A stretch of DNA of 64,000 nt from Haematobacter genomosp. 1 (GTDB taxonomy: Bacteria; Pseudomonadota; Alphaproteobacteria; Rhodobacterales; Rhodobacteraceae), in NCBI RefSeq assembly GCF_002196855.1, contig NZ_NIPW01000023.1, positions 1 to 64,000 of the forward strand, written 5' to 3'. The number at the start of each line of letters is the position of its first letter. Positions within the stretch are counted from its first letter, which is position 1. Below, piece by piece: positions 1 through 64,000 of the stretch. The notes beneath the pieces are model-generated. The model ran no database searches and was not told the origin of the DNA. It saw only the letters and a list, made by a program, of their open reading frames with translations. The translations under genes were made by a program, and so were the position numbers.

Positions 1-297
1 AGGAAAACCCGGCGCGGTTCAGAGCGAGCCGTGGAAGTTGGGGGGACGGACCGCGTGCTTTGGGAGCCACCGCCTTGTTTGGAGCAGGTCCCGATGGCAG
101 TTGCCCGATCATCATAGCCTCCAGAATACGCAGGCGAAGTTCCTCAAGGCAAATCGTCTGCCTGTCTCCGGCGCAGGAGGTTGTTATCGAGCCAAGGATC
201 CGGAGAGCTTCCTGGTGCGCGCGGAATTCGCACCCGGCCCGGAGGGTCAGGCCCAGGGCGAGACACTAGGGCAGGGAGCAGGAAAAGGAGGGTAAAG
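1..297. other. Unassigned stretch before the CRISPR remnant
   Basis: I see no convincing gene, repeat or RNA here. The short open frames have no recognisable family features. It sits where a type II-C CRISPR array would have extended from the neighbouring repeat-like unit, but no repeated unit is visible, so any array has been lost. Confidence 0.4.
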
Positions 298-333
298 GTT
301 GCTGCTGGACCGCGACTTCTGAATGGCTACACT
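298..333. CRISPR. Single CRISPR-repeat-like unit, no array left
   Basis: One 36-base unit begins GTTGCTGCTGGACC and ends GGCTACACT. It lies about 75 bases beyond the stop of the cas2 remnant, where a type II-C array normally starts. From memory, unverified, it resembles the 36-base repeats of alphaproteobacterial type II-C loci with about six differences. No second copy occurs on either side, so this would be a degenerate last repeat. The AT-richer bases 334-406 could be the old leader. Confidence 0.35.
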
Positions 334-406
334 CGATTCCGCCGCAAAGCCTTATAGTAATAAGGAAAAAGGGTGGATCTAGTGTAGTGAAAATGACGGA
401 ATCTGG

Positions 407-710
407 TCAAAACAGCACCAGTTGGGAGGGATTTCCTCGAGCGGACCGTCGGCCTTGGTCCGAAAAATGGACTATGTCGCGATACTGGCGATCGGTTATG
501 GATAGAATCTGAACGTCGCCATGGGCGGGCAGGGCACGCTCGATACGCCGAATGCGGGTTTCGAAGGCCTCCTTTCCGTTAATGAAGCGCGCATAGATCG
601 AGAACTGGCTGCGCTCGAACCCCTCGTCCAGTAAGAAATTGCGAAACTCTACGCAGCTTTGCGCTGCGATTTGGTGTCGGTCGGCAGGTCGAACATACAA
701 GGATCCACAT
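407..710 (-). pseudogene. cas2: Decayed cas2 (type II CRISPR)
   Basis: Cas2 is the small partner of Cas1 in spacer acquisition. The readable part contains EFRNFLLDEGFERSQFSIYARF-like text around residues 18-40, a later ERALP block, a VQILSITDRQY strand, and the C-terminal QLVLF seen in type II Cas2 proteins. The N-terminal block FDLPTDTKSQRKAA is present only in other frames, so at least two frameshifts (near 657 and 695) break the gene. The probable original start is the ATG at 710. It lies just downstream of the cas1 remnant on the same strand, the normal cas1-cas2 order. The family call is firm; function is surely lost. Confidence 0.72.
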
Positions 711-745
711 CAAACGATATCCGCTGAGAAAAGTCGCCGGCCCGC

Positions 746-1440
746 TCACGCGCTCAGGCCTGCGAGCGTCAGTGCCGCGTGGGGTTCGGGCAGAGCGAGC
801 GACAAGCGCCTTGCCTCGAAGCTCTGCGCGAGTGAGGTTGCGGGGCACGAGAGGGCGACTGAGACCGAGCTACTCTCGCCGGCCAGCGTAAGGTCAAGCG
901 CGATCAGATCGGCCATATGGCGCTTAGCTTCAGGCGTGACTTCGGGTCCGTTCCTGGCGGCTATGGCGCGCGCCGACAGATCGACCAACGGGCGGAACGG
1001 CTCCATCAGGTCATCGGGAAGGCATTGGCGCGATTGGAGTGGAACAGGCCAATGGTGGGATGCAATTCGCCAGCGGTGACAGCGCGAGATGTGGCGGCGC
1101 GCAGCACGGTGTATCCGTAGTTCAGCAAGGCGTTGATGTCGGGCAAGTCGGCATTGCGACGGAAGGTCTTGCCAATCATCATGGGCCAGTATATCCGCGC
1201 CGCCTGCGCCTCGGCATTGCTGCTGTCACCTGATTGCACACTGCGCGCGATTTTCTCCAATGGCGCAGGCGCCTGTCCAATGGATGCCAAGGCGGCCGCC
1301 TGCATGCGGATCTTGGCGGTGCCATCTGCTTCCAGGCCTGTTTGATCAGCGTGCGTGGTGCATCCCATTGCGCGCATACGCGCGTTTTGCTGGTGATGGC
1401 CCTGCAGCGTGCACAGCGCCCGGGCCGATCACCGTCGTCA
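746..1440 (-). pseudogene. cas1: Decayed cas1 (type II CRISPR)
   Basis: Cas1 is the integrase of CRISPR adaptation. Segments in order are LQGHHQQNARMRA, a GDSSNAEAQAARIYW block carrying the catalytic Glu, LNYGYTVLRAATSRA, then LHPTIGLFHSN with the catalytic His, and DDLMEPFRPLVD with the acidic ligand. The last two blocks are in different frames, with a one-base shift near 1012, and the N-terminal region upstream of about 1390 is shifted again and mostly unreadable. No cas9 is recognisable upstream. The gene is a clear relic of a type II-C locus. Confidence 0.75.
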
Positions 1441-1821
1441 TGCCGCCATGGATGAGGCGAACCTCTCCCTGCTGAACCGGCGCAGCTTCAGGAACCGTCC
1501 GGCGTTCGCCCGCAGCGCGCCGGGCCGATCCACCCGCCCTGCCTCGCAACGGCAATAACCGGCCACGAGCCTCCGGCCTTCCCAAAGCCCCGTCGAGATC
1601 CGCAGGCTCGGCTGCGCGCGATCCGAGGCGGAGAGGTCATAGTCGCCGCGCACCACCTCCCGCCACAGATCGGAGGAGGACGGGACGTCATGGCGGTCGT
1701 ATCGAACGATGTAAACGGGAGTCCAGTCAGCACTATAGCCCGCGCCCTCCACCCTTCTCGCGATCCAGCATCGCATACCGCTCAGACGACAGCAAATGCG
1801 GAGCGCGCCTGCCTTGCGCGG
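1441..1821. other. Unassigned stretch upstream of the cas1 remnant
   Basis: A minus-strand open frame of about 110 codons covers 1438-1776, but I recognise no domain in it and it merges into the degraded cas1 start. It could be further cas-locus debris. Nothing else is visible. Confidence 0.3.
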
Positions 1822-1900
1822 GACGCTATAGTTCGTGGATGCCGGAAAGCCTTATCCCTGCACGAACTGCCGAGAGTCGACGCCGGAGCGATCAAGGCAC
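1822..1900 (+). pseudogene. Remnant of a MetE/MesD-like methionine synthase 3' end
   Basis: This short piece is nearly the same at base level as the zinc-site region of the intact mesD at about 5448-5500: both read GTTCGTGGATG, then AAAGC, TTA, CCCTGCACGAACTGC. The translation contains AGKPYPCTNC, matching EKLYPCTNC of MesD. Similarity fades after about 60 bases. I take it as a leftover of a second mesD/metE-like gene or a partial duplication. It is too short to exclude recent duplication followed by decay. Confidence 0.45.
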
Positions 1901-1982
1901 AGCCCATGGGGTCAAGCACGAGGTACTGGCGCTGACCGGAGGCAAGGGCATCGACTTCAGGAAGGGGAACGGCGTAAGCACC

Positions 1983-2265
1983 ATGACGGCAGAACCGCGA
2001 TATGGTTGTGCGAGGAAAGGGTCCGCGAAACTTTTGACGCATGTCGAGGCCATACTGGGCAGCGTGAAAATTCTAGCGTCCGATGTCCCGGCTGACACGG
2101 AGCATGGCAGCATCCGGTCCAAGCTCGAGGCCGCTGGCAAGCCCATTTGTCCAAACGATCTGCTGATCACGGTTCAACCTACGCCGCCGGTGCAATTCTC
2201 GTGACTGACAACACAGGCGAATTTTCGCGTATTCGGGATCTGAGGACTGAAAACCGGATCAGGCA
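1983..2265 (+). pseudogene. Broken VapC-like PIN-domain toxin
   Basis: VapC toxins are PIN-domain RNases paired with a VapB antitoxin. The readable C-terminal half has KLEAAGKPICPNDLLI, matching the conserved PIN block with its Asp, then, in another frame after about 2170, AGAILVTDNTGEFSRI, the second conserved block with Asp. The frameshift lies between these blocks. The N-terminal half with the first catalytic Asp is not recognisable and no antitoxin is visible upstream. It sits directly before the LysR gene, so this region was probably an insertion hotspot. Confidence 0.62.
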
Positions 2266-2385
2266 GTCCACCGAGGCCAACGGCTTGGAGATACGATTCT
2301 TTCGTGGCCCCGGTGCCAGAGCCATCCCTCTGTTCAGACTGTAGTCATTTGGATATGACGTTAGAGTGGCGTAAGACAATATCTA

Positions 2386-2402
2386 TATGACAGAGAGTCA
2401 TA
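2386..2402. promoter_or_regulatory. Inverted-repeat operator before the LysR gene
   Basis: TATGAC, five bases, GTCATA forms a perfect inverted repeat that ends three bases before the LysR start codon. The same TGAC-N5-GTCA core recurs before mesX at 3372. An extra half site ATATGAC lies at 2353. The position over the start region suggests autorepression by the LysR protein; this is inference from the shared motif. Confidence 0.6.
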
Positions 2403-2405
2403 CCA

Positions 2406-3278
2406 ATGATCGACATCCAGCCTCTGGCCATTCTGCGGGAGATTGACCGGACGGGGAGCCTGACCCAGGCCGCCGATCGGCTGAACCTGACCCAATCGGC
2501 CGTCAGCCATGCCATTCGCCGCTTCGAGGAGCGCTATGGCGTCAAACTCTGGGAGCGCGAGGGGCACAAGTTGCGCCTGACACTTGCCGGCGACTATCTT
2601 CTGGGGCTGGCGATGCGGGTACTGCCACAGCTCGAACATGGCGCGATCGTTCTCGATCACTATGCTCGCGGACGTCGTGGCGCGATCCGGGTCGGGATGG
2701 AATGTCACCCCTGCCAGGATTGGCTCATGCGGGTGGTCGATCCGTTTCTGGCGGAATGGCCGGATGTCGATCTGGATGTTACCACGGCCTTTCAGTTCGG
2801 CGGGCTGGCGGCGCTACTGGGCCATGAGATCGACATTCTTGTCACTCCTGATCCGATCAAGCGTCCGGGCGTCGAATACGAAGCTGTCTTCGACTATGAA
2901 CTGGTTCTGGCGGTGGCCGAGACCCATCCCTTGGCGCAGAAACAGCAGGTTGCACCCGAGGATCTGGCGCGCGAGACCCTGATCACTTATCCGGTCGCTC
3001 GCGAGAGGCTGGATATCTACACCCACTTCCTGGTGCCTGCCCATGCCCTGCCGCGGCGTCACCGCACGGTGGAGACGACTGATCTGATGTTACGGCTGGT
3101 GGCCTCGGGCCGCGCTGTCAGCGCGACGCCCGACTGGCTGTTGCGCGAGGTCAAAGGGGTGAAAGGGGTGCGGATCGGCGAGGGGATCGCGAAGTCCATC
3201 CATCTCGGGCACCGCACAGGCAGGGCGGCCACCTATCTCGACGGCTTCATCGATTTGGCCAAGAGCGTCGAGATCTGA
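2406..3278 (+). CDS. LysR-family regulator, MetR-like
   Basis: This 290-residue protein has the LysR layout: an N-terminal winged helix-turn-helix (residues about 1-60, with SLTQAADRLNLTQSAVSHAI) and a C-terminal effector domain. The effector domain opens with IRVGMECHPCQDWLM, closely resembling the E. coli MetR block ECHTCYDWLM, so it likely senses homocysteine or a related sulfur compound. It lies immediately upstream of the methionine synthase genes mesX and mesD in the same direction, and an inverted repeat of the same design precedes both units. That arrangement makes it the probable local activator of methionine synthesis and its own repressor. Confidence 0.85.
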   Translation: MIDIQPLAILREIDRTGSLTQAADRLNLTQSAVSHAIRRFEERYGVKLWEREGHKLRLTLAGDYLLGLAMRVLPQLEHGAIVLDHYARGRRGAIRVGMECHPCQDWLMRVVDPFLAEWPDVDLDVTTAFQFGGLAALLGHEIDILVTPDPIKRPGVEYEAVFDYELVLAVAETHPLAQKQQVAPEDLARETLITYPVARERLDIYTHFLVPAHALPRRHRTVETTDLMLRLVASGRAVSATPDWLLREVKGVKGVRIGEGIAKSIHLGHRTGRAATYLDGFIDLAKSVEI

Positions 3279-3371
3279 CCCGATACGGGTATCTTTCTGG
3301 GGACCTTCCGCTTTCGCTCGCATGAATGCGCAGAAAGACCCATGCGGGCTTAGCTGCATGGGGCTGGCCAG

Positions 3372-3392
3372 AACATGACAGGTAGTCATGTT
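3372..3392. promoter_or_regulatory. Inverted-repeat operator before mesX
   Basis: AACATGAC, five bases, GTCATGTT is a perfect 8-base inverted repeat. Its core and 5-base spacer match the site at 2386-2402 before the LysR gene, giving a shared consensus AYATGAC-N5-GTCAT. It sits about 170 bases before the mesX start, a normal distance for LysR activation with a leader. This is probably the binding site of the neighbouring MetR-like protein. Confidence 0.6.
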
Positions 3393-3428
3393 TTTCTGAC
3401 GTAATATCATTTTTCTTCATGTTTTGGG

Positions 3429-3454
3429 TCGGGCATATGTCACGTGTTGCCCGA
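3429..3454. promoter_or_regulatory. Stem-loop in the mesX leader
   Basis: TCGGGCA and TGCCCGA are complementary with 12 bases between them, about 105 bases before mesX. It could be a leader hairpin or a second regulator site. I could not fold it into a known methionine or SAM riboswitch. Confidence 0.3.
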
Positions 3455-3560
3455 ACCACCGGCCCATGAAGACCGCTCATCGCGCTCGTTTGAGAACCAT
3501 CTCGGACGCCACCTGAGCATGCATGAAACGGCCTCAGGCCAAGGCAGGAGACCAGATTCC

Positions 3561-4526
3561 ATGACCAGAGACTTCAGCTTCTCCATCAAGACTCTTCCCT
3601 TTGACGAAGATTACAAACCCTCCGACAGCACGCGTCTCACCACCAATTTCGCCAATCTGGCGAGGGGCGAGAGCCGTCAGGAGAACCTGCAGAACGCGCT
3701 GCGGATGATCGAAAATCGCTTCAACGCCTTGGCCCAGTGGGATAACCCGCGCAACGACCGCTACGGCATTGAACTGGACATTGTGTCCGTCGATCTGGAG
3801 ATCGACTGCACTGGGCGGGCGTTCCCGGCAATCGAGATGCTGAAGACGACGATCCTCGACCGCAAGACGGCTGCGCGGATCGACGGGATCGTCGGGAACA
3901 ACTTCTCTTCCTATGTGCGGGATTATGACTTCAGCGTCCGGCTGCCTGGATGCGGCGGCTGCGGCATTCCTGACGATTTCGGGGATCTGCACGGCAAGCT
4001 GTTCAAGAGCTTCGTCACCTCCGACGCCTACAAGGCATATTTCCTGAAGCTGCCCGTGATCTGTCTCAGTGTCTCGCACGACAAGACCTACCGGCGGACG
4101 GCAAATCAGCACCCCATTCTGGGGTTTGAATACCAAACGAACGAAGCCTCTCTGACCGAGCAGTATTTCAGGAAGATGGGAATGCAGGTGCGCTACTTCA
4201 TGCCGCCGAACAGCGCGGCACCGCTGGCATTCTACTTCTTCGGTGACCTGCTCAACGATTACACCAATCTCGAACTGATCGGCACCATCGCCACGATGGA
4301 GACCTTCCAGAGGATTTACCGGCCGGAGATATATAACGCCAATTCAGCGGCGGGGCAGGTCTTTTCACCGAGTCTCCAGCAGCCGGACCATTCGCTGACC
4401 GGTATTGTTTACGACCGGGAGGAGCGCAGCCGGCTGGCTGTCCAGCAAGGAAAATTCGCCGAAGAGCACTTCATAAAGCCGTATGGGGCCATTCTGGATG
4501 AGTGGTCCATGCAATTCGCCGCTTGA
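3561..4526 (+). CDS. mesX: MesX (DUF1852), partner of methionine synthase MesD
   Basis: The protein (321 residues) belongs to the DUF1852 family, recognised from its overall sequence (FSFSIKTLPFDEDY near the start, HDKTYRRTANQHPILGFEYQ around residue 190) and from its place directly before a core-MetE-type gene. Published work on folate-independent methionine synthases names this protein MesX and shows the MesD class needs it and oxygen; its chemistry is not known to me. The ATG at 3561 is preceded by a CAGGAGA ribosome site. The frame is open further upstream to 3444, but that extension lacks such a site. It is followed by mesD after 29 bases, so the two form an operon. Confidence 0.88.
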   Translation: MTRDFSFSIKTLPFDEDYKPSDSTRLTTNFANLARGESRQENLQNALRMIENRFNALAQWDNPRNDRYGIELDIVSVDLEIDCTGRAFPAIEMLKTTILDRKTAARIDGIVGNNFSSYVRDYDFSVRLPGCGGCGIPDDFGDLHGKLFKSFVTSDAYKAYFLKLPVICLSVSHDKTYRRTANQHPILGFEYQTNEASLTEQYFRKMGMQVRYFMPPNSAAPLAFYFFGDLLNDYTNLELIGTIATMETFQRIYRPEIYNANSAAGQVFSPSLQQPDHSLTGIVYDREERSRLAVQQGKFAEEHFIKPYGAILDEWSMQFAA

Positions 4527-4555
4527 ACGACTGACAAATCACAAGGTTACGACGC

Positions 4556-5584
4556 ATGACTAAATTGCTCCCCACATCGACTGCCGGCAGTCTCCCCAAA
4601 CCGTCCTGGCTGGCAGAGCCGGAAAAGCTCTGGTCCCCCTGGAAACTTGAAGGTGAGGAGTTGATTGCTGGCAAACAGGACGCTCTTCTCTTGACCCTGG
4701 CCGAGCAGGAGCGCGCGGGGATCGATATCGTCAGCGATGGAGAACAGACCCGCCAGCATTTTGTCACGACCTTCATCGAACATCTCGACGGCGTCGATTT
4801 CGAGAAACGCGAAACCGTGAGGATCCGCAATCGCTACGATGCGAGCGTGCCAACGGTGGTGGGTGCCGTGTCCCGCGAAAAGCCGGTATTCGTGGAGGAT
4901 GCCAGGTTCCTGCGGCAGCAGACCGAAGGTCGTATCAAATGGGCTTTGCCCGGGCCCATGACGATGATCGACACGCTTTATGATGCGCACTACAAGAGCC
5001 GCGAAAAACTCGCTTGGGAGTTTGCCGTGATCCTCAATCAGGAAGCGCGCGAGCTTGAAGCCGCCGGGGTCGACATCATCCAGTTCGACGAACCTGCGTT
5101 CAACGTTTTCTTTGACGAGGTGAACGATTGGGGCATTGCCGCTCTGGAAAGGGCGATTGAAGGGCTCAGGTGCGAAACGGCTGTCCATATCTGTTATGGC
5201 TACGGCATCAAGGCCAATACCGATTGGAAGAAAACGCTGGGCTCGGAATGGCGCCAGTATGAAGAGACGTTTCCCAAACTTCAGGCGTCCAATGTCGATC
5301 TGGTTTCGCTGGAATGCCACAACTCGCATGTTCCGATGGAACTGATCGAGCTTCTGCGCGGCAAGAAGGTAATGGTCGGGGCTATTGATGTGGCAAGCAC
5401 CACCGTCGAAACCCCGGAGGAGGTGGCCGATACCTTGCGCAGGGCGCTTCGGTTCGTGGATGTTGAAAAGCTTTACCCCTGCACGAACTGCGGCATGGCA
5501 CCGCTCTCACGTGAGGTTGCACGGGGAAAGCTCAAGGCGCTCAGTGCAGGTGCCGAAATCATCCGGCGGGAGGTCTCGGCTTAA
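4556..5584 (+). CDS. mesD: MesD, short folate-independent methionine synthase
   Basis: At 342 residues this is only the catalytic (C-terminal) half of MetE, the form called core-MetE. It should methylate homocysteine to methionine without B12. The zinc site is readable: His211 and Cys213 in HIC, Glu253 in SLEC, and Cys309/Cys312 in CTNC. The start SAGSLP-like segment near residue 11 is typical of the family. Adjacency to DUF1852 (mesX) places it in the MesD class, whose methyl donor is unresolved. A second, degraded copy of its zinc-site region survives at 1822-1900. Confidence 0.88.
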   Translation: MTKLLPTSTAGSLPKPSWLAEPEKLWSPWKLEGEELIAGKQDALLLTLAEQERAGIDIVSDGEQTRQHFVTTFIEHLDGVDFEKRETVRIRNRYDASVPTVVGAVSREKPVFVEDARFLRQQTEGRIKWALPGPMTMIDTLYDAHYKSREKLAWEFAVILNQEARELEAAGVDIIQFDEPAFNVFFDEVNDWGIAALERAIEGLRCETAVHICYGYGIKANTDWKKTLGSEWRQYEETFPKLQASNVDLVSLECHNSHVPMELIELLRGKKVMVGAIDVASTTVETPEEVADTLRRALRFVDVEKLYPCTNCGMAPLSREVARGKLKALSAGAEIIRREVSA

Positions 5585-5628
5585 AAACCTGCGAATGATG
5601 GGCTGGCCGTCGCGGTGGTCCCGTTGAG

Positions 5629-5785
5629 CAGGCTGCTGAAAAAGTCCTGAAGCGTCATGCCCGTGCTCTGAAATCGGGAAATCAGCCGAGAAATAACCCA
5701 ACTTTGTAGGTTTTCGGCTGGATTTAACCAGTTTGCGACCGATTTCCGCTTCAACACGGACCCGAAAGCCTTTTTCGGCAACCTG
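5629..5785. mobile_element. Small inverted-repeat element (MITE-like), about 157 bp
   Basis: CAGGCTGCTGAAAAAG at 5629-5644 and CTTTTTCGGCAACCTG at 5770-5785 are complementary at 14 of 16 positions and face each other. The interior has no coding frame of its own. The ends look like those of DDE insertion sequences, so this is probably a non-autonomous derivative or a deleted IS. It lies between mesD and the convergent regulator gene. No obvious target duplication was confirmed. Confidence 0.5.
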
Positions 5786-5822
5786 TTAGTGTATGCCGTC
5801 AACTCGGAACGCGGCATGGATA

Positions 5823-7211
5823 TCATAGCTCGGTCGTCCCTGAGTAGGGGGCAAAGCGTGCCTGGCCGGAGCGGACGGCCAGGGGCCGGCTCACCATCGG
5901 AAAGGCGCGCTGCGGGCAATCCAGGCGCTCGCAGAGCTTGCAGCCGGGGCCGATCCGCGCGGCGGTCTCCGGGTTCTTCAGGTCCATGCCGCGCGCATAG
6001 ACCAGCCGCTCGGCATGGGCAAGGTCGCAGCCGAGCGCCACGGCGAAGGTCTTGACCGGCGCACCGAAGCCGCCCTGTCCGGTTTGCACCATGCGTGCGA
6101 TCCAGAGGTAGCTGCGCCCATCCGGCATCTGTGCCACCTGCCGCAGGATGGTGCCGGGCCGGGCAAATGCCTCGTAGATATTCCACAGCGGGCACGATCC
6201 GCCGATGCGGGAGAAGTGGAAGTCGGTCGCCGACTGGCGCTTCGAGATGTTTCCGGCCCGGTCCACGCGGATGAAGAAGAAAGGCACGCCCCGCGCGTCG
6301 GGGCGTTGCAGGGTGGACAGGCGGTGGCATGTGGTCTCGAACCCGACGCCGAAGCGGCGTGACAGGAGCTCTATGTCATATCTTACTGCCTCCGCCGCCT
6401 CCAGGAATGCGCGATAGGGCAGGATGAGGGCACCTGCGAAGTAGTTGGCCAACCCGATGCGCAGCAGGGCGGCGGCGTCCGGTGTGAGCTTCGGATCGGC
6501 GGAGAGGCGGGCGATGGTTTCTCCCTGTTCCAGAAAGGCTAGTTGCGTGGCGATCTGAAAGGCGATCTGGCCAGGCGTCAGATCGGCGGCGAGATGGAGC
6601 ACCCGTGCGGCGGGATCGTAGCGGCGCAGGGTATCGTTCATACCTTGCGCGATGCGGATCCCGTGTCGCCCCGCCAGCCGGTCGATCAGCCCGGCGCTCA
6701 TGCGCCCCGGCCCGAGCCCGTCACCGATCGCCTCGGCCGCGCGGTCCAGCTCGGGCACGTGATTGCGCCGCTCGTAGAACCAGTCGCGCACCGCCTCGTA
6801 GGCGGTGGGGGCGTGGCCCGGGCTGGCGGTGATCTGCCCGGCGAAAAGGTCTGCGCGTTCGGAGGTCTCCTTCAGCGTTTGCTGCATGGCGATGATCGAC
6901 CGTGCCACCCCGGGCATTTTCGAGGCGATTTCCCGAACCTCTGCCAGCGAGACGGCTGTGCCCTGATCGGCCAGCGCCCCGCGCAGATCAGTGATCAGCC
7001 GCGTCTCATCGGCATCGGAGAAGATCTGCACGTCCAATCCGAAGGCGGCATTGAGCTTCAACAGCACCGGAACGGTGATCGGCCGCGCGTCCTGTTCGAT
7101 CTGGTTGAGGTAGCTCGGGCTGATCTCCAGCGCGCGGGCAAGGGCAGCCTGCGTCAGCCCGCGTTCCTCGCGCAAGCGGCGCAGCCTTACGCCCATATAG
7201 GCCTTGCTCAT
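5823..7211 (-). CDS. PccR/ScfR-type short-chain fatty acyl regulator
   Basis: The protein (about 462 residues) has an N-terminal XRE helix-turn-helix (LRRLREERGLTQAALARALEISPSYL), a central ImmA/IrrE-like segment, and a C-terminal domain with several conserved cysteines (CPLWNIYEAF, GPGCKLCERLDCPQR). This is the layout of the short-chain fatty acyl regulator family (PccR, RamB, mycobacterial PrpR). It is divergent from the methylcitrate genes and is probably their regulator, responding to an acyl-CoA. I chose the ATG at 7211 rather than 7256 because the longer form would read through the TTCGCAA repeats that look like its own operator. Confidence 0.85.
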   Translation of the reverse strand: MSKAYMGVRLRRLREERGLTQAALARALEISPSYLNQIEQDARPITVPVLLKLNAAFGLDVQIFSDADETRLITDLRGALADQGTAVSLAEVREIASKMPGVARSIIAMQQTLKETSERADLFAGQITASPGHAPTAYEAVRDWFYERRNHVPELDRAAEAIGDGLGPGRMSAGLIDRLAGRHGIRIAQGMNDTLRRYDPAARVLHLAADLTPGQIAFQIATQLAFLEQGETIARLSADPKLTPDAAALLRIGLANYFAGALILPYRAFLEAAEAVRYDIELLSRRFGVGFETTCHRLSTLQRPDARGVPFFFIRVDRAGNISKRQSATDFHFSRIGGSCPLWNIYEAFARPGTILRQVAQMPDGRSYLWIARMVQTGQGGFGAPVKTFAVALGCDLAHAERLVYARGMDLKNPETAARIGPGCKLCERLDCPQRAFPMVSRPLAVRSGQARFAPYSGTTEL

Positions 7212-7212
7212 C

Positions 7213-7250
7213 TTCGCAACCTTCGCAATTCGCAGGATTATCATTCGCAA
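7213..7250. promoter_or_regulatory. Tandem TTCGCAA operator sites
   Basis: TTCGCAA occurs at 7213-7219, 7222-7228 and 7244-7250, with TTCGCAG at 7229-7235. An inverted copy (CTGCGAA) lies at 7313-7319. Regulators of the PccR/RamB class bind TTTGCAAA-type repeats, so this is a likely operator in the divergent promoter, one base variant from the known motif. Confidence 0.6.
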
Positions 7251-7329
7251 ACCCACGCATATTCAGCAGTTTACTGCTTCATTGTGGCTGTGGAAAGGTC
7301 TGCATGCCAACCCTGCGAAGGTTATCGCC

Positions 7330-7728
7330 ATGCACTCTCAACCCGACGTCAGGCTGATCGAGATGATCTTTCCCGATGCTGCGAACCACTATGGGACGCT
7401 GTTCGGGGGCAATGCGCTGGCGCTGATGGCGAAGGCCGCCTTTGTCGCCGCCACCCGTCATGCCGGAACTTCCGTGGTCATGGCGCGCTCCGAACGGATC
7501 GACTTCGCCACCCCGGTGCGGGTCGGCGATATGCTGGAGCTGAGCGCGCGAGTGATCCGCACCGGCCGCAGTTCCATGACGGTGGAGGTCAGCGGCTTTG
7601 CCGACGGGATCGGTGACCCGGCACCGCGCGCGGCGCTTTCCGGCCAATTCGAGATGGTGGCGGTGGATGCAGCGGGCCGCCCGCAGCGCCTTGCCCGAAA
7701 CAAGTACAACGAAGGACAGACGCAATGA
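7330..7728 (+). CDS. Hotdog-fold acyl-CoA thioesterase
   Basis: This 132-residue protein has the YciA/BACH-type hotdog sequence: [14 protein letters not shown] near residue 14 with the Asn-His-Gly-Gly active-site block, then [17 protein letters not shown]. It probably hydrolyses short acyl-CoA esters and may relieve propionyl-CoA or methylcitryl-CoA-related stress. It is first in the prp operon and its stop overlaps the prpD start by four bases. The ATG at 7330 follows a GAAGG ribosome site; an upstream in-frame extension to 7204 crosses the operator and is unlikely. Confidence 0.82.
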
Positions 7729-9233
7729 ACACCCATGATATGCGGACCTACAAATCGGCCGAACACCTGCCGCGCGAAGACCAGCTTGCGTGGAAGATCG
7801 CCGAAGTCGCCGCCGACCCGGTGGAGGTGTTGCCGGAAGTCACCGAGATGATCATCAACCGGATCATCGACAACGCCGCCGTCGCCGCAGCCTCGCTCGC
7901 GCGCCGTCCGGTGGCCTCGGCGCGGGCGCAGGCGCTCTGCCATCCGATGGCGCCGGGCGCCACGGTGTTCGGTCTGGCCAATGACCGGGTGAGCCCCGAA
8001 TGGGCGGCCTGGGCGAATGGCACGGCGGTGCGGGAACTCGATTTCCACGACACCTTCCTGGCCGCCGACTATTCCCACCCCGGCGACAACATCCCTCCCA
8101 TTCTGGCGGTGGCGCAGCATACAGGGCGTTCCGGGGCCGAGCTGATCCGGGGGCTGGCGACGGGCTATGAGATTCAGGTGAACCTCGTGCGCGGCATCTG
8201 CCTGCATGAGCACAAGATCGACCATATCGCGCATCTCGGTCCGTCGGCGGCGGCGGGGATCGGCACACTGCTGGGCCTTTCCACGGAGACGATCTATCAG
8301 GCGGTGCAGCAGGCGCTGCATGTCACCACCACCACGCGGCAAAGCCGCAAGGGCGAGATTTCGAGCTGGAAGGCCTATGCCCCCGCTTTTGCGGGCAAGA
8401 TGGCGATCGAGGCGGTGGATCGGGTGATGCGTGGCGAAGGCGCGCCGTCCCCGGCGTGGGAGGGCGAGGACGGCTTCATCGCCTGGCTGCTCTCCGGCCC
8501 GAACGCGCGTTATCAGGTGCCGCTGCCCGGCAGAGGAGAGGCGAAGCGCGCGATCCTCGACACCTATACCAAGGAGCATTCGGCGGAATACCAAAGCCAG
8601 GCGCTGATCGACCTTGCCCGCCGCATGGGTCCGCAGATCGGCGATCTGACGCAGATCGACAGCATCGTGATCCACACCAGCCACCATACCCATCATGTGA
8701 TCGGTACCGGCGCGAACGACCCGCAGAAAATGGACCCGAAGGCCAGCCGCGAGACGCTGGACCATTCGATCATGTATATCTTCGCCGTGGCGCTGGAGGA
8801 TGGCGGCTGGCACCACGAGAAATCCTATGCGCCGGATCGGGCCAACCGCCCGGAGACCGTGGCGCTCTGGCGCAAGGTCTCTACTACCGAAGACCCGGAG
8901 TGGACGCGCCGCTATCACGCCCGCGATCCGAAGGAGAAGGCCTTTGGCGGCCGCGTGGTGGTCACGCTGAAGGACGGGCGGGTCATCACCGACGAACTCG
9001 CACTGGCCGATGCCCATCCCGATGGCGCGCGCCCCTTCGAGCGCGAGAATTACGTGCGCAAATTCCTCACCCTCTCAGACGGAATCAGCGCGGGGGGCGA
9101 GCAGCAGCGGTTCCTCGACGCGGCGGCGGCACTGGCAACGCTGAAGGCGGGGGATCTCGGGGCGCTCAACTTCACCGTGGACGCGGAGAGGCTGGGTGCG
9201 CCCCGTCCACACGGCATATTCGACTGGAAATGA
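7725..9233 (+). CDS. prpD: 2-Methylcitrate dehydratase, MmgE/PrpD family
   Basis: PrpD dehydrates 2-methylcitrate to 2-methyl-cis-aconitate in propionate breakdown. The 502-residue length and segments such as [18 protein letters not shown] and [15 protein letters not shown] are typical of the MmgE/PrpD fold. It overlaps the thioesterase stop by four bases and is followed after eight bases by prpC, so the operon reads thioesterase-prpD-prpC-prpB. No prpE, acnD or prpF is present, so propionyl-CoA must come from another ligase, and PrpD with a housekeeping aconitase would complete the cycle. Confidence 0.93.
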
Positions 9234-9241
9234 GGGATCAG

Positions 9242-10411
9242 ATGAGCGGCTCCATGCTGAAACCGAAGAAATCCGTGGCCCTCTCCGGGGTGGTTGCCGG
9301 CAATACCGCGCTGTGTTCGGTGGGACAGTCGGGCAATGACCTGCATTATCGTGGCTTCGACATCCTCGACATTGCCGAGGCCTGTGAATTCGAGGAAGTG
9401 GCGTATCTGCTGGTGCACGGCGCGCTGCCCACCGCCCCTGAACTGCGCGCCTACAAGGCGAAGCTGAAGGCCCTCCGGGGCCTTCCAAAGGCGGTGCGCG
9501 ACACGCTGGAGGCGATCCCCGCCGCCGCACATCCGATGGATGTGCTGCGCTCCGGGGTCAGCGCATTGGGCTGCGTGCTGCCCGAGGCGCATGACCACAA
9601 CCTACCCGGCGCGCGCGACATCGTGGACCGGCTGATTGCGGCGCAGGGCTCAATGCTGCTCTACTGGCACCACTACGCCCAGAACGGCCGTCGGATCGAC
9701 GTGGAGACGGAGGACGATACCGTTGCGGGCCATTTCCTGCACCTGCTGCACGGAATCGCGCCCTCGGCCGCCGAAGTGCGGGCGATGCACACCACGCTGA
9801 ACCTCTATGCCGAGCATGAGTTCAACGCCTCCACCTTCACCGCACGGACCATCGCGGGCACCGGGTCGGATGTGTATTCTGCCATCGCAGGCGCCATCGG
9901 CGCGCTGCGCGGGCCGAAGCACGGCGGCGCGAACGAGGTCGCCTTCGAGATCCAGAAGCGCTATGCCGACGCGGATGAGGCGGAGGCGGACATCCGTGCC
10001 CGCATGGCGGCGCGGGAGGTCATCATCGGCTTCGGCCACCCGGTCTATACCATCGCCGACCCGCGCAACGTGGTCATCAAACGGGTGGCGAAGCAGCTCT
10101 CCACCGCCTCCGGCTCCATGCGGATGTTTGACATCGCCGAGCGGATCGAGACGGTGATGATGGAAGAAAAGCGGATGTTCCCGAACCTCGACTGGTATTC
10201 GGCGGTGTCCTACCACCTTCTGGGCGTGCCGACCGCGATGTTCACGCCGATCTTTGTGATCTCGCGCACCTCCGGCTGGGGCGCGCATGTGATCGAACAG
10301 CGGCAGGACAACAAGATCATCCGCCCCTCTGCCAACTATATCGGGCCGGACAACCGCGCCTTCACCCCCATCGATAAGCGCGGCCTGCTGGCGCCGCCTT
10401 CGGAGGCCTGA
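9242..10411 (+). CDS. prpC: 2-Methylcitrate synthase
   Basis: PrpC condenses propionyl-CoA with oxaloacetate. The 389-residue protein shows citrate-synthase blocks: [26 protein letters not shown] with the catalytic His, [22 protein letters not shown] with the second His, and the C-terminal [10 protein letters not shown] block. A start near [14 protein letters not shown] is usual for PrpC rather than CitA. The ATG at 9242 lies eight bases after prpD; the open frame extending upstream to 8456 is only a shadow of prpD. It overlaps nothing and prpB follows at once. Confidence 0.93.
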
Positions 10412-10412
10412 G

Positions 10413-11327
10413 ATGCCCTATCTGATTGCAGACGATCTGCCGCGCGCAACGGCTGGAGCGCGGTTCCGCGCGGCGCTGGACCGGCCCGGCATTCTCCGGA
10501 TGCCCGGCGCGCATAACGGACAAGCGGCGTTGCAGGCAAAGGCTGCGGGGTTCGACGCACTCTATCTCTCCGGTGCCGCGATGACGGCCTCCATGGGTCT
10601 GCCTGATCTGGGCATCATCACGGTGGATGAGGTCGCCTTCTTCATCCGCCAGATCGCGCGGGCCTCCGGCCTGCCCCTGCTGGTGGATGGCGACACCGGT
10701 TATGGCGAGGCGCTGAACGTCATGCATATGGTCCGTGTGTTCGAGGAGGCGGGCGCGGGGGCCGTACATCTGGAGGACCAGCTGTTGCCGAAGAAATGCG
10801 GACATCTGAACGACAAGAAGCTCGCCTCCGCGCAGGACATGGCGGCCAAGGTTGCCGCCGCCGCTCGTGCCCGGCGCGATCTGGTCGTGATGGCCCGGAC
10901 AGATGCGGCGGCGTCCGAGGGCATCGAAGGGGCCGTGGAGCGGGCGAAGATGTATGTCGAAGCCGGGGCTGACGCGATCTTCCCGGAGGCACTGACCAGC
11001 GTGGAAATGTTCAGGGAAGTGCGCGCCCGCCTGCCGGGGGTGAAGCTGCTGGCCAACATGACCGAATTCGGCCGCACGCCCGTGCTCACCGCGCAGGAGT
11101 TCGAGGATCTGGGCTACGACATGGTGATCTGGCCGGTCTCCTCGCTTCGCGTCGCCAACAAGGCGCAGGAGCGGCTCTACACGGCGCTCGCCCGCGACGG
11201 CGCCACTACGGCGATGATACAGGAAATGCAGACCCGCGCGGAACTCTACGATGTGATCGGCCTCAATGCCTTCGAAGTACTGGACCGGTCCATCGCTCAG
11301 TCAGTCGTGCCGGAGTGGAAGTCCTGA
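10413..11327 (+). CDS. prpB: 2-Methylisocitrate lyase
   Basis: PrpB cleaves 2-methylisocitrate to pyruvate and succinate. The 304-residue protein has the phosphoenolpyruvate mutase/isocitrate lyase fold with DGDTGYG (Mg-binding, around residue 92), the catalytic KKCGH loop near residue 130, and MARTDA. It begins one base after the prpC stop and ends the operon. A weak six-base inverted repeat follows, but no clear terminator with a T-run is visible. Confidence 0.94.
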   Translation: MPYLIADDLPRATAGARFRAALDRPGILRMPGAHNGQAALQAKAAGFDALYLSGAAMTASMGLPDLGIITVDEVAFFIRQIARASGLPLLVDGDTGYGEALNVMHMVRVFEEAGAGAVHLEDQLLPKKCGHLNDKKLASAQDMAAKVAAAARARRDLVVMARTDAAASEGIEGAVERAKMYVEAGADAIFPEALTSVEMFREVRARLPGVKLLANMTEFGRTPVLTAQEFEDLGYDMVIWPVSSLRVANKAQERLYTALARDGATTAMIQEMQTRAELYDVIGLNAFEVLDRSIAQSVVPEWKS

Positions 11328-11425
11328 AACCACCGATCTGAGACCGCTACCATCGGTACGCTGCCTGGCGCGGTTCCTTCCAGTCCCAAGAAGGCATCGC
11401 GCCCTCAAACCGTGTGATCAAACAG

Positions 11426-12190
11426 CTAATACAGTGCGATCGGGCTGCCGGTCTGGGGATCGGGGATGACGCGGAGCGGCAGGCCATAGATGCGCTGCAG
11501 GATCTCCGGGCGCATCACCTCCTCCACCCGCCCTTCCGCGACGATACGCCCCTGCGCCATTCCGATCAGCCGGTCGCAGAAGCGCGCGGCGAGGTTGATG
11601 TCGTGAAGCACTACGACCGCCATCGCCTCTGGCCGCTGCGCCAGGCTGCGCAGGAGCGTCAGCACCTCCACCTGGTAACGCAAATCCAGCGCGGCGGTGG
11701 GCTCGTCCATCAGCAGGCAGCCGGCGGATTGCGCCAGCATCATCGCAATCCAGCCTCGCTGCCGTTCCCCGCCCGAAAGGGTAGCCACCAGCTGCTCCCC
11801 CATCCCAGCAAGGCCTGCCGCGCCCATCGCATGCTCCACCGCCCGCCGGTCAGTATCGCCGAGCCTGCGGAACGGTCCGGTCCAGGGATAGCGCCCAAGA
11901 CCCACCAGCTCCGCCAGACACATGTCCCCGGCGGGCGGTGGGCTCTGCGGCAGGAAGGCGATGCGCCGGGCCAGTTGGCGGGCCGGGAGAGCGGCGAGCG
12001 GAAGACCGTCGAGCCGCAGCTCGCCTCGCGTGGGCCGTTCCTGCCCGGCCATCAGTCGCAGAAGCGTGCTCTTGCCCGCGCCATTCGCGCCGATGACGCC
12101 ATAGAGCAGCCCCCGGTCCAACCGCAGGGAAATCCCTTCCAGCAAGGGCCGACCCCCCGCGACGAAGGCGATATCGGTGAGATCGAACAT
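11426..12190 (-). CDS. ABC transporter ATPase, FecE/BtuD type
   Basis: This 254-residue ATPase energises the importer encoded upstream. Walker A is GANGAGKST near residue 34, the signature is LSGGERQRGWIA, Walker B is CLLMDEPTAALD, followed by VVLHDINLAARFCDR. These are hallmarks of the iron-chelate/B12 ATPases. The ATG at 12190 is preceded at a good distance by TGAGG; an ATG at 12196 overlaps the permease stop but sits too close to that site. It is the last gene of the riboswitch-led minus-strand operon. Confidence 0.9.
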   Translation of the reverse strand: MFDLTDIAFVAGGRPLLEGISLRLDRGLLYGVIGANGAGKSTLLRLMAGQERPTRGELRLDGLPLAALPARQLARRIAFLPQSPPPAGDMCLAELVGLGRYPWTGPFRRLGDTDRRAVEHAMGAAGLAGMGEQLVATLSGGERQRGWIAMMLAQSAGCLLMDEPTAALDLRYQVEVLTLLRSLAQRPEAMAVVVLHDINLAARFCDRLIGMAQGRIVAEGRVEEVMRPEILQRIYGLPLRVIPDPQTGSPIALY

Positions 12191-12192
12191 CG

Positions 12193-14106
12193 TCATTTCC
12201 TCAACAGACCGGGGAGAATCCAGAGCCCGGACAGGAATGCCGCCATCAGTCCCGCGGGTACCTGCCATGGAAAGGCCGCGATCCGCCCGAGCCAGTCGGC
12301 CGCCACCATGACTGCTGCACCTGCCAGCGCCGCCCCTGCCAGCCCGGCGGCCGGGGTCGTCAGGCCGGCGGCACGGGCGATCTGCGGCGCCATCAGGCCC
12401 AGAAAACCGACCGGCCCCATCACCAGCGTCGCGATGGCGGACCCCGCGGCTGTCAGCCCGACCAGCGTTCCCCGCGCGACCGGCAGCGCCAGTCCCAGCG
12501 ACCGGGACGCCTCCGCGCCGAGCGGCAGGATCGCCAGCCAGCGGGAAAAGGCCGGGACCGTCGCCAGAAGCGCTCCGGCCCCGGCAAGCGCAAACATCGC
12601 ATCCTCCGGCGTCGCCCGCCAGGTGGATCCGGCCAGCCAGCCCATGAGCAGCGCTGCCCGCGGGTCTCCGCCAGCGAGCAGGAGCGACGTGAGCGCGGAG
12701 AGGAGCGTGACCCCCGCCACCCCGGCCAGCACCAAATGCAGCGGCGAGAAGCTCCGCCGCGCCGCGAGCGCCACTGCCACGACGGCGGCGAGGAGGGCGC
12801 CGGCGAAGGTTGCTGCCACGAGCGCCGGGCGACCCGTCGCGCCAAGTGCCACCACCCCGATCAGGCCGAGCGCCGCGCCGGAGGACACGCCCAGCAGTTC
12901 CGGGCTGGCCAGCGGATTGGCCGTCAGGCGCTGCATCAGCACGCCTGCGATCGCGGTCGCCGCGCCCGCGGCCACCGAGACGCCGATCCTTGGCCAGCGG
13001 AGGTCTGTATAGGTTGCGCCGTCCCAGAGCCATCCGTCCGGGAAGCGGCCGAGCGACAGGGAGAGCCAGACCAGCCCGCCGAGCATCGCGGCCATCATAC
13101 AGAGCACGACCGCAGGCCGACGCACGCGGCGCGCCGGACGGGGCGGTGACAGCCGGGGCGCCGCTGCAGGCAGGCGCCGCAACAGCGACAGCAACACTCC
13201 TGCGCCGACCAGCGCGGTGATCGCACCTGCCGGCACCGGCAGGCCCGTCGTCCGCACCGCCTGATCGGCCAGCGCCAGCAACCCGGCGCCGATCGCCATG
13301 GCGGCGAGGGGTAGGCGCCGCCCCCGCGCCCCTCCCAGCCGGGCCAGCGCCGGGGCGATCAGCCCGACGAAGCCGATTACTCCCACGCCCGCCGCCACCG
13401 TCGCCGCCAGCAGCACCGCCGGCAGGAGCAGCGCCGTGTGCCAGAAAGCGATGCGCAGCCCCAAGCCCTGCGCCATGCCGTCGCCCAGTTCCAGCAGCGC
13501 CAGCGGGCGCGCGGCCAGCATCGCAATGCCCGCCGCCAGCGCCAGTGCCACGGCGATGCCCGCGGCGGACATCCAGCCGGCCTGCACCAGCGACCCGGCC
13601 TGCCACAGGAAAAGCTGCTCCATCACCTGATGGTTGAAGAGCGCCAGCATGGCATTGATGCCGCCGAGCCAGATCCCCGTCACCAGTCCCGACAGCAGGA
13701 TCGCGCCCGCGCCGAATCCCGCCCGCGCCGACAGCGCCATGACCAGGGCGAAGGCAAGGAGCGCCCCCGCGAAGGCCGCCCCCCAGCCCGCCAGACCGGG
13801 CGCGGCCACCAGCGCGAGGCCGAGCGCCAGCTGCGCTCCGCCGAAGAGGCCGAGGGTGGCGGGCTCCGCCAAGGGATTGCCCAGCACGCGTTGCAGCAGC
13901 AGCCCGCAAAGCGCCAGCCCCGCGCCGGAGAGCAGCGCCGCAACCAGCCGGGGCGCCGTCGAAAGGTGGAGGATCATCTGTCCCACGTCGCCGGCTTGCG
14001 GCCAGATCATCGCCGCGATGGTTCCGGCGGGGGCGAGATCCCGCGCCTCCTGCCAGAAGAGCCAGAGCGCGGGCAGCCAGAGCAGCAGGATCAATACGCG
14101 GATCAT
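12193..14106 (-). CDS. FhuB-like double-length iron-chelate/B12 permease
   Basis: At 637 residues this is a fusion of two FecCD/BtuC-type permease halves, as in FhuB. Both halves carry the family blocks: RVLGNPLAEPATLG and RLTANPLASPELLGV for the first, and GVIGFVGLIAPALAR and GPVGFLGLMAPQIAR for the loop contacting the ATPase. Many transmembrane helices are evident. Its ends overlap the binding-protein gene by four bases upstream, and the ATPase abuts downstream. The duplicated form is typical of hydroxamate siderophore importers, while the operon is under a B12 riboswitch, so the cargo is uncertain. Confidence 0.9.
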   Translation of the reverse strand: MIRVLILLLWLPALWLFWQEARDLAPAGTIAAMIWPQAGDVGQMILHLSTAPRLVAALLSGAGLALCGLLLQRVLGNPLAEPATLGLFGGAQLALGLALVAAPGLAGWGAAFAGALLAFALVMALSARAGFGAGAILLSGLVTGIWLGGINAMLALFNHQVMEQLFLWQAGSLVQAGWMSAAGIAVALALAAGIAMLAARPLALLELGDGMAQGLGLRIAFWHTALLLPAVLLAATVAAGVGVIGFVGLIAPALARLGGARGRRLPLAAMAIGAGLLALADQAVRTTGLPVPAGAITALVGAGVLLSLLRRLPAAAPRLSPPRPARRVRRPAVVLCMMAAMLGGLVWLSLSLGRFPDGWLWDGATYTDLRWPRIGVSVAAGAATAIAGVLMQRLTANPLASPELLGVSSGAALGLIGVVALGATGRPALVAATFAGALLAAVVAVALAARRSFSPLHLVLAGVAGVTLLSALTSLLLAGGDPRAALLMGWLAGSTWRATPEDAMFALAGAGALLATVPAFSRWLAILPLGAEASRSLGLALPVARGTLVGLTAAGSAIATLVMGPVGFLGLMAPQIARAAGLTTPAAGLAGAALAGAAVMVAADWLGRIAAFPWQVPAGLMAAFLSGLWILPGLLRK

Positions 14107-14924
14107 GCCATCGCCGCGCGGATCGCCGTCGCAAGGCGGATGGCGGAGGCCACGCCGCCCGCCGGAAACACTGGCGGCAGCGGCCGCAGCCGGTCCGCAA
14201 GGTTGAAGGACAGCGCGTCCAGGAAGGGACCGGCGGACCCGGCGCCGCCGATGGCCAGCACCGCCGGGCCGTCCCGGTCCACCAGTTCATCCAGCCCCGT
14301 GCTGCGCGCCCCCCAGATCATGCTGCCGGTCGCGGCATTGGTCAGCCCCATGGCCGACAGCACGTCACCCGGCAGCGAACCCGGACCGAAGACGATCATG
14401 TGCCGCCCATCCTCCAGCATCCGCACGATCAGCGCCCGCTGCGCGCCGAGCGGGGTCAGCGCATCCTCCAGCCGGGCCAGCAGCGGACCGGAATCGCGGC
14501 CGAGAATGCGCGCCATCTGATCCGCCAGCGCGCGGGCCGTCGTCAGCGCGCCCTCCAGCGGCAGGGTCTGCAGCCATTCGACCGGGGCGATACGCTCCAG
14601 CCGGCCCGCTGCCGCCTGTTGCCACGCGGCGGCAAGGATCAGCCGCGGGGCCAGACGGCGCAGCAATTCGAGGTTCGGCTCGTTCAGCGGGCCGAGGTCC
14701 AACGCCGCGCCGGGGGCGGGATCTCGCACCAGCCGCTGATAAAGCCCGCGATTACCGATGGCGGCGGGGCCGTGGCCGAGCGCGAGACAGGTTTCCGTCA
14801 GGATGAGCTCCGTAGTAACCACGCCCCCCGCGGTATCCCCGGCGCCCGCAGGCGACAGGGCGCCGCCTGCGCGGGCATGAGCTGCCAGCGCCAGCGCAGC
14901 GGCAATCGCCGCGCGCCGGTTCAT
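14103..14924 (-). CDS. Periplasmic binding protein, FhuD/BtuF type
   Basis: This 273-residue protein begins with a probable export signal (MNRRAAIAAALALAAHARAG) and continues as a type III periplasmic binding protein, with LNEPNLELLRRLAPRLILA, the usual conserved stretch before the interdomain helix, and a late GLDELVDRDGPAVLAIGG block. It should deliver the chelate or corrinoid to the FhuB-like permease. Its start overlaps the stop of the preceding gene by four bases and its stop overlaps the permease start by four. Confidence 0.82.
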   Translation of the reverse strand: MNRRAAIAAALALAAHARAGGALSPAGAGDTAGGVVTTELILTETCLALGHGPAAIGNRGLYQRLVRDPAPGAALDLGPLNEPNLELLRRLAPRLILAAAWQQAAAGRLERIAPVEWLQTLPLEGALTTARALADQMARILGRDSGPLLARLEDALTPLGAQRALIVRMLEDGRHMIVFGPGSLPGDVLSAMGLTNAATGSMIWGARSTGLDELVDRDGPAVLAIGGAGSAGPFLDALSFNLADRLRPLPPVFPAGGVASAIRLATAIRAAMA

Positions 14925-15661
14925 AGCCCGATCCCCAGATGCCGGGCCAGCGGCGGGTCGTGCCGGACAATGAGGCGGTCGAGATGGAAGCAGGGCGCCA
15001 GCAGCCGTTCCTGCCGCAGGGCCACGCGAAGTTGCGCCCGGCCATGGCGCCCGGCGGGAACGGGCAGATCCTCCCCCGCCCGGACCGCCCGCCGTACGGC
15101 CGTCTTCAGTGCCACCAGATCGGGCGGCCCGAACCGCGCCAGAAGACGCTGGAAGGCGGCATGGTCCTCTACATCGAAAGGCCGCGCCACGCCGGGGCGA
15201 TGGCGGCACGGATGGGCGGGAAAGGCATGGGCGAACGGCAGCAGCCCCGCCGGGACCGGCGTGGTGGCGGGATGGGTGCGCCGTGTGTCGCCGAGCAGCG
15301 GCGGATCGCGGTCCCAGACCTCCAGCCGTCCCAGAGGGCCGCGCGCGATCCAGTCCCGCCCGCGGTGGCTGAGCCGGATCAGTCGCGACCCCGTCGGAAT
15401 CTCGACCTCCCCCTCGGGGGCGCGTTCGACGGCGTGCGACACCGTCTCCGGCAGGCAAAGCGAGATGCCGTGGTTCCAGCCCTCCGGGTCGGAACTCAGC
15501 ACCTCGAAGGCCAACGGGCGCAGGTCGGGCGGCAGGCGCAGGTGCAACGCCCCCCGCCTGCCCAGATCGGCCCCCGCCAGACCCAGCACCGCGCCGGGCC
15601 CGCCCATGCTCCAGATGCAGCGCGGATCCGCCATCAGCTCTTCGATCAGCCCGGTCGGCAA
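14921..15661 (-). CDS. Uncharacterised protein between TonB receptor and binding protein
   Basis: I do not assign a function. The 246-residue sequence lacks a signal peptide or membrane helix, starts with LIEELMADPRCIWSMG, and has His/Cys-rich text near the middle (FAHAFPAHPCRHRPG) and a C-terminal HDPPLARHLGIGL. It is locked into the operon: it starts three bases after the TonB receptor stop and overlaps the binding-protein start. The frame opens at a TTG (15661); an ATG at 15634 with a GAAGAG site is an alternative. Its position suggests handling of the imported chelate in the cytoplasm, but that is inference. Confidence 0.7.
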   Translation of the reverse strand: MPTGLIEELMADPRCIWSMGGPGAVLGLAGADLGRRGALHLRLPPDLRPLAFEVLSSDPEGWNHGISLCLPETVSHAVERAPEGEVEIPTGSRLIRLSHRGRDWIARGPLGRLEVWDRDPPLLGDTRRTHPATTPVPAGLLPFAHAFPAHPCRHRPGVARPFDVEDHAAFQRLLARFGPPDLVALKTAVRRAVRAGEDLPVPAGRHGRAQLRVALRQERLLAPCFHLDRLIVRHDPPLARHLGIGL

Positions 15662-15664
15662 GGG

Positions 15665-17803
15665 TCAGAACTTCCGCCGATAGGCGAGCTCAACCGTGCG
15701 GGGCTGACCCAGGAAGGCTTGCGCGCGCTCCGTCGACGGATCGGTGCGCAGGTAGTCGGCATAGACCCGGTCGAGCAGGTTCGTCACCCGCAGGCTCCAG
15801 ACGGAGGCCGCGTCGGGCACGTAGTCGACGCCGACGTTAACCAGACCGTAGCCCGCCCGCTTCGTGGTATTCGCGAAGTCGTAGTAGGATTTTCCGATCA
15901 ACTGCACAGACCCGTTCGCGCGCCATCCGGGAGCGAAATCCCACGACCCCCACAGGTTGCCCGACAGTTCCGGCACCAGGATCGGCACATTGCCGGAATA
16001 GTCCTCCACCTCGAAGGTCAGCCAGTTGATGGAGGTGAAATCGTCGTAGCGCGCCCTCGTCCAGGCGGCGTTCCCGCCCAGCTTCACGTCGTCGGACAGC
16101 TGGAACGCCCCGGCCAGTTCTACCCCTCGCGAGGATTGCCGCCCGACCTGCTGCGTGGCGAAGGTCGCCGAGTCGAAGACCAGCAGGTTGCGCTTGATGA
16201 TATCGAAGACCGCCAGCGACCATTCCCCGCGCCCTTCGAACACCGATTGCTTGACGCCCAGTTCGAACTGCCTACCGGTCGTCATGTCGAAATCCGTCAT
16301 GGAGGCGGAATAGTCGAGCAGCGGCAGGTTCACCGGATCGGTCGCATAGGACATCTGGACATAGAAGACGGTCGCGGTATTCGGTGCGAAGGTCAGGCCC
16401 AGCCGGCCGCCCGGCCCCTCAAAATCGGCGGAGAAGTCATTCGCGGCCGATATGTGATCCTCACGCTCCACCGTGAACCAGTCGTAGCGCAGGCCGGCGC
16501 TGATCGCCCATCGATCGGTGATCTCGAGCCGGTCCTCGGCGAACACTGCATGCTGGTTGAGGGTGGAGTGATAGCGGGGGACCAAGTCATCCGGCAGCGG
16601 AAAGCGGCCTACCTCCGGGTGCCACGGATCGACGAAGCGGGGGGCGTAGGCCGCGAAATCGGCAAAGTCGGATTTGGCGCGGTTCACGTCGAAGCCCAGA
16701 AGCAGCTGGTTGCTCCGCCCCGCCACATCACCGCTGAACCGCACGTTAGCGCGCGTACCGAATTGAGACTGATCCTGCCGGATGCGACGGAATTCATCCA
16801 CGGTGACCAGATCCGTCGCGGGATCCCAGAGATAGGTTTCGGCATTGCGGAAGATTCGCCGGCTGTCGATGCCGTAGATCACCCATTCCACACCGACGGT
16901 ATCGGAGGGGGTCCATTCCGTGCGAAGCTGCATCCAGCTGTCGCGGAAGCGATTTTCGGCGTCCGAGACGTTGAAATTGTTGTCCCGGAAGGATTCGACA
17001 ATCGTTCCGTCCCGCAAGGGGGTACCGAAATAGGCGGGTGGCTCGCGATCCGCATGGGCGCCGCTCAGCGTGACCTTCACCTCGTCCGTCGCTTCCCAGG
17101 CCAGTGCACCGGAAAGGACGAGATTGCGGCTGTCGGTATCGTCGACCCAGCCTTGCGACGCGTCGCCCACGGCGTTCAGGCGGAAACTGAGCCGGTCGTT
17201 CAACGAACCGCCCGCGTCATAGGCCAGCCGTGTGCGCAGGTTGCTGTCGAGCAGCGCAGCCACCTCCTGCCGGATCGGACCGGCGAAGGGACGCTTGGGC
17301 TGGATGTCGATCGTTCCGCCGATGGCGCCGGTGCCGTGCATGACCGATGCGGGCCCGTGCAGTACTTCGATCCGCTCCACGAGCCAGCTGTCGAAGGGGA
17401 AGCTGATATTGCCCCGGCCGGGGAAAAGCCGTGTACCGTCATAGAGCTGCATCACCGAATTGTTGCCCTGGAATCCGCGCAGCGCATAGGCGCTGCCGAA
17501 CACGGGCGCCGCGACCGAGGTCACTCCGGGAACGTCTTGGGTGACAGCTTCGACCACATCAGTCTGCCCGCGCGCGGCGATGGTTACAGCCGTGACCACG
17601 GAGATCGAGGCGGGAATATCTTTCACGGACACCCCGAGGCGGCTACCAGATGTGGCCGGAGTGGTAAAACCCAGCGTGGGCGGGCCGGTGATCACCACGG
17701 TGTCGAGCGTGGTTTCCTGGGCGTGAAGCAGGCCCGCCGGACAGGTTGAAAGCGAGAGCAGGGCCAACATCAGCCGGCGGGGATTTGTGGAAAAGATGGA
17801 CAT
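15665..17803 (-). CDS. TonB-dependent outer-membrane receptor
   Basis: The 712-residue receptor begins with a signal peptide (about residues 1-28, ending LLHAQ), then a plug domain with VVITGPPT, DIPASISVV, QDVPGVTSV, ALRGFQGN and VERIEVLHGPASVMHGTGAIGG, and a beta-barrel ending in aromatic Phe (AYRRKF), the outer-membrane signature. The plug resembles siderophore receptors more than classical BtuB. It is the first gene of a five-gene operon and is preceded by a cobalamin riboswitch, so its ligand may be a corrinoid. The ATG at 17803 was chosen because the upstream extension covers the riboswitch. Confidence 0.92.
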   Translation of the reverse strand: MSIFSTNPRRLMLALLSLSTCPAGLLHAQETTLDTVVITGPPTLGFTTPATSGSRLGVSVKDIPASISVVTAVTIAARGQTDVVEAVTQDVPGVTSVAAPVFGSAYALRGFQGNNSVMQLYDGTRLFPGRGNISFPFDSWLVERIEVLHGPASVMHGTGAIGGTIDIQPKRPFAGPIRQEVAALLDSNLRTRLAYDAGGSLNDRLSFRLNAVGDASQGWVDDTDSRNLVLSGALAWEATDEVKVTLSGAHADREPPAYFGTPLRDGTIVESFRDNNFNVSDAENRFRDSWMQLRTEWTPSDTVGVEWVIYGIDSRRIFRNAETYLWDPATDLVTVDEFRRIRQDQSQFGTRANVRFSGDVAGRSNQLLLGFDVNRAKSDFADFAAYAPRFVDPWHPEVGRFPLPDDLVPRYHSTLNQHAVFAEDRLEITDRWAISAGLRYDWFTVEREDHISAANDFSADFEGPGGRLGLTFAPNTATVFYVQMSYATDPVNLPLLDYSASMTDFDMTTGRQFELGVKQSVFEGRGEWSLAVFDIIKRNLLVFDSATFATQQVGRQSSRGVELAGAFQLSDDVKLGGNAAWTRARYDDFTSINWLTFEVEDYSGNVPILVPELSGNLWGSWDFAPGWRANGSVQLIGKSYYDFANTTKRAGYGLVNVGVDYVPDAASVWSLRVTNLLDRVYADYLRTDPSTERAQAFLGQPRTVELAYRRKF

Positions 17804-17914
17804 GCATAGCCCCTGGGGCAAAAGACACGTCACTTGCGAACGCAGGTCCATAGCCGGGCGCAGCCCGGAGACTTCCCCCGTCAGGACACCCCGCCCGACG
17901 TGTTCGCGCGTGAA

Positions 17915-18090
17915 ATCGGCCGACGGCAGGTCTCCTGGCTCACGGCTCGAACGGAGGTCTTCCCCTTCCCGGGCGCAGGCCCAGTGGTAAACGAAGACCG
18001 CCTTGCCGCCTACAGTTGCGGGGACAGCCGCAGCATGGGCCAAGTCAGCCGCACTGCATTCCCTTTTGATCCCCGAAGGGAACCGTCCCC
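17915..18090 (-). promoter_or_regulatory. Cobalamin (B12) riboswitch
   Basis: Read on the minus strand from about 18090, the segment has the ordered landmarks of this riboswitch: GGGAATGCAGTGC near the start, GGCTGTCCCCGCAACTGTA, CCACTGGGCC, a CGGGAAGG element, and the B12 box AGCCAGGAGACCTGCC ending near 17922. It leads into the TonB receptor gene about 110 bases later. A GGGC-TGC-GCCC hairpin near 17855-17870 could serve as the expression platform. Binding of adenosylcobalamin would normally switch the operon off. Confidence 0.92.
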
Positions 18091-18304
18091 CGAGCGCTAG
18101 GATCACCGACCCGTGATGTCAACTGAATTGCTGCGCACCGCGATGTCTTTTCAGCAGGCGGCTTCGGCGAGCCGACGTCACTGGAGGAGAGATGGCGCGT
18201 TTGATGGGGCACCGCGCGCGCCGACGCAGATGCGACGCCGGATTTGGGTTCCGTCCGATTTCCGGCGTCCGTAAGTGCAGGCTCGATCATCATTGATCGC
18301 AGTC

Positions 18305-18889
18305 CTATTTCCGGCTTGTCGCGAGTTCCTCCACCCGGTTCGCCGCTGTCTCCAGAAGACTCTTCGCAAGGCCCTCATCCGCTGTCAGGCGGGCAAGGAC
18401 GAGCGCGCCGACCATGGTCGATACTGCCGCCAGCGCTGCAGGCGATGGGTTCGCGCCTGCCGGAGTTCCCAAAGCCGCATCGGCGATGGAGAGGTGGGCA
18501 CGCAGGCCTTTCTCCATCTCCGCCCGGACTTCGGGCGCGTGGCGGGGGGCGTCCGAACCCAGCGTCGCCAGGGGGCAACCCCGATCCCGCATTGCGACAT
18601 GTGCGGGCGAGAGGTAGAAGGCCGCAAGGGCTCGGAGCGGTGCATCGGGGTTCGCGTCAACGACCTCGGTCCAGCGAGAGGACGATCGCTCGACCGCACG
18701 GGCGGTGGCCTGGGCGGCAAGATCGTCTTTCGAAGCGAATTGCTTGTAGAACCCGCCCGGCGTCATCCCCGCGGCCTGCATCAGGTCCTTGAGCCCGATA
18801 CCGTCGTAGCCGTGTTCGCGGAACAGCTGGCTGGCTTCGTCGATCACCCTCTGCCGGTTCGCCTCGGCCTGGACGCGGCTGACCCTCAT
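18305..18889 (-). CDS. TetR/AcrR-family regulator
   Basis: This 194-residue protein has a TetR DNA-binding domain at residues about 10-57 (IDEASQLFREHGYDGIGLKDLMQAAGMTPGGFYKQF, quoted here only in part as GIGLKDLMQAAGMTPGGFY) and a C-terminal helical ligand domain. The layout with CPLATLGSDA and ALAAVSTMVGALVLAR is common in regulators of drug exporters. Its start overlaps the stop of the MATE exporter gene by four bases, so it probably controls the thiolase-MATE-TetR operon to which it belongs. Confidence 0.85.
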   Translation of the reverse strand: MRVSRVQAEANRQRVIDEASQLFREHGYDGIGLKDLMQAAGMTPGGFYKQFASKDDLAAQATARAVERSSSRWTEVVDANPDAPLRALAAFYLSPAHVAMRDRGCPLATLGSDAPRHAPEVRAEMEKGLRAHLSIADAALGTPAGANPSPAALAAVSTMVGALVLARLTADEGLAKSLLETAANRVEELATSRK

Positions 18890-20295
18890 GGTGCTATCCC
18901 CTTCGCTTCGCCTGGGACCGGAATGGCCCGGCCCGTCGGATCGCGCAAGGCCGATAGCAGCATAAACGACCCATAGGCGACCAGCCCGAGCGCCAATGCG
19001 GCATAAAGCGCCCGGATATCGTCCGTCGCCCAGAGCGCCAGCCAGCCGCCACCAAGGGCGATTGTCAGCCGCAACAAACCGGCGGCCAGCGGCATCAACA
19101 GCTTCTGCTGCCCCTGCGCCGCGAAGTAGAGAACAAGCCCCAGCCCAAAGAAGCCGTAGAACGGCCCGACAATCCGCAGATAGGCGCGCCCGGCGTCGAT
19201 CATGCCGGGTTCTGCGCTGAAAAGCGTCAGCCAAGCCACCGGGAACAGGGCAGCGACCAGCCCCACCACCTCGGTCACAGTAAAGGCCAGGACCGCCCCG
19301 GTCAGGGCGATCTGCCGAGCGCGGCGGTGCTGCCCCGCAGCCATATTGGTGCCGACCAGCGCCACCAGCGGTGCGCCGATGCCGAAGACCAGCGGGATCA
19401 GCAGGTATTCGAGCCGGATGCCGGTGCCGAAGCCCGCCACCGCCTCGACCCCCAGCTTTGCCGCGATGATCGCGGTCGATCCCGCGATCACCAGATTTGT
19501 CAGCAGCGACTGGACCGATGACAGTGCGCCGATCCGCAGGATACCCCAGAACAGCGCCCACCGAAGTGGCTTCAGGCGGAACCGCGCCGGATTGCGGCCA
19601 GAGGCGACGTAGGCGCCAAGCACCAGCATTCCGGCGATGTAGTAAAGCACCAGTGCCAGGCCGCCGCCCGCAATCCCCATGGCGGGGACGGGTCCTGCAC
19701 CAAAGATCAGCAGGGGCGATACGGGCACCAGAAAGACCACGCCCAGAACTGTCACCATGGCTGGAACCAGCATGTTCCCGGTTCCTCGGATGACGCTGGC
19801 CAGCCCGTTCATCAGCCAGGTGAAGACGTTTCCGGCAAAGACCACGTTGGAATAGAGCACCGCCGCCTCCAGTTCTTCCCCGCTGCCGCCGAGTGCTGCG
19901 TAGATCCGCCGCCCCCAGATCAGGAACAGGATCGAGAAGGCGAGGCCGATCACGAGATTGACCACCACTGCATGCAGGACAAGAGCGTCGGCCTCATTTC
20001 GGCGGCCCGCGCCGAGCGCCCGCGCGATCGATGACGAAATCGCCCCGCCGACCGCACCGGCCGAAATCGTGGTCATCAGCGTGACCACCGGAAAGACCAG
20101 CGCCATGCCGGCCAATGCGTTGGTGCCGAGCTTGGAGACCCAGAAGGTCTCGATCAGCCCGGTCGAGGCCTGTGCCAGCATGATCATCACATTGGGCAGG
20201 GCCATGCGGATCAGCAGCGGCAGGATCGGCGCATCCAGCAGGCGTTGGGTCCGCCGATCATGCTGGACGGTGGATGACGCCGAGGTAGCCGTCAT
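18886..20295 (-). CDS. MATE-family efflux transporter
   Basis: This 469-residue membrane protein shows the twelve-helix MATE pattern, with LPNVMIMLAQASTGLIETFWVSKLG near the start, a second related half, and GLASVIRGTGNMLVPA midway. It should expel cationic compounds using an ion gradient. The ATG at 20295 overlaps the thiolase stop by four bases, and its own stop overlaps the TetR start, so thiolase, MATE and TetR are translationally coupled. The export cargo is unknown. Confidence 0.88.
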   Translation of the reverse strand: MTATSASSTVQHDRRTQRLLDAPILPLLIRMALPNVMIMLAQASTGLIETFWVSKLGTNALAGMALVFPVVTLMTTISAGAVGGAISSSIARALGAGRRNEADALVLHAVVVNLVIGLAFSILFLIWGRRIYAALGGSGEELEAAVLYSNVVFAGNVFTWLMNGLASVIRGTGNMLVPAMVTVLGVVFLVPVSPLLIFGAGPVPAMGIAGGGLALVLYYIAGMLVLGAYVASGRNPARFRLKPLRWALFWGILRIGALSSVQSLLTNLVIAGSTAIIAAKLGVEAVAGFGTGIRLEYLLIPLVFGIGAPLVALVGTNMAAGQHRRARQIALTGAVLAFTVTEVVGLVAALFPVAWLTLFSAEPGMIDAGRAYLRIVGPFYGFFGLGLVLYFAAQGQQKLLMPLAAGLLRLTIALGGGWLALWATDDIRALYAALALGLVAYGSFMLLSALRDPTGRAIPVPGEAKGIAP

Positions 20296-21479
20296 CCGAC
20301 CAATTCCACGGCCAGTGCAATGCCCTGACCACCACCGATGCACAGGGTCACCATCCCGCGTGACAGGCTGTCTCGCTGCATCGAATGCAGCAGCCGCGTC
20401 ACCAGCACGGCCCCGGTCGCGCCGATGGCATGGCCATGGGCAATGGCGCCACCCTCGACATTGATGATGTCGAGAGGCAGGCCAAGCTCCTGCGCGATGG
20501 CAAGTGGCACGGCGGCAAAGGCCTCGTTGATCTCGATCCGCTCCAGATCGCCCAGGGTCCAGCCGGCATGCGCCAGCGCCTTTTCGATGGCGGGCACGGG
20601 GCCAAGGCCGAAGAGCCCCGGCTCCACCGCCGCCACACCATAGCCGGCCAGCCGGGCCATCGGCGCAAGGCCCCGCCGCTCAGCCCAGACCCGGTCGGCA
20701 ACCACTACGGCTGCGGCCCCGGCGTTCAGCCCCGGCGCATTGCCGGCGGTGATTGTTCCGTCCGGCCGGAAAGCCGGTTTCAGCCGTGCCAGCGCCTCGG
20801 CGGTGGTATCGGGGCGGGGCGCCTCGTCCCGGAGAAAGACCTCGGTTCCCTTCCGCGTGTTCACCTCGACTCCGGTGATCTCGGTCGCGAACGACCCCGC
20901 CGCCTCCGCCGCTGCAAAATTCTGTTGCGAGCGCAGTGCGAAGGCATCCTGCGCTGCACGGCTCAGCCCGGCACGGGTGACGAGATCCTCGGTATGCCAG
21001 CCGGAATGCTGGCCCGAAAATGCATCGTTCAAACCGTCGGTCAGGAGGCTGTCGAGGATCTCCGCCGGGCCCATGCGATAGCCCCAGCGTCCCTCTGTCA
21101 AAAGATAGGGCGCGCGGTCCATGTTCTCCATCCCGCCTGCCAGCGCCACCGGCACCACCCCGGCCGAAATCTCCTGCGCGGCGCTGACGATGGCTTGCGC
21201 GCCAGATCCGCAAACGCGGTTGACCGTCAGCGCGGGAACCGAGACCGGCAGTCCGGCATGGATTGCGGCCTGCCGCGCGGGGTTCATCCGGTTGCCCGCC
21301 TGGATGACATTGCCCATGATGACCGAGCCGATCTCGACCGGATCGAGAGCTGCGCGAGCCAGGGTTTCGCGCAGGACCGTGGCCCCAAGCGCCGTCGCCG
21401 GGATGGATTTCAGACTGCCGTTGAAACTGCCAATCGCGGTACGAACCGGGGCAGCAAGTATGATGTCGGAACGGGGCAT
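20292..21479 (-). CDS. Acetyl-CoA acetyltransferase (thiolase)
   Basis: Thiolases join or split acyl-CoA units. The 395-residue protein has the active Cys at about residue 90 in RVCGSG, GGMENM, the NEAFAA block, a GHAIGATGA block with the active His, and C-terminal CIGGGQG with the second active Cys. GNAPGLNAGAAAV departs slightly from the usual GNASGINDGAAA. A GAAGGAAG ribosome site precedes the ATG. The gene is coupled by overlap to a MATE exporter, an unusual partner; beta-ketoadipyl-CoA or acetoacetyl-CoA are possible substrates. Confidence 0.9.
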   Translation of the reverse strand: MPRSDIILAAPVRTAIGSFNGSLKSIPATALGATVLRETLARAALDPVEIGSVIMGNVIQAGNRMNPARQAAIHAGLPVSVPALTVNRVCGSGAQAIVSAAQEISAGVVPVALAGGMENMDRAPYLLTEGRWGYRMGPAEILDSLLTDGLNDAFSGQHSGWHTEDLVTRAGLSRAAQDAFALRSQQNFAAAEAAGSFATEITGVEVNTRKGTEVFLRDEAPRPDTTAEALARLKPAFRPDGTITAGNAPGLNAGAAAVVVADRVWAERRGLAPMARLAGYGVAAVEPGLFGLGPVPAIEKALAHAGWTLGDLERIEINEAFAAVPLAIAQELGLPLDIINVEGGAIAHGHAIGATGAVLVTRLLHSMQRDSLSRGMVTLCIGGGQGIALAVELVG

Positions 21480-21533
21480 GGGAAACTTCCTTCGGGTGTA
21501 AGTGGGCGGCGGTGGGTGCGCCTCCGCGTCATT

Positions 21534-22826
21534 TCAGGAGAGTGCCGCCCGCCGCGCGGTGCCACCGAACCCTAGGGCGACGATGGCAAGTGCGGCGACG
21601 AGGCACAGGACGCCGGCGGCGAAGAAGGCGGGAAGATAGCTGTCATAGGCGGTGCGCGTGGCTCCCGCACCCCAGGCCGCTGCCGCGGCGCCCAACTGGT
21701 GGCCTGCAAAGACCCAGCCGAAAACGATGTTCGACCGGTCGCCGAAATGCTGGCTGGCCAGCTTTACCGTTGGTGGCACCGTTGCCACCCAGTCGAGGCC
21801 ATAGAAAATCGCAAAGATCGACAGGGCATAGAGGCTGAAATCGCTGAACGGTAACCAGACCAGCGACAGCCCGCGCAGGCCGTAATACCAGAACAGCAGC
21901 CACCGGCTGTCATAGCGGTCTGACAACCAGCCCGAGCCGACCGTGCCGACGAAGTCGAAGACGCCGATCAGCGCCAGCATTCCCGCTGCTGTCACCGCCG
22001 CCAGACCGAAATCCCCGCAAAGCGCGATGAAATGGGTCTGGATCAACCCGTTGGTCGAAGCACCGCAGATGAAGAAGGTGCCGAACAGCAGCCAGAACAT
22101 CCGCGTCCCCGACGCCTCGCGCAGGATCACCAGCGGCGAGGCGAGCATTGCGCCAAGGCTTTGCCGCGGCGGTGCCGGAACCACCGCCGTCGCCCCGAAG
22201 GGGGCAAGGCCAAGGTCGGACGGACGGTCGCGCATCAGCACCAGCACCGCCGCGGCGGAAATCAGCAGCGTGGCCAGCGACAAGATCAGCGCGCCCCGCC
22301 AACCGAAGCTTTCCGTCAAGCGGGCCATAATGGGCAAGAAGACCAGTTGGCCGGTGGCGGTGCTGGCGGTCAGCAAGCCCATCACCAGTCCGCGCCGACT
22401 GGCGAACCATCGCGCCGCAACGGTCGCACCTAGAACCATTGCCGTGAGTCCAGTGCCGAAGCCCACCACCACTCCCCATAGCAGGGTGAGTTGCCAGAGC
22501 TCGGTCATGAAGAACGATCCAAGGATGCCAGCCGCGATCAGGGTTTGCGAGGCAAGGATCACCGGTCGTAGCCCAAAGCGGTTCATGAAGGCCGCAGCGA
22601 AAGGGCCCATTAGGCCGAAGAGCAGCAGGCGGACCGCGAAGGCGCCAGAGATCTCGGCGTTTGTCCAGCCGAACTCGGCTTCCAGCGGCCCAATCAGGAC
22701 TCCAGGCACCCCAACGGCGCCTGCAGTGATGAGCATGGTCAGGAAGGTGGTTGCTACCACAATCCAGCCGTAGTGCAGCCCACGCTCTGACAGACGGGCG
22801 GCAAGCGGAACGGAGGGCCTCATCAT
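21534..22826 (-). CDS. MFS transporter
   Basis: The roughly 430-residue protein is a twelve-helix major facilitator of the monocarboxylate/oxalate type. Early text HYGWIVVATTFLTMLITAGAVGVPGVLIGPLEAEFGW (only parts needed: GWIVVATTFLTML) and FRLRPVI-like loops fit that subfamily. Two ATG codons sit at 22826 and 22823, preceded by GGGACG; upstream frame to 22880 would enter the palindromic operator. It is followed 54 bases later by the thiolase gene on the same strand, so both may be co-transcribed. Substrate unknown, probably a carboxylate. Confidence 0.85.
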   Translation of the reverse strand: MMRPSVPLAARLSERGLHYGWIVVATTFLTMLITAGAVGVPGVLIGPLEAEFGWTNAEISGAFAVRLLLFGLMGPFAAAFMNRFGLRPVILASQTLIAAGILGSFFMTELWQLTLLWGVVVGFGTGLTAMVLGATVAARWFASRRGLVMGLLTASTATGQLVFLPIMARLTESFGWRGALILSLATLLISAAAVLVLMRDRPSDLGLAPFGATAVVPAPPRQSLGAMLASPLVILREASGTRMFWLLFGTFFICGASTNGLIQTHFIALCGDFGLAAVTAAGMLALIGVFDFVGTVGSGWLSDRYDSRWLLFWYYGLRGLSLVWLPFSDFSLYALSIFAIFYGLDWVATVPPTVKLASQHFGDRSNIVFGWVFAGHQLGAAAAAWGAGATRTAYDSYLPAFFAAGVLCLVAALAIVALGFGGTARRAALS

Positions 22827-22876
22827 ACGTCCCCGTCTTGTGCGGCGATTCTCTGCATACGCGTACCTCCAGGCTA

Positions 22877-22906
22877 TCATTTAGATTACATACATAATCT
22901 AAATGA
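22877..22906. promoter_or_regulatory. Perfect 12-base palindromic operator before the MFS gene
   Basis: TCATTTAGATTA and TAATCTAAATGA are exact complements separated by six bases (CATACA). The AT-rich site stands out in GC-rich surroundings and lies about 50 bases before the MFS start, the position of a repressor site. No regulator gene is adjacent upstream, since that flank is replaced by IS debris; the TetR gene at the operon end is a candidate. Confidence 0.65.
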
Positions 22907-23044
22907 CTGATGCAATCGCCAACGACTCGACGATGGTCCCCAATGCTTACCGATCCGCGATGTAAGGGGCTTGGCAGGTTGGCTTGTGCCACGACGGACG
23001 CATCGAAGACTGTCGAACTCGCCCGGCTTTGTCAGACGGATGGG

Positions 23045-23344
23045 TCATGAGTTGACGTCGATCACGATGCGCCCTTGCACCTGGCCTTGCAGAAGCCGGC
23101 CTGCGATTGCGGGCACCTCGCCAAGCGGCGCGACGCGGGTGGCCAGCGCGAGCTTTGCCAGATCCAGATCTGTCGCCAGCCGCTGCCAGGCTTGCAGTCG
23201 TACGTTTTGCGGGGCGTTGATGGAATCGAGCCCGGCCAATGTGACGTTGCGCAGGATGAAAGGCAGAACCGAGGTTGGAAGATCGGTGCCCTGCGCCATG
23301 CCGTTTGCCGTGACGACCCCGCGATACCGGGTCTGCGCCAGCAC
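23045..23344 (-). pseudogene. acuI: 3' fragment of acuI-like acrylyl-CoA reductase
   Basis: Only about the last 99 residues of a zinc-free alcohol-dehydrogenase-like reductase (AcuI/YhdH class) remain: YRGVVTANGMAQGTDLPTSV, LPFILRNVTLAGLDSINAP, then the C-terminal QGRIVIDVN. AcuI reduces acryloyl-CoA to propionyl-CoA. The gene is cut near 23345 by IS5-family debris, losing more than two thirds of its length including the NADPH site. The remaining part is an undisturbed frame to its stop, so the break is fairly recent. Confidence 0.8.
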
Positions 23345-23685
23345 GTTTGCAAGGGTTTGGCTGGCCCGGGATGCAGGGGCGTAATCCCCTTGTTCTGCAG
23401 GGCTTCGTGGAAGCAGTCGGCGTCATAACCGCGATCGGCCAGCAGCCAACCCGCTTTCGGCAGGCTGCCCAACAGCGCCGTGGCGACGGTGTAATCGCTG
23501 ACCTGTCCGGCCGACATGAAGAACCCGAGCGGGCGCCCCCCCGGCATCGGCGACGGCGTGCAACTTGGTGGTCATGCCGCCTTTGGTGTGCCCCATCCGG
23601 CGCCCGCGCCCTGCCTTCGCGTCGAAGCTGCCGCCCTGCATCATGGCCATGGAGGCGTGGGGCAGGCGATCATCCCATGGGAGGA
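23345..23685 (-). pseudogene. IS5-family transposase fragment
   Basis: The minus strand carries MGHTKGGMTTKLHAVADAGG, then GRPLGFFMSAGQVSDYTVA, KAGWLLADRGYDADCF and GLRPCIPG, the middle of an IS5-family DDE transposase with its second Asp in DRGYDAD. The pieces fall in different frames, with shifts near 23520 and 23390. The N-terminal third and the C-terminal Glu region are missing, and the 3' side joins the acuI fragment directly. It is not functional. Confidence 0.75.
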
Positions 23686-24420
23686 TCACTGGCAGCACTC
23701 GGGCATGAGATCCGGTTGATGTCGCCGGAATATGTCCGACCTTCCGTCAAAGCCCAGAAGAATGACTACCGCGATGCGGAGGCCATTGCCGAAGCGGCGA
23801 CCCGGCCTACCATGCGTTTCGTCGAACTCGAGAGCAAGGAACAGCTCGACGTTCAGACGTTGCACCTGGTGCGGGATCGATTGGTCGGTGAGCGTACGTC
23901 GCTGACCAACCAGATCAGGAGCCTTCTGCTTGAACGCGGACATGTTGTCGCACAAGGCCATGCCAGGTTGCGGCGCCTGCTCGCGGAGTTGCTGGACCCT
24001 GTGCCGGCAGCCTCAGTCCACGCATGGTATTTCTGCTCAGTGACATGCGGACGCGTTGGCAAGAACTGGACCGCCGGATTGCTGCGTTCGATGCAGAATT
24101 CACGACCATGGCCAAGTCCGATGAGGGAGTGCGCCGGCGGACAAGCATTCCGGCCATCGGTGCACTGAATGCCACCGCATTGGTGGCCGCTGTCGGCACT
24201 GCCGCGACATTCACGAAATGACGAGACTTGGCCGCCTGGCTGGGTCTGCTGCCCAGGCAGGCGACAACGGGTGGAAGGACAAAGCTCCTCGGGATCACAA
24301 AGCGGGGCAGCAGTTCACTGCGCAAGATGTTGATCCAGGGCGCACGAGCCGCCATGCGACCTTGGCCAGAGCGGATACAGCGGTCGGTGCCTGGCGGCGC
24401 GCACTTCTTGCCCACACCCT
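23686..24420 (+). pseudogene. IS110-family transposase fragment
   Basis: The plus strand reads LAALGHEIRLMSPEYVRPSV, KNDYRDAEAIAEAATRPTM and VRDRLVGERTSLTNQIRSLL, the RuvC-like and linker part of an IS110/IS1111 transposase with two of its acidic residues. A shift near 24010 leads to a second piece (TSIPAIGALNATALVAAV), and another near 24220 to AAWLGLLPRQATTGG and SSSLRKMLIQGARA, the Tnp20 domain. The first 50 or so residues are missing. It is clearly inactive. Confidence 0.78.
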
Positions 24421-24937
24421 CCTAACGTCGCTGTCGTCGCGCTTGCCGCAAAATGGCGCGCACCGTTTGGGCGCTCTTGCGGCATGGCTGGGTTTACGCC
24501 CCCGCTCCACTGGCGGCGGGCTAAAGCGAATACGCATCTGTCTCAAAGCCGGATGGACGCGACAAGTTGCGAGTGGTGGAAAGGAAGATGGCCTGACAGT
24601 CGAACGGTGTTCCGAAAGCCTCTGGCGAAAAATGGCCCGACGAGGCCGGCCCCATTATAAGGATCGGAACGCGCGGATCTCAATCTTGGCAGCGGTCATC
24701 GCGCCGACATGCCGGATACGTTTGTGCAGACTGCTCGCGTCATAATCCAATCGGCGCTCGCAAACGTTTTCGACCGCAGGCTGGTCGCCGTGCGACGAGC
24801 TTTCAGGTACACCCAGCGCGACGAAAATCAGTGCATCTTGACCCTTCTGCATCTGGACTTTGCTAACTGACCCGTCACCGTCACCGACCAGGGCTCATGG
24901 CGGAGTAGTGTGAGACGCGGACCAGAAGGAAGAGAGC
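24421..24937. other. Unassigned stretch between two IS110 relics
   Basis: No gene is recognised. An open minus-strand frame at 24655-24852 has no family features that I know. The stretch may contain IS ends and scar sequence between two different IS110-type insertions. Confidence 0.35.
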
Positions 24938-25894
24938 ATGGACAATCTATCGGCCGTGTCATCGGCATAGATGTCAGCCGTGACTGGCTGGACCTTCATT
25001 GCCTGCCCGAAGGGCATCGCTGCAGAGTGCCAAACGCTCCGGCGGGTCATACTGCCGTGGCGGATCTTGCCCGGGAGCGGGAAACCGTCGTCTGCTTCGA
25101 GTCGACCGGCGGTCAGGAATGGCAGCCCCTGGGCACACCTGGAAGCAGAAGGTGTTGCAGCCCGCCAAGTTCCACCCGCTCAGGTAAAAGCGTTTGCGCA
25201 AAGCCGTAGCACACACGCCAAGACCGACCGTATCGACGCCGAACTCATCGCTCGCTTCTTCGCCCTCCTCCCCGAAGGGGGCCGAAGCCTTCTTGAATAA
25301 AAACTACGCATTCTCAAGGCGTTGATGTCAAAACTAGCGTCGCTGGTGGAGATGCGCAGGCAATTGCTTGCCCAAATCTGCGCGCATCAGAAACTGGGAA
25401 CCGCTGAGATGTTTGAGGACGTCGACACCGAGTTGAAGCAACGGATCGACAGCCTGATCAAGGAGCTTGAAGACAGGATCATCCGGGCCATTGTGAGCGA
25501 TGATCACCTATCGGAGATGGCCACCGTCCTCCGTTCCATCACGGAGATCGGCCCGGTTGCCAGCACAATGCTGATCGCCGAAATGCCTGAGATCGGCACC
25601 ATCACCGGTGAAGAAGCGGCCGCACTCGCTGGGTTGGCCCCGGTCGCGCATGACAGCGGAACCCTCCGCGGAAAACGGGCGATCGCCGGTGGTCGCCGTG
25701 TCCTCCGGTAGGTGATGTTCCAAGCGGCCTTGGTTGCGGCACATCAGAACCCCAGCCTGAGATCCTTTGCAGATCGCCTTCGCAAGGCGGGGAAACCGCA
25801 CAAGTTCATCATAATCGCTGTCGCCAGAAAGCTGGTCACCATCGCGAATGCGTTGTGCAAAAGCCGTCAGAAATGGGCGGACAATCCAACCTGA
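24938..25894 (+). pseudogene. Second IS110-family transposase, frameshifted
   Basis: This near full-length transposase starts with VIGIDVSRDWLDLHCLPEGH (first catalytic Asp), continues to CFESTGGQEW, shifts frame near 25130 to QVKAFAQSRSTHAKTDRIDA, and after another break at about 25305 continues MFEDVDTELKQRI to MLIAEMPEIGTI and AALAGLAPVAHDSG. A TAG interrupts the frame at about 25710 just before the conserved FQAALVAAHQNPSLRSF helix. It belongs to a different lineage from the fragment at 23686. Confidence 0.82.
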
Positions 25895-26074
25895 CAGATA
25901 CAGTTGCTAGGAGGTGCAGGCGAGAGGAAATGGACCGACCGGACGGACCCGGTGCGTGGAGGCCCTGGCTTTTATAAAGGCCTCCGAGGCCGAACATTTG
26001 TTGAGGGCCACGCTTCGCGGATTACCCATTTGGGCGCGCCAGCATCAACCGGCGACGCCGGATAGATGTCAGCA

Positions 26075-26246
26075 CCCGTCATGCTCGGAAACCACCTCGA
26101 AGCGCTTGCCAAGGGAGAGCCGCCCATAGATGTACAAGCTTACGCTGCTGATCCCATGCTCTCGGCACAGTTCCGGCACCGCAACGCCGCCTTCGGCCTG
26201 GCAGCACCGCCATGATCTGCGGTTGGGTAAATCGGGTCTTCCTCAT
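26075..26246 (-). pseudogene. IS3-family orfA remnant
   Basis: On the minus strand from the ATG at 26246 the text is MRKTRFTQPQIMAVL, then after a one-base shift QAEGGVAVPELCREHGISS, the helix-turn-helix of an IS3-family OrfA. The expected YKWRAKYGG block is degraded. No matching orfB follows, although an IS3 orfB scrap occurs far away at 47480. Confidence 0.68.
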
Positions 26247-27028
26247 TCGAATCTCCTCAGCTCACGGCTCACGAGAAAATTCTACTTATGCAGCCCCTTA
26301 AGCATGGGAGGATTACCAATGCACGCTGACCTTCATTTGGGTCAGGCGGGCCCAACGGGTGCCGGTGCGCATCACGTTCGATACCCCAGCCGACAAATGC
26401 AGCTCCTATCCGGATCCACTGCAACGATCACGGTCTTTGCCCCGGACGGAGAGTTAGCGCCGGGGCTATTTCAGAACTCATCTTTACAGGGACCTAGAAT
26501 TTTACAGGGACGTAGAATGAAGCTCTTCCATAAGGTTAACTCAGGGCATCAGCGCAAAGGGACGAGGGCCCGTTACTGTCCTGACTGACGTCCCGGTCGC
26601 CTACCTGGGTGATGTGATGTCCCGCCTCGTCTCCGGGTTGCGCGAGCCTGCGGCAAGCGGACCGACGATGCTGTTAAGCGAGGCGATCACCGTCAGCGTA
26701 AGGTCTAGCCACAAGATTGTGGTGCCAAGGCGCCGGAACTTTGGCCCGCCGGTGAGGTGATCGCGCCCCTGCTTAATCGGCTACGCGAAGCGGCGTGCAC
26801 TGCCGATTTGCCGGTCCTCGCCGCCGCGGTCTCCCTCGGAAGTATCTGTCGAAATCAGTCTTCCAACCGGAGATGGTCATGCATGTGATTATCGTCGATG
26901 TGCCTGCCATGACAATTTCTGGCCAGCAAGGCGAGTCTGAAGGCCAGTCATAAGACAGCGTAAACGCTGGTCGCTGCCGGTCGTGGTGGATCGATGCTGT
27001 GTTGCGCGATTGGGTACTGCGTGTAACA
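26247..27028. other. Gene-poor stretch downstream of the MFS gene
   Basis: About 780 bases without a gene I can support. A weak plus-strand text near 26580 (VAYLGDVMSRLVSGLREP) is vaguely like the C-terminal part of translation-factor GTPases, but the frame stops soon and the resemblance is too weak to name. The stretch looks like eroded DNA at an island junction. Confidence 0.35.
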
Positions 27029-28237
27029 CTATCGCATGTCCTGAGCCGGGCTCCGGCCTGGTTCTGTCTCAGAACTCTTCCCGCGAAAGGCCCTCGGCGC
27101 CATCAGGGTGGCGGTCATCAGGGCCGCTCCCGAAACGCCCATGACGCCCGCCGCACCGAACGACCCGACGGCGACCCCTGCGATGATCGGGATCGTGAAC
27201 TGCGCGATGCGGTTCGCGGTCAGGCGCAATGAGAGTGCAGTTCCGCGCGCGGCTGGAGGCGCGATCACCATCGTCAACGACACGGTGCTCGTCAGCGCGA
27301 TGCCGACGCCGAAGCCGGTGAGGGCCAGACCTGTCGCCAGCCCCCAGACAGGGAGGGGTAGGCTGATCCCTAGCAGCCCGACCCCGCCGAGAAGGGTCGC
27401 CACCAGCAACAGTCGACCGCGGCCCAGAAGACGAACCGCCCGGCTGAAGCAGATACGCGACACCATTGCAGCCCCCGCGCGCAGGCTCAGCAGGATACCG
27501 ATTGTGGCGGGAGCGATACCGCGTTCCATCCCGAGCAACGGCAGGAAGGCAAGGATCAGGTCCTGAGAGGCGACACAGATGCTCCCGAGAAGGATCAGCC
27601 ACGGCAGGCCCGGGGTAGCGGCGATCTGCGAAAGCGGGATTTCCGCCTGATCCTTGGCGCGCTTGCGGCTTGGCGCGACCCGCATCAGCCGGAGTATTGC
27701 CAGCACCAGGAGCGCCGCCCCTAGAACCGGAATCGCGGCACCATGGTTCTGCCCCTCCGTCGCGCCCAGAAACAGCGGCCCCACGGCCTGACCGAGCGAG
27801 ATGGCGACCATATAATTGCCCAGCATCGCATCACGATGCATCCGGCTGGAACTGCGCGAAATCAACAGTTGCATCGAGGCCAGCACCAGTGTCTGCGCGA
27901 TGCCCAAGACTGCCGTCGCCGCCAGCAGGCCGGGGAGTGACGGCGGCAGCAGCCACAGCGCGAGGCAAGCGATCAGTAGGCCGACGGAGCCTGCCAGTGC
28001 CGCGCCCTTGGCGCCCCCGCGATCATTGAACCGGCCAAGGAGCACCGTCAGTAAAACCGGCAGAATCGCGAAAGCCGCCGACAAGAACCCGATGACCTTT
28101 GGGCCGAAGCCCGCATCGAGGGCGGCATAGGTGGTTAGGATCCGGGCCAGCGGCACAGTCGCTTGCACCAGCAATCCGGTCGCCAAGATCGGTAGGAGAA
28201 TCGGCGTCATGATCTGACGCCGGGCTCTTTGGGTCAC
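27029..28237 (-). CDS. MFS transporter linked to the peptide-type ABC operon
   Basis: This 402-residue protein has twelve predicted helices and MFS loop motifs such as LLGRFNDRGGAKG between helices 2 and 3 and FSRAVRLLGRGRLL in the second half. It lies nine bases after the ABC ATPase stop, last in the operon. The frame opens with a GTG at 28237 (AGGACGACA upstream); an ATG at 28210 is the alternative. It may export or exchange a product of the compound imported by the ABC system. Substrate unknown. Confidence 0.82.
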   Translation of the reverse strand: MTQRARRQIMTPILLPILATGLLVQATVPLARILTTYAALDAGFGPKVIGFLSAAFAILPVLLTVLLGRFNDRGGAKGAALAGSVGLLIACLALWLLPPSLPGLLAATAVLGIAQTLVLASMQLLISRSSSRMHRDAMLGNYMVAISLGQAVGPLFLGATEGQNHGAAIPVLGAALLVLAILRLMRVAPSRKRAKDQAEIPLSQIAATPGLPWLILLGSICVASQDLILAFLPLLGMERGIAPATIGILLSLRAGAAMVSRICFSRAVRLLGRGRLLLVATLLGGVGLLGISLPLPVWGLATGLALTGFGVGIALTSTVSLTMVIAPPAARGTALSLRLTANRIAQFTIPIIAGVAVGSFGAAGVMGVSGAALMTATLMAPRAFRGKSSETEPGRSPAQDMR

Positions 28238-28246
28238 TCTGTCGTC

Positions 28247-29869
28247 CTATGCCGCCTGAACAGGGAGCGTCGCCCCAGCCCTCAACAGAGCCTTGGTGTA
28301 GTCGTGCTGCGGGTTGTCGTAAACCTGCGCCACGGGACCCTGTTCGACAATCCTGCCCTGATACATCACCAGAACCGACGTTGCGAAATCCCGTATCAGC
28401 GCCAGATCATGGGCGACGAAGACATAGGACAGCCCGTAGTCGCGGCGCAGATCCTTCAGCAGATCAATCACTTGCGCCTGGATCGACACATCAAGCGCCG
28501 AAACCGCCTCGTCGCAGACGATCAGTTCCGGCTTCAGGGCCAAAGCACGGGCGATGGCGATCCGCTGGCGCTGCCCGCCCGAGAACTGGTGCGGATAGCG
28601 GTCCGCATGATCGGGTTTCAGTCCGACCTTTTCCAGAAGTTCGCCCACTTGCGCGCGCCATTGCCCGCGCGGTAGGACATCGGGATGGATCGCCCAGGGT
28701 TCTGCGATGATCTGCTGCACCGTCATCCGCGGATTGAGCGAGGCGGTCGGATCCTGGAATACGAACTGTACCCGGCGGCGCATCCTGTAGTCCTCGGCCC
28801 CGGTCAGGCCATTGAACGGCTGACCGTCGAAGTGGATCGTTCCCGAGCTGGGCTCATCGAGCGCGAGGATCATCCGCGCGAGCGTCGACTTGCCGGAGCC
28901 GGATTCCCCGACGACACCAAGCGTCTCGCCCTTTGCCATGGTGAAGGAGACGTTATCGACGGCCTTCACCGGCGCCGTCTTCAGTTTGGAGAACTGGCGC
29001 GCGAGGCCGCCGTAGACCTTCGAGACATTCCGCACTTCCAGAAGCGGCGTGCCCCCTGCATCATCGGCGGTGGTGGCAAAGCCTTTGCGCCCCGGCACCG
29101 CGTCCAGCAAGCGGCGGGTGTAGCTGTGCCGGGGATCGTTCATCACCTGCGCCGCGCTGCCGGTCTCCACGATCTGGCCCGCCTGCATCACCACCACTCG
29201 GTCCGCCACGCGTTCCACGACCGAAAGGTCGTGGGTGATCAGAACCATACCCATGCCGTTCTCGGTCTGGATTTCCTTGAGAAGCTCCAGCACCCGGGCC
29301 TGAACGGTCACGTCCAGCGCCGAGGTCGGTTCATCGGCGATCAGAAGCTTCGGTTTCAGGGCGATGGCCGAGGCGATCATGATCCGCTGCCGCTGCCCGC
29401 CGGAGAACTGGTGTGGATAATCCTTCATCCGCCGTTCCGGTTCGGCGATGCCGACGCGGGCCAGCAGTTCGACCACGCGTGCCTGCGCCTGATCGCCGGG
29501 GGTGCCATGAACACGCATCGTCTCGGCCATCTGCCAGCCGATCGAATAGACCGGGTTCAACGCCGCCAGTGGATCCTGAAAAATCATCGAGATGCTCCGC
29601 CCGTTGATCCGGCGGCGCGTCTCGTCATCCGCTTTCAGCAGGTCCAGCCCTTCGAACAGGATCTCGCCCTGCGAGATGACGGCGGGCGGTGTCTCGATCA
29701 GGTTCATCACTGCCGAGGCGCTGACCGATTTGCCCGATCCGCTTTCGCCGAGAATGGCGAGCGTCTCGCCCGGATCGACATGCCAGCTCACGTTCTCCAC
29801 GGCGCGCACGACACCTGCACGGGACGGAAACTGGATCGAGAGGTTCTTCACGGAAAGAAGGGGTGCCAT
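28247..29869 (-). CDS. Tandem oligopeptide-type ABC ATPase (DppD-DppF fusion)
   Basis: The 540-residue protein joins two complete ATPase domains. Each has a Walker A ([13 protein letters not shown] and [13 protein letters not shown]), a signature ([12 protein letters not shown] and [12 protein letters not shown]) and a Walker B ([14 protein letters not shown] and [14 protein letters not shown]). The second Walker B reads DEAVS where DEPVS is usual, common in such fusions. It would drive a dipeptide/nickel/glutathione-type importer with the DppB- and DppC-like permeases encoded just upstream. Four bases separate it from the permease gene. Confidence 0.93.
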
Positions 29870-29872
29870 GGC

Positions 29873-30802
29873 TTACCTCGCTTCGGTTTCAAGGCGCCAG
29901 CGTTCCACAGGATCGGTAACGATGCGCAGCCAGTTGGACAGCAGATTGAGGGACATCGCGACAAGCATGATCGCGAGGCCTGGCCAGAAGGCGAGCCACC
30001 AGGCGGAGCCGAGATAATTGCGGCCATCCGCCACCATCAGGCCCCATGTCACGTCGGGCGGCTGGATGCCGATGCCGAGGAAGCTGAGCCCGGATTCGAC
30101 CAGCATGACGAAGGCCATCTCCAGCGCCGCCAGATTGATGAGCGTCGGCAGCAGCATCGGCGCGATGTGGCGCAGCAGGATGCGGTTCTTTCCTGCCCCC
30201 ATCGCGCGGGCGGCAGTGACAAACATGCGTTGCTTCAGCTCCAGCACCTCTGCACGAACGGTGCGCATGAAGATCGGGATGCGCGAAACGGCCAGTACCA
30301 GCACCACGTTTATCACGCCCGGTTCGAACACGAAGAGCACGATCACCGCCAGCAGCATCGACGGAAAGCTCATGATCGCATCCGCCAGCCGGAGGAGAAC
30401 CGCTCCGACCCAGCCACCGCGATAGCCGGCGACGAGGCCGAGAAATCCGCCGACCAGCATCGCGACAAGGACGGAGCTGCCGGCGATAAGGAGGGTGTTC
30501 TGGCTAGCGACGATGATCCGGGCGAGCAGGCTTCGCCCGAGCGCGTCGCCGCCCAGAATGAACATCCAGCCGTTTTCGATCGAAAACGGCGGCGCGTTGC
30601 GGCCGCGCAGGTTGAGCGAGCGGGCCTGTTCCGCCAGAAGCGAGGGGCCGATGATCGCACAGATCAGCACGATCAGAAGGAAGATCAGCGATGCCGTGGC
30701 GTAGCGATCGCGCAACAGAGACCGCAGCAGGACCGAAGACCTGCGACGCCCGGACGCGACCGGCAGCTTAGCTGTGGCGGATGCGGGGGTCGACGAAGGC
30801 AT
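29873..30802 (-). CDS. DppC-like ABC permease
   Basis: This 309-residue membrane protein has an N-terminal cytoplasmic stretch, a first helix (ASLIFLLIVLICAIIGPSLL), a long periplasmic loop with LGGDALGRSLLARIIVASQ, and the EAA-type loop ARAMGAGKNRILLRHIAPMLLP. These mark the DppC/OppC class. The ATG at 30802 overlaps the end of the dppB-like gene by 35 bases; no strong ribosome site is visible there, so translation is probably coupled. It forms the importer channel with the neighbouring permease. Confidence 0.9.
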   Translation of the reverse strand: MPSSTPASATAKLPVASGRRRSSVLLRSLLRDRYATASLIFLLIVLICAIIGPSLLAEQARSLNLRGRNAPPFSIENGWMFILGGDALGRSLLARIIVASQNTLLIAGSSVLVAMLVGGFLGLVAGYRGGWVGAVLLRLADAIMSFPSMLLAVIVLFVFEPGVINVVLVLAVSRIPIFMRTVRAEVLELKQRMFVTAARAMGAGKNRILLRHIAPMLLPTLINLAALEMAFVMLVESGLSFLGIGIQPPDVTWGLMVADGRNYLGSAWWLAFWPGLAIMLVAMSLNLLSNWLRIVTDPVERWRLETEAR

Positions 30803-31685
30803 AGGAGATATCCACAATGATGTTGATGAGGAAGACGGCCAGCGCGGTCACGAGGATGGCTGCCTGAATAACCGCGAAATCACGCATCAGGACGGAATCG
30901 ATCATCAGCTTGCCGATGCCGGGAAAGCCGAAGACGGTTTCCACGATCACGGCACCGTTGACGATGCCCGCGGCCTGGTCGGAGGCCACGGTGATCACCG
31001 GAAGGAGCGAGTTGCGCAAGGCATGGACGAAGATTATTGTCCGGGCCTTCACGCCCTTGGCCTTCGCCGCCTTGACATAGACCGAGGAGAGCGCCGTCAT
31101 CATCGAGGTGCGCATCACCTGAACCAGTACCCCCGCCGGGCGCAGCGTCAGCACGGCCACGGGCAGCACCCAATGCGCCCAGGTTCCGGTGCCCGAGGTC
31201 GGCAGCACGTTCAGCGTGACGGCGAAGATCAGCACGCCGACGATGGCGACCCAGAAGTTCGGCGTGCTGGCACCGATCAGCGAGATCAGGCTGGCGATCC
31301 GGTCGAACAGTCCGCCGGGTCTATAGGCGGCGAGCGCGCCCGTGACGATGGAGATCGTCAACACCAGCGGCATGGTCACCGCGGCCAGGGCCAGCGTGGT
31401 CGGGAACGCTTCCAGCACCATATCGAGCGCGGGGCGCGAATAGCGCAGCGACTGGCCGAAATCACCGTGGAACACGCCGCGGATGAAGGTGCCGAGTTGG
31501 ACCAGCAGCGGGTCGTCGAACCCGTGCAGCGCGTTGTACGCGTCGATCTGTTCCTGCGTTGCCTCCGGCGGGAGGAATAGCTGTGCGGGAGACCCGGTCA
31601 TTCGGGCCAGGATGAAGACGACGATGACGAGGAAGACTAGCGACAAGATGCTCTGCATCGATCGCTTGAAGATGAAATCGCCCAT
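30768..31685 (-). CDS. DppB-like ABC permease
   Basis: The 305-residue protein shows the DppB/OppB layout: an N-terminal helix (SILSLVFLVIVVFILAR), LPPEATQEQIDAYNALHG, GDFGQSLRYSRPALDMV, six helices, and the loop KAAKAKGVKARTIIFVHALRNSLLPV that docks on the ATPase. A GGAGGTGCC ribosome site precedes the ATG. It follows the binding-protein gene by 55 bases and starts the permease-ATPase block. Confidence 0.92.
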   Translation of the reverse strand: MGDFIFKRSMQSILSLVFLVIVVFILARMTGSPAQLFLPPEATQEQIDAYNALHGFDDPLLVQLGTFIRGVFHGDFGQSLRYSRPALDMVLEAFPTTLALAAVTMPLVLTISIVTGALAAYRPGGLFDRIASLISLIGASTPNFWVAIVGVLIFAVTLNVLPTSGTGTWAHWVLPVAVLTLRPAGVLVQVMRTSMMTALSSVYVKAAKAKGVKARTIIFVHALRNSLLPVITVASDQAAGIVNGAVIVETVFGFPGIGKLMIDSVLMRDFAVIQAAILVTALAVFLINIIVDISYAFVDPRIRHS

Positions 31686-31739
31686 GGGGCACCTCCGATC
31701 GGGGACGGGAGGCCGGGGCGTTCACACCCCGGCGGGCGG

Positions 31740-33257
31740 TCAGCTCGAGGTCAGCTGAAGTTTAGACAGCTGCAATTCGACCGCGTTGGCTATGGTCGGT
31801 GTGAAGTCGACCCGGGGACCAACGCGCATGTAGTTGACCATGTAGAACAGCGGCACGTCCGAAACGATATCTTCATAGATCGTGCGGAAGACCTTGTGAT
31901 AGGCGGTCGCACGGGCTTCGCCGGACAGCGTCGAGGCTTCCTCGATCATCGCGTCGAGTTTGGGGTCATGCAACTCGCTCTGTCGTCCGTTCGAGTGATA
32001 CTTGAAGTAGGCGGTAAAGGCCGCATCGCCGCTATTGTTGTCATGCATCGTCAGGAAGATGTTGGGCTTGCGGGCCGGGTCGAAGGGCTTGTTGGCCACC
32101 TCCAGCCATTGCGACATCTCCAGCGTTTCCATCTTCACGTTCAGTCCGACCGCGCGCAGCATCTCGCCCACCGCCTGCACGAATTCGTTGCTGTTGGCGA
32201 ACATCGCCGGGCGACCGATCAGCCGCATCTCCGTCTCGACCGGCACACCATCCGCCTTGGCCTCGGCCAGCAGGCGCATTGCCTCCTCGGGGTCGTATTT
32301 CCACGGCACCAGATCCGGGTTCCAGCCCAAGACATTGGGGCCGACCTGCTGGGTCGCCACCTTGGCCTGATCAGAGATTATGGTGCCCAGGAATGCCTGG
32401 CGGTCGATGGCGAGGTTGATCGCCTTGCGCACCCGGACATCGTTCAGCGGCGGGATATCGACACTGAGGCGGAACATCGCGCTGTCGGAATTCGGATAGA
32501 CCTTGTCCATCTCCGCATTCGTCGCATCCTGCGGAGCGATGGAAAAGGCGAGATCGGCCTCGCCGGTCTGCACCATAGCAGCCACGACCGAAGATTCCGC
32601 GCGCCAGACATAGGTGGCCTTGGTGATCGTCGGGGCAGCCCCCCAGTAATCGTCATTGCGCTCGATCACCACGTCCTGGCCTTGTGTCCAACTGACGAAG
32701 CGATACGGTCCGGTGCCAACAGGCTCGTTGGTATAGATGCCCTTGGGGGTATTGGGCGAGGAGATCGCCATCTGGGCCAGAAGCGTCGGCAGGATCGGGC
32801 TTGGCTTTCCGGTGGTGAATTTCACGGTCAGCGGATCGACCGCCTCGGCCTTGATATCCACTCCGTCGAAGTATTTCGTGCGGGTGATACAGGTCAGCGC
32901 GGGGTCGGTCGTCCGTTCCAGTGTTTTGATGACGGCCTGTGCATCGAATGGCGCGCCGTCATGGAAGGTCACTCCGGGATGCAGCCTGAAAGTCCATTCC
33001 GTCGGGCTGTCCTGAGTCCAGCTGTCAGCCAGCCTCGGGATCAGCGAGGCGTCGTGATAGTTCAGCTCGACGAGCGTTTCGACCACGTTCTGCTTGATGA
33101 TCCTGCCGATCACCGAACGTGGTGTTTCGCAAGGGTCAAGCCGGTCCGGCCCGGCGGGCAGCACGATCTTCACTTCCGTCTCCGGCCCGGCAAGGGCGGG
33201 AATGGCGGCTGTCGCGGCCAGCAGCGTCGCTGCGGCCAAAACTCCCAGATGTCGCAT
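31740..33257 (-). CDS. Periplasmic solute-binding protein, SBP family 5
   Basis: The 505-residue protein has a signal peptide (MRHLGVLAAATLLAATAAIPALA) and the family-5 body: LIPRLADSWTQDSPTEWTFRL, GVTFHDGAPFDAQAV, GTGPYRFVSWTQGQDVVIERN, and DVRVRKAINLAIDRQ. It captures peptides, opines or similar compounds for the DppBC-type importer. The ATG at 33257 has an excellent GGAGG site five bases away; the ATG at 33278 does not. It follows the truncated RraA-like gene by 29 bases, suggesting that gene once led the operon. Confidence 0.92.
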   Translation of the reverse strand: MRHLGVLAAATLLAATAAIPALAGPETEVKIVLPAGPDRLDPCETPRSVIGRIIKQNVVETLVELNYHDASLIPRLADSWTQDSPTEWTFRLHPGVTFHDGAPFDAQAVIKTLERTTDPALTCITRTKYFDGVDIKAEAVDPLTVKFTTGKPSPILPTLLAQMAISSPNTPKGIYTNEPVGTGPYRFVSWTQGQDVVIERNDDYWGAAPTITKATYVWRAESSVVAAMVQTGEADLAFSIAPQDATNAEMDKVYPNSDSAMFRLSVDIPPLNDVRVRKAINLAIDRQAFLGTIISDQAKVATQQVGPNVLGWNPDLVPWKYDPEEAMRLLAEAKADGVPVETEMRLIGRPAMFANSNEFVQAVGEMLRAVGLNVKMETLEMSQWLEVANKPFDPARKPNIFLTMHDNNSGDAAFTAYFKYHSNGRQSELHDPKLDAMIEEASTLSGEARATAYHKVFRTIYEDIVSDVPLFYMVNYMRVGPRVDFTPTIANAVELQLSKLQLTSS

Positions 33258-33286
33258 AAGGCTCCTCCCTTTCGACAATGTCGGTG

Positions 33287-33727
33287 TTATCCCGCGCGGC
33301 GGGTCATCTCCATAAGTGTCTTGCGGATTTCGGCGATCTTCTGACGCTCATGCTCCTCCTTGGCACGGACGGCAGGCAGGATCCCGGCGGCGGTCTCCGG
33401 GGGCAGGGTCACGATGCCATCGGCATCTCCCACCACCAGATCACCCGGCATTACCACGCTTCCCCCAACGGCGATCGGCCGGTTCAGCACGCCGGGACCG
33501 TTCTTGTAGGGGCCGCGATGAGTGACCGCGCGGGCATAGACCGGCAGTCCGAGTTCGCGGATCGCATCGACATCGCGGATCGCACCATCGATGACGAAGC
33601 CCGCAAGACCGACCGCCATCGCCTTCTGCACGATGATCTCGCCGATCAAGGCTTGGGTGACATCGCCGCCGCCATCGACGACCATCACGTCACCCGGGCG
33701 CACTAGGTTCAGCGCTGCATGGCTTGG
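33287..33727 (-). pseudogene. 5'-truncated RraA-like aldolase
   Basis: The readable protein starts at about HAALNLVRPGDVMVVDGGGD and runs through GFVIDGAIRDVDAI, THRGPYKNGPG and PGDLVVGDADGIV to a normal C-terminus. This is the RraA / 4-hydroxy-4-methyl-2-oxoglutarate aldolase family, whose metal-site Asp and catalytic Arg are in the IRD block. About 60-65 N-terminal residues are missing; the open frame extends to 33784 but that part does not resemble the family. The operon promoter was probably lost with it, unless the new upstream sequence drives it. Confidence 0.75.
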
Positions 33728-34193
33728 CCTAGTGCCCGCACAATACAGCACCAAGGGCCGAACGATCCTGGGGAGGATTACCAAACGCTGCAGCCGATAC
33801 CTTCGCGTGCTCTTAGTTCAGGCGGCAAAAGTGATCATGATGCGGCGAGCCAGATGGCCGGACTTCAGCTTTGGCGCGTGGCTGACCGGGGCGGTCGCTC
33901 GAATGCCGCGGAGCAAGGCGGCTATCGCGCTCGCCAACAAATTGGCACGAACCGCATGGAGCATTCTGCGCCATGGCACCCGGTTCGACGCCCCAAGAGA
34001 TATGGCTCTCGACGCGATCTAACGCATTCAAAGCCATCACGGAGTTCGCGAGGAGAATGAAGCATGGAACGGAGAGAATACGCCCCCAGAGTCTGCCGGC
34101 CCTTAGGGTCACCATCGACCTTGCCGCTATAGAGACCGCGGCGCGTGCATAACCCCATCAAGACCACGGCCCGCGAGCCGATGAACACGCCGG
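33728..34193. other. Unassigned junction upstream of the RraA fragment
   Basis: Nothing recognisable. Minus-strand open frames of 80-100 codons (33813-34188) carry no known domain. The sequence probably came in with the neighbouring mobile debris and marks the breakpoint that cut the RraA-like gene. Confidence 0.35.
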
Positions 34194-34284
34194 ATACATA
34201 TGAGCGACATACATATGAGCGACTTCCGAAGTCGTGCTGAACTTTCGATTGCGAACAACAGCCGACACATACATATGGGCCGAC
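34194..34284. repeat. Tandem 15-base repeats with adjacent palindrome
   Basis: ATACATATGAGCGAC occurs twice in perfect tandem (34194-34208, 34209-34223), and a third imperfect copy ATACATATGGGCCGAC is at 34269-34284. Between them CGACTT-CCG-AAGTCG (34220-34234) is a short palindrome. The grouping recalls recombinase res sites, iterons or a partition site. It lies just downstream of the toxin gene and about 0.7 kb from a broken tyrosine recombinase. Confidence 0.5.
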
Positions 34285-34291
34285 CCCTGTA

Positions 34292-34567
34292 TCAAGGCCA
34301 CATTTGAGCCGCGTGCAGGACGCGGAGAATGGTCACTGTGCCTTCGGCTTCCGAGTAGACCAACAGATAGTTCGGTCTGACGACCATCTCGCGCGTGCCT
34401 CCCACCCGCCCGGGCCGGTACGCCCGCGGGTGATCGCGCAGCCGACCCACTTTCGCCTCGATCTCGTCCAGTAATGCCAGGGCCGCGGAAGGGCTGTCTT
34501 CCGTGATATAGTCGAAGATCGCGCGCAGGTCGCGGCGAGCGACCTGACGCCAAACAATGTCAGGCAC
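34292..34567 (-). CDS. RelE/ParE-family toxin
   Basis: This 91-residue protein has the RelE/ParE fold pattern: VWRQVARRDLRAIFDYITED, ALALLDEIEAKVGRLRDHP, then VGGTREMVVRPNYLLVYS and VTILRVLHAAQMWP at the end. Such toxins cleave ribosome-bound mRNA or inhibit gyrase. It starts with GTG at 34567 and overlaps the antitoxin stop by eight bases, the normal arrangement for a coupled pair. The frame is intact, so the module may be active and stabilise this element. Confidence 0.85.
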   Translation of the reverse strand: MPDIVWRQVARRDLRAIFDYITEDSPSAALALLDEIEAKVGRLRDHPRAYRPGRVGGTREMVVRPNYLLVYSEAEGTVTILRVLHAAQMWP

Positions 34568-34853
34568 GGGGCTTGCCGGCGATCCGCTCTCGCATCTCCG
34601 CCATCACATCAGCATGGGACACGGATGGCCCCTCCTCCGCCAGGGCTTCGCGAACCTTGCCGCGGAACCAGGCATCATAGGCGTCGGGATCCGCCGCCAG
34701 TCCAGCTGGCAGACCGCCTTCCCGGGCGACGCGGGTCAACAGGATCCGCACCGCATCGGAAAGCGTCAGCCCGACACCGGCGAGCGCCTCGGTGGCCTGA
34801 GCCTTCAACTGGTCGTCGACACGGACGTGCAACATGGATGTTCTTGCCGGCAT
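34560..34853 (-). CDS. RelB/DinJ-family antitoxin
   Basis: The 97-residue protein starts with a ribbon-helix-helix (MLHVRVDDQLKAQATEAL, LSDAVRILLTRVAREGGL), the RelB/DinJ DNA-binding fold, followed by a toxin-binding tail (DPDAYDAWFRGKVREAL). I took the ATG at 34853 because GGAGGA lies five bases upstream; the ATG at 34868 has no such site. A near-perfect palindrome 22 bases before the start probably binds the antitoxin-toxin complex for autoregulation. Confidence 0.86.
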   Translation of the reverse strand: MPARTSMLHVRVDDQLKAQATEALAGVGLTLSDAVRILLTRVAREGGLPAGLAADPDAYDAWFRGKVREALAEEGPSVSHADVMAEMRERIAGKPRA

Positions 34854-34874
34854 GACTTCCTCCATCACAGCTCA

Positions 34875-34896
34875 ATGTATCTCATTTGAGATGCAT
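34875..34896. promoter_or_regulatory. Palindromic operator of the RelBE-type operon
   Basis: ATGTATCTCA-TT-TGAGATGCAT is a 22-base palindrome with one mismatch, placed directly upstream of the antitoxin start. Ribbon-helix-helix antitoxins bind such sites to repress their own operon. Confidence 0.7.
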
Positions 34897-34925
34897 CGGC
34901 AATGCTCCTCGCTGTGCGGTCACCG

Positions 34926-35620
34926 TCAGAGATCGATCCCCTCGGAGATCGTGAGCGCGTCGTCAAGATCAACACCGAGGTAACGCACCGTGCTGTCCAT
35001 CTTGGTGTGCCCCAACAGAAGCTGGACGGCGCGCCAGTTGCCGGTCTTCTTGTAGATCTGCGCGACTTTGGTCCGTCGCATGGAATGTGTCCCGTAGGCG
35101 CTCGGCTCCAGACCGATGGATGTCACCCAGCCGCGCGGGATACGCGCATACTTTCGGGTGGAGAGGTGCGGGCTGCCGTGGAGCCGGCTGGGCCACAAAT
35201 GGTCTGCGCCGAACATTTCTGGATCGACAATCCATCGCTCCAGAGACCCCCGCGTCGTCTCGGTGATCTCGAAGCGAACAGGCTTGCCGGTCTTGCTCTG
35301 GATGATGGACGTGCGCTCCTTGATCCGGCATGGACATCCCGGCCCCGGAGACAGACAAGGTCGCAGCCCCGGAGCTTGCTGTCGATCGCGAGATTGAACA
35401 GGGCCAGATCTCTCGGATTGCCAGCCATTTCCAGCCGCACCCGGATGGACCAGACGTGCTTCGGCGGCAAGGGGCGCTTGTGGCCGATGATGCGCCCACG
35501 GTTCCAGGCGAGGCGCTGCGGACGGATGGCGGGCAGGACCTCCCCTGTGGCCGCTTTCGGTTGGTCGCCACTCGCCCTTGCACGGCGTTGAGTGGCTCCA
35601 CAGCTGGCAGGAAACCGCAA
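34926..35620 (-). pseudogene. Tyrosine recombinase/integrase with a frameshift
   Basis: The C-terminal part (34926-35216 and beyond) has the catalytic boxes: THSMRRTKVAQIY (HxxR), LLGHTKMDSTVRYLG with the His and nucleophile Tyr. The first catalytic Arg lies in DSKLRGCDLVCLR, but in a different frame; a one-base shift near 35332 separates the two. Its N-terminal part runs to about 35620. Joined, the protein would be about 230 residues, the size of short plasmid or integron-like integrases. It is probably inactive unless the shift is an assembly error. Confidence 0.8.
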
Positions 35621-35637
35621 AGGCTTCGCTTAGCGGT

Positions 35638-36034
35638 ATGATACCAGACTTCTTGAAGAAGCTGGAAAACTCTCAGGATGAAATTCAGCGCCTTATGACC
35701 GCTGCTGAAGAGGCGGCGGCGCGAATGGGAAGAGCAGCAGGAACGCTGGCGTAGGGAAGAAGATCACCGACATATCAAGCAGGCCGATTCAGAGAGCCGC
35801 AAGCAACTGAGAGAGATCATGGATCGGTGGGCAACCGCCGTCGCGGTCCAAAAGTTTTTCGATGAAGCCGAGGAAAGGGCAAGTTTGGTTGGTGAGGAAC
35901 GCCACGCACGCATCATGCAACGCTTGGCGTTGGCGAGAGCGATGCTTGGCCCTTCCGACCCATTGGACTACCTTGAAGAATGGTTGGCACCTGACGAACG
36001 TTATAAGTCGAAGTACGAAGGCAACGTTAGGTAG
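35638..36034 (+). pseudogene. Broken small coiled-coil protein of unknown function
   Basis: From the ATG at 35638 the text is MIPDFLKKLENSQDEIQRLM, then TAAEEAAAR; a one-base shift near 35727 moves the frame to WEEQQERWRREEDHRHIKQA and on through REIMDRWATAVAVQKFFDEA to LDYLEEWLAPDERYKSKY. Joined, it is about 131 residues, highly charged and helical. I do not recognise the family. The continuity of style across the shift shows one ancestral gene. Confidence 0.55.
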
Positions 36035-36659
36035 CACCGATTGTAGAAACTATATAGCAGATATAATCACATAAGAGTTCTCATCTCTAATCCGGCTGGT
36101 CCGCCAACCCCGCCGATTTCCTTCTATGGCCCGATATTGCCGCCGATCATCAAGCGCCACCATCCGGTATAGCGAATCGCCGATTTCAGGATATTGTCCG
36201 ATAATCGGGACCCAGGCCGGCAGCGCGGCAGCTTTCGACAATCAGCGACATCACCGGTTGATCATCGCCGCGGCAAGTCTGCGCGTCCGGTCTCGGGATG
36301 CCGCGCTGTGGCGACACCGTAGCCTCAGCCGACCGCTTTGGGCCGCAGACCGGTCACGCGACCCGACGCAGTGCCGCATGACAGCTCGAGCCCTTTGCGC
36401 TCTATTGGACTCTGACGTCCCGAAGACCGCCGAAAGATCAGCTTGTCGCGGGTTTCGGAACGCTGTGTCACGACAGCTTTGATTGACGTGGCCGCGCCCC
36501 TCACCTATGTCTGGCGACCAAGGTTCCGGCACCTGCCGCCTGCGGCGCAAGCCACGGTGAAGCCCGGATTGAGAAGACACCTCACCCTCGAAGCATTTCG
36601 CGCGGTGGGCAATGCAGGCCCCCATTCCACCTTGAAATGCCTCACATGAGGAGTGGGCG
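36035..36659. other. Unassigned stretch before the MATE gene
   Basis: No gene is recognised. A low-GC spot at 36040-36085 contrasts with the surroundings. A minus-strand frame at 36050-36241 (WVPIIGQYPEIGDSLYRMV) looks protein-like but is unknown to me and short; it may be the tail of a lost gene. The MATE ribosome site AGGAG lies at the right end. Confidence 0.35.
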
Positions 36660-38051
36660 ATGTCTGCGCGGCACGCTGGCCAACAGGTCAATCCTTTTCT
36701 GACCGCCCCTGTCGGGCGGCTGTTTCTGTCGAACGCCGTTCCCATGGCTGTGGTCATGTCGATGGGGGGCGTTCTTAATGTCATTGACGGGATTTTCGTC
36801 GGCCGTTTCATCGGATCAGACGCGCTTGCGGCGGTGAGCGTGGCCTTTCCGGTGGCCATGGTGCTCTCGGCGCTGACCACCTTGGCGGGCGGCGGCATGT
36901 CGAGCCTGATGGCGCGGTATCTGGGTGCCGGAGATCGCGCCGCCGCCGGGCGCATCTTTGCCCAGGCACATGGGCTGGCGCTGGCGATTTCGGCGGGTCT
37001 TTTTGCGCTCTGGGGGATGGCCGGCCCTGCGCTTGTCGATTCCATGGCCGCAGGCAACCCCCGGGTGGCCGGATTGGCGCAGGAATATCTGCGGATCATG
37101 ATTCTGGGCGCGCCGGTGCAATTGCTGCTTGGCGTCCATGCTGATGCCCTGCGCAACGAGGGGCGGGCCGGGCTGATTGCCGCCCTGTCCGTGCTCGTCA
37201 ACCTGTTCAATATCGGTGCGAACTGGCTGGGGATCGTGGTGCTGGGCCTCGGGATTTCCGGATCCGCCCTCGGCACGGTTGCGGCCCAAGCTCTCGGGCT
37301 GGCGCTGGTGATCGGCATGAGGGGGCGGGACAAGGGGCTGTTGCCGCTCTCCGTTCTGCGCAGGCAAAGCTGGCGGGGCGCGTGGTCGCAGATCGTCCGG
37401 CTCGGTCTGCCGCTCTGCCTCAGCCTCATCGGCATCGCCGTGGTCGCCAGTGTCGTGATCCTGTCCCTGCGGCTTTCTACCAGCACGGAATATGATGCTG
37501 TGGTTGCCGCTTATGGCGTCGTGACGCGGCTTTTGGGCTTTGCCTTCCTGCCGCAGATGGCGATCGCACTGGCGACACAGAGCATCGCCGGCAACAATGC
37601 CGGTGCGGGCAGGACTGACCGGGCGCGGGCCGTGTTGCGGCTGGCGATGGGGACTGCGTTCCCGTGGTGCCTGGCGGTGGCGCTGATCGGGTTCTTTGCG
37701 GGAAGGACCCTCGGCCATTGGTTCAGCGACGACCCCGCCGTGATTGCCGCCGTTGCCGCGATCCTGCCAAAGATGCTGCTGCTGTATGCCTCATCCGGCC
37801 CGGTGCTTGTCCTGGCGCTGTATTTCCAGGCTCTTGGTCAACCGGGCCGGACTGCGGCACTGACCTTGGTGAAGCCTTGGCTTCTGACGCCGCTGCTTGT
37901 CCTCGCGCTTCCAGCCGGCTTCGGAGCATCGGGCATCTGGCTGGCCTTTCCGATCGCGGACGCGATCATGCTTGGTCTGGCCGTGCTGATCGGTCGCAAC
38001 GTCCTGCGCCCCGCTGGCGCGCGGGCCGTCACCATGGAGGAACGCGCATGA
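36660..38051 (+). CDS. MATE-family efflux transporter
   Basis: The 463-residue protein has two homologous six-helix halves; the start PFLTAPVGRLFLSNAVPMAV and the loop GRFIGSDALAAVSVAFPV are typical of the MATE family, with an EYLRIMILGAPVQLLLG segment in the middle. It differs clearly from the MATE protein at 18886. AGGAGTGGGCG precedes the ATG. Its stop overlaps the start of a small gene by four bases, so the two are co-translated. Confidence 0.88.
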   Translation: MSARHAGQQVNPFLTAPVGRLFLSNAVPMAVVMSMGGVLNVIDGIFVGRFIGSDALAAVSVAFPVAMVLSALTTLAGGGMSSLMARYLGAGDRAAAGRIFAQAHGLALAISAGLFALWGMAGPALVDSMAAGNPRVAGLAQEYLRIMILGAPVQLLLGVHADALRNEGRAGLIAALSVLVNLFNIGANWLGIVVLGLGISGSALGTVAAQALGLALVIGMRGRDKGLLPLSVLRRQSWRGAWSQIVRLGLPLCLSLIGIAVVASVVILSLRLSTSTEYDAVVAAYGVVTRLLGFAFLPQMAIALATQSIAGNNAGAGRTDRARAVLRLAMGTAFPWCLAVALIGFFAGRTLGHWFSDDPAVIAAVAAILPKMLLLYASSGPVLVLALYFQALGQPGRTAALTLVKPWLLTPLLVLALPAGFGASGIWLAFPIADAIMLGLAVLIGRNVLRPAGARAVTMEERA

Positions 38052-38479
38052 CCATTGAGGAGGCAAAGGCACAGGCCAAAGCCCTGCGCGCGGCACTTCT
38101 GGCGCAGGGAACCGTGATCAGCCATGCACAGGCGCTGGAGCTGATCGCCCGACAGCAGGGGGCAAGGGATTGGAACACGCTGCACGCCTGGCTGGCCCTG
38201 CGCAACGCGCCCGCCGAGCTTGCCCTGAACGACAGGGTGCGCGGGCGCTATCTTGGCCAGCCTTTCACCGGGCAGATCATCGGCCTGTCCGGCCCCGCCA
38301 GCCATCGGCAGATCTCGATCCGCTTCGATACGCCGGTCGATGTGGTCAGGTTCGAGAGCTTCTCGAACCTGCGCCGCCAGATCAGGGCCACCATCGACGA
38401 ACACGGCCGCTCGCATCGTCAGACCTCGGATGGCGAACCGCAGTTGATTGTCGAACAGGACAAGGGCAAGCCGCGCTAG
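38048..38479 (+). CDS. Small uncharacterised protein coupled to the MATE exporter
   Basis: The 143-residue protein starts MTIEEAKAQAKALRAALL, then ISHAQALELIARQQGARDWN and TLHAWLALRN. That N-terminal pattern (Leu-Arg, Ile-Ser-His, Leu-Ile-Ala, Arg-Asp-Trp-Asn-Thr-Leu) belongs to a conserved family often auto-labelled 'glyoxalase superfamily', with no proven role that I know. The second half (YLGQPFTGQIIGLSG, FDTPVDVVRFESFSNLRRQI) looks like a beta-rich domain. The four-base overlap with the exporter gene suggests a linked function. Confidence 0.7.
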   Translation: MTIEEAKAQAKALRAALLAQGTVISHAQALELIARQQGARDWNTLHAWLALRNAPAELALNDRVRGRYLGQPFTGQIIGLSGPASHRQISIRFDTPVDVVRFESFSNLRRQIRATIDEHGRSHRQTSDGEPQLIVEQDKGKPR

Positions 38480-38806
38480 GACAGGAAAGCGGGACTGTTC
38501 GGCGCCGAGAGGGCGGAAATGGTAGCGCATGCTGGCTTCGTCCGCATCGCTACCATCGTTGCCGAAACTTTGCTGCGGTTCTGTTCGAACGTTGGCTTCC
38601 GGCGACAAGGTCACGCAGCATTGGCCGCTGCCGACCGGAGGCTTTGGGCCGACCCTTCACGGCGGGATGGGCCGGACGCTCCCCCGGAAAAGTTTGACCC
38701 GTTTCCCTCTGCAGCCCCTGCTCGGAATCCTCAGCTCTCGCTTGAGCGAATTGCAACAGAGTGGATCATTTCGCAGGTGCGGCAGGAGACCTGACCTGGG
38801 GGCTGG
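38480..38806. other. Unassigned stretch
   Basis: About 330 bases between convergent genes. No domain, repeat or clear terminator is seen. The overlapping open frames are low-complexity shadows. Confidence 0.35.
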
Positions 38807-39418
38807 CTATTGCGCCAGGTTGATGGCGCATCGGATAAGCCTCGTGACGAGGCGCCTTCGCTCTGCTTCATCACACTCAATTCTTTGCATCGAAACCCAA
38901 ACCGGGAAATCCGTCAGCGAAAACACAAGCTGAAGCGCCGTGTCCGACAGGGTCTCATCCTTCAAGGCCTCGCGCACAAGCGCAGCAACGCCCGTGTCCA
39001 CGGCTTGCAGAAACTGGTCCAGTTCCGGGATGAGGTGCCGATCAGCATTTGCCTTGCTGAGCCGGAGCGCCCCACGCCTGTAAAACCCATCCAGTTCATC
39101 GACAAGACGCTGGAGCCGATCCTCCAAGCCGTCGAGGCCCAGAAATATCCCGGGTGCCTGTTCGGGGATCGGCGGCGCCATCTCCTGCCAGACATGGGCG
39201 CCGCAAGCCGTAACCAGGGAGCCCAATGTGGGAAAGTGCCGGTAGACCGTGGCTGCGCCGATGCCGGCGCGTTTGGCAGCATCCACGAAAGAGGTTGCGG
39301 CGACGCCCTGCTCATCGTGCAGCTGCATCGTTGCCGCGATGATGCGCTCGCGGGTTTCGTCCTGGGTCTTGGCCCGCTCGGTCATCCGATAGGCCCGGCG
39401 GCTTGCTCGATCTTCCAT
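38807..39418 (-). CDS. TetR-family regulator
   Basis: The protein (about 203 residues) has a TetR helix-turn-helix at residues 20-65 (RERIIAATMQLHDEQGVAAT, GIGAATVYRHFPTLGSLV) and a C-terminal ligand domain. I placed the start at the ATG at 39418; another at 39385 is possible and neither has a clear ribosome site. It is divergent from a cupin gene, and direct repeats in the shared promoter suggest it controls both. Confidence 0.83.
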   Translation of the reverse strand: MEDRASRRAYRMTERAKTQDETRERIIAATMQLHDEQGVAATSFVDAAKRAGIGAATVYRHFPTLGSLVTACGAHVWQEMAPPIPEQAPGIFLGLDGLEDRLQRLVDELDGFYRRGALRLSKANADRHLIPELDQFLQAVDTGVAALVREALKDETLSDTALQLVFSLTDFPVWVSMQRIECDEAERRRLVTRLIRCAINLAQ

Positions 39419-39432
39419 ATTGACGATAACAC

Positions 39433-39455
39433 TATTCCGTGGAAACCTTATTCCG
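39433..39455. promoter_or_regulatory. Direct repeats in the TetR-cupin divergent promoter
   Basis: TATTCCG occurs at 39433-39439 and 39449-39455, 16 bases apart, so on one DNA face with some offset. They lie just outside the TetR start and about 50 bases before the cupin start, the expected site for the TetR protein. The motif is inferred only from position and repetition. Confidence 0.45.
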
Positions 39456-39500
39456 ATAAATTGCCCCATCCCGAGGCAGTTGTCCAGCGAGGATCGCGCC

Positions 39501-39971
39501 ATGACCATGCCTGTCCCCACCGCCGCGAATAGGCCCTCAAACGTCGAGGAACGCCGGTTTCTCGGCCTGCCGACCTGGATCAAGGCGGGTCGGGACCTGA
39601 CCGGCGGCCAGTTCAGCCTTATCGAGCAGATCATCCCGGTCGGGTTCGAGTCGCCGTGGCATGTGCATCATTCCGAGGACGAGGCGTTCTACGTCATCGA
39701 GGGGCAGATGTCGGTGATCACCGAAGGGACCAGCACCTTGTTGGAAGCCGGGGGCTTCGCCTTCGGTCCGCGCGGCATTCCGCACGGCTTCCGCATCGAA
39801 GGGAAAGGCCCGGCGCGGATTCTGCTGATGACGACGGGAAGCGATTTTGCCGATTTCATCGCCGAGACGAGCACGTTCAGCGACGCTCCCCCGGTGGGCC
39901 CCGATATGGCGTTCTTGCTGGCAGCGGCCGAACGGCACAATATCGCGATCCTTGGCCCGTTGTCGCAATAG
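39501..39971 (+). CDS. Cupin-domain protein
   Basis: This 156-residue protein has one cupin barrel: SPWHVHHSEDEAFYVIEG (motif 1 with two His and Glu, about residues 52-69) and FGPRGIPHGFRIEG (motif 2 with His, about residues 93-106). Such metal-binding cupins include quercetin-dioxygenase-like enzymes and small-molecule isomerases. The ATG at 39501 follows GAGGA. Its divergent TetR neighbour suggests induction by an aromatic or toxic compound. The reaction is unknown. Confidence 0.82.
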   Translation: MTMPVPTAANRPSNVEERRFLGLPTWIKAGRDLTGGQFSLIEQIIPVGFESPWHVHHSEDEAFYVIEGQMSVITEGTSTLLEAGGFAFGPRGIPHGFRIEGKGPARILLMTTGSDFADFIAETSTFSDAPPVGPDMAFLLAAAERHNIAILGPLSQ

Positions 39972-40188
39972 GACGGTGGGTCTGGTGTTGGCCGTAGAAC
40001 GGTCCTTGCGGGGGATGCAGCGCTTCTGAGCGCCACACGGGCAAAGGGCCGCTTCGGTCCGCGTTGCCACCACACTTGCGATGGTTTTGCTGCGCAGCGT
40101 CTGAAGGACCACTGCGGGAATGCAACCCGGTTGGACTGAGGACCGCACGATCGGCGGCTTAGGGACGCACGAAACGTCACTTGGCGTC
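39972..40188. other. Spacer between cupin and ParE remnant
   Basis: No gene or signal recognised. Confidence 0.3.
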
Positions 40189-40482
40189 TCAGATGCTCTC
40201 TTCCCAGTTCCTCCCCCTCGCAAACGCCCGTAACACGGTAAAGCGGCTCTCATCGACCATGAAGGCGATGGCCAGGCGGCGCTCAAATTCGATGATGCGC
40301 AGGCCAGCGCGAATATCCGCACGAAGATGTCCGCGCTCCGAACCTATGCGAGCCTCTGACAGAAGGCCTCCACCCGTTCGAGATATGCGAGCGCAAGAAC
40401 CGGTGATGCCTCATCGGCGATCCAGTCATACAACGCCACGAGATATCCCAGCGGCTTCCGGAGCAAAGGCTACCGGGCGCTT
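40189..40482 (-). pseudogene. Decayed ParE-like toxin
   Basis: Read on the minus strand, one frame gives LRKPLGYLVALYDWIADEAS, PVLALAYLERVEAFCQRLA and a stop; the next frame goes on GSERGHLRADIRAGLRIIEF to ERRLAIAFMVDESRFTVLRA and RGRNWEESI. Together these make a RelE/ParE-type toxin with a one-base shift near 40342. The first codons are also lost behind a TAG near 40470. It pairs with the ParD-like remnant just upstream. Confidence 0.7.
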
Positions 40483-40705
40483 TCATGAGCCGCCAGCCAA
40501 TGCCTTTGCGTGACGCTCGCGGATGGAAGCGAATACCTTATCCGCGGGAAGCGCCCGTCCCGGATCAGCCTCCACCGCATCATAAACCAGAGCAACCTCC
40601 TAGCTCAACGGCGGCACGACGCTTCTAGAGCGCCCGAAGCCCTGCCCGGACAAACTCACTGGCCGAAGCATAGTTGCCGGAGGCGACGAGATCATCGAGC
40701 TCCGG
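40483..40705 (-). pseudogene. Decayed ParD-like antitoxin
   Basis: The minus strand near 40700 reads ELDDLVASGNYASASEFVRA and GLRAL, the ribbon-helix-helix block of ParD antitoxins. A stop follows, and a later piece (VFASIRERHAKALAGGS) ends at the TGA at 40483, right before the ParE remnant. The first strand of the fold is missing, cut where the next gene ends. The order antitoxin-toxin is preserved. Confidence 0.65.
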
Positions 40706-40708
40706 CGT

Positions 40709-41284
40709 TCAGCACCCATATACTTTTCCTCCACTGGCGCTGTAGTAGTAACGCCCTCCGCGCGGCCCCGTGTGGCAAGTCGGCGATGACCGCCTCGGTG
40801 CAGTGTAACGAACAGGTTTGGGCTTGTACTTCGCCACGCTGGATTTCAGTGCCTTACCCCATTCGCAGGCATTCCCGTCTCCATCTCCATCGAGACCATG
40901 CGGGTCGCGGTGCGGCCCGCCATTCGCGATGAAAAACCGTTGCGCTTCACCAGCAGAAGCAAAATCTGAGCAGTTCTTATCATCGCGCGGGGAGAGAGCA
41001 GCACTTGCACCATTCCCCGTCGCGTAGATCGATTTGCCGACCGTTGCGGCTGTTCTCGCCCCTACAAAGGAGCTGCTGCCATAGGCCGTGTTACATTGAA
41101 GCGCCCCGCGCGCGCCGAGTTCAACCTCAATCGCCAGAAGATTGGCTCCGCTTGCTGAAACATGGGAGCTGCAAAGGGTAGACGTCGATTGGGTACTAAA
41201 TACCTGAACTTGTGTCGACGGGGAGACCCCGCATGCAGATACAAAAAAACTGACTGTGAATGCCGTGATCAGCGCTCTATTCAA
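40709..41284 (-). CDS. Excalibur-domain lipoprotein
   Basis: The protein carries a lipoprotein signal (ALITAFTVSFFVSACG, lipobox Cys), a middle region with few features, and an excalibur calcium-binding motif (KNCSDFASAGEAQRFF, then GGPHRDPHGLDGDGDGNACE). The C-terminus has CHTGPRGGRYYYSASGGK, a YHYH-like block seen in nuclease-linked proteins. I start it at the TTG at 41284, which gives an ideal short signal; an ATG at 41353 would add 23 residues before the signal. It lies beyond the virB genes, with the SH3 gene, on the same strand. Confidence 0.72.
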   Translation of the reverse strand: MNRALITAFTVSFFVSACGVSPSTQVQVFSTQSTSTLCSSHVSASGANLLAIEVELGARGALQCNTAYGSSSFVGARTAATVGKSIYATGNGASAALSPRDDKNCSDFASAGEAQRFFIANGGPHRDPHGLDGDGDGNACEWGKALKSSVAKYKPKPVRYTAPRRSSPTCHTGPRGGRYYYSASGGKVYGC

Positions 41285-41491
41285 CTTGAAATCTACCTTA
41301 AAAATACCGATTCTAAGGAAGACTTTGCCTCGGAGTTCAATAGGCCTTTGCATATTCGGTTTTGCCAGCGGGCTGCCTAAACATGAACTGCTCCTCCGAC
41401 CCGATTAGAACCGCTGCATTGTGGACGAATGGCCGGTTTGGCGAATGACGCAATGCGGCACATGGGTATCTCGAATGACCGAAAAGGCCGG

Positions 41492-41770
41492 TCAGCGTTG
41501 CGCCAGATACTCCGCTGAAACGTAGCCAGAGAGGGCAGGCCTGTCGGTGAGCGAAACTCTGCACCAGACCTTCCCGTTAGTCTTCACGCAGCTCTGGCGG
41601 GTGAGACGCGTTCCGTCGGGAAGGCCGACTATGATGCTGTGGTTGAGGCCAGGGCCTTCACGAAGCTTCAGGAGATCGTCTGGCCCGACGCCCGTCACCA
41701 CTGCAGCGGAACCCACGGCGCATCCTGCGGCGCACATGAGAGTGAGAAGAGCAGCAAAATGAGTTCGCAT
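41492..41770 (-). CDS. SH3-domain exported lipoprotein
   Basis: The 92-residue protein has a lipoprotein signal (AALLTLMCAAGC) and a bacterial SH3 domain (LLKLREGPGLNHSIIVGLPD, GKVWCRVSLTD, SGYVSAEYLAQ). Such proteins bind peptidoglycan. It follows the virB11 gene by 38 bases on the same strand and may be part of the conjugation operon, helping to anchor the channel in the cell wall. Confidence 0.75.
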   Translation of the reverse strand: MRTHFAALLTLMCAAGCAVGSAAVVTGVGPDDLLKLREGPGLNHSIIVGLPDGTRLTRQSCVKTNGKVWCRVSLTDRPALSGYVSAEYLAQR

Positions 41771-41808
41771 TCCCTGACCTGAATCGTTTTGCCATCACTA
41801 CGACACCA

Positions 41809-42897
41809 TCATCCTGGATGACAGCCGGCAGGTGCCGGACGCGGATAAGGGGTTGCACAAGCCCAGCCTTCGAGCGTCGGTTCCGTCTCGTAGAGCTCTG
41901 GGCTCGGTGCCGAGCAGATCTCCACCACGCCCCGCCTGCCTTCCTGGCGCCCGAGCTGCACGACGACGTCAATTGACTGCCGGCAGTACCGGACGACGCT
42001 CTCGTAGGGCATGGCGATGCCGGTAGATAGCACCATGAGGGCCAGCCGTTCGATCGCTCGCGCCGCGGTTTCCGCGTGCAGCGTGGTGAAAGAGCCGCCA
42101 TGGCCGGTATTGATGGCCTCCAGAAAGGTCTTCGCCTCACCTGCCCGGAGCTCGCCGAGGATGATCCGGTCCGGCCGCATCCGGAGGGTGGATTGCAACA
42201 GCAGATCGGAAGACCGAGCCGATCCGTCCTTGCGCTCGCAGATCAGTTGCACAGAGTTCGGTTGCGGTGCATGGATTTCGGCGGAATCCTCCACGGTCAG
42301 AACGCGCTCGCGCGGATCGACGAGGCCGAGCAGCGCGCGGGCGAAGGTGGTCTTGCCGCTGGAGGTACCCCCGGAGATCGGGATGTTGAGGCGCGCATCG
42401 ATGCAGCGCTGCCAAGCTGCCGCCATCTCGCCACCGGCAATCAGGTCGCGCACCGCCTGCGCCTCGCTGGCCCGCCGGCTTTCGAGATCGACCAACTCGC
42501 CGTGCAGAAGCCCAATGTCTGCGATCGCCATGCTGCTCTGGACGTACTTTCGCAGGCTGATCGCCGGACCGCCCAGGACAGCCGGCGGCCCCACCACCTG
42601 CGCCCGGAGGTTCTGCCCCCGGACCTTCACCGCGGTGGAGATGATCGGCGCCTTGTCCGAGAAGGCGGCCTGGGCCTCCGCGCAGATGGCGCGCGCCAGC
42701 CGCTCCTGCACGGGCGCATCCAGTCTCACCCCGGCCGGTTCCATATGCGGCTGCCCGAGCCGCTCGAGGAAAACCGCCCCGTCGGGGTTGATGGCCAGCT
42801 CGACCACCCGCTCATCCTGCAGCGCCGCCCCGAGACGGGAAAGATATTCCTCCAGGAAACTTCCCGCGCCAGCACTGTCCACCTCGGCCACGCTCAC
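41809..42897 (-). CDS. virB11: VirB11-type secretion ATPase
   Basis: VirB11 is the hexameric ATPase at the inner membrane of type IV secretion systems. The 362-residue protein has Walker A ISGGTSSGKTTFARALL near residue 174, the Asp box TVEDSAEIH, LRMRPDRIILGELRAGEA (Walker B) and the His box TGHGGSFTTLHAETA. The frame starts at a GTG (42897) that overlaps the virB10 stop by four bases. It reads to an apparently normal end, though its last 15 residues (PRPAPAGCHPG) are unusual. It is the last of the five virB genes here. Confidence 0.92.
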   Translation of the reverse strand: MSVAEVDSAGAGSFLEEYLSRLGAALQDERVVELAINPDGAVFLERLGQPHMEPAGVRLDAPVQERLARAICAEAQAAFSDKAPIISTAVKVRGQNLRAQVVGPPAVLGGPAISLRKYVQSSMAIADIGLLHGELVDLESRRASEAQAVRDLIAGGEMAAAWQRCIDARLNIPISGGTSSGKTTFARALLGLVDPRERVLTVEDSAEIHAPQPNSVQLICERKDGSARSSDLLLQSTLRMRPDRIILGELRAGEAKTFLEAINTGHGGSFTTLHAETAARAIERLALMVLSTGIAMPYESVVRYCRQSIDVVVQLGRQEGRRGVVEICSAPSPELYETEPTLEGWACATPYPRPAPAGCHPG

Positions 42898-44207
42898 CGC
42901 AGAACCTCAATGTCCTTGTTGACGATCACCGTCACCGCCCCCTGCCGGACATTGATGATCGGCGGCAGGGTCATGTACTGGCTGACGGTCGGCGCCAGCG
43001 CGGTCACCAGGCTCTGGCCCATATCGGTGACGGCATCCTCTTCGGTGTCGGACCGGGCGTTCTCGGCCAGAAGCGCCGGGCCGATGCCGATGAGGGAGAT
43101 CAGCGCCGCGGCGGCGAAGCGGGTGCCCCAGCGGCTGTCGACGCGCCCCGTCACCCCGGAGCGGCCGAGTTGATCGGCGCCGAAGCTTTCCAGTTCGATG
43201 GAGACGCCGTCGGGGGTTAGGATCCGCGACCAGGCCACCTGAATCCGGCGCTCGCCGATGCCCTGCGCGATCTGGTATTCGCCGAAGAGCCGGGCACCCG
43301 GCGGCACGAGGATGCGGCTGCCATCCATGCTTTCCACCGGAGTGTTGACCGTGGCGACGATCTGGCCCGGCAGGTTGGAGGCCAGCGCGGTGTCGAGCGT
43401 GGCGCGGATGATGGTGCCTTGCGAGAGGGTGATGCCGGGATTGGCGAGGATCCCGGACTGCGCGACATTGACCGGCCGCGCGCGATCGACGAAGGCGCGG
43501 CCGCGCTCATCGATGCCGGGGTCGCGACGCGAACCATCAGGATTATAGAGGGTCGCCGAGGCCGTCTGGTTATCCAATGGCCCATCGCTGGGTTGTCCCG
43601 GCTTTCCCTGATCGAAGACGATGCTCTTCGATGTCATCTGCTTGGCACGGGTCTCTGCGATCAATGCCTGACCCTCCGCTTGCTTGAGCCTCGCCTCATC
43701 CGCCGCCCGCGCGGCGGCAAGCCGCGCCTCCAGTTCCGCGGCGGCGGTCTCGCGCGCAGCCTCCCCCTCCTGCCGGGATCGCTCCAGATCGGCCTGCAGG
43801 CCATCCAGCCGGCCGTTCAGCCGATGCAATTCTTCCGCCAGCCCACTTCGCACCCCGCTTCCGGCCGCAAGTTCCGATCGCAGCCGATCGACCTCATCCT
43901 GCAAAGGATTGGGAGAGGGGACGGAGGTTTCCGGTGCAGGATCCCTGAGGCGCGTGAACAGGTCCGCATCCAGATTGGGAAACGGGCTCTCGCGCGGCCC
44001 GGCGCGGCCGCCCTGGAATTCATCGGCGGTGGAGGTGTCGAGCGGGTGCGGAGCCTCTTCGTCCCCGGCGGTCATCACCACATAGCCAAGCCCAAGGGCG
44101 CCGAGAACGATGGCTGCCGTTCCGGTCTTTCCGCGCCCGACTGCACGGTGGAACCTGCGGGCTGGCGGCTTCTCTTCGCCGCCAAAGCTGAACTTCTCGC
44201 CACTCAT
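42894..44207 (-). CDS. virB10: VirB10-type channel protein
   Basis: VirB10 spans both membranes and gates the type IV secretion channel. The 437-residue protein has a cytoplasmic N-terminus, one helix (AAIVLGALGLGYVVM, about residues 32-46), a coiled-coil region (residues 100-175 with many Glu/Arg/Ala), and the conserved C-terminal barrel (LSQGTIIRATLDTALASNLP, GSRILVPPGARLFGEYQ, DQLGRSGVTG). Start and stop overlap virB9 and virB11 by four bases each. The frame is intact. Confidence 0.93.
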   Translation of the reverse strand: MSGEKFSFGGEEKPPARRFHRAVGRGKTGTAAIVLGALGLGYVVMTAGDEEAPHPLDTSTADEFQGGRAGPRESPFPNLDADLFTRLRDPAPETSVPSPNPLQDEVDRLRSELAAGSGVRSGLAEELHRLNGRLDGLQADLERSRQEGEAARETAAAELEARLAAARAADEARLKQAEGQALIAETRAKQMTSKSIVFDQGKPGQPSDGPLDNQTASATLYNPDGSRRDPGIDERGRAFVDRARPVNVAQSGILANPGITLSQGTIIRATLDTALASNLPGQIVATVNTPVESMDGSRILVPPGARLFGEYQIAQGIGERRIQVAWSRILTPDGVSIELESFGADQLGRSGVTGRVDSRWGTRFAAAALISLIGIGPALLAENARSDTEEDAVTDMGQSLVTALAPTVSQYMTLPPIINVRQGAVTVIVNKDIEVLR

Positions 44208-44949
44208 CGCCAGTGCGCCTCCCGCAGGGCGAGCGCCTGGACCAGTTGCGGATCGCGGATCGGCGTGCCTTGCACACGGCGAATGCAGATCACCTCGTCG
44301 CCATGCCGCAGGGTGAACTCGTGGCCCAACCCGCGCACCCGGACGACATTGCCCCGTGTGGTTGGATTGACGGAGCGCTCCTTTCCGGCGCCATCGACGC
44401 CGAAGATGGAGGGCACGGTTGCTCCGGCGAATTCGAAGAAGGTCGCCTCGCCATTGTTCCAGACCCTCAGGGGACGGATGTCGGCGGCCTGCCCTTTCCA
44501 CTGATAAGCGACGTCGCGCGCGCGGAGCAGGTCGGGAGCGGCGCTTGTCGCGGCGCGCCGCGTTTCCCCTGGATAAACGAAGCTCACCCGGAACGGCGGC
44601 CGGCCGGTGCCCTCGGAGAGGAAGAAGCTGTAGGTCCGCCGGTCGGTGTAGACCGTCATGTTGGTCGCAGCCTGCCCGATCAGCGGCTTGATCGAGATGA
44701 CATTCCCGGAACTCAGCACGTCGATCTCATAGCTTTCGGAATCGCCCACCAGCACCGAGCGGATCGCCTCGCCGCGGGCAAATTCGACGGCGGTATTGGT
44801 CACGAGGCCGGTGTTGATACGCACCACGTCCGTGTCGTGGAAGGAGACGGTCTGCACCCGCGCATCGGGCCCCGCCCGGGCGGGCAGACGTTCGGCATGG
44901 GCGGCAGGGCGGTGACGGCCGCAAGGATCAGGGCAACGGCACGGTTCAT
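44204..44949 (-). pseudogene. virB9: VirB9-type protein with frameshifted signal peptide
   Basis: VirB9 forms the outer-membrane ring with VirB10. The body reads VQTVSFHDTDVVRINTGLVT, PRETR-type text PGETRRAATS, VWNNGEATFFEF, and DEVICIRRVQGTPIRDP, all intact to the stop. The signal peptide begins at the ATG at 44949 (MNRAVALILAAVTALP), which overlaps the virB8 stop, but a one-base change in the C-run near 44900 throws it out of frame with HAERLPARAGPDARVQ. Unless this is an assembly error, no exported VirB9 is made. Function of the set is then doubtful. Confidence 0.85.
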
Positions 44950-45611
44950 CGTCTGGTCCCTTCCAGGGTTTCCGCCGTCACCGCATAGTTCCGCACGCTG
45001 AACCCCAGCGGGTTTTCCCAGACCAGTTCCAGCGTGCGCTCGCGCCGCGGGGCGAAGTCGAATTCCACCGTGGCGATGAAGGGCGCCGCGGTTTCCGTGC
45101 CATTGCGCAGGAGGGTTTTCACGAGGCGGACCTGAGCGACACTAGGCGACAGGAAGCTGATCGCCCGGACTTTCACATTCACCACCGCACCTTCCCCATA
45201 AATGGCGGGCGGATAGTCGGGATTGCCGGAGGCGGTCCAGAGCCGCACCAGGCTTTCTCGCGCCTGCCCGGAGGATCGACGCTGCACGCTTTCCAGCCGC
45301 TGCTGGATGCCTTGGCGGATGAAGCCTTCGCGATCGGTGACATAGGCGACCAGCAGCGCCTCCTTCACGGCGCGATCCTCGGCCAGCGTCATCGGCGCCA
45401 CTTCCACGATCCGCTCCGCCTGACCCGTCGTCTTGTCGACGAGCACGGTGAACACCTCCGACGACTTCAGCGGCAACATCACCACCAGTGCGACGGTCAG
45501 CAGCAGGCTGAGACCGCCGAAGGTGGCTGCGGTGGCCCAGGCGATCTTCGCTTGGCGCCGGGGGCCGAGGATCAACTCGGCCTCGAATGCATCGAGGGGG
45601 ACCCTGGTCAT
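44946..45611 (-). CDS. virB8: VirB8-type assembly protein
   Basis: VirB8 is a bitopic inner-membrane nucleation factor of type IV secretion. This 221-residue protein has one helix (GGLSLLLTVALVVMLPL, about residues 31-47) and a periplasmic NTF2-like domain (VAYVTDREGFIRQGIQQRLE, VQRRSSGQARESLVRLW, ending in VWENPLGFSVRNYAVTAET). Its ATG overlaps the virB6 stop by four bases. It lies at the normal place between virB6 and virB9. Confidence 0.91.
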   Translation of the reverse strand: MTRVPLDAFEAELILGPRRQAKIAWATAATFGGLSLLLTVALVVMLPLKSSEVFTVLVDKTTGQAERIVEVAPMTLAEDRAVKEALLVAYVTDREGFIRQGIQQRLESVQRRSSGQARESLVRLWTASGNPDYPPAIYGEGAVVNVKVRAISFLSPSVAQVRLVKTLLRNGTETAAPFIATVEFDFAPRRERTLELVWENPLGFSVRNYAVTAETLEGTRR

Positions 45612-46455
45612 TTGGCGGACGCCTTCCGGCTTTCCGCCGCCGAGAGACCGCGCGCAACCGCCGCCGCGCCGGCCGCAGGCGTTCCCGCCGCCGCGGCGGC
45701 GGGGGCGACGACATAGCTGGCGAAGGCTTTCGACACCGAGGCGCCGGCCTTTACCATGCCGACCACTCTCGCGCCGCCGTCCCGCGCGCCTCCCGGCAGA
45801 CCTTTCGCATTGGCATAGGCGTTGGCGGCCACGGCGCCGACTGCGACCATGGTCTGGCCGAAGGATCCCGCCATCGACGGCACCTGCAGCAGCATGCCGG
45901 TTCCGACCATCGCCACGACGACGAAGGAGATCGCCTCCCCCAGCGTAGAGATGCCGGTCAGCGACCCCGGCGCGGCGAAATCGAACAGGACCAGCACGAC
46001 GCCCGACACCGCGGTCACCAAGAGCGGGATGAACGAGAAGGTGATCGCCTGCTTCACCCAGGCTTTGAAGATCGGCAGCGTTGGGGGGAAGAGCGCGCAG
46101 GCGATCATGGCCGACGCGATCACGCCGAAGATGGCAATGCCGATCTTGGCAATGCCAAGCACGAACACCGCGACGGTCGCCATGAGGGCGGCAATAAGAA
46201 AGATCACTAGCGCCGAGATGGCTCCGCTCACATAGCCGCCGCTCTCGGCGATGCTGTTGGAGACGTCGAGCACCTTGCCGTACACGCCATCCAGACCCTC
46301 GTAGAGGTTGCCCTCATGCTCGACGCCCAGCCCCGCGAGCAAGGCCGAGCCGATTTCGGCGGGCGTATTGGTCAAGGCATCATAGACCAGGGAAAAATTG
46401 GCCCATTTGCCGAAGAAGGTCGTCACCAGCCCAATCCTGATGCCGGTCATCAGCA
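45608..46455 (-). pseudogene. virB6: VirB6/TrbL-type membrane protein, 5' end lost
   Basis: VirB6 is the multi-helix inner-membrane component of the channel. The preserved part runs from MTGIRIGLVTTFFGKWANFS through SGAISALVIFLIAALMATVA and a series of helices to a Ala-rich tail. The usual first 80 or so residues with the initial helices are absent: the sequence changes to IS110-type transposase right after about 46455. virB1-virB5 and virD4 are absent too, so this is a remnant of a conjugation locus. Confidence 0.85.
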
Positions 46456-47340
46456 CTTGGCACGAACGACATTCAGGAGTTGTCAAAGACCCATGATGCC
46501 GTCTCGCGGGCCAAGACCGAGTTGTGGCAACGCATTCTGACACACTACCTGCCGCTCTACTTCCCGGAAGCCGACCGCTTCCACCGCAGCTCTCGGACGG
46601 ACTGGTTCCTGGCCTTCCTCGAGATGTTCCCACATGATCTCGGCGCTGACCAAGGAGGAGTTCACCAAGGCCGCTTGGGAGGTAGTCGGGCGCAAGGTCG
46701 AGAAGACCCTTATATTGTCAGATATTTATGAGACGGCAAAGGTATCGGCAGGATTGCCGGTATCGCCGGGTTGGGACGCCATCCGCATGTTTCGCATGAG
46801 GCTGGCCGAAGGGCGAAGCCTGATCCGGCAACGCAATGCCATTGAGGAGCGCGCCGTCGAACTGCTGAGTGATCAGCCCGACTACCAGCTGTTGTGCAGC
46901 ATACCCGGCATCGGACCGATCAACGCCCTGACCACCCTGGCAGAGACGGGAGACCTGCGCCGGTTCCGCCATCTCCGGCAGTTTCTGAAGTTCTGCGGTA
47001 TGGACCTCGCGACCGTTCAGTCCGGTATGTTCCGCAGCCGGAGCAAGATCTCCAAATATGGCAATGCCCGCCAGCGCCGCACGTTGTGGCTGGCAGGGCA
47101 AGCGGCGGTGCTGAAGAAAGCCACAGCTTCAAAGACCGGCAAAACCCGGATATTCGGCGCAAAGCCTATATTGCCATCGCTGCAAAGATGGCCCGCACCA
47201 TTCACGCCGTTATCAAATCCGGTGAACCCTATCGCCCCTTCTTCGAGGGGACGAGCCCAGGGGCGGAAGGACCTCTCTCTCAAAGGGCCGTGGAGGCGCG
47301 TGACGCGACCTCGTATATAATGTTCGGGCCTTCCGCTTGA
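46456..47340 (+). pseudogene. IS110-family transposase, 5'-truncated and frameshifted
   Basis: The text begins at NDIQELSKTHDAVSRAKTEL, runs through YLPLYFPEADRFHRSSRTDW, shifts near 46630, continues TKEEFTKAAWEVVGRKVEKT to LCSIPGIGPINALTTLAETG and HLRQFLKFCGMDL, and shifts again near 47135 to RRKAYIAIAAKMARTIHAVI and PYRPFFEGT. The N-terminal RuvC start is missing. It interrupts virB6. It differs from the other IS110 copies here. Confidence 0.82.
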
Positions 47341-47479
47341 GACTTCGGAGCTCGTCTTAAGGACGGTGAGGGCGGCAACCAGGCCGACCCTGTATTTGCT
47401 AGGGGAGACCACTTCTTGACGTAGAGCCCGCCTGGGCAACTATTCTTAAGGCACCGGGTCGCTCGGATGCCCCGTGATC
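47341..47479. other. IS-junction spacer
   Basis: No gene recognised; scar between the IS110 relic and an IS3 fragment. Confidence 0.3.
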
Positions 47480-47649
47480 TGACGCCCGAAACCGCGTCTC
47501 CTTCCCGAGCTAGGACGTTGTCGACTCTGATTGCCAATCGCTTGCCGCGCCATTCGATGATCTGGTTCAGGGACCGGACCACGCGTTCGGCGGGCAGCGA
47601 GAAGTCGACCTCAATGCCAGGCCTTCGCGGTTGAAGTCGTCCAGCACGT
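47480..47649 (-). pseudogene. IS3-family orfB fragment
   Basis: On the minus strand, LNVLDDFNREGL leads after a one-base shift into IEVDFSLPAERVVRSLNQII and EWRGKRLAIRVDN, the integrase-core segment of IS3-family OrfB with its second Asp. Both ends are cut: the 5' side stops at the IS256 fragment and the 3' side runs into scar sequence. Confidence 0.72.
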
Positions 47650-48036
47650 TCAGAAGTCAGAGGCGGCGGTCATCGCCTGCACCAACTCGTCCAAGCGGCG
47701 GGTCGGCACGCCACCGATCCAGGCTTCCTGGATCACCGCGACGAGCGCCCGCTCCGAGGTTTGCCGGGCTTCGAGGAAGCCGGGGAAGTAGCTGCCTTGC
47801 CTGAGCTTCGGCACCCGCAGGTTCAAGGTGCCCCAACGGGTATCGAGCGCGCGCTCTCGATACCCGTTGCGCCAGGGCGTGCGTTCACCGCTGCGTTCAT
47901 GCCGACCGGCGCCAATCAAGCCGTCGACATCACTCTCCATGATCAACTGAAGGACCGCCTCCGCAATGCCGCGCAGAAAGTCACCCTGATCATGCCTGGC
48001 CAGCAACTCGGACAGCTCCATGTTGGTCTTGGTCAT
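47650..48036 (-). pseudogene. IS256-family transposase, N-terminal part only
   Basis: The intact 128-residue frame holds ELLARHDQGDFLRGIAEAVL, LIGAGRHERSGERTPWRNGY, RERALDTRWGTLNLRVPKLR and GGVPTRRLDELVQAM, the N-terminal part of an IS256-family transposase. The catalytic DDE domain is missing because the sequence changes to IS3 orfB text right after residue 125. It lies against the cut 3' end of nhaC. Confidence 0.82.
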
Positions 48037-48109
48037 CGGGGTCTGCGTAAGTGTCGTGGTTGAAGCATCGAAACTTCACCTCGACCATACACCTCGATGG
48101 CCACACGGG

Positions 48110-48966
48110 ATTACACCGGCGACGGCGCAGGTCCGGCGCTATCAGCACCGCAAGGATGCCGGCGGCAATCGCGCCGGCGAAGATGGTGGCGAAGGGCGGC
48201 AGCCGCAGCAGCGCCAGCCCGATCACCACGGCAAGCGGCAGGAACAGCAGGGGCGACATGCGCACCACGCTGCTGATCGCGACGATCTCGCCCGCCACAT
48301 CCGCGTCTCCCGGCCCACCCAGCAGCCAGAAGACGATTAGCTCCACGGCGAGCGCGCCGAAGGAATTCGGCAGCGTCTCCCGCACGTGGTCATACAGATT
48401 GGCCCCGCCCGTCGCCGCGGCGAGGTTGGCGGAATCCGACAGGGGAGGCGTGTCGCCGAAATAGGCGCCCGAGATGATCGCCCACGCCCCGATCGTGGGA
48501 TCGAGGCCCAGGCTGATCGCAATGCCCATCAGCCCGACACCCAGCGTGCCGACCACCGTCCAGGAACTGCCGATGGCAAAGGACACCACCGCGCAAAGCG
48601 CCGTCGCCGTCACGTAGAAGAAGGCGGGGTCGAAAAGTTTCATCCCGTAGTAGACCATCGTCAGCAGCGTGCCGCTGAGCGCCCATGTGCCGATCGCGCC
48701 CCCACGGCAAACAGGATGAAGATCGCACCCAGACCGGCGGCCACGCTTTCCATCGCGGCGCGGGACAGCGACTCCAGTGAATGCCCGCGCCCGACCGCCA
48801 TCGCCACGGCAACCATCGTTGCCACGATCAGCGCGACCTGCTTCGGCCCCTCAGCACCGGCATCACCGAACAGCCGGAACGACAGCATGACCAGAATGAT
48901 CAGCGCGGCGACTGGCACCAGCGCCCCGAACAGGCCGGGAGGGTGGGGTGGAGCGGGTTCGGTCAT
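48110..48966 (-). pseudogene. nhaC: NhaC-type Na+/H+ antiporter, frameshifted and 3'-truncated
   Basis: The N-terminal part begins MTEPAPPHPPGLFGALVPVA and runs to AAGLGAIFILFAVG; a one-base loss near 48705 moves the frame to IGTWALSGTLLTMVYYGMKL, then FAIGSSWTVVGTLGVGLMGI and ISGAYFGDTPPLSDSANLAA, the signature of the NhaC family. It ends around 48110 where IS256-related DNA begins, leaving about 290 of some 450 residues. The gene is dead. Confidence 0.85.
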
Positions 48967-49349
48967 CGCGGCCTTCCGATCTGATGCCCGCTGGCATGGC
49001 TTGCGGTCTCACGTCCGGCGGAGGACTGCGCTGCGCCAGTCTTGCGCGATCGGGCGGGTTCGGTAAAGCGGTCTCAATCCCTGCGACATCCGCGCCCGGC
49101 GGCGGCGCCATCTTCGCCGGACATGTCCCACCTTCGGCTGTGTTTTGGCAAAGTGGGATCGTTGTCTGAGCGCGGGTGCTGCCCCTCGCTTCCATCCGCA
49201 CCGTGTGCGGTGTCATGACGACAATCATTGCGCCGTTGTGAGCCTAAGGCGCGTTATTTCATCATATACGCATATAATGGCTAATTTATTGGGCGAAATA
49301 CGCGCCGACTCCTGGATCGTGCCCGCCGTTTCACTCTGCATCTTGAATT
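48967..49349. other. Upstream region of the monooxygenase operon
   Basis: Between the nhaC remnant and the HpaB-type gene. The AT-rich segment around 49255-49290 (TATACGCATATAATGGC) could contain the promoter. A likely operator follows at 49350. No gene was recognised. Confidence 0.4.
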
Positions 49350-49366
49350 TTGTATACAGGATGCAG
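49350..49366. promoter_or_regulatory. GntR-type operator before the HpaB-like gene
   Basis: TTGTATACAGGATGCAG matches 14 of 17 bases of the site at 56569-56585 (read in reverse: TTGCATACAGGATACAA). It lies 35 bases before the monooxygenase start codon. TCTGCATC at about 49335 and GATGCAGA at 49360 also form a wider inverted repeat. The GntR protein encoded next is the likely binder. Confidence 0.65.
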
Positions 49367-49400
49367 AATAACGGCGACAGGATTCGAAGAGGTACGACGC

Positions 49401-50843
49401 ATGGCTCTTATGACAGCCGAAGAATATCGCGAGAGCCTTCGGGACGGGCGGCAGGTCTGGGTTTCCGGCGAGAAGGTGGAGGATGTCACCACGCATCCGG
49501 CGCTGAAGCCGATGGTGGATGCGATCGCCCGCATCTACGACATGCACCATGATCCGAAGACCCGCGATCTGATGACCTATACGCGCCCTGACGGCACGAT
49601 CGGCGCGCGGACCTACCAGATACCCACCACCAAGGAGGAGTTGCGCGCCCGTCGCCTGATGACTTCCGCGATCCTCGATGACATCAGCCCGACCATCGAC
49701 CGCTTCGGCGACGAGACGGTAACGCCGCTGTTCGTTCTGGCCAACCGCAAGGAGATGCTCGACAAATACGACGAGCGTTACCACAAGAACGCCCTTGCCT
49801 GGATCGAGCGTCTCCAGAGCGAGAACCTGTTCATGACCTCGGGCAACACCGACGTGAAGGGCGACCGCTCCAAGCAGCCGTGGCAACAGGACGACCTCGA
49901 CATGAACACTCGGGTGGTGGCCGAGACCGAGGAAGGCATCATCCTGCGCGGCGCGAAGTTCGAAACCGGCGCGCCCTACGGCCACGTTGCCTTCATTAAG
50001 CCGACAGTCGGCTACTGGTGCGAGGAAAGCCGCGATTTCGCCATCGCCTGCGTGCTGAAGCTGAACGCGCCCGGCGTGCGCCACATCTGCCGGCGCCGTC
50101 TGTCGGGGAACAACACGGACCTGAACGTGTTCGAAAACCCGCTTGGCGCGCGGTTCGATGAACTGGACACGCTGATCGTCTTTGACGACGTGCTAATCCC
50201 CTGGGAAGACGTGCTGATCTGCCGCCACCACGAACTGGCCGCCTACATCCGGTCGGATTTCTCGCGCTGGTCGGCGCAGGCCTTCCTGGTCCGGAGCCAG
50301 GCGAAGGCGGAGCTTCTGGTGGGCGCCGCGCTGCTGAACGCGGAGCAGTCGGGCACGCTGAACATCCCGCCGGTGCGTTCGAAGATCGCCCAGCTGATGG
50401 CCTACAAGGCGACGATCGACGGCTTCCTGCTGGGCGCGGAAGAGGCCTGCCAGCCGACGGAATCCGGCTTCGTCATGCCGAACCAGCAGATCCAGAACGC
50501 TGGCCGGGTCTACTGCTCCATGAACTATCCCAAGATGATCGACCTGCTGCGCGATCTGGTTGGCGGCACGCCGGTCATGCTGCCGGACGAGGCGATGCTG
50601 CGGTCCCCCGAAACCGGGCCGGACATCGAGAAGTTCTTCCGCGTCGGCAATGTCGATGCCGAAACCCGGCTGCGCGTCATGTCGCTGATCCACGATCTGA
50701 CGGCCTCCAGCTATGCCGGCCGCGCGACTTCCTATTCGATGTTTGCGGAGACCCCCGTCTTTGCGCAAGAAGGGGCGCTCTTTGCAGCGTTCGACAAGAA
50801 GAAGGCGGTCAATCGCGCGCGCGAGATGGCGGGATTGGCCTGA
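49401..50843 (+). CDS. HpaB-type flavin-dependent aromatic monooxygenase
   Basis: The 480-residue protein is of the HpaB/PvcC family: reduced-flavin monooxygenases that hydroxylate phenols such as 4-hydroxyphenylacetate. Family blocks include RDLMTYTRPDGTIGARTYQI-like text near residue 52, RLQSENLFMTSGNTDVKGDR, GAKFETGAPYGHVAFIK, DDVLIPWEDVL, and GTPVMLPDEAMLRSPETG near the C-terminus. It needs FADH2 from a separate reductase, encoded at 55320 in the same operon. GAAGAGG precedes the ATG. The true phenolic substrate is not known; the ABC importer genes that follow suggest it comes from outside. Confidence 0.88.
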   Translation: MALMTAEEYRESLRDGRQVWVSGEKVEDVTTHPALKPMVDAIARIYDMHHDPKTRDLMTYTRPDGTIGARTYQIPTTKEELRARRLMTSAILDDISPTIDRFGDETVTPLFVLANRKEMLDKYDERYHKNALAWIERLQSENLFMTSGNTDVKGDRSKQPWQQDDLDMNTRVVAETEEGIILRGAKFETGAPYGHVAFIKPTVGYWCEESRDFAIACVLKLNAPGVRHICRRRLSGNNTDLNVFENPLGARFDELDTLIVFDDVLIPWEDVLICRHHELAAYIRSDFSRWSAQAFLVRSQAKAELLVGAALLNAEQSGTLNIPPVRSKIAQLMAYKATIDGFLLGAEEACQPTESGFVMPNQQIQNAGRVYCSMNYPKMIDLLRDLVGGTPVMLPDEAMLRSPETGPDIEKFFRVGNVDAETRLRVMSLIHDLTASSYAGRATSYSMFAETPVFAQEGALFAAFDKKKAVNRAREMAGLA

Positions 50844-50865
50844 CACAAATCGAAGGGACACCCGC

Positions 50866-51516
50866 ATGACCGACAGCTGGCTCATACCCACGGCGAAAAG
50901 CACCCGCGACCTCGTGTTCGACATGTTGCGCGACCGCATCCTGAGCGGTGAGCTGCGCCACGGCGAGAAGCTGTCGGAGGTTCCGCTGGCCGAGCGTTTG
51001 GGTGTCTCGCGCACTCCGCTGCGCGAAGCGCTGGCCCGGCTGACGGCCGCGGGTTACCTACAGCCGGCGGAAAGCACCGGGCTGGTGGTGGTCGATCCGT
51101 TCCAGAACCTGGACGAACTGATCATCCGCCGCGCGGCACTGGACGCGGTGGCCGCGCATCTGGCCGCGCGCCGGGCAAGCGATGCGCAGCTCGCCGCCCT
51201 GATGGCGATCACCGAACAATACCGGCGCACCGATCCGCTGGACCTGGCCGAACGGCGCGGCCTGAACCACAGGTTCCACGCGGCGATCACCACTGCTGCC
51301 AATTCCCACCAGGTCGCCCGGGAGGCCGAGCATTTCCAGCTGTTCTTCGCTTCCGACCGGCTGATGCAGGCGCTGACGCCCGACGAGACGGAGGGGGCGA
51401 TCCGCGATCACATGCTGATCGCCGAAGCGATCCGCGCCCGCGATCCCTTCGAAGCGGAACGCCTGGCCCGGGAGCATATCTACGGCGCCTATCGCCGGTA
51501 CCTGTCACCGGAATGA
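50866..51516 (+). CDS. GntR/FadR-family regulator (FCD domain)
   Basis: The 216-residue protein has a GntR winged helix (residues about 10-75: LVFDMLRDRILSGELRHGEK, PLAERLGVSRTPLREALARL) and an FCD ligand domain with LNHRFHAAITTAANSH and a late RDHMLIAEAIRARDPFEAER metal-site block. Such proteins repress catabolic operons and release DNA on binding an acid. It lies between the monooxygenase and the binding-protein gene, all on one strand with short gaps. Two matching 17-base sites (49350, 56569) are probably its operators. Confidence 0.9.
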   Translation: MTDSWLIPTAKSTRDLVFDMLRDRILSGELRHGEKLSEVPLAERLGVSRTPLREALARLTAAGYLQPAESTGLVVVDPFQNLDELIIRRAALDAVAAHLAARRASDAQLAALMAITEQYRRTDPLDLAERRGLNHRFHAAITTAANSHQVAREAEHFQLFFASDRLMQALTPDETEGAIRDHMLIAEAIRARDPFEAERLAREHIYGAYRRYLSPE

Positions 51517-51555
51517 CCCGGCCAGCGTCAAGAACGTCCAACAAGGAGACCCGCA

Positions 51556-52587
51556 ATGATACGTCACACCCTGACTCGGCGCCGGATGCTGGGCCAATTC
51601 GCGGCCGGAACCGCGCTTGCCGTGGCCGCGCCGCGCATCGCCTTCGCCGCGGAGAAGGAGATCAGCGTCCAGATCTGGGGTTCCACCTGGACGGGCTCGG
51701 TGTCCAGGGTCGCGGCGCTGTTCGAGGAGCGGGAAGGCATCAAGGTGAACCTTGTCACCCAGTCCTCCGCCGGCGAGGGTCTGGTGAAGCTTCAGTCGAT
51801 GCGCGCCAAGCCCGCCGTGGACGTGTGGTTCACCACCTCCGCGCTGGCCGCCCGCGCGCAGCAGGACGAAGGGCTGTTCCTGCCGCTGCCCTATGACCGG
51901 ATCCCGGCCGCCGCGGCGATCGAGGCAACCGCTCGGTCCAGTCACTGGGCGGGGCTCTACTCCTACCCGATGGGCATCGCCTACCTGACCCACGAGGTGG
52001 ACGAGCCGATCACCGCGTGGGAAGATCTCTGGGAAGATCGCTTCGCCCAGTCCATCTGCGCGCCAGCCATGGGGCAATATCAGGGGCGCATGCTGGCGAT
52101 CGCGGCGATGATCAACGGTGGCGACCTGACCAACGTCGATCCCGGCTTCGCGGCGCTGAAGCAGCTCAGGGGCAATGTCGTCTCCTGGTATTCCTCCGAC
52201 ACGACGGCGCGGAAGGGCATCGCGCAGGGCGAGTATTCCGTGCTGGTGACCCCGCCCGCCGGCTACAAGATGCTGCTGGACAACGGTATCGCGGCGACCT
52301 TCGTGGCGCCGAAGCCCGCGCCGATGACCTATGACGCGATGATGCTGGTCAACACGCCCCGGCAGGAGGCCGCAGCGCGGTTCATCGACTTCTGCCTGAC
52401 GGAGGAGATCCAGAACCTGGTGGCCCAGGCGCAGGGCATGGGCGCTGTGCATCCCGCCGCCCGCTCTACCGACGAGATCCAGGCCGTGCTGCCCAAGCCG
52501 GAGGATCGCGTCGGACTCGACGAGACGCTGATCAACGCGAAGATCGGCGACTGGAACGAGCGCTTCAACCGGGAAGTCGTCTCGTGA
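51556..52587 (+). CDS. Periplasmic binding protein of a PotABCD-type importer
   Basis: The 343-residue protein starts with a twin-arginine-like signal (RRRMLGQFAAGTALAVAAP, cut after AFA) and reads like a spermidine/putrescine-type binding protein: ISVQIWGSTWTGSVSRVAAL, FEEREGIKVNLVTQSSAG, and GLYSYPMGIAYLTHEVDEPI. The first residues of the mature part (WGSTWTG) are near a binding pocket in this family. Its stop overlaps the ATPase GTG by four bases. Substrate unknown; polyamine, amino acid or aromatic amide are all possible. Confidence 0.88.
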   Translation: MIRHTLTRRRMLGQFAAGTALAVAAPRIAFAAEKEISVQIWGSTWTGSVSRVAALFEEREGIKVNLVTQSSAGEGLVKLQSMRAKPAVDVWFTTSALAARAQQDEGLFLPLPYDRIPAAAAIEATARSSHWAGLYSYPMGIAYLTHEVDEPITAWEDLWEDRFAQSICAPAMGQYQGRMLAIAAMINGGDLTNVDPGFAALKQLRGNVVSWYSSDTTARKGIAQGEYSVLVTPPAGYKMLLDNGIAATFVAPKPAPMTYDAMMLVNTPRQEAAARFIDFCLTEEIQNLVAQAQGMGAVHPAARSTDEIQAVLPKPEDRVGLDETLINAKIGDWNERFNREVVS

Positions 52588-53633
52588 GTGACGTCGATGG
52601 CCTGCACGTGCGCGGTGTCGTCAAGAAGTTCGGCGACATGGTGGCGCTCCGCGATGTGACCTTCGGGTTGAAACGCGGCGAACTTCTGACCCTTCTGGGG
52701 CCTTCGGGCTGTGGCAAGACCACGCTGCTGCGCGCCATCGGCGGTTTTGTCGACATCCATGCCGGCAACATCCTTGTGGAGGGCGCCGACATCGGAGCGC
52801 TCCCGCCTGAAAGGCGGCCTACGGCGACGGTTTTTCAGGGCTACGCGCTGTTTCCCCACATGACGGTGGCGGAGAACGTCGCCTACGGGCTGCGCCTGCG
52901 CAGGGTGCCCAAGGCGGACCTGACCGCCCGTGTGGCCCGCGCGCTGGACTCGGTGCAGCTGTCGCATCTGTCGGACCGGATGCCCAGCCAGCTTTCCGGC
53001 GGCCAGCAGCAACGAGTGGCGCTGGCGCGCTGCTTCGTGATCGAACCGCGCGTCCTGCTGATGGACGAACCCTTCTCCGCGCTGGATCGCAACCTGCGCG
53101 AGGAGATGCAGGTCGATTTGCGCAAGCTGCAACAGCGGCTCGGCATCACCACGGTCGTGGTCACCCACGATCAGGAGGAAGCCTACATCCTGTCGGACCG
53201 GGTGGCGATCATGAAGTCCGGCGTGCTGCATCAGTTCGACACGCCGGACGGCATCTATGACCGGCCGGCTACACGGTTCGTGGCAGATTTCACCGCTATG
53301 ACCAACCTGCTATCCGGTCGTCTGGACGGCAACATGTTCCATGCCGACGGGATCGGCGCCTTTCCCGCGCCGCAGGGCATCCGACCGGGCGACCTGCTGG
53401 GCCTGCGCCCCGAGGCGCTTAAGCTGCTGCCCGCCGACGATCCCCGCGCCCTTGTCCGGGGTCAGGTCAACTTCGCCGTCATGACCGGGGCGAACGCGTC
53501 GGTCGAGGTGTCGTTCGGCGATGCGGCGACGCTGAAGGTGGTGGCGCCGCGCCTGCCCGCGCCGCCGAAGGCCGGCGACAGGGTGGGGATCGCCATCTCT
53601 CCCCGCGGCAGAGCGACCCGGGTTCCGGTATGA
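52584..53633 (+). CDS. ABC importer ATPase, PotA type
   Basis: The 349-residue ATPase has Walker A GPSGCGKTTLLRAIGGF (about residue 37), signature LSGGQQQRVALARC, Walker B VLLMDEPFSALD and the switch His in VVVTHDQEEAYIL. A TOBE-like domain fills the C-terminal third, as in PotA/FbpC. It starts with GTG at 52584, overlapping the binding-protein stop, and ends overlapping the first permease start. It energises the two permeases that follow. Confidence 0.93.
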   Translation: MSDVDGLHVRGVVKKFGDMVALRDVTFGLKRGELLTLLGPSGCGKTTLLRAIGGFVDIHAGNILVEGADIGALPPERRPTATVFQGYALFPHMTVAENVAYGLRLRRVPKADLTARVARALDSVQLSHLSDRMPSQLSGGQQQRVALARCFVIEPRVLLMDEPFSALDRNLREEMQVDLRKLQQRLGITTVVVTHDQEEAYILSDRVAIMKSGVLHQFDTPDGIYDRPATRFVADFTAMTNLLSGRLDGNMFHADGIGAFPAPQGIRPGDLLGLRPEALKLLPADDPRALVRGQVNFAVMTGANASVEVSFGDAATLKVVAPRLPAPPKAGDRVGIAISPRGRATRVPV

Positions 53634-54505
53634 GGCGGATCCCCTGGACAGCCGCGCCCGGCTTCGTCATCCTCGCCATCCTGCTCGGCGCCTATGGCGC
53701 GTTCTTTGCCACCGGCTTCCTTACGCAGATACCGGGCACCGCCCAGCTTTCCGGCCCGCCCTCCTTCGACAACTACATCCGCTTCCTGACGGATGAGGGG
53801 CAGATCGGCCTGTTCGGCTACACCTTCGTCTTCGCGATCGTGGTGTCGGCGATCACCGTGGTGATCGGCTATCCGCTGGCCTATTTCCTCGCGCGCTCCG
53901 AAAACCGGCGCCTGCGGCTGCTGATCCTCGGCGTGCTGATCGCCACCTTCATGTCCGGCACCGTGACGCGGGCCTACGGCTGGATGGTGCTGCTGGGCAA
54001 CAAGGGTCTCCTCAATCAGCTCCTGCTTCAGCTTGGTCTGATCGACCGGCCGCTGCGCATCGTCTACCGCGATACCGGGGTGGCCATCGCGCTGATCCAT
54101 TTCATCCTGCCGTTCTTCGTCATGACGGTGGTGGGGGCGCTGCGCAACCTGCCGCGCGGGGTGGAGGAGTCCTCCCGCGACCTCGGGGCCGGTCCGCTGC
54201 GCACCTTCTGGAAGGTGACGCTGCCGCTGTCGCTGCCGGCCATCGCCGAAGGTCTTGCGCTGGCGCTTGCCCTGTCGCTGTCGGCCTTCCTGTTCCCGCT
54301 CATGCTGGGCGGCGGCCGGGTGCGCATGGTGGCGAACTACATCTACGAACAGATCTTCGTCTCCTTCGACATGGCTTTCGCCGCGGTGGTCTCCATCGTG
54401 TTCCTCGTCATGGCCATGCTGACGCTGGTCGCCATGACCAAGGGGCAGAAGCTGCTGATGGCCTATATCTCGGGCCGCTTCGCGCATCGGGGGGCTGCGG
54501 CATGA
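53630..54505 (+). CDS. ABC importer permease, PotB type
   Basis: This 291-residue membrane protein has six helices and the ATPase-docking loop EESSRDLGAGPLRTFWKVTL followed by PLSLPAIAEGLALALALSLS. N-terminal TAAPGFVILAILLGAYGAFF is the first helix. This is the PotB/family-type channel half. It overlaps the ATPase gene by four bases and the second permease gene by four bases. Confidence 0.92.
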   Translation: MRRIPWTAAPGFVILAILLGAYGAFFATGFLTQIPGTAQLSGPPSFDNYIRFLTDEGQIGLFGYTFVFAIVVSAITVVIGYPLAYFLARSENRRLRLLILGVLIATFMSGTVTRAYGWMVLLGNKGLLNQLLLQLGLIDRPLRIVYRDTGVAIALIHFILPFFVMTVVGALRNLPRGVEESSRDLGAGPLRTFWKVTLPLSLPAIAEGLALALALSLSAFLFPLMLGGGRVRMVANYIYEQIFVSFDMAFAAVVSIVFLVMAMLTLVAMTKGQKLLMAYISGRFAHRGAAA

Positions 54506-55293
54506 AGACGGGACTTTTCGGCAAGGTCATGTGGACGATCTACATGGTCGCGATCATGGGCTTCCTGCTCGCGCCGCTCGTGTTCGTCGTCTACTACTCC
54601 TTCCTGCCCACGGCATTCTTCAAACTGGAATGGCAGGGCGTCTCGCTGCGCTGGTATCAGGCCTTCTTCACGTCGGACGTGTTCATGCCGGCGCTGCGGC
54701 ACACGCTCCTGATAGCGGCGCTGGTCGTGCCGGTGACGCTGCTGGTCGCACTGCCCACCACGCATCTGGTTGCCTCCGGCCACGTCCGCTGGCTGGGGCA
54801 GGCGCTGACCGTGCCGGTCGTGGTGCCGGGGGTGGTGACGGGGATCGCGCTGATGGGCTTCTTCGCGCTGCTCAGCGTGGAAAATGCGCTCCTGAGGCTG
54901 GTGATCGGGCTCACGCTCTACTGCCTGCCCTTCACCATGCGGGCGCTGAACGCGGTCTATTCCGGGCTTGACCGCCGGCCGGAGGAGGCGGCGCGCGACC
55001 TGGGCGCCGGCCCGGCCCGCACCTACCTCACCGTGACCCTGCCGCAGCTCAAGGCCGGGATCCTGTCGGGTGCGATCCTGGCCTTCGTCGAGGCGGTGGA
55101 CAACTTCTCCATCGCGGTCTTCATGGCGGATACGGCGACCAAGACCCTGCCCATCGCCGCCTACGACCACATCCGCGACTTCGACGACCCGACCGTGGCG
55201 GCGATGTCCACCCTGCTGATCGTGCTGGCCTTCGTGCTGGTCTTCGTCCTGGAGAAGACGGTCGGGCTGGAGCGGATGATCCGGGACAAATGA
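54502..55293 (+). CDS. ABC importer permease, PotC type
   Basis: The 263-residue protein is the second channel half: first helix MVAIMGFLLAPLVFVVYYSF, then HTLLIAALVVPVTLLVALPT, the loop EEAARDLGAGPARTYLTVTL that contacts the ATPase, and a final helix LLIVLAFVLVFVLEK. It overlaps the first permease gene and is followed at once by the flavin reductase gene, so importer and reductase are one operon. Confidence 0.92.
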   Translation: MKTGLFGKVMWTIYMVAIMGFLLAPLVFVVYYSFLPTAFFKLEWQGVSLRWYQAFFTSDVFMPALRHTLLIAALVVPVTLLVALPTTHLVASGHVRWLGQALTVPVVVPGVVTGIALMGFFALLSVENALLRLVIGLTLYCLPFTMRALNAVYSGLDRRPEEAARDLGAGPARTYLTVTLPQLKAGILSGAILAFVEAVDNFSIAVFMADTATKTLPIAAYDHIRDFDDPTVAAMSTLLIVLAFVLVFVLEKTVGLERMIRDK

Positions 55294-55319
55294 ACATGAA
55301 CGTCAAGGAGGAGAGCGGC

Positions 55320-55805
55320 GTGACAGTCTCTCGCACGGATTTTCGTCAGGCGATGTCGCAGCTTGCCGCATCGGTCAATGTGGTCACCACGGATGGTGCG
55401 GCGGGACGGTGGGGGATGACGGCCTCGGCGGTCTGTTCGGTCTCAGACACGCCGGCCAGCCTGCTCGTCTGCATCAACCGATCCACCCGGCTGCATCAGC
55501 TGGCGCAGGAAAACCGCGTGCTGGCGATCAACGTCCTCACCTCGGGGCAGGAGGCCATCTCCGGCCTGTTCGCCGGGGGAGATCCGGAGGCGCGCTTCGC
55601 CTCCGGCCGCTGGAGCACGCTGACCACGGGCGCGCCGGTGCTGCTGGACGCGCTGGTGGGTTTCGACTGCCGCGTGCAGGAGATCGTGGACGGCGGCTCC
55701 CACGGCATCTTCATCGCCGAGGTCGTGGCCCTGCATCAGGGTTCAGCCGAAGGCGGCCTTGTCTACTTCAACCGCAGCTACCGCCAGCTGGGTCAGGCCG
55801 CCTGA
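55320..55805 (+). CDS. Flavin reductase (HpaC-like)
   Basis: The protein (about 161 residues from the GTG) is an FMN-binding split-barrel reductase: DFRQAMSQLAASVNVVTTDG, GMTASAVCSVSDTPASLLVC, AQENRVLAINVLTSGQEAIS, and GSHGIFIAEVVALHQG. It should give reduced flavin to the HpaB-type monooxygenase at 49401. I chose the GTG at 55320 because AAGGAGGA lies seven bases before it; an ATG at 55290 overlaps the permease stop but has no such site. It is the last gene of the plus-strand operon. Confidence 0.88.
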   Translation: MTVSRTDFRQAMSQLAASVNVVTTDGAAGRWGMTASAVCSVSDTPASLLVCINRSTRLHQLAQENRVLAINVLTSGQEAISGLFAGGDPEARFASGRWSTLTTGAPVLLDALVGFDCRVQEIVDGGSHGIFIAEVVALHQGSAEGGLVYFNRSYRQLGQAA

Positions 55806-55827
55806 GGGGGGCCTTGACCACTCCGCC

Positions 55828-56475
55828 TTACAGGGCGGAAGGATTTAGCGCGCGCGATTGGTACAGATCCGTGAGCGGTCGGTATTCGTGCCAGAGCGCG
55901 ACCAGCGCCGCCAGCGGATCCTCCGACGCGTCGATGCGCAGATCGGCCACCGCCACGGGGCTCGCATCGACGATCTGGAGCGCCGCCGACCGCAGCGGCC
56001 CACCTTCGCCGCCGGCCGCCTGTCCGACCAGCAGCGCCGCCAGAAGCCGATCCGCCAGATCCGCCTCCGGCTGCGCTTCGAAGGCGTCCGTCATGGCCTT
56101 GCACACCCCGGTATTCGCCAGAATGTTCCCGATCGCCACGCAATCGCGCCCGACCACGCCCGCCACCGCGGCCCGGTTACGCGCGCCGTGGCACAGTGCG
56201 GCCCGGCCCTGCCAGTCCAGTACCGCCAGCTGTCGCCAGTCGATGTCCGGCGTGGAGGCCTGGAGCGCCGCGACGACGCGCTCCGGCGTCACGCCTTCGC
56301 CCAGCAGATCGAGGCCGCGCGGCCCGAGCCGGGGATCGGTGATCGCCTGGGTCAGCACCGCGCCCACGCCCGTCCGCAGGAACAGGCAGCGCGCGCCCAC
56401 CGAAGGGCTCGACGTGGTGATCGTGCCGCCCACGCGGCCGGTCCGGGAACAGCGGCCCAACAGGGAAAATGTCAT
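55828..56475 (-). CDS. DUF1028 family protein
   Basis: This 215-residue protein belongs to DUF1028, an Ntn-hydrolase-like family with no settled reaction that I know. Typical blocks are MTFSLLGRCSRTGRVGGTIT at the start, GVGAVLTQAITDPRLGPRGL, and VGRDCVAIGNILANTGVCKA. Members are often found with amidohydrolases or aminopeptidases. It is divergent from the M20 peptidase gene and shares with it the operator at 56569. A GGAGAGGACC site precedes the ATG. Confidence 0.85.
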   Translation of the reverse strand: MTFSLLGRCSRTGRVGGTITTSSPSVGARCLFLRTGVGAVLTQAITDPRLGPRGLDLLGEGVTPERVVAALQASTPDIDWRQLAVLDWQGRAALCHGARNRAAVAGVVGRDCVAIGNILANTGVCKAMTDAFEAQPEADLADRLLAALLVGQAAGGEGGPLRSAALQIVDASPVAVADLRIDASEDPLAALVALWHEYRPLTDLYQSRALNPSAL

Positions 56476-56568
56476 GGTCCTCTCCAGTACAACGAAACAT
56501 CGTGGCGGGGATGGCCCGCCGGAACGCGGCGGCGCGGTCCTTGCCGATCCGCCGCGCTTCGGGAAATA

Positions 56569-56585
56569 TTGTATCCTGTATGCAA
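56569..56585. promoter_or_regulatory. GntR-type operator between DUF1028 and M20 genes
   Basis: TTGTATCCTGTATGCAA, reversed TTGCATACAGGATACAA, matches the site at 49350-49366 at 14 of 17 positions. It lies 13 bases before the M20 start and 94 bases before the DUF1028 start, so one bound regulator could repress both. Confidence 0.65.
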
Positions 56586-56597
56586 GGAAAAGACGTC

Positions 56598-57770
56598 ATG
56601 TTGAGAATTGAAGACCTCGCCGACCGGTTCACTCGGGATCTGCCCGGGCTGCTGGCCCATATCGAGGAGGTCGTGAACATCGACAGCGGCAGCCGGGACG
56701 TGGAGGGGGTCAACCGCGTGCAGTCGATCTTCGCCGCCCAGCTGCGCGATCTGGGCTTCGCGGTCATGCGCGTTCCGGGCAGCGGGCGCGGCGATCAGCT
56801 GACCGCGCGGCGGGCCTTCGGGAGCGGGCCGAACGTCTTGATTCTGGGCCACGCCGATACCGTCTGGCCGGCGGGAACCGCGGCGGAATGGCCCTTCGGC
56901 CGCTCGGGCGATGCGTTGACCGGCCCGGGCATCGCCGACATGAAAAGCAATGTCATCCTTGCCATCCACGCGCTGAAGCTGCTGATCGAGGGGGTCGGCG
57001 GGGCGGATATGTCGGGCGTGGGATCCGTGACCTTCCTGATCGTCCCCGATGAGGAAATCGGTTCGCCGCAGTCGAAGGACTGGATCACCGCGGAAGGCGC
57101 GCGCTGCGATTTCTGCCTGACGCTGGAGCCGGCCCGACCCGGTGGCGGGACGGTGGTGTCGCGCGGGGCGGTGGGGGCCGCCTATATCAACGCGACGGGC
57201 GTGACAGCCCATGCCGGGTCGAACCGGCTGGGCGGGGCCAGCGCGATCTCTGCCCTCGCGCCGCTGGTCGGCGGGATCGAGGCGCTGGGGTCGATCGAGG
57301 CGGGCAACTACGCCACCGTCGGCGTTCTGCGCGGCGGCGCATCGAAACAGGTCGTGGCGGGCGAATGCGAGGCGCATCTCGACCTGCGTGCCAGTTCCCG
57401 GCAGGAGGCGGACAGGCTCTGGGAGGAGATCACCCGCATCGTGGAAACCGCGCCGCGCGACCCGCGCGTGACGCTGACCCTCACCGGCGGCTTCATCCGG
57501 CCCTGCTTCCCACAGCTTCCGGGCATGACCGCGCTTTATGGCCGTGCCGAAGCCTTCGCCCGCGCACTGCGCCACCCGATTGCCCCGAACGTCTCGCGCG
57601 GCGGGTCGGACGGCAGCTTCGTGGCCGCGCAGGGGAAACCCACGCTGGACGGGCTGGGTGTCATCGGCCACGACATCTGCTCGCGCCGGGAATGGGCGGA
57701 GCTGAGCAGCCTCGCGCCCCGCGGCGCGATGCTCGCCGGGCTGATCGCAAGCGGTGGGGACGTGTTGTGA
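56598..57770 (+). CDS. M20-family metallopeptidase
   Basis: The 390-residue protein is an M20/carboxypeptidase G2-type hydrolase. The zinc blocks are readable: LILGHADTVWP (His, Asp), ALTGPGIADMKSN (bridging Asp), VPDEEIGS (catalytic Glu, zinc Glu), and GLGVIGHDICSRREW (last His). A dimerisation domain lies between residues about 185 and 290. Such enzymes remove an acyl, glutamyl or carbamoyl group from an amide. The ATG at 56598 has AAGGAA upstream; the ATG at 56580 lies inside the operator. Its stop overlaps the asparaginase-like GTG by four bases. Confidence 0.88.
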   Translation: MLRIEDLADRFTRDLPGLLAHIEEVVNIDSGSRDVEGVNRVQSIFAAQLRDLGFAVMRVPGSGRGDQLTARRAFGSGPNVLILGHADTVWPAGTAAEWPFGRSGDALTGPGIADMKSNVILAIHALKLLIEGVGGADMSGVGSVTFLIVPDEEIGSPQSKDWITAEGARCDFCLTLEPARPGGGTVVSRGAVGAAYINATGVTAHAGSNRLGGASAISALAPLVGGIEALGSIEAGNYATVGVLRGGASKQVVAGECEAHLDLRASSRQEADRLWEEITRIVETAPRDPRVTLTLTGGFIRPCFPQLPGMTALYGRAEAFARALRHPIAPNVSRGGSDGSFVAAQGKPTLDGLGVIGHDICSRREWAELSSLAPRGAMLAGLIASGGDVL

Positions 57771-58741
57771 AGCGCGTCCTGCACATCGCCACGGGCGGCA
57801 CCATCGCCTCCACGCCGGCGGGCGCGGGCGGGCCGGTCGTCGCCTCGCTCGGCCCCGCGGCGCTGCTGGCCGGGGTGGAGATGCCGCCGGGACTTGCGGT
57901 CGACTCCGTCGGTTTTGCCTCCGCCGGCTCCTACGCGCTGGATTGCGCGGACCTGCTGGGGCTGGCGCGGCTGGTGGAGGCGGAACTGCCTCGCCACGAC
58001 GGCTGCGTGATCACCCACGGCACCGACACGATGGAGGAGACCGCCTATTCGCTGGAACTCCTGCTGGCGCCGGAGAAACCCGTCATCCTGACCGGCGCGC
58101 AGCGGCATGCCGGAGCGGCCGACAGCGACGGGCCGGGCAACCTGCGCAATGCATTGCGTGCCGCGGCCAGCGATGCCATGGCGCCCGCCGGCGTATGCAT
58201 CCTGTTCGAGGAGGACATCCACGCCGCCCGCCACGTGCGCAAGGTGCACACAAGCCGCACGGATACCTTCCGCTCCGGCGATTTCGGCAAGCTGGGCTCG
58301 ATCGACGCGGGCCGGGTCAGTATCGCCCGGCTGCCCCGCCGTACCGCGCCCCTCGGCATCCCGGACCGCGCGGCGAAGGTGGCGCTGATCCCCGCTGCCA
58401 TCGGTACGCCGCCGGACCTGCTCCACCTGCTGGTCGGGAGCGACGTGGAGGCCGTCGTTGTCCAGGGTTTCGGCCGGGGGAATTTCCCGCGCGGCTGGGC
58501 GGACGCCTGTCGCCGGCTGATCGCCGCCGGGACGCCGGTTCTGGTCACCTCCCGCTGCCCGGAGGGGGCGGTGATGCCGGTCTACGGCAATGACAGCGGT
58601 GGCACAACGATGGGGGAGGCCGGGGCGCTGTTCGCGGGCGATCTGGACAGCTTCAAGGCGCGCCTGCTGCTCGGCTTCGCGCTGGCCCGACCCTGCGGCG
58701 ACCTTGCCGGGATCGTCTCGCGCTATGCCGGCGGGGACTGA
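57767..58741 (+). CDS. Asparaginase/glutaminase-like amidohydrolase
   Basis: The 324-residue protein has both threonine sites of the L-asparaginase fold: HIATGGTIASTP near residue 7 and VITHGTDTMEETAYSLELLL near residue 80, then ILTGAQRHAGAADSDGPGNL. These imply hydrolysis of a side-chain amide or a similar C-N bond. No signal peptide, so it is cytoplasmic. The GTG start at 57767 overlaps the M20 stop, so both enzymes are made together. The real substrate could be an imported amide rather than asparagine. Confidence 0.88.
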   Translation: MKRVLHIATGGTIASTPAGAGGPVVASLGPAALLAGVEMPPGLAVDSVGFASAGSYALDCADLLGLARLVEAELPRHDGCVITHGTDTMEETAYSLELLLAPEKPVILTGAQRHAGAADSDGPGNLRNALRAAASDAMAPAGVCILFEEDIHAARHVRKVHTSRTDTFRSGDFGKLGSIDAGRVSIARLPRRTAPLGIPDRAAKVALIPAAIGTPPDLLHLLVGSDVEAVVVQGFGRGNFPRGWADACRRLIAAGTPVLVTSRCPEGAVMPVYGNDSGGTTMGEAGALFAGDLDSFKARLLLGFALARPCGDLAGIVSRYAGGD

Positions 58742-58764
58742 GCCGAAGCCGCTCTCGGGGTGCC

Positions 58765-59589
58765 TCATTGCGGCTGGGGGCGGAGCGGGCCGTAATACCA
58801 GGAGGCCGCGACGCCGCCGTCGATCAGGAAATCGCTGCCCGAGATGTAGCCGCCCTCCGGCCCCATGATCAGCGCGGCAAGCGCGGCGACTTCGTCGGGC
58901 GTGCCGGCGTGGCCTGCGGGGCTTTGCGCCAGCATGTTGCGGTAGAACGCCGCCCGTTCGCCGTTCAGTTCGTCATGCGCCAGCGGGGTGACGATGATGC
59001 CCGGGCTGATGGCGTTCATCCGTGCGCCGCGGGCACCCCATTTCACCGCCTCGCCCCGCACGCGGAGCGAATTGCACCGTTTGGACAGCTGATAGGGGGT
59101 CAGCGTGACCGCCACCGCCCGGACGACGGGCAGGTCGAGCAGTGCATCGGCCGGTGCCGTCGCCAGCTCGGCGTCCTCCTCCGCCGTCAGCGCCGGAAGC
59201 CGGTAGCCCGACTGGGAGGAGATGACGATACCGCAGCCACCCGGCGCGATGACCTGGCCGAATTCCTCCAGCAGCATCGCCGTGCCGAACAGGTCCACCT
59301 TCAGGATCGCCGCCACCGGCGCCTGGCTGGGAGAGACGCCAGCCGCCTGGATCAGCGCCTTCACATCGCCAAGCGCGGTCGCCTGCCGGACCAGCGCCTG
59401 CACGGCGCCCCGGTCCGACACGTTGACCGTGGTGGCGCTGGTGCGGTAGCCGGCGCGTTCCAAAACCTGCGCGGCCTCATCGGCGGCGTCCTGCTTCAGG
59501 TCGGCCAGCAGCACATGGCGGTCGTAGCTTACCCGGCGGGCAATCGCCTGCCCGATGGAGCCCGCACCGACGACGACTGTCACATCCAT
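58765..59589 (-). CDS. Short-chain dehydrogenase/reductase
   Basis: This 274-residue SDR has a modified dinucleotide motif VVGAGSIGQAIARRV, VNVSDRGAVQALV, GCGIVISSQSGYR (catalytic Ser), and YQLSKRCNSLRV with the YxxxK pair, then NAISPGIIVTPLA. VGAGSIG differs from the usual TGxxxGxG but occurs in the family. AGGAGTTGACC precedes the ATG. It is convergent with the asparaginase-like gene. It may oxidise an alcohol intermediate of the same pathway. Confidence 0.87.
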   Translation of the reverse strand: MDVTVVVGAGSIGQAIARRVSYDRHVLLADLKQDAADEAAQVLERAGYRTSATTVNVSDRGAVQALVRQATALGDVKALIQAAGVSPSQAPVAAILKVDLFGTAMLLEEFGQVIAPGGCGIVISSQSGYRLPALTAEEDAELATAPADALLDLPVVRAVAVTLTPYQLSKRCNSLRVRGEAVKWGARGARMNAISPGIIVTPLAHDELNGERAAFYRNMLAQSPAGHAGTPDEVAALAALIMGPEGGYISGSDFLIDGGVAASWYYGPLRPQPQ

Positions 59590-60057
59590 GGTCAACTCCT
59601 TCGCATGGGGGCGCGGCTTTGGTTCACGGGCACAGGCTTGTCCGCCGGCGTTCCGGCCGCCCTGCCGCTTTCCGGTCGGGCGGAAGATAGGTCCGCTTCG
59701 ACTGAAGGGGAAATGCTGGATCGCGCACGGGCCTATCGCTGAGGGACATGAATGCGACGGGCCTTCCTCTGCGCCGGATGTTCGGGTGGGCATCGGCCGC
59801 CTGCGGGCCTGCTGTCGAACGGCGGCGAAGGGCGGGCCGGTAGCCCGTGCTCCGGTCGGTAAGGCCCCAGCCTGCCTGGCGCGTCCTCCACAGGCGCGAT
59901 GCCAGTCTTCGGTCCGGTATCCGTAAGCTTACCCCAAGCTTCGGCTGGCAAGCCGCGCGGATCAGGCCGCGGCGTTCCCCGGCTGCCCACATCAGGAGAT
60001 GGCGCGATCCGCGGCCGGCATGGCCGTGCCCGGCGGCGTGCCGCAATGCGAGACCGA
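59590..60057. other. Unassigned stretch between SDR and eptA remnant
   Basis: About 470 bases without a gene I can support. The several overlapping open frames are GC-rich shadows. No repeats or RNA signatures found. Confidence 0.35.
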
Positions 60058-60450
60058 TGACCCAGACACCTCCCCTCGCTGCCGCGGCCGACCCTGCCGC
60101 ACAGGGTTCTGGATGCCATCGTGGCGATCTATGTCATAGTCGTGCTGAACGGCGGCTTCTGGAGCCGCCTGTTGGCGATCTTTCCGGGCGACCTTGCCCG
60201 CCCGCTGGTCTTGGCGGCCAGTGTCTGGGGGCTGACCATGCTCCTGCTGGAACTGCTGGGACCCGGGCGGTTGCAAAAGCCGGCCGCCGCCCTGCTGATC
60301 CTGATCGCCGCCGGCGCGCCTTGCTATGAGCGTAGCTGCTGATCGACGGGGAGATGGCGCGCAACATCTTCGAGGCGACCGCGACCGAATCCAGCCACCT
60401 GATCACGCCGGAGGCGGTGGCGCATATCACAATGACCGGCGTGGTTCCAC
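60058..60450 (+). pseudogene. Fragment of an EptA-like phosphoethanolamine transferase
   Basis: The N-terminal membrane domain is readable in pieces: RVLDAIVAIYVIVVLNGGFW, SRLLAIFPGDLARPLV, LELLGPGRLQKPAAALLILI, then after a frameshift near 60340 LLIDGEMARNIFEATATESS and HLITPEAVAHITMTGVVP. These match the first 140 or so residues of EptA/MCR-type lipid A modifying enzymes (DUF1705 domain). The sulfatase-fold catalytic domain is missing; the fragment ends near 60450, at the far side of the IclR stop. Confidence 0.7.
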
Positions 60451-60506
60451 CTCCAGCAGCAGCAGGATGCCTTCGGAACAGGAGCTGGGGGAGTGGAAGA
60501 GCTTCG

Positions 60507-61316
60507 TCATAGGGGGCCTTTCGCCGTGTCGCGCGCCATGACCGCGCCGATCCGCGCGGCGGTGGCGCAGACCGGCACGGCGCAGGTGTCGATCGCCGCC
60601 GGGGTGCGCAGCGCGGAGCGGATCCAAATGACGGAGATGCAGCCCAGCACCACGCCGTCCTGAAGGATGGGCGCGGCGAGAGACGCGGTCTGGGCGCGGA
60701 ATTCGCCGGCGTCCCGGATGGAGAAGCCGCGCTCCCGCGTCTGGGCGATGGTGCGGTCCAGCCAGCCGGGATCGAGGAAGGGGATGTCGGTCGGCTCGCC
60801 CAGGCGGCGGAGGTGTTCGAGGATCAGCCCGCGCTCGCCCGCATCGATGAAGGCCAAGTAGGCGCGCCCGGCCGAGGTGCGCAGCACGGGCAACCGATAG
60901 CCGATCATCGCCCGGTCGATCGACATCGGCGAGAGCGGGTGAGTGGTTTCCTGGATGACCATTGCGGCATTGTCGTAGACCGACAGGTCCAGCGGCCAGA
61001 GCAGCTGCTGGCCAAGCTCCGAAAGGAGCGGCCCCGCCGCTTGGCACAGTCGTGACGTGCGCGCATAGGCATCCCCAAGCGCCGCCGCCTGCCGGGTGAT
61101 CCGCACCACGGTGGAGGTGGGCGAAAGGGTGACGTAGCCCTCCTCCTCCAGCGTCTCGACCAGACGGTAGACAGTGGGCCGCGGGATGCCGAGGGCGTGG
61201 GCGATCTCCGCCGGGCGCGCGCCTCCGGAGGCGTTGACGAAGCGCAGGATGTCCAGCCCGCGCCGCAGGGCACGGACCGTCTCGCCACGGCTGCGCGGAT
61301 TGGTATCGTCGGACAT
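60507..61316 (-). CDS. IclR-family regulator
   Basis: The 269-residue protein has an N-terminal winged helix (VRALRRGLDILRFVNASG, IAHALGIPRPTVYRLVETLE) and the IclR effector domain (SIDRAMIGYRLPVLRTSAGR, AYLAFIDAGER, GVVLGCISVIWIRSAL). Members such as MhpR and PobR control aromatic catabolism. It lies 68 bases after the MhpA-like gene on the same strand, so it may be part of that operon and control it. ATG at 61316. Confidence 0.9.
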   Translation of the reverse strand: MSDDTNPRSRGETVRALRRGLDILRFVNASGGARPAEIAHALGIPRPTVYRLVETLEEEGYVTLSPTSTVVRITRQAAALGDAYARTSRLCQAAGPLLSELGQQLLWPLDLSVYDNAAMVIQETTHPLSPMSIDRAMIGYRLPVLRTSAGRAYLAFIDAGERGLILEHLRRLGEPTDIPFLDPGWLDRTIAQTRERGFSIRDAGEFRAQTASLAAPILQDGVVLGCISVIWIRSALRTPAAIDTCAVPVCATAARIGAVMARDTAKGPL

Positions 61317-61384
61317 GGGTGGCTGGCTCCTGGCGTAACGCGCGCCGATCTTCCCACCGCCGGGGCAGAAAGACAAACCGCCGC

Positions 61385-62896
61385 TCAGGCGATCTGGCGC
61401 GCCCGGTCCGTGCCGGATGCGGCCGCTGGCCGCGGGATGCGGCCGAGCACCTCTCGCAGCGCCTGCGCCGATGCCGCACGGCCGAGCAGGTAGCGGTCCG
61501 GCCGGATCACGGCCGCGCCGGCCCCCTCCAGCAGGGCATCGCCGCCCTGCATGTCGGAGCCGGGCACCACGGTGCAAAGCGCATCCGCGTCGCGCCGCAG
61601 ATCGGCGGGCAGTCCCTCCCAGAACCCGTCCTCCACCACCAAGGCGAAACCGTAGCCCACGGAATCGTCCAGCCGCCGTCCGTCCGTCAGCCGCGGTTGC
61701 GCCGTCAGCGTCGACGGCTCCGGCATCAGGCCCGGACCGATCGGCGGATAGATCGCCTCCATCCGCGCGCCGCCCTCCGCCCGCGGGAAGGCATGCGACA
61801 GCGCGGTCGCCGGATCGCGGGTGTTGATCAGCCCCCCCAGCCGCACGGCGGTGGCGATGTAGTCGCGCGCGTTTGGCCGCCGTTCGGAGGTGTAGCTGGC
61901 CAGCAGCGCCGGATCATGCCCGCGGGTCAGGCAATGGATCAGCTTCCAGCCAAGGTTTGCCACGTCGCGGATGCCTGCGCACATGCCCTGGCCCATAAAG
62001 GGCGGCGTCTGATGCGCGGCATCGCCCGCGATGAACAGCCGGTCGCGCTGCCAGTCGGTGGCGACAAGCGAATGGAACCAGTAGACGGCGGTGCGCTCGA
62101 TCTCCGCCTCTTCCGGGGTGATCCAGCGGGCCAGCAGCGGCCAGACGTTCTCCGGGCGGGCGATCTCGGCGCTGTCCTCCCCCGGCAGCACCGTAAGTTC
62201 CCAGCGGCGACGGTTCTGCGGACCGCGGATGTAGGTCGCTGGACGCGCCGGATCGCAATGCTGGAGCGACCAGTCCCCCAGTTCCGGCTTCTCGCCCTTC
62301 AGCAGGATGTCGGCGACCAGCCAGCGTTCGTGGAAGCCCAGATCCTCCATCCCCGTCTCGATGAACCGCCGCACGAAGGAGCGCGCGCCGTCGCAGCCCA
62401 CGACGTAGCGCACCCGGGCGCGCTCGATGCGGCCGCGGGCCATGTCTTCCCAGCGCAGATCCACGCCATCCGCATCCTGCGCCAGAAAGAACGCCTCGCA
62501 GCGGGTGCGCCGGGTGACGCCGGGATGCGCGGCCAGGCGCTGTCGCAGGATGCGCTCCAGGTCGGGCTGGTGAAACCGGTAGCTGGACCGCCAGCCCAGC
62601 GGCGTCGTCTCCCGCGGGCGCGGCCAGTCCAGCAGGATGCCGCCTTCCGGGTCGACGAACCGCATGCCGATGTTGAACCGGCAGACCTGCTCCAGCGTCT
62701 TGGCCACGCCGATCTGTTGGAAGGTGCGCATCACCTCGTCGTCGAAATGCACCGCGCGGGGCAGGTGGTAGGCCTCCGGCTCGCGCTCCAGCACGAGCAC
62801 GTCGATCCCGGCCTGCCCCAGGATGTTCGCCAGCGTCGCGCCCACCGGCCCCAGGCCGATGATCGCAACGTCATGTTGGATCGTCTCGCCGATCAT
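61385..62896 (-). CDS. MhpA-like FAD-dependent aromatic hydroxylase
   Basis: This 503-residue flavoprotein monooxygenase starts with a dinucleotide motif GLGPVGATLANILGQAGIDV, has YVVGCDGARSFVRRF (the second FAD/NADPH motif), RLFIAGDAAHQTPPFMGQGM (third FAD motif), and NLGWKLIHCLTRGHDPALL. It resembles 3-(3-hydroxyphenyl)propanoate hydroxylase (MhpA), which makes a catechol for extradiol cleavage. The gene that follows in transcription is IclR, and the one before is an extradiol dioxygenase. A GAGGAGGATCCC site precedes the ATG. Confidence 0.9.
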   Translation of the reverse strand: MIGETIQHDVAIIGLGPVGATLANILGQAGIDVLVLEREPEAYHLPRAVHFDDEVMRTFQQIGVAKTLEQVCRFNIGMRFVDPEGGILLDWPRPRETTPLGWRSSYRFHQPDLERILRQRLAAHPGVTRRTRCEAFFLAQDADGVDLRWEDMARGRIERARVRYVVGCDGARSFVRRFIETGMEDLGFHERWLVADILLKGEKPELGDWSLQHCDPARPATYIRGPQNRRRWELTVLPGEDSAEIARPENVWPLLARWITPEEAEIERTAVYWFHSLVATDWQRDRLFIAGDAAHQTPPFMGQGMCAGIRDVANLGWKLIHCLTRGHDPALLASYTSERRPNARDYIATAVRLGGLINTRDPATALSHAFPRAEGGARMEAIYPPIGPGLMPEPSTLTAQPRLTDGRRLDDSVGYGFALVVEDGFWEGLPADLRRDADALCTVVPGSDMQGGDALLEGAGAAVIRPDRYLLGRAASAQALREVLGRIPRPAAASGTDRARQIA

Positions 62897-62932
62897 GGGA
62901 TCCTCCTCTTCAGCGGTCTTTGCTGCGTGATG

Positions 62933-63913
62933 TCAGTGTCCCGCCCGGGCCAGTTCGCCGAACAGCCAGGGACAGTCGGCCACCGGTGGCGCCTGAATGC
63001 CCCGGCTGGCCGCATCCATGCGCATGTCGCGCAGCCGCTTGCGCCCGCCCTCTTCCGTCAGGTAGAGCCGCTCGTGCCCCCAGAAGGACGGGCCGTCGGT
63101 CGTCTCGTGCGGCTCCCACGTGGCCGCGTCGATCACTCGGCCGCCCCAGCCGTTCTCCACGAAGAAGCCGGAGGGGGAGTTGGCGTAGAACGAGGTCATG
63201 TAGTCGTTCGTGTGGCGGCCCAGTGTATAGGCCACGCCGTTCTCGCGCTGCTGGGCGAGGTCATAGCCCTGGCCCACGTCGTCAAGGGTGCGGAATTCCA
63301 CCATGAAATGGTGGAAGCCCTGCCCGCCGGAGCCCACCATGGCAAAGCTGTGATGGCGGTTGTTCACGTGGAAGAAGTAGAGCCCATAGGGCTTGAGGCC
63401 GTAATCGCTGACATGGAAATCCAGATTGTCGCGATAAAACGGCATCATCACCTCGATGTCGCGGACATGAAGCACTGCATGGCCCATGCCGTAGGGCCCC
63501 GTGGTGAAGCCGGAGATCGGGCGGCCCGGCCGGAATGGATCCGTGGCGATCATGGGCTGCCAGATCAGTTCCACCCGGTTGCCCATCGGATCGTCGAAAA
63601 CCACCATGCCGCGGCAGAACCGTCGGTCGCATTCGGAGCGTGTGCCATGCCGGACGCGGGTGCCCGCGCCTTCTAGGCGTGCGGCGTAGGCGTCCAGATC
63701 GCGTTCGAACTCCACCTCCCAGCCCATGCACGACAAGGTTTCCCCCGCCTCGTCGAGGATGAACAGCCGCTGCATCCTGTCGTCCATGCGGAAGGCCAGT
63801 TCCCTGCGGCTGCGTTCGATCCGCTGCATGCCCAGCAGGCCACCTGCGAAATCGCCCCAGTCGGCCAGCTTGTCCGACCGGATGCCGATATATCCCAATG
63901 CGTTGATGGCCAC
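62933..63913 (-). CDS. BphC-type extradiol ring-cleavage dioxygenase
   Basis: The 326-residue protein has two vicinal-oxygen-chelate domains. The second holds the iron ligands His in YGMGHAVLHVRD, His in GFHHFMVEFRT and Glu in SGFFVENGWGGR, as in 2,3-dihydroxybiphenyl 1,2-dioxygenase. It should open a catechol ring made by the neighbouring hydroxylase. The frame starts with a GTG (63913), preceded by GGGAGGAT. It is 36 bases before the hydroxylase gene; the remaining hydrolase and aldolase genes of such a pathway are not in the window. Confidence 0.9.
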   Translation of the reverse strand: MAINALGYIGIRSDKLADWGDFAGGLLGMQRIERSRRELAFRMDDRMQRLFILDEAGETLSCMGWEVEFERDLDAYAARLEGAGTRVRHGTRSECDRRFCRGMVVFDDPMGNRVELIWQPMIATDPFRPGRPISGFTTGPYGMGHAVLHVRDIEVMMPFYRDNLDFHVSDYGLKPYGLYFFHVNNRHHSFAMVGSGGQGFHHFMVEFRTLDDVGQGYDLAQQRENGVAYTLGRHTNDYMTSFYANSPSGFFVENGWGGRVIDAATWEPHETTDGPSFWGHERLYLTEEGGRKRLRDMRMDAASRGIQAPPVADCPWLFGELARAGH

Positions 63914-64000
63914 GGTATCCTCCCTGTTTCCCGTCGCGGTTCCCCGTCGCGCAGATCGCGCGCGCTTGCCCGGGCGGCGGGCGCCCGGCCCAGCCGGTCC

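Follow-up and report, generated by a model that had tools for sequence, protein, structure and literature searches.

Siderophore-type import genes behind a cobalamin riboswitch in Haematobacter: a possible recruitment into cobalt or corrinoid supply

Import through a TonB-dependent receptor and an ABC transporter under the control of a B12 riboswitch is a kind of system that is already known. The BtuB-BtuFCD system, which imports cobalamin, is one such case, whereas ferric hydroxamates are imported by FhuCDB, which has a double permease. The outer-membrane receptor CrtA (formerly BfrG) imports chelated Cu(II), and in CrtA copper receptors His358 is invariant and essential, with a PepSY_TM neighbour present at over 75% of loci (PMC12914433). 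According to a 2021 review, CbtJKL of Sinorhizobium meliloti is a BtuF-like cobalt importer controlled by a riboswitch, and an outer-membrane receptor specific for cobalt had yet to be confirmed (PMC7689651).

Here we describe a five-gene operon on the minus strand of a 64,000-nucleotide stretch of Haematobacter DNA (the window), headed by a complete cobalamin riboswitch (RF00174) and encoding, in order, a TonB receptor, a DUF6925 protein, an FhuD-like binding protein, a double FhuB-type permease and an FhuC-like ATPase. Its best explanation, which we hold with middling confidence, is a mosaic of siderophore-type import parts recruited into the cobalamin regulon. The outer coordinates in the first-pass annotation of this DNA proved accurate, with deviations of no more than a dozen or so bases. 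ATGA overlaps link the last four genes (DUF6925/FhuD-like, FhuD-like/FhuB and FhuB/FhuC-like), all five reading frames are open and third-position G+C is high in the frames of the receptor, DUF6925 and FhuB. Comparison of the operon DNA with plasmid records gave 299 matches, none of which reached 80% coverage.

Table 1. Features of the riboswitch-led operon, with positions in the window
Feature	Coordinates	Strand	Basis
Cobalamin riboswitch aptamer RF00174	17908..18102	(-)	cmscan 116.8 bits, E 1.3e-28
Segment from aptamer to start codon (presumed expression platform)	17804..17907	(-)	position
TonB-dependent receptor, 712 aa, siderophore type	15665..17803	(-)	TIGR01783, 9rvq match, tree, alignment
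DUF6925 protein, 246 aa	14921..15661	(-)	PF21973 match, alignment
FhuD-like periplasmic binding protein, 273 aa	14103..14924	(-)	PF01497, PRK10576, 1efd_N
Double-length FhuB-type permease, 637 aa	12193..14106	(-)	two FecCD stretches, 7lb8_B, tree
FhuC-like ATPase	11426..12196	(-)	PF00005, PRK10575

Like BtuB-BtuFCD, the operon combines a riboswitch, a TonB receptor, a binding protein, a permease of the FecCD family and an ATPase, and it shares with many alphaproteobacterial btu loci the extra gene for DUF6925; unlike that system, its receptor scores far under BtuB models, its binding protein is FhuD-like and its permease is a fused double FhuB in place of the single BtuC-type permease of BtuFCD. 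With FhuCDB it shares the double permease and the relatives of FhuC and FhuD, and among solved structures E. coli FhuCDB (7lb8) matches the permease best and is one of the best matches to the binding protein; unlike FhuCDB, it is led by a cobalamin riboswitch, contains DUF6925 and has a receptor of another clade. CbtJKL offers a further parallel as an alphaproteobacterial ABC importer under a B12 riboswitch and differs, by its description, in being BtuF-like (PMC7689651).

The riboswitch aptamer far exceeds the gathering score of 31.5 and matches model positions 1-189 of 189; it is therefore complete, and not just nearly so as had been annotated, and its placement before a TonB receptor was borne out. 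It is one of four RF00174 riboswitches in the host genome. In the downstream stretch (17907-17804), the predicted fold was no better than that of shuffled sequences (z 0.41), and a search for loop pairing found only 5-base loop matches.

The receptor scores 235.2 bits against the 'TonB-dependent siderophore receptor' model TIGR01783 (cut-off 223.5), in keeping with its annotation as a siderophore receptor. Against the B12-receptor model TIGR01779 it reaches 49.9 bits, far under the cut-off of 599.7, a shortfall that calls for caution since the host's own Btu-like receptor, at 199.2 bits, also falls below it; judged from its sequence, the operon receptor is nevertheless not BtuB. Phylogenies of the receptor and the permease had been proposed as checks in the first-pass annotation. 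The former nests the receptor within a clade of 18, itself included, all siderophore-type and all linked to cobalamin riboswitches (support 97/95). Among wider relatives, RF00174 was found at 22 of 39 loci and RF01482 at one more; some of the misses may lie beyond the flanks examined. The tree requires five changes of the riboswitch label, so a single origin is not established. Partner genes in the clade encode PepSY_TM-type proteins (annotated in Bradyrhizobium; PF03929 in locus L089) or ABC importers. The riboswitch-led operons of Bradyrhizobium, Methylobacterium, Azospirillum and Paracoccus have receptor clade and riboswitch family in common with the window operon, but at the loci sampled their inner-membrane partner is a PepSY_TM-type protein or a single-FecCD ABC importer, and DUF6925 was not found there. 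We found no description of FhuB/riboswitch or PepSY/riboswitch combinations in the open-licence literature.

The closest solved relative of the receptor is CrtA (PDB 9rvq, E 3e-70), which aligns over almost its full length. However, the position of His358 is occupied by Gln343 (codon 16777-16775), whereas CrtA and 39 of 39 aligned relatives carry His. As a metal-site His conserved across the family has been lost, the receptor may not bind the ligand of its kin. The operon also differs from CrtA loci in being led by a B12 riboswitch, and no PepSY match was found among its five genes.

The transporter genes are Fhu-like rather than BtuCD-like, as first annotated: the best-ranked models for them are those of FhuB, FhuC and FhuD, and BtuB, BtuC, BtuD or BtuF is the top-scoring model for none of the operon's parts. 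The permease contains FecCD in two stretches (356 bits), matches solved FhuB (7lb8_B) with E 1.1e-101 and falls just under the cut-off of the best NCBIfam FhuB model (546.0 against 554 bits), in keeping with its earlier description as a double-length FhuB-type fusion. In a quick tree it groups with the FhuB of a Roseomonas plasmid operon in which a sigma factor, FecR and FhuF are also encoded (SH-aLRT 97, both branches long), and by sequence comparison the Fhu module is nearest to iron-type systems. A riboswitch lead was absent at all 24 other FhuB loci checked. The binding protein matches PF01497 (35.4 bits, cut-off 27.5), PRK10576 (E 5.1e-25; 88.4 bits, under the cut-off of 252) and 1efd_N (E 4.1e-19). 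Unlike FhuD of FhuCDB it lacks R84 and Y106, which we take to be the hydroxamate contacts, and has Leu and Gln at the aligned positions. In Rhodobacterales FhuD, R84 is present in 18 of 19 and Y106 in 17 of 19, and loci L050, L054 and L064 have neither; since the iron-type Roseomonas FhuD is also without both, we no longer take their loss to prove that the ligand has changed. The ATPase matches PF00005 (95.1 bits), has PRK10575 as its best model (278.7 bits, under the cut-off of 433) and by eye contains the P-loop, signature and Walker B motifs.

The uncharacterised gene within the operon is a member of DUF6925 (PF21973, 166.7 bits, cut-off 27). It starts with TTG, with an ATG nine codons downstream, and encodes a shortened protein that matches profile positions 4-95 and 158-299 and lacks a central block (about 96-157). 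No signal peptide was seen by eye, and the protein is presumed cytosolic. No second PF21973 gene was found in the host genome, and one scan of genome contigs, with DUF6925 as the query, gave a single relative. The profile matched no PDB sequence at E 1 or less, AlphaFold2 gave a mean pLDDT of 38.8 and pTM of 0.33 from a two-row alignment, and no paper found in the open-licence literature names the family. At 38 other DUF6925 loci, RF00174 lies within 8 kb in 25 and far off in 5, with 8 on contigs without a riboswitch. The protein was absent from all 59 receptor-clade and FhuB loci scanned. CbtA accompanies DUF6925 at some loci. On an Agrobacterium plasmid with DUF6925 and CbtAB, RF00174 was not found. 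The family's ties to riboswitches and btu genes give DUF6925 a context and make the gene, as first proposed, a fair candidate for a factor in corrinoid or cobalt handling. They also indicate, together with the riboswitch-linked receptor clade, that a stray riboswitch is not all that connects the operon with B12/cobalt, and we are fairly confident that the system is part of B12/cobalt supply.

The host has genes for cobalamin synthesis (cobB, cobJ, cobI, cobH, cobG-like, cobN and cobW), so cobalt should be needed, and elsewhere in its genome is a separate, riboswitch-led, Btu-like operon. The BtuB and BtuC of that operon share 70% and 74% identity with their Paracoccus aminophilus counterparts. 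Both the window operon and a riboswitch-btuBFCD-DUF6925 operon of P. aminophilus are convergent with prpB. We do not claim that the Fhu module replaced btuBFCD-DUF6925 in place: the position beside prpB is common to this one record and six other prp blocks inspected differ there, the btu operon of P. aminovorans lying on the opposite side of the prp block and other genes following prpB in P. yeei, P. versutus, Cereibacter, Thioclava and P. ferrooxidans, and the host retains an orthologous btu operon elsewhere.

A working of the operon can be proposed in which scarcity of adenosylcobalamin would permit its expression through the riboswitch. The receptor would bring a cobalt-bearing chelate across the outer membrane, the FhuD-like protein would pass it to the double permease, and FhuB with FhuC would import it, presumably whole, into the cytoplasm. 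There DUF6925, a probably cytosolic protein whose translation is likely coupled to that of the FhuD-like gene, may help to release, remodel or sense the cargo, and the cobalt would feed the host's own cobalamin synthesis. That the ligand is a siderophore- or metallophore-type chelate of cobalt we regard as an even call. The more specific proposal of an intact cobalt metallophore route, in which a His-changed relative of CrtA works with FhuDBC under B12 control and DUF6925 is the cytosolic factor that strips the cobalt or routes it (or else acts in corrinoid remodelling), is tentative. If true, the wider riboswitch-led clade would contain the outer-membrane cobalt receptors so far unconfirmed; the operon and the clade supply candidates labelled by a riboswitch, with a solved relative in CrtA and one residue difference.

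The first-pass annotation had posed the right fork, between a corrinoid importer built from siderophore-type parts and a metal-chelate importer under B12 control, but had singled out neither arm. We consider a cobalt chelate more likely than cobalamin as cargo, with corrinoids a close rival. The riboswitch, the receptor clade with its partner genes, the kinship with CrtA, the cob genes, the separate Btu-like operon, the linkage of DUF6925 to riboswitches and its CbtA loci count for a cobalt chelate, as does the CbtJKL precedent in the review, which equally, in reporting no confirmed cobalt receptor, counts against it (PMC7689651), as do the lost His and the iron-type Fhu kin. The rival, which we rate possible though short of probable, is a second Btu-like system for cobalamin, cobinamide or other incomplete corrinoids, with the Fhu module in place of BtuFCD, DUF6925 in its usual corrinoid-handling place and the receptor pocket changed by loss of the His to accept a corrinoid. 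DUF6925 occurs mostly beside corrinoid importers, which favours this reading, as does its absence from the 59 receptor-clade and FhuB loci: btu genes are nearby at 20 of the 38 loci and FhuB at none, and CbiZ (adenosylcobinamide amidohydrolase, PF01955) lies between btuD and DUF6925 in locus L042 and, by annotation, in Phaeobacter. Of the 119 columns that do not vary among 18 kin, the receptor retains 101, where the kin themselves retain 94-100%, as expected of an altered ligand, and the convergence on prpB in P. aminophilus points the same way, although that position is matched in the one record. Against it, the host already has its Btu-like operon, and for none of the window operon's parts is a BtuB, BtuC, BtuD or BtuF model the best-scoring one.

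Plain ferric-siderophore import, with B12 control arising by chance or for cross-talk, is less likely on indirect grounds, and we think it improbable. The top-ranking Fhu and siderophore-receptor models and the grouping of the permease with the Roseomonas operon would suit it, but the receptor clade is linked to riboswitches, the operon includes DUF6925, whose family is linked to B12, and no siderophore reductase was found among the five genes; the loss of R84 and Y106 is not counted here, as the iron-type Roseomonas FhuD shares it. Scanning with patterns that we take to represent the iron box (TGA-N9-TCA) and the Fur consensus gave no match to the former between 17203 and 22726 and none to the latter in the window, where none was expected by chance, so that this second result weighs little. 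More improbable still is that the system is drifting under weak selection and has settled on no substrate. Relaxed selection would account for the long end branches (1.29 for the receptor, 1.46 for FhuB), the shortened DUF6925 and the loss of an otherwise invariant His, but the five open frames, the high third-position G+C in three of them, the kept ATPase motifs and ATGA couplings, and the complete riboswitch count against this reading.

The first-pass annotation had placed a cobalamin riboswitch in front of a TonB receptor, and had described a double-length FhuB-type permease and an uncharacterised gene embedded in the same operon. All three descriptions hold: RF00174 is matched in full just ahead of the receptor gene, the permease is a double FhuB-type protein, and the embedded gene encodes a DUF6925 (PF21973) protein. 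ATGA overlaps link the DUF6925, FhuD-like, FhuB-type and FhuC-like genes at each of their three boundaries, and the earliest candidate start of DUF6925 follows the receptor stop after a gap of three bases. The riboswitch and the five genes thus appear to form a single transcription unit that incorporates DUF6925.

Features of the import operon and of the other cobalamin riboswitch-led loci in the host genome
Feature	Location	Strand	Remarks
Cobalamin riboswitch RF00174	18102-17908	minus	whole model, 116.8 bits
TonB receptor	17803-15665	minus	712 aa
DUF6925 protein	15661-14921	minus	first possible start is TTG
FhuD-like binding protein	14924-14103	minus	
Double FhuB-type permease	14106-12193	minus	
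FhuC-like ATPase	12196-11426	minus	
Host locus L007	contig C4		riboswitch-led receptor and ABC set, reads as BtuB-F-C-D
Host locus L008	contig C73, 4993-8578		riboswitch-led; EitA-like binding protein, FecCD-type permease, ATPase, cupredoxin (plastocyanin/azurin-type)
Host locus L009			riboswitch-led cobalamin synthesis cluster

Receptor relatives were collected from overlapping sets of 385 class, 292 order and 299 phylum genomes, each counting the window's own genome, with matches in 8 of the class genomes at E 1e-60, and in 2 of the order and 23 of the phylum genomes at E 1e-80. Addition of eight of the best plasmid matches, passing over near-identical records, gave 39 loci in total, around which flanks of approximately 5-7 kb (shorter at contig ends) were scanned. 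RF00174 is present at 22 of the 39 and RF01482 at one more; the Azospirillum receptor is the last gene of a riboswitch-led operon. Phylogeny, which the first-pass annotation had called for, places the siderophore-type receptor of the window in a clade (97/95) whose 18 members, the window's own among them, are all riboswitch-linked; its nearest relatives are receptors from Bradyrhizobium and two other genomes of the same class (98/96), and its end branch is long (1.29). The riboswitch label changes five times on the tree versus 14.8 times in shuffles, and is therefore clustered, which falls short of proving a single origin of the link. Partners of the clade are either PepSY_TM-type proteins, many identified by eye (PF03929 was tested in the single locus L089), or a single-FecCD ABC importer, and cob-like genes were seen by eye near several receptor loci. 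Outside the window, candidate outer-membrane receptors for cobalt occur at seven loci (L053, L054, L063, L089, L093, L096 and L097), where a cobalamin riboswitch leads a siderophore-type TonB receptor and a PepSY_TM-type protein comes next (recognised from annotation or by eye). Related receptors at three loci, L062 (from annotation), L099 and L101 (both by eye), have a DUF2946-type (CruR-like) gene ahead and no riboswitch nearby, like the copper-regulated CrtA operons.

The best solved relative of the window receptor is CrtA of Bordetella pertussis (9rvq; E 3e-70), which imports chelated Cu(II) through a conserved pocket of Y130, W265, E337, Q356, H358 and R395, and whose H358S variant behaves like a deletion (PMC12914433); the text of that paper uses no word beginning with cobal and does not mention riboswitches. 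In our alignment CrtA and all 39 relatives have His at the H358 position, where the window alone has Gln (residue 343, codon 16777-16775). The Glu of E337 is retained, while the position of Q356 is Ile in all rows except CrtA and one other. The window receptor also keeps only 101 of the 119 columns invariant in 18 riboswitch-linked kin, for which leave-one-out retention is 94-100%, and so stands apart from the rest of its clade.

The Fhu module is, within the sample surveyed, alone behind a riboswitch. FhuB matches at E 1e-40 occur in 20 of 292 order genomes, including the window, the others at 40-46% identity; RF00174 was found neither in those 19 loci (each ≤11 kb) nor at a Roseomonas plasmid FhuB locus. 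A scan of four further plasmid records, with stricter filters, revealed no riboswitch at the head of the FhuB operon; the closest one, in Shinella, lies at a distance of 9 kb and on the opposite strand. In M. bullatum and one close relative, a riboswitch leading a different receptor is located downstream of FhuB. Permease phylogeny had likewise been proposed, and groups the window FhuB with the iron-type Roseomonas operon (SH-aLRT 97), which includes a sigma factor, FecR and FhuF, a grouping that is unsure because it comes from a quick tree in which both branches are long. The module looks iron-derived. The FhuD-like protein lacks the E. coli FhuD residues R84 and Y106; we dropped this absence as an indicator of ligand, as the Roseomonas and Methylobacterium proteins have neither residue.

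Of the 385 class genomes 26 contain DUF6925, as do 13 of the 292 order genomes, and both counts include the window's genome. Outside the window, RF00174 occurs within 8 kb of DUF6925 at 25 of 38 loci and, in at least 18 of the 25, DUF6925 is downstream of it on the same strand; the rough chance expectation is 1.4% per gene. Of the remainder, 8 are on contigs without RF00174 and 5 are far from any. By score limits, btu genes are near DUF6925 in 20 of the 38 loci and FhuB in none, and a scan of 59 receptor-clade and FhuB loci detected no DUF6925. It occurs with CbtA (PF09490) in L027 and with annotated CbtB and CbtA on an Agrobacterium plasmid on which no RF00174 was detected, and in L042 CbiZ lies between btuD and DUF6925. 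The absence of a visible signal peptide suggests that the protein is cytosolic. Most long members share a GPHTH motif and a central block without counterpart in the window copy. Four of eight short members aligned carry an N-terminal four-cysteine segment, which by eye we take to resemble DUF1289; short proteins with such a segment are at L036 7073-7957, L032, L033 and L049, and some adjoin CbtA-like or cob-like genes.

The 4.2 Mb host genome contains four cobalamin riboswitches, that of the window included. At L007, the Btu-like operon, the BtuB and BtuC models rank top, both under their cut-offs, and the proteins are 70% and 74% identical to their P. aminophilus counterparts. Since this operon is an orthologue of the btu operon in P. 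aminophilus, and no second DUF6925 gene was found in the host genome outside the window, DUF6925 is missing from its usual btu place in this host. In the synthesis cluster L009, CobW, CobN, CobH, CobI, CobJ and CobB score above their cut-offs and CobG just below. With this cluster and a Btu-like system, the host would be expected to require cobalt and is already equipped with a candidate importer of corrinoids. At L008, the binding protein is similar to its counterpart in the ABC importer that partners the receptor clade.

We consider the chances about even that the operon's ligand is a cobalt chelate. This reading draws on the metal-type kin and partners of the receptor, on the host's cobalamin synthesis genes and existing Btu-like system, and on two precedents: CbtJKL, a BtuF-like, riboswitch-led system able to carry cobalt (PMC7689651), and icuAB of Methylobacterium, a TonB receptor operon that raises cobalt uptake (PMC2732905), likened here by description only. 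Given the riboswitch class, the operon would be expressed when B12 is low; the receptor would carry a cobalt-bearing chelate into the periplasm, FhuDBC would take it into the cell whole, and DUF6925 would act on it there. A corrinoid ligand, which we regard as a substantial though lesser possibility, would fit the usual company of DUF6925 with btu genes and the loss of the receptor family's metal-site His in the window. Iron import seems improbable, and drift very improbable.

A review (PMC7689651) has already described a TonB receptor led by a B12 riboswitch and predicted to serve cobalt. As far as our searches go, the Fhu module behind a cobalamin riboswitch, the lost His, the kinship of the riboswitch-led clade with CrtA and the genomic context of DUF6925 are new: the open-licence literature searched yielded no report joining them and does not name DUF6925.

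The block at 5823-11327, which reads as a short-chain acyl-CoA regulator, a thioesterase, prpD, prpC and prpB, converges on the operon, and its prp genes are closest to Paracoccus (82.5%), from which the host probably belongs to Paracoccaceae or lies close to that family. The same prp block converges on btuBFCD-DUF6925 in P. aminophilus, and in P. aminovorans the btu operon lies on its other side. Contig C16 is 73027 bases long, its first 64000 being the window, and may be a plasmid or the carrier of an integrative element; positions 41809-48966 resemble by eye a type IV secretion set (VirB11, VirB8 and others), and transposase-like pieces lie near 23400-23960.
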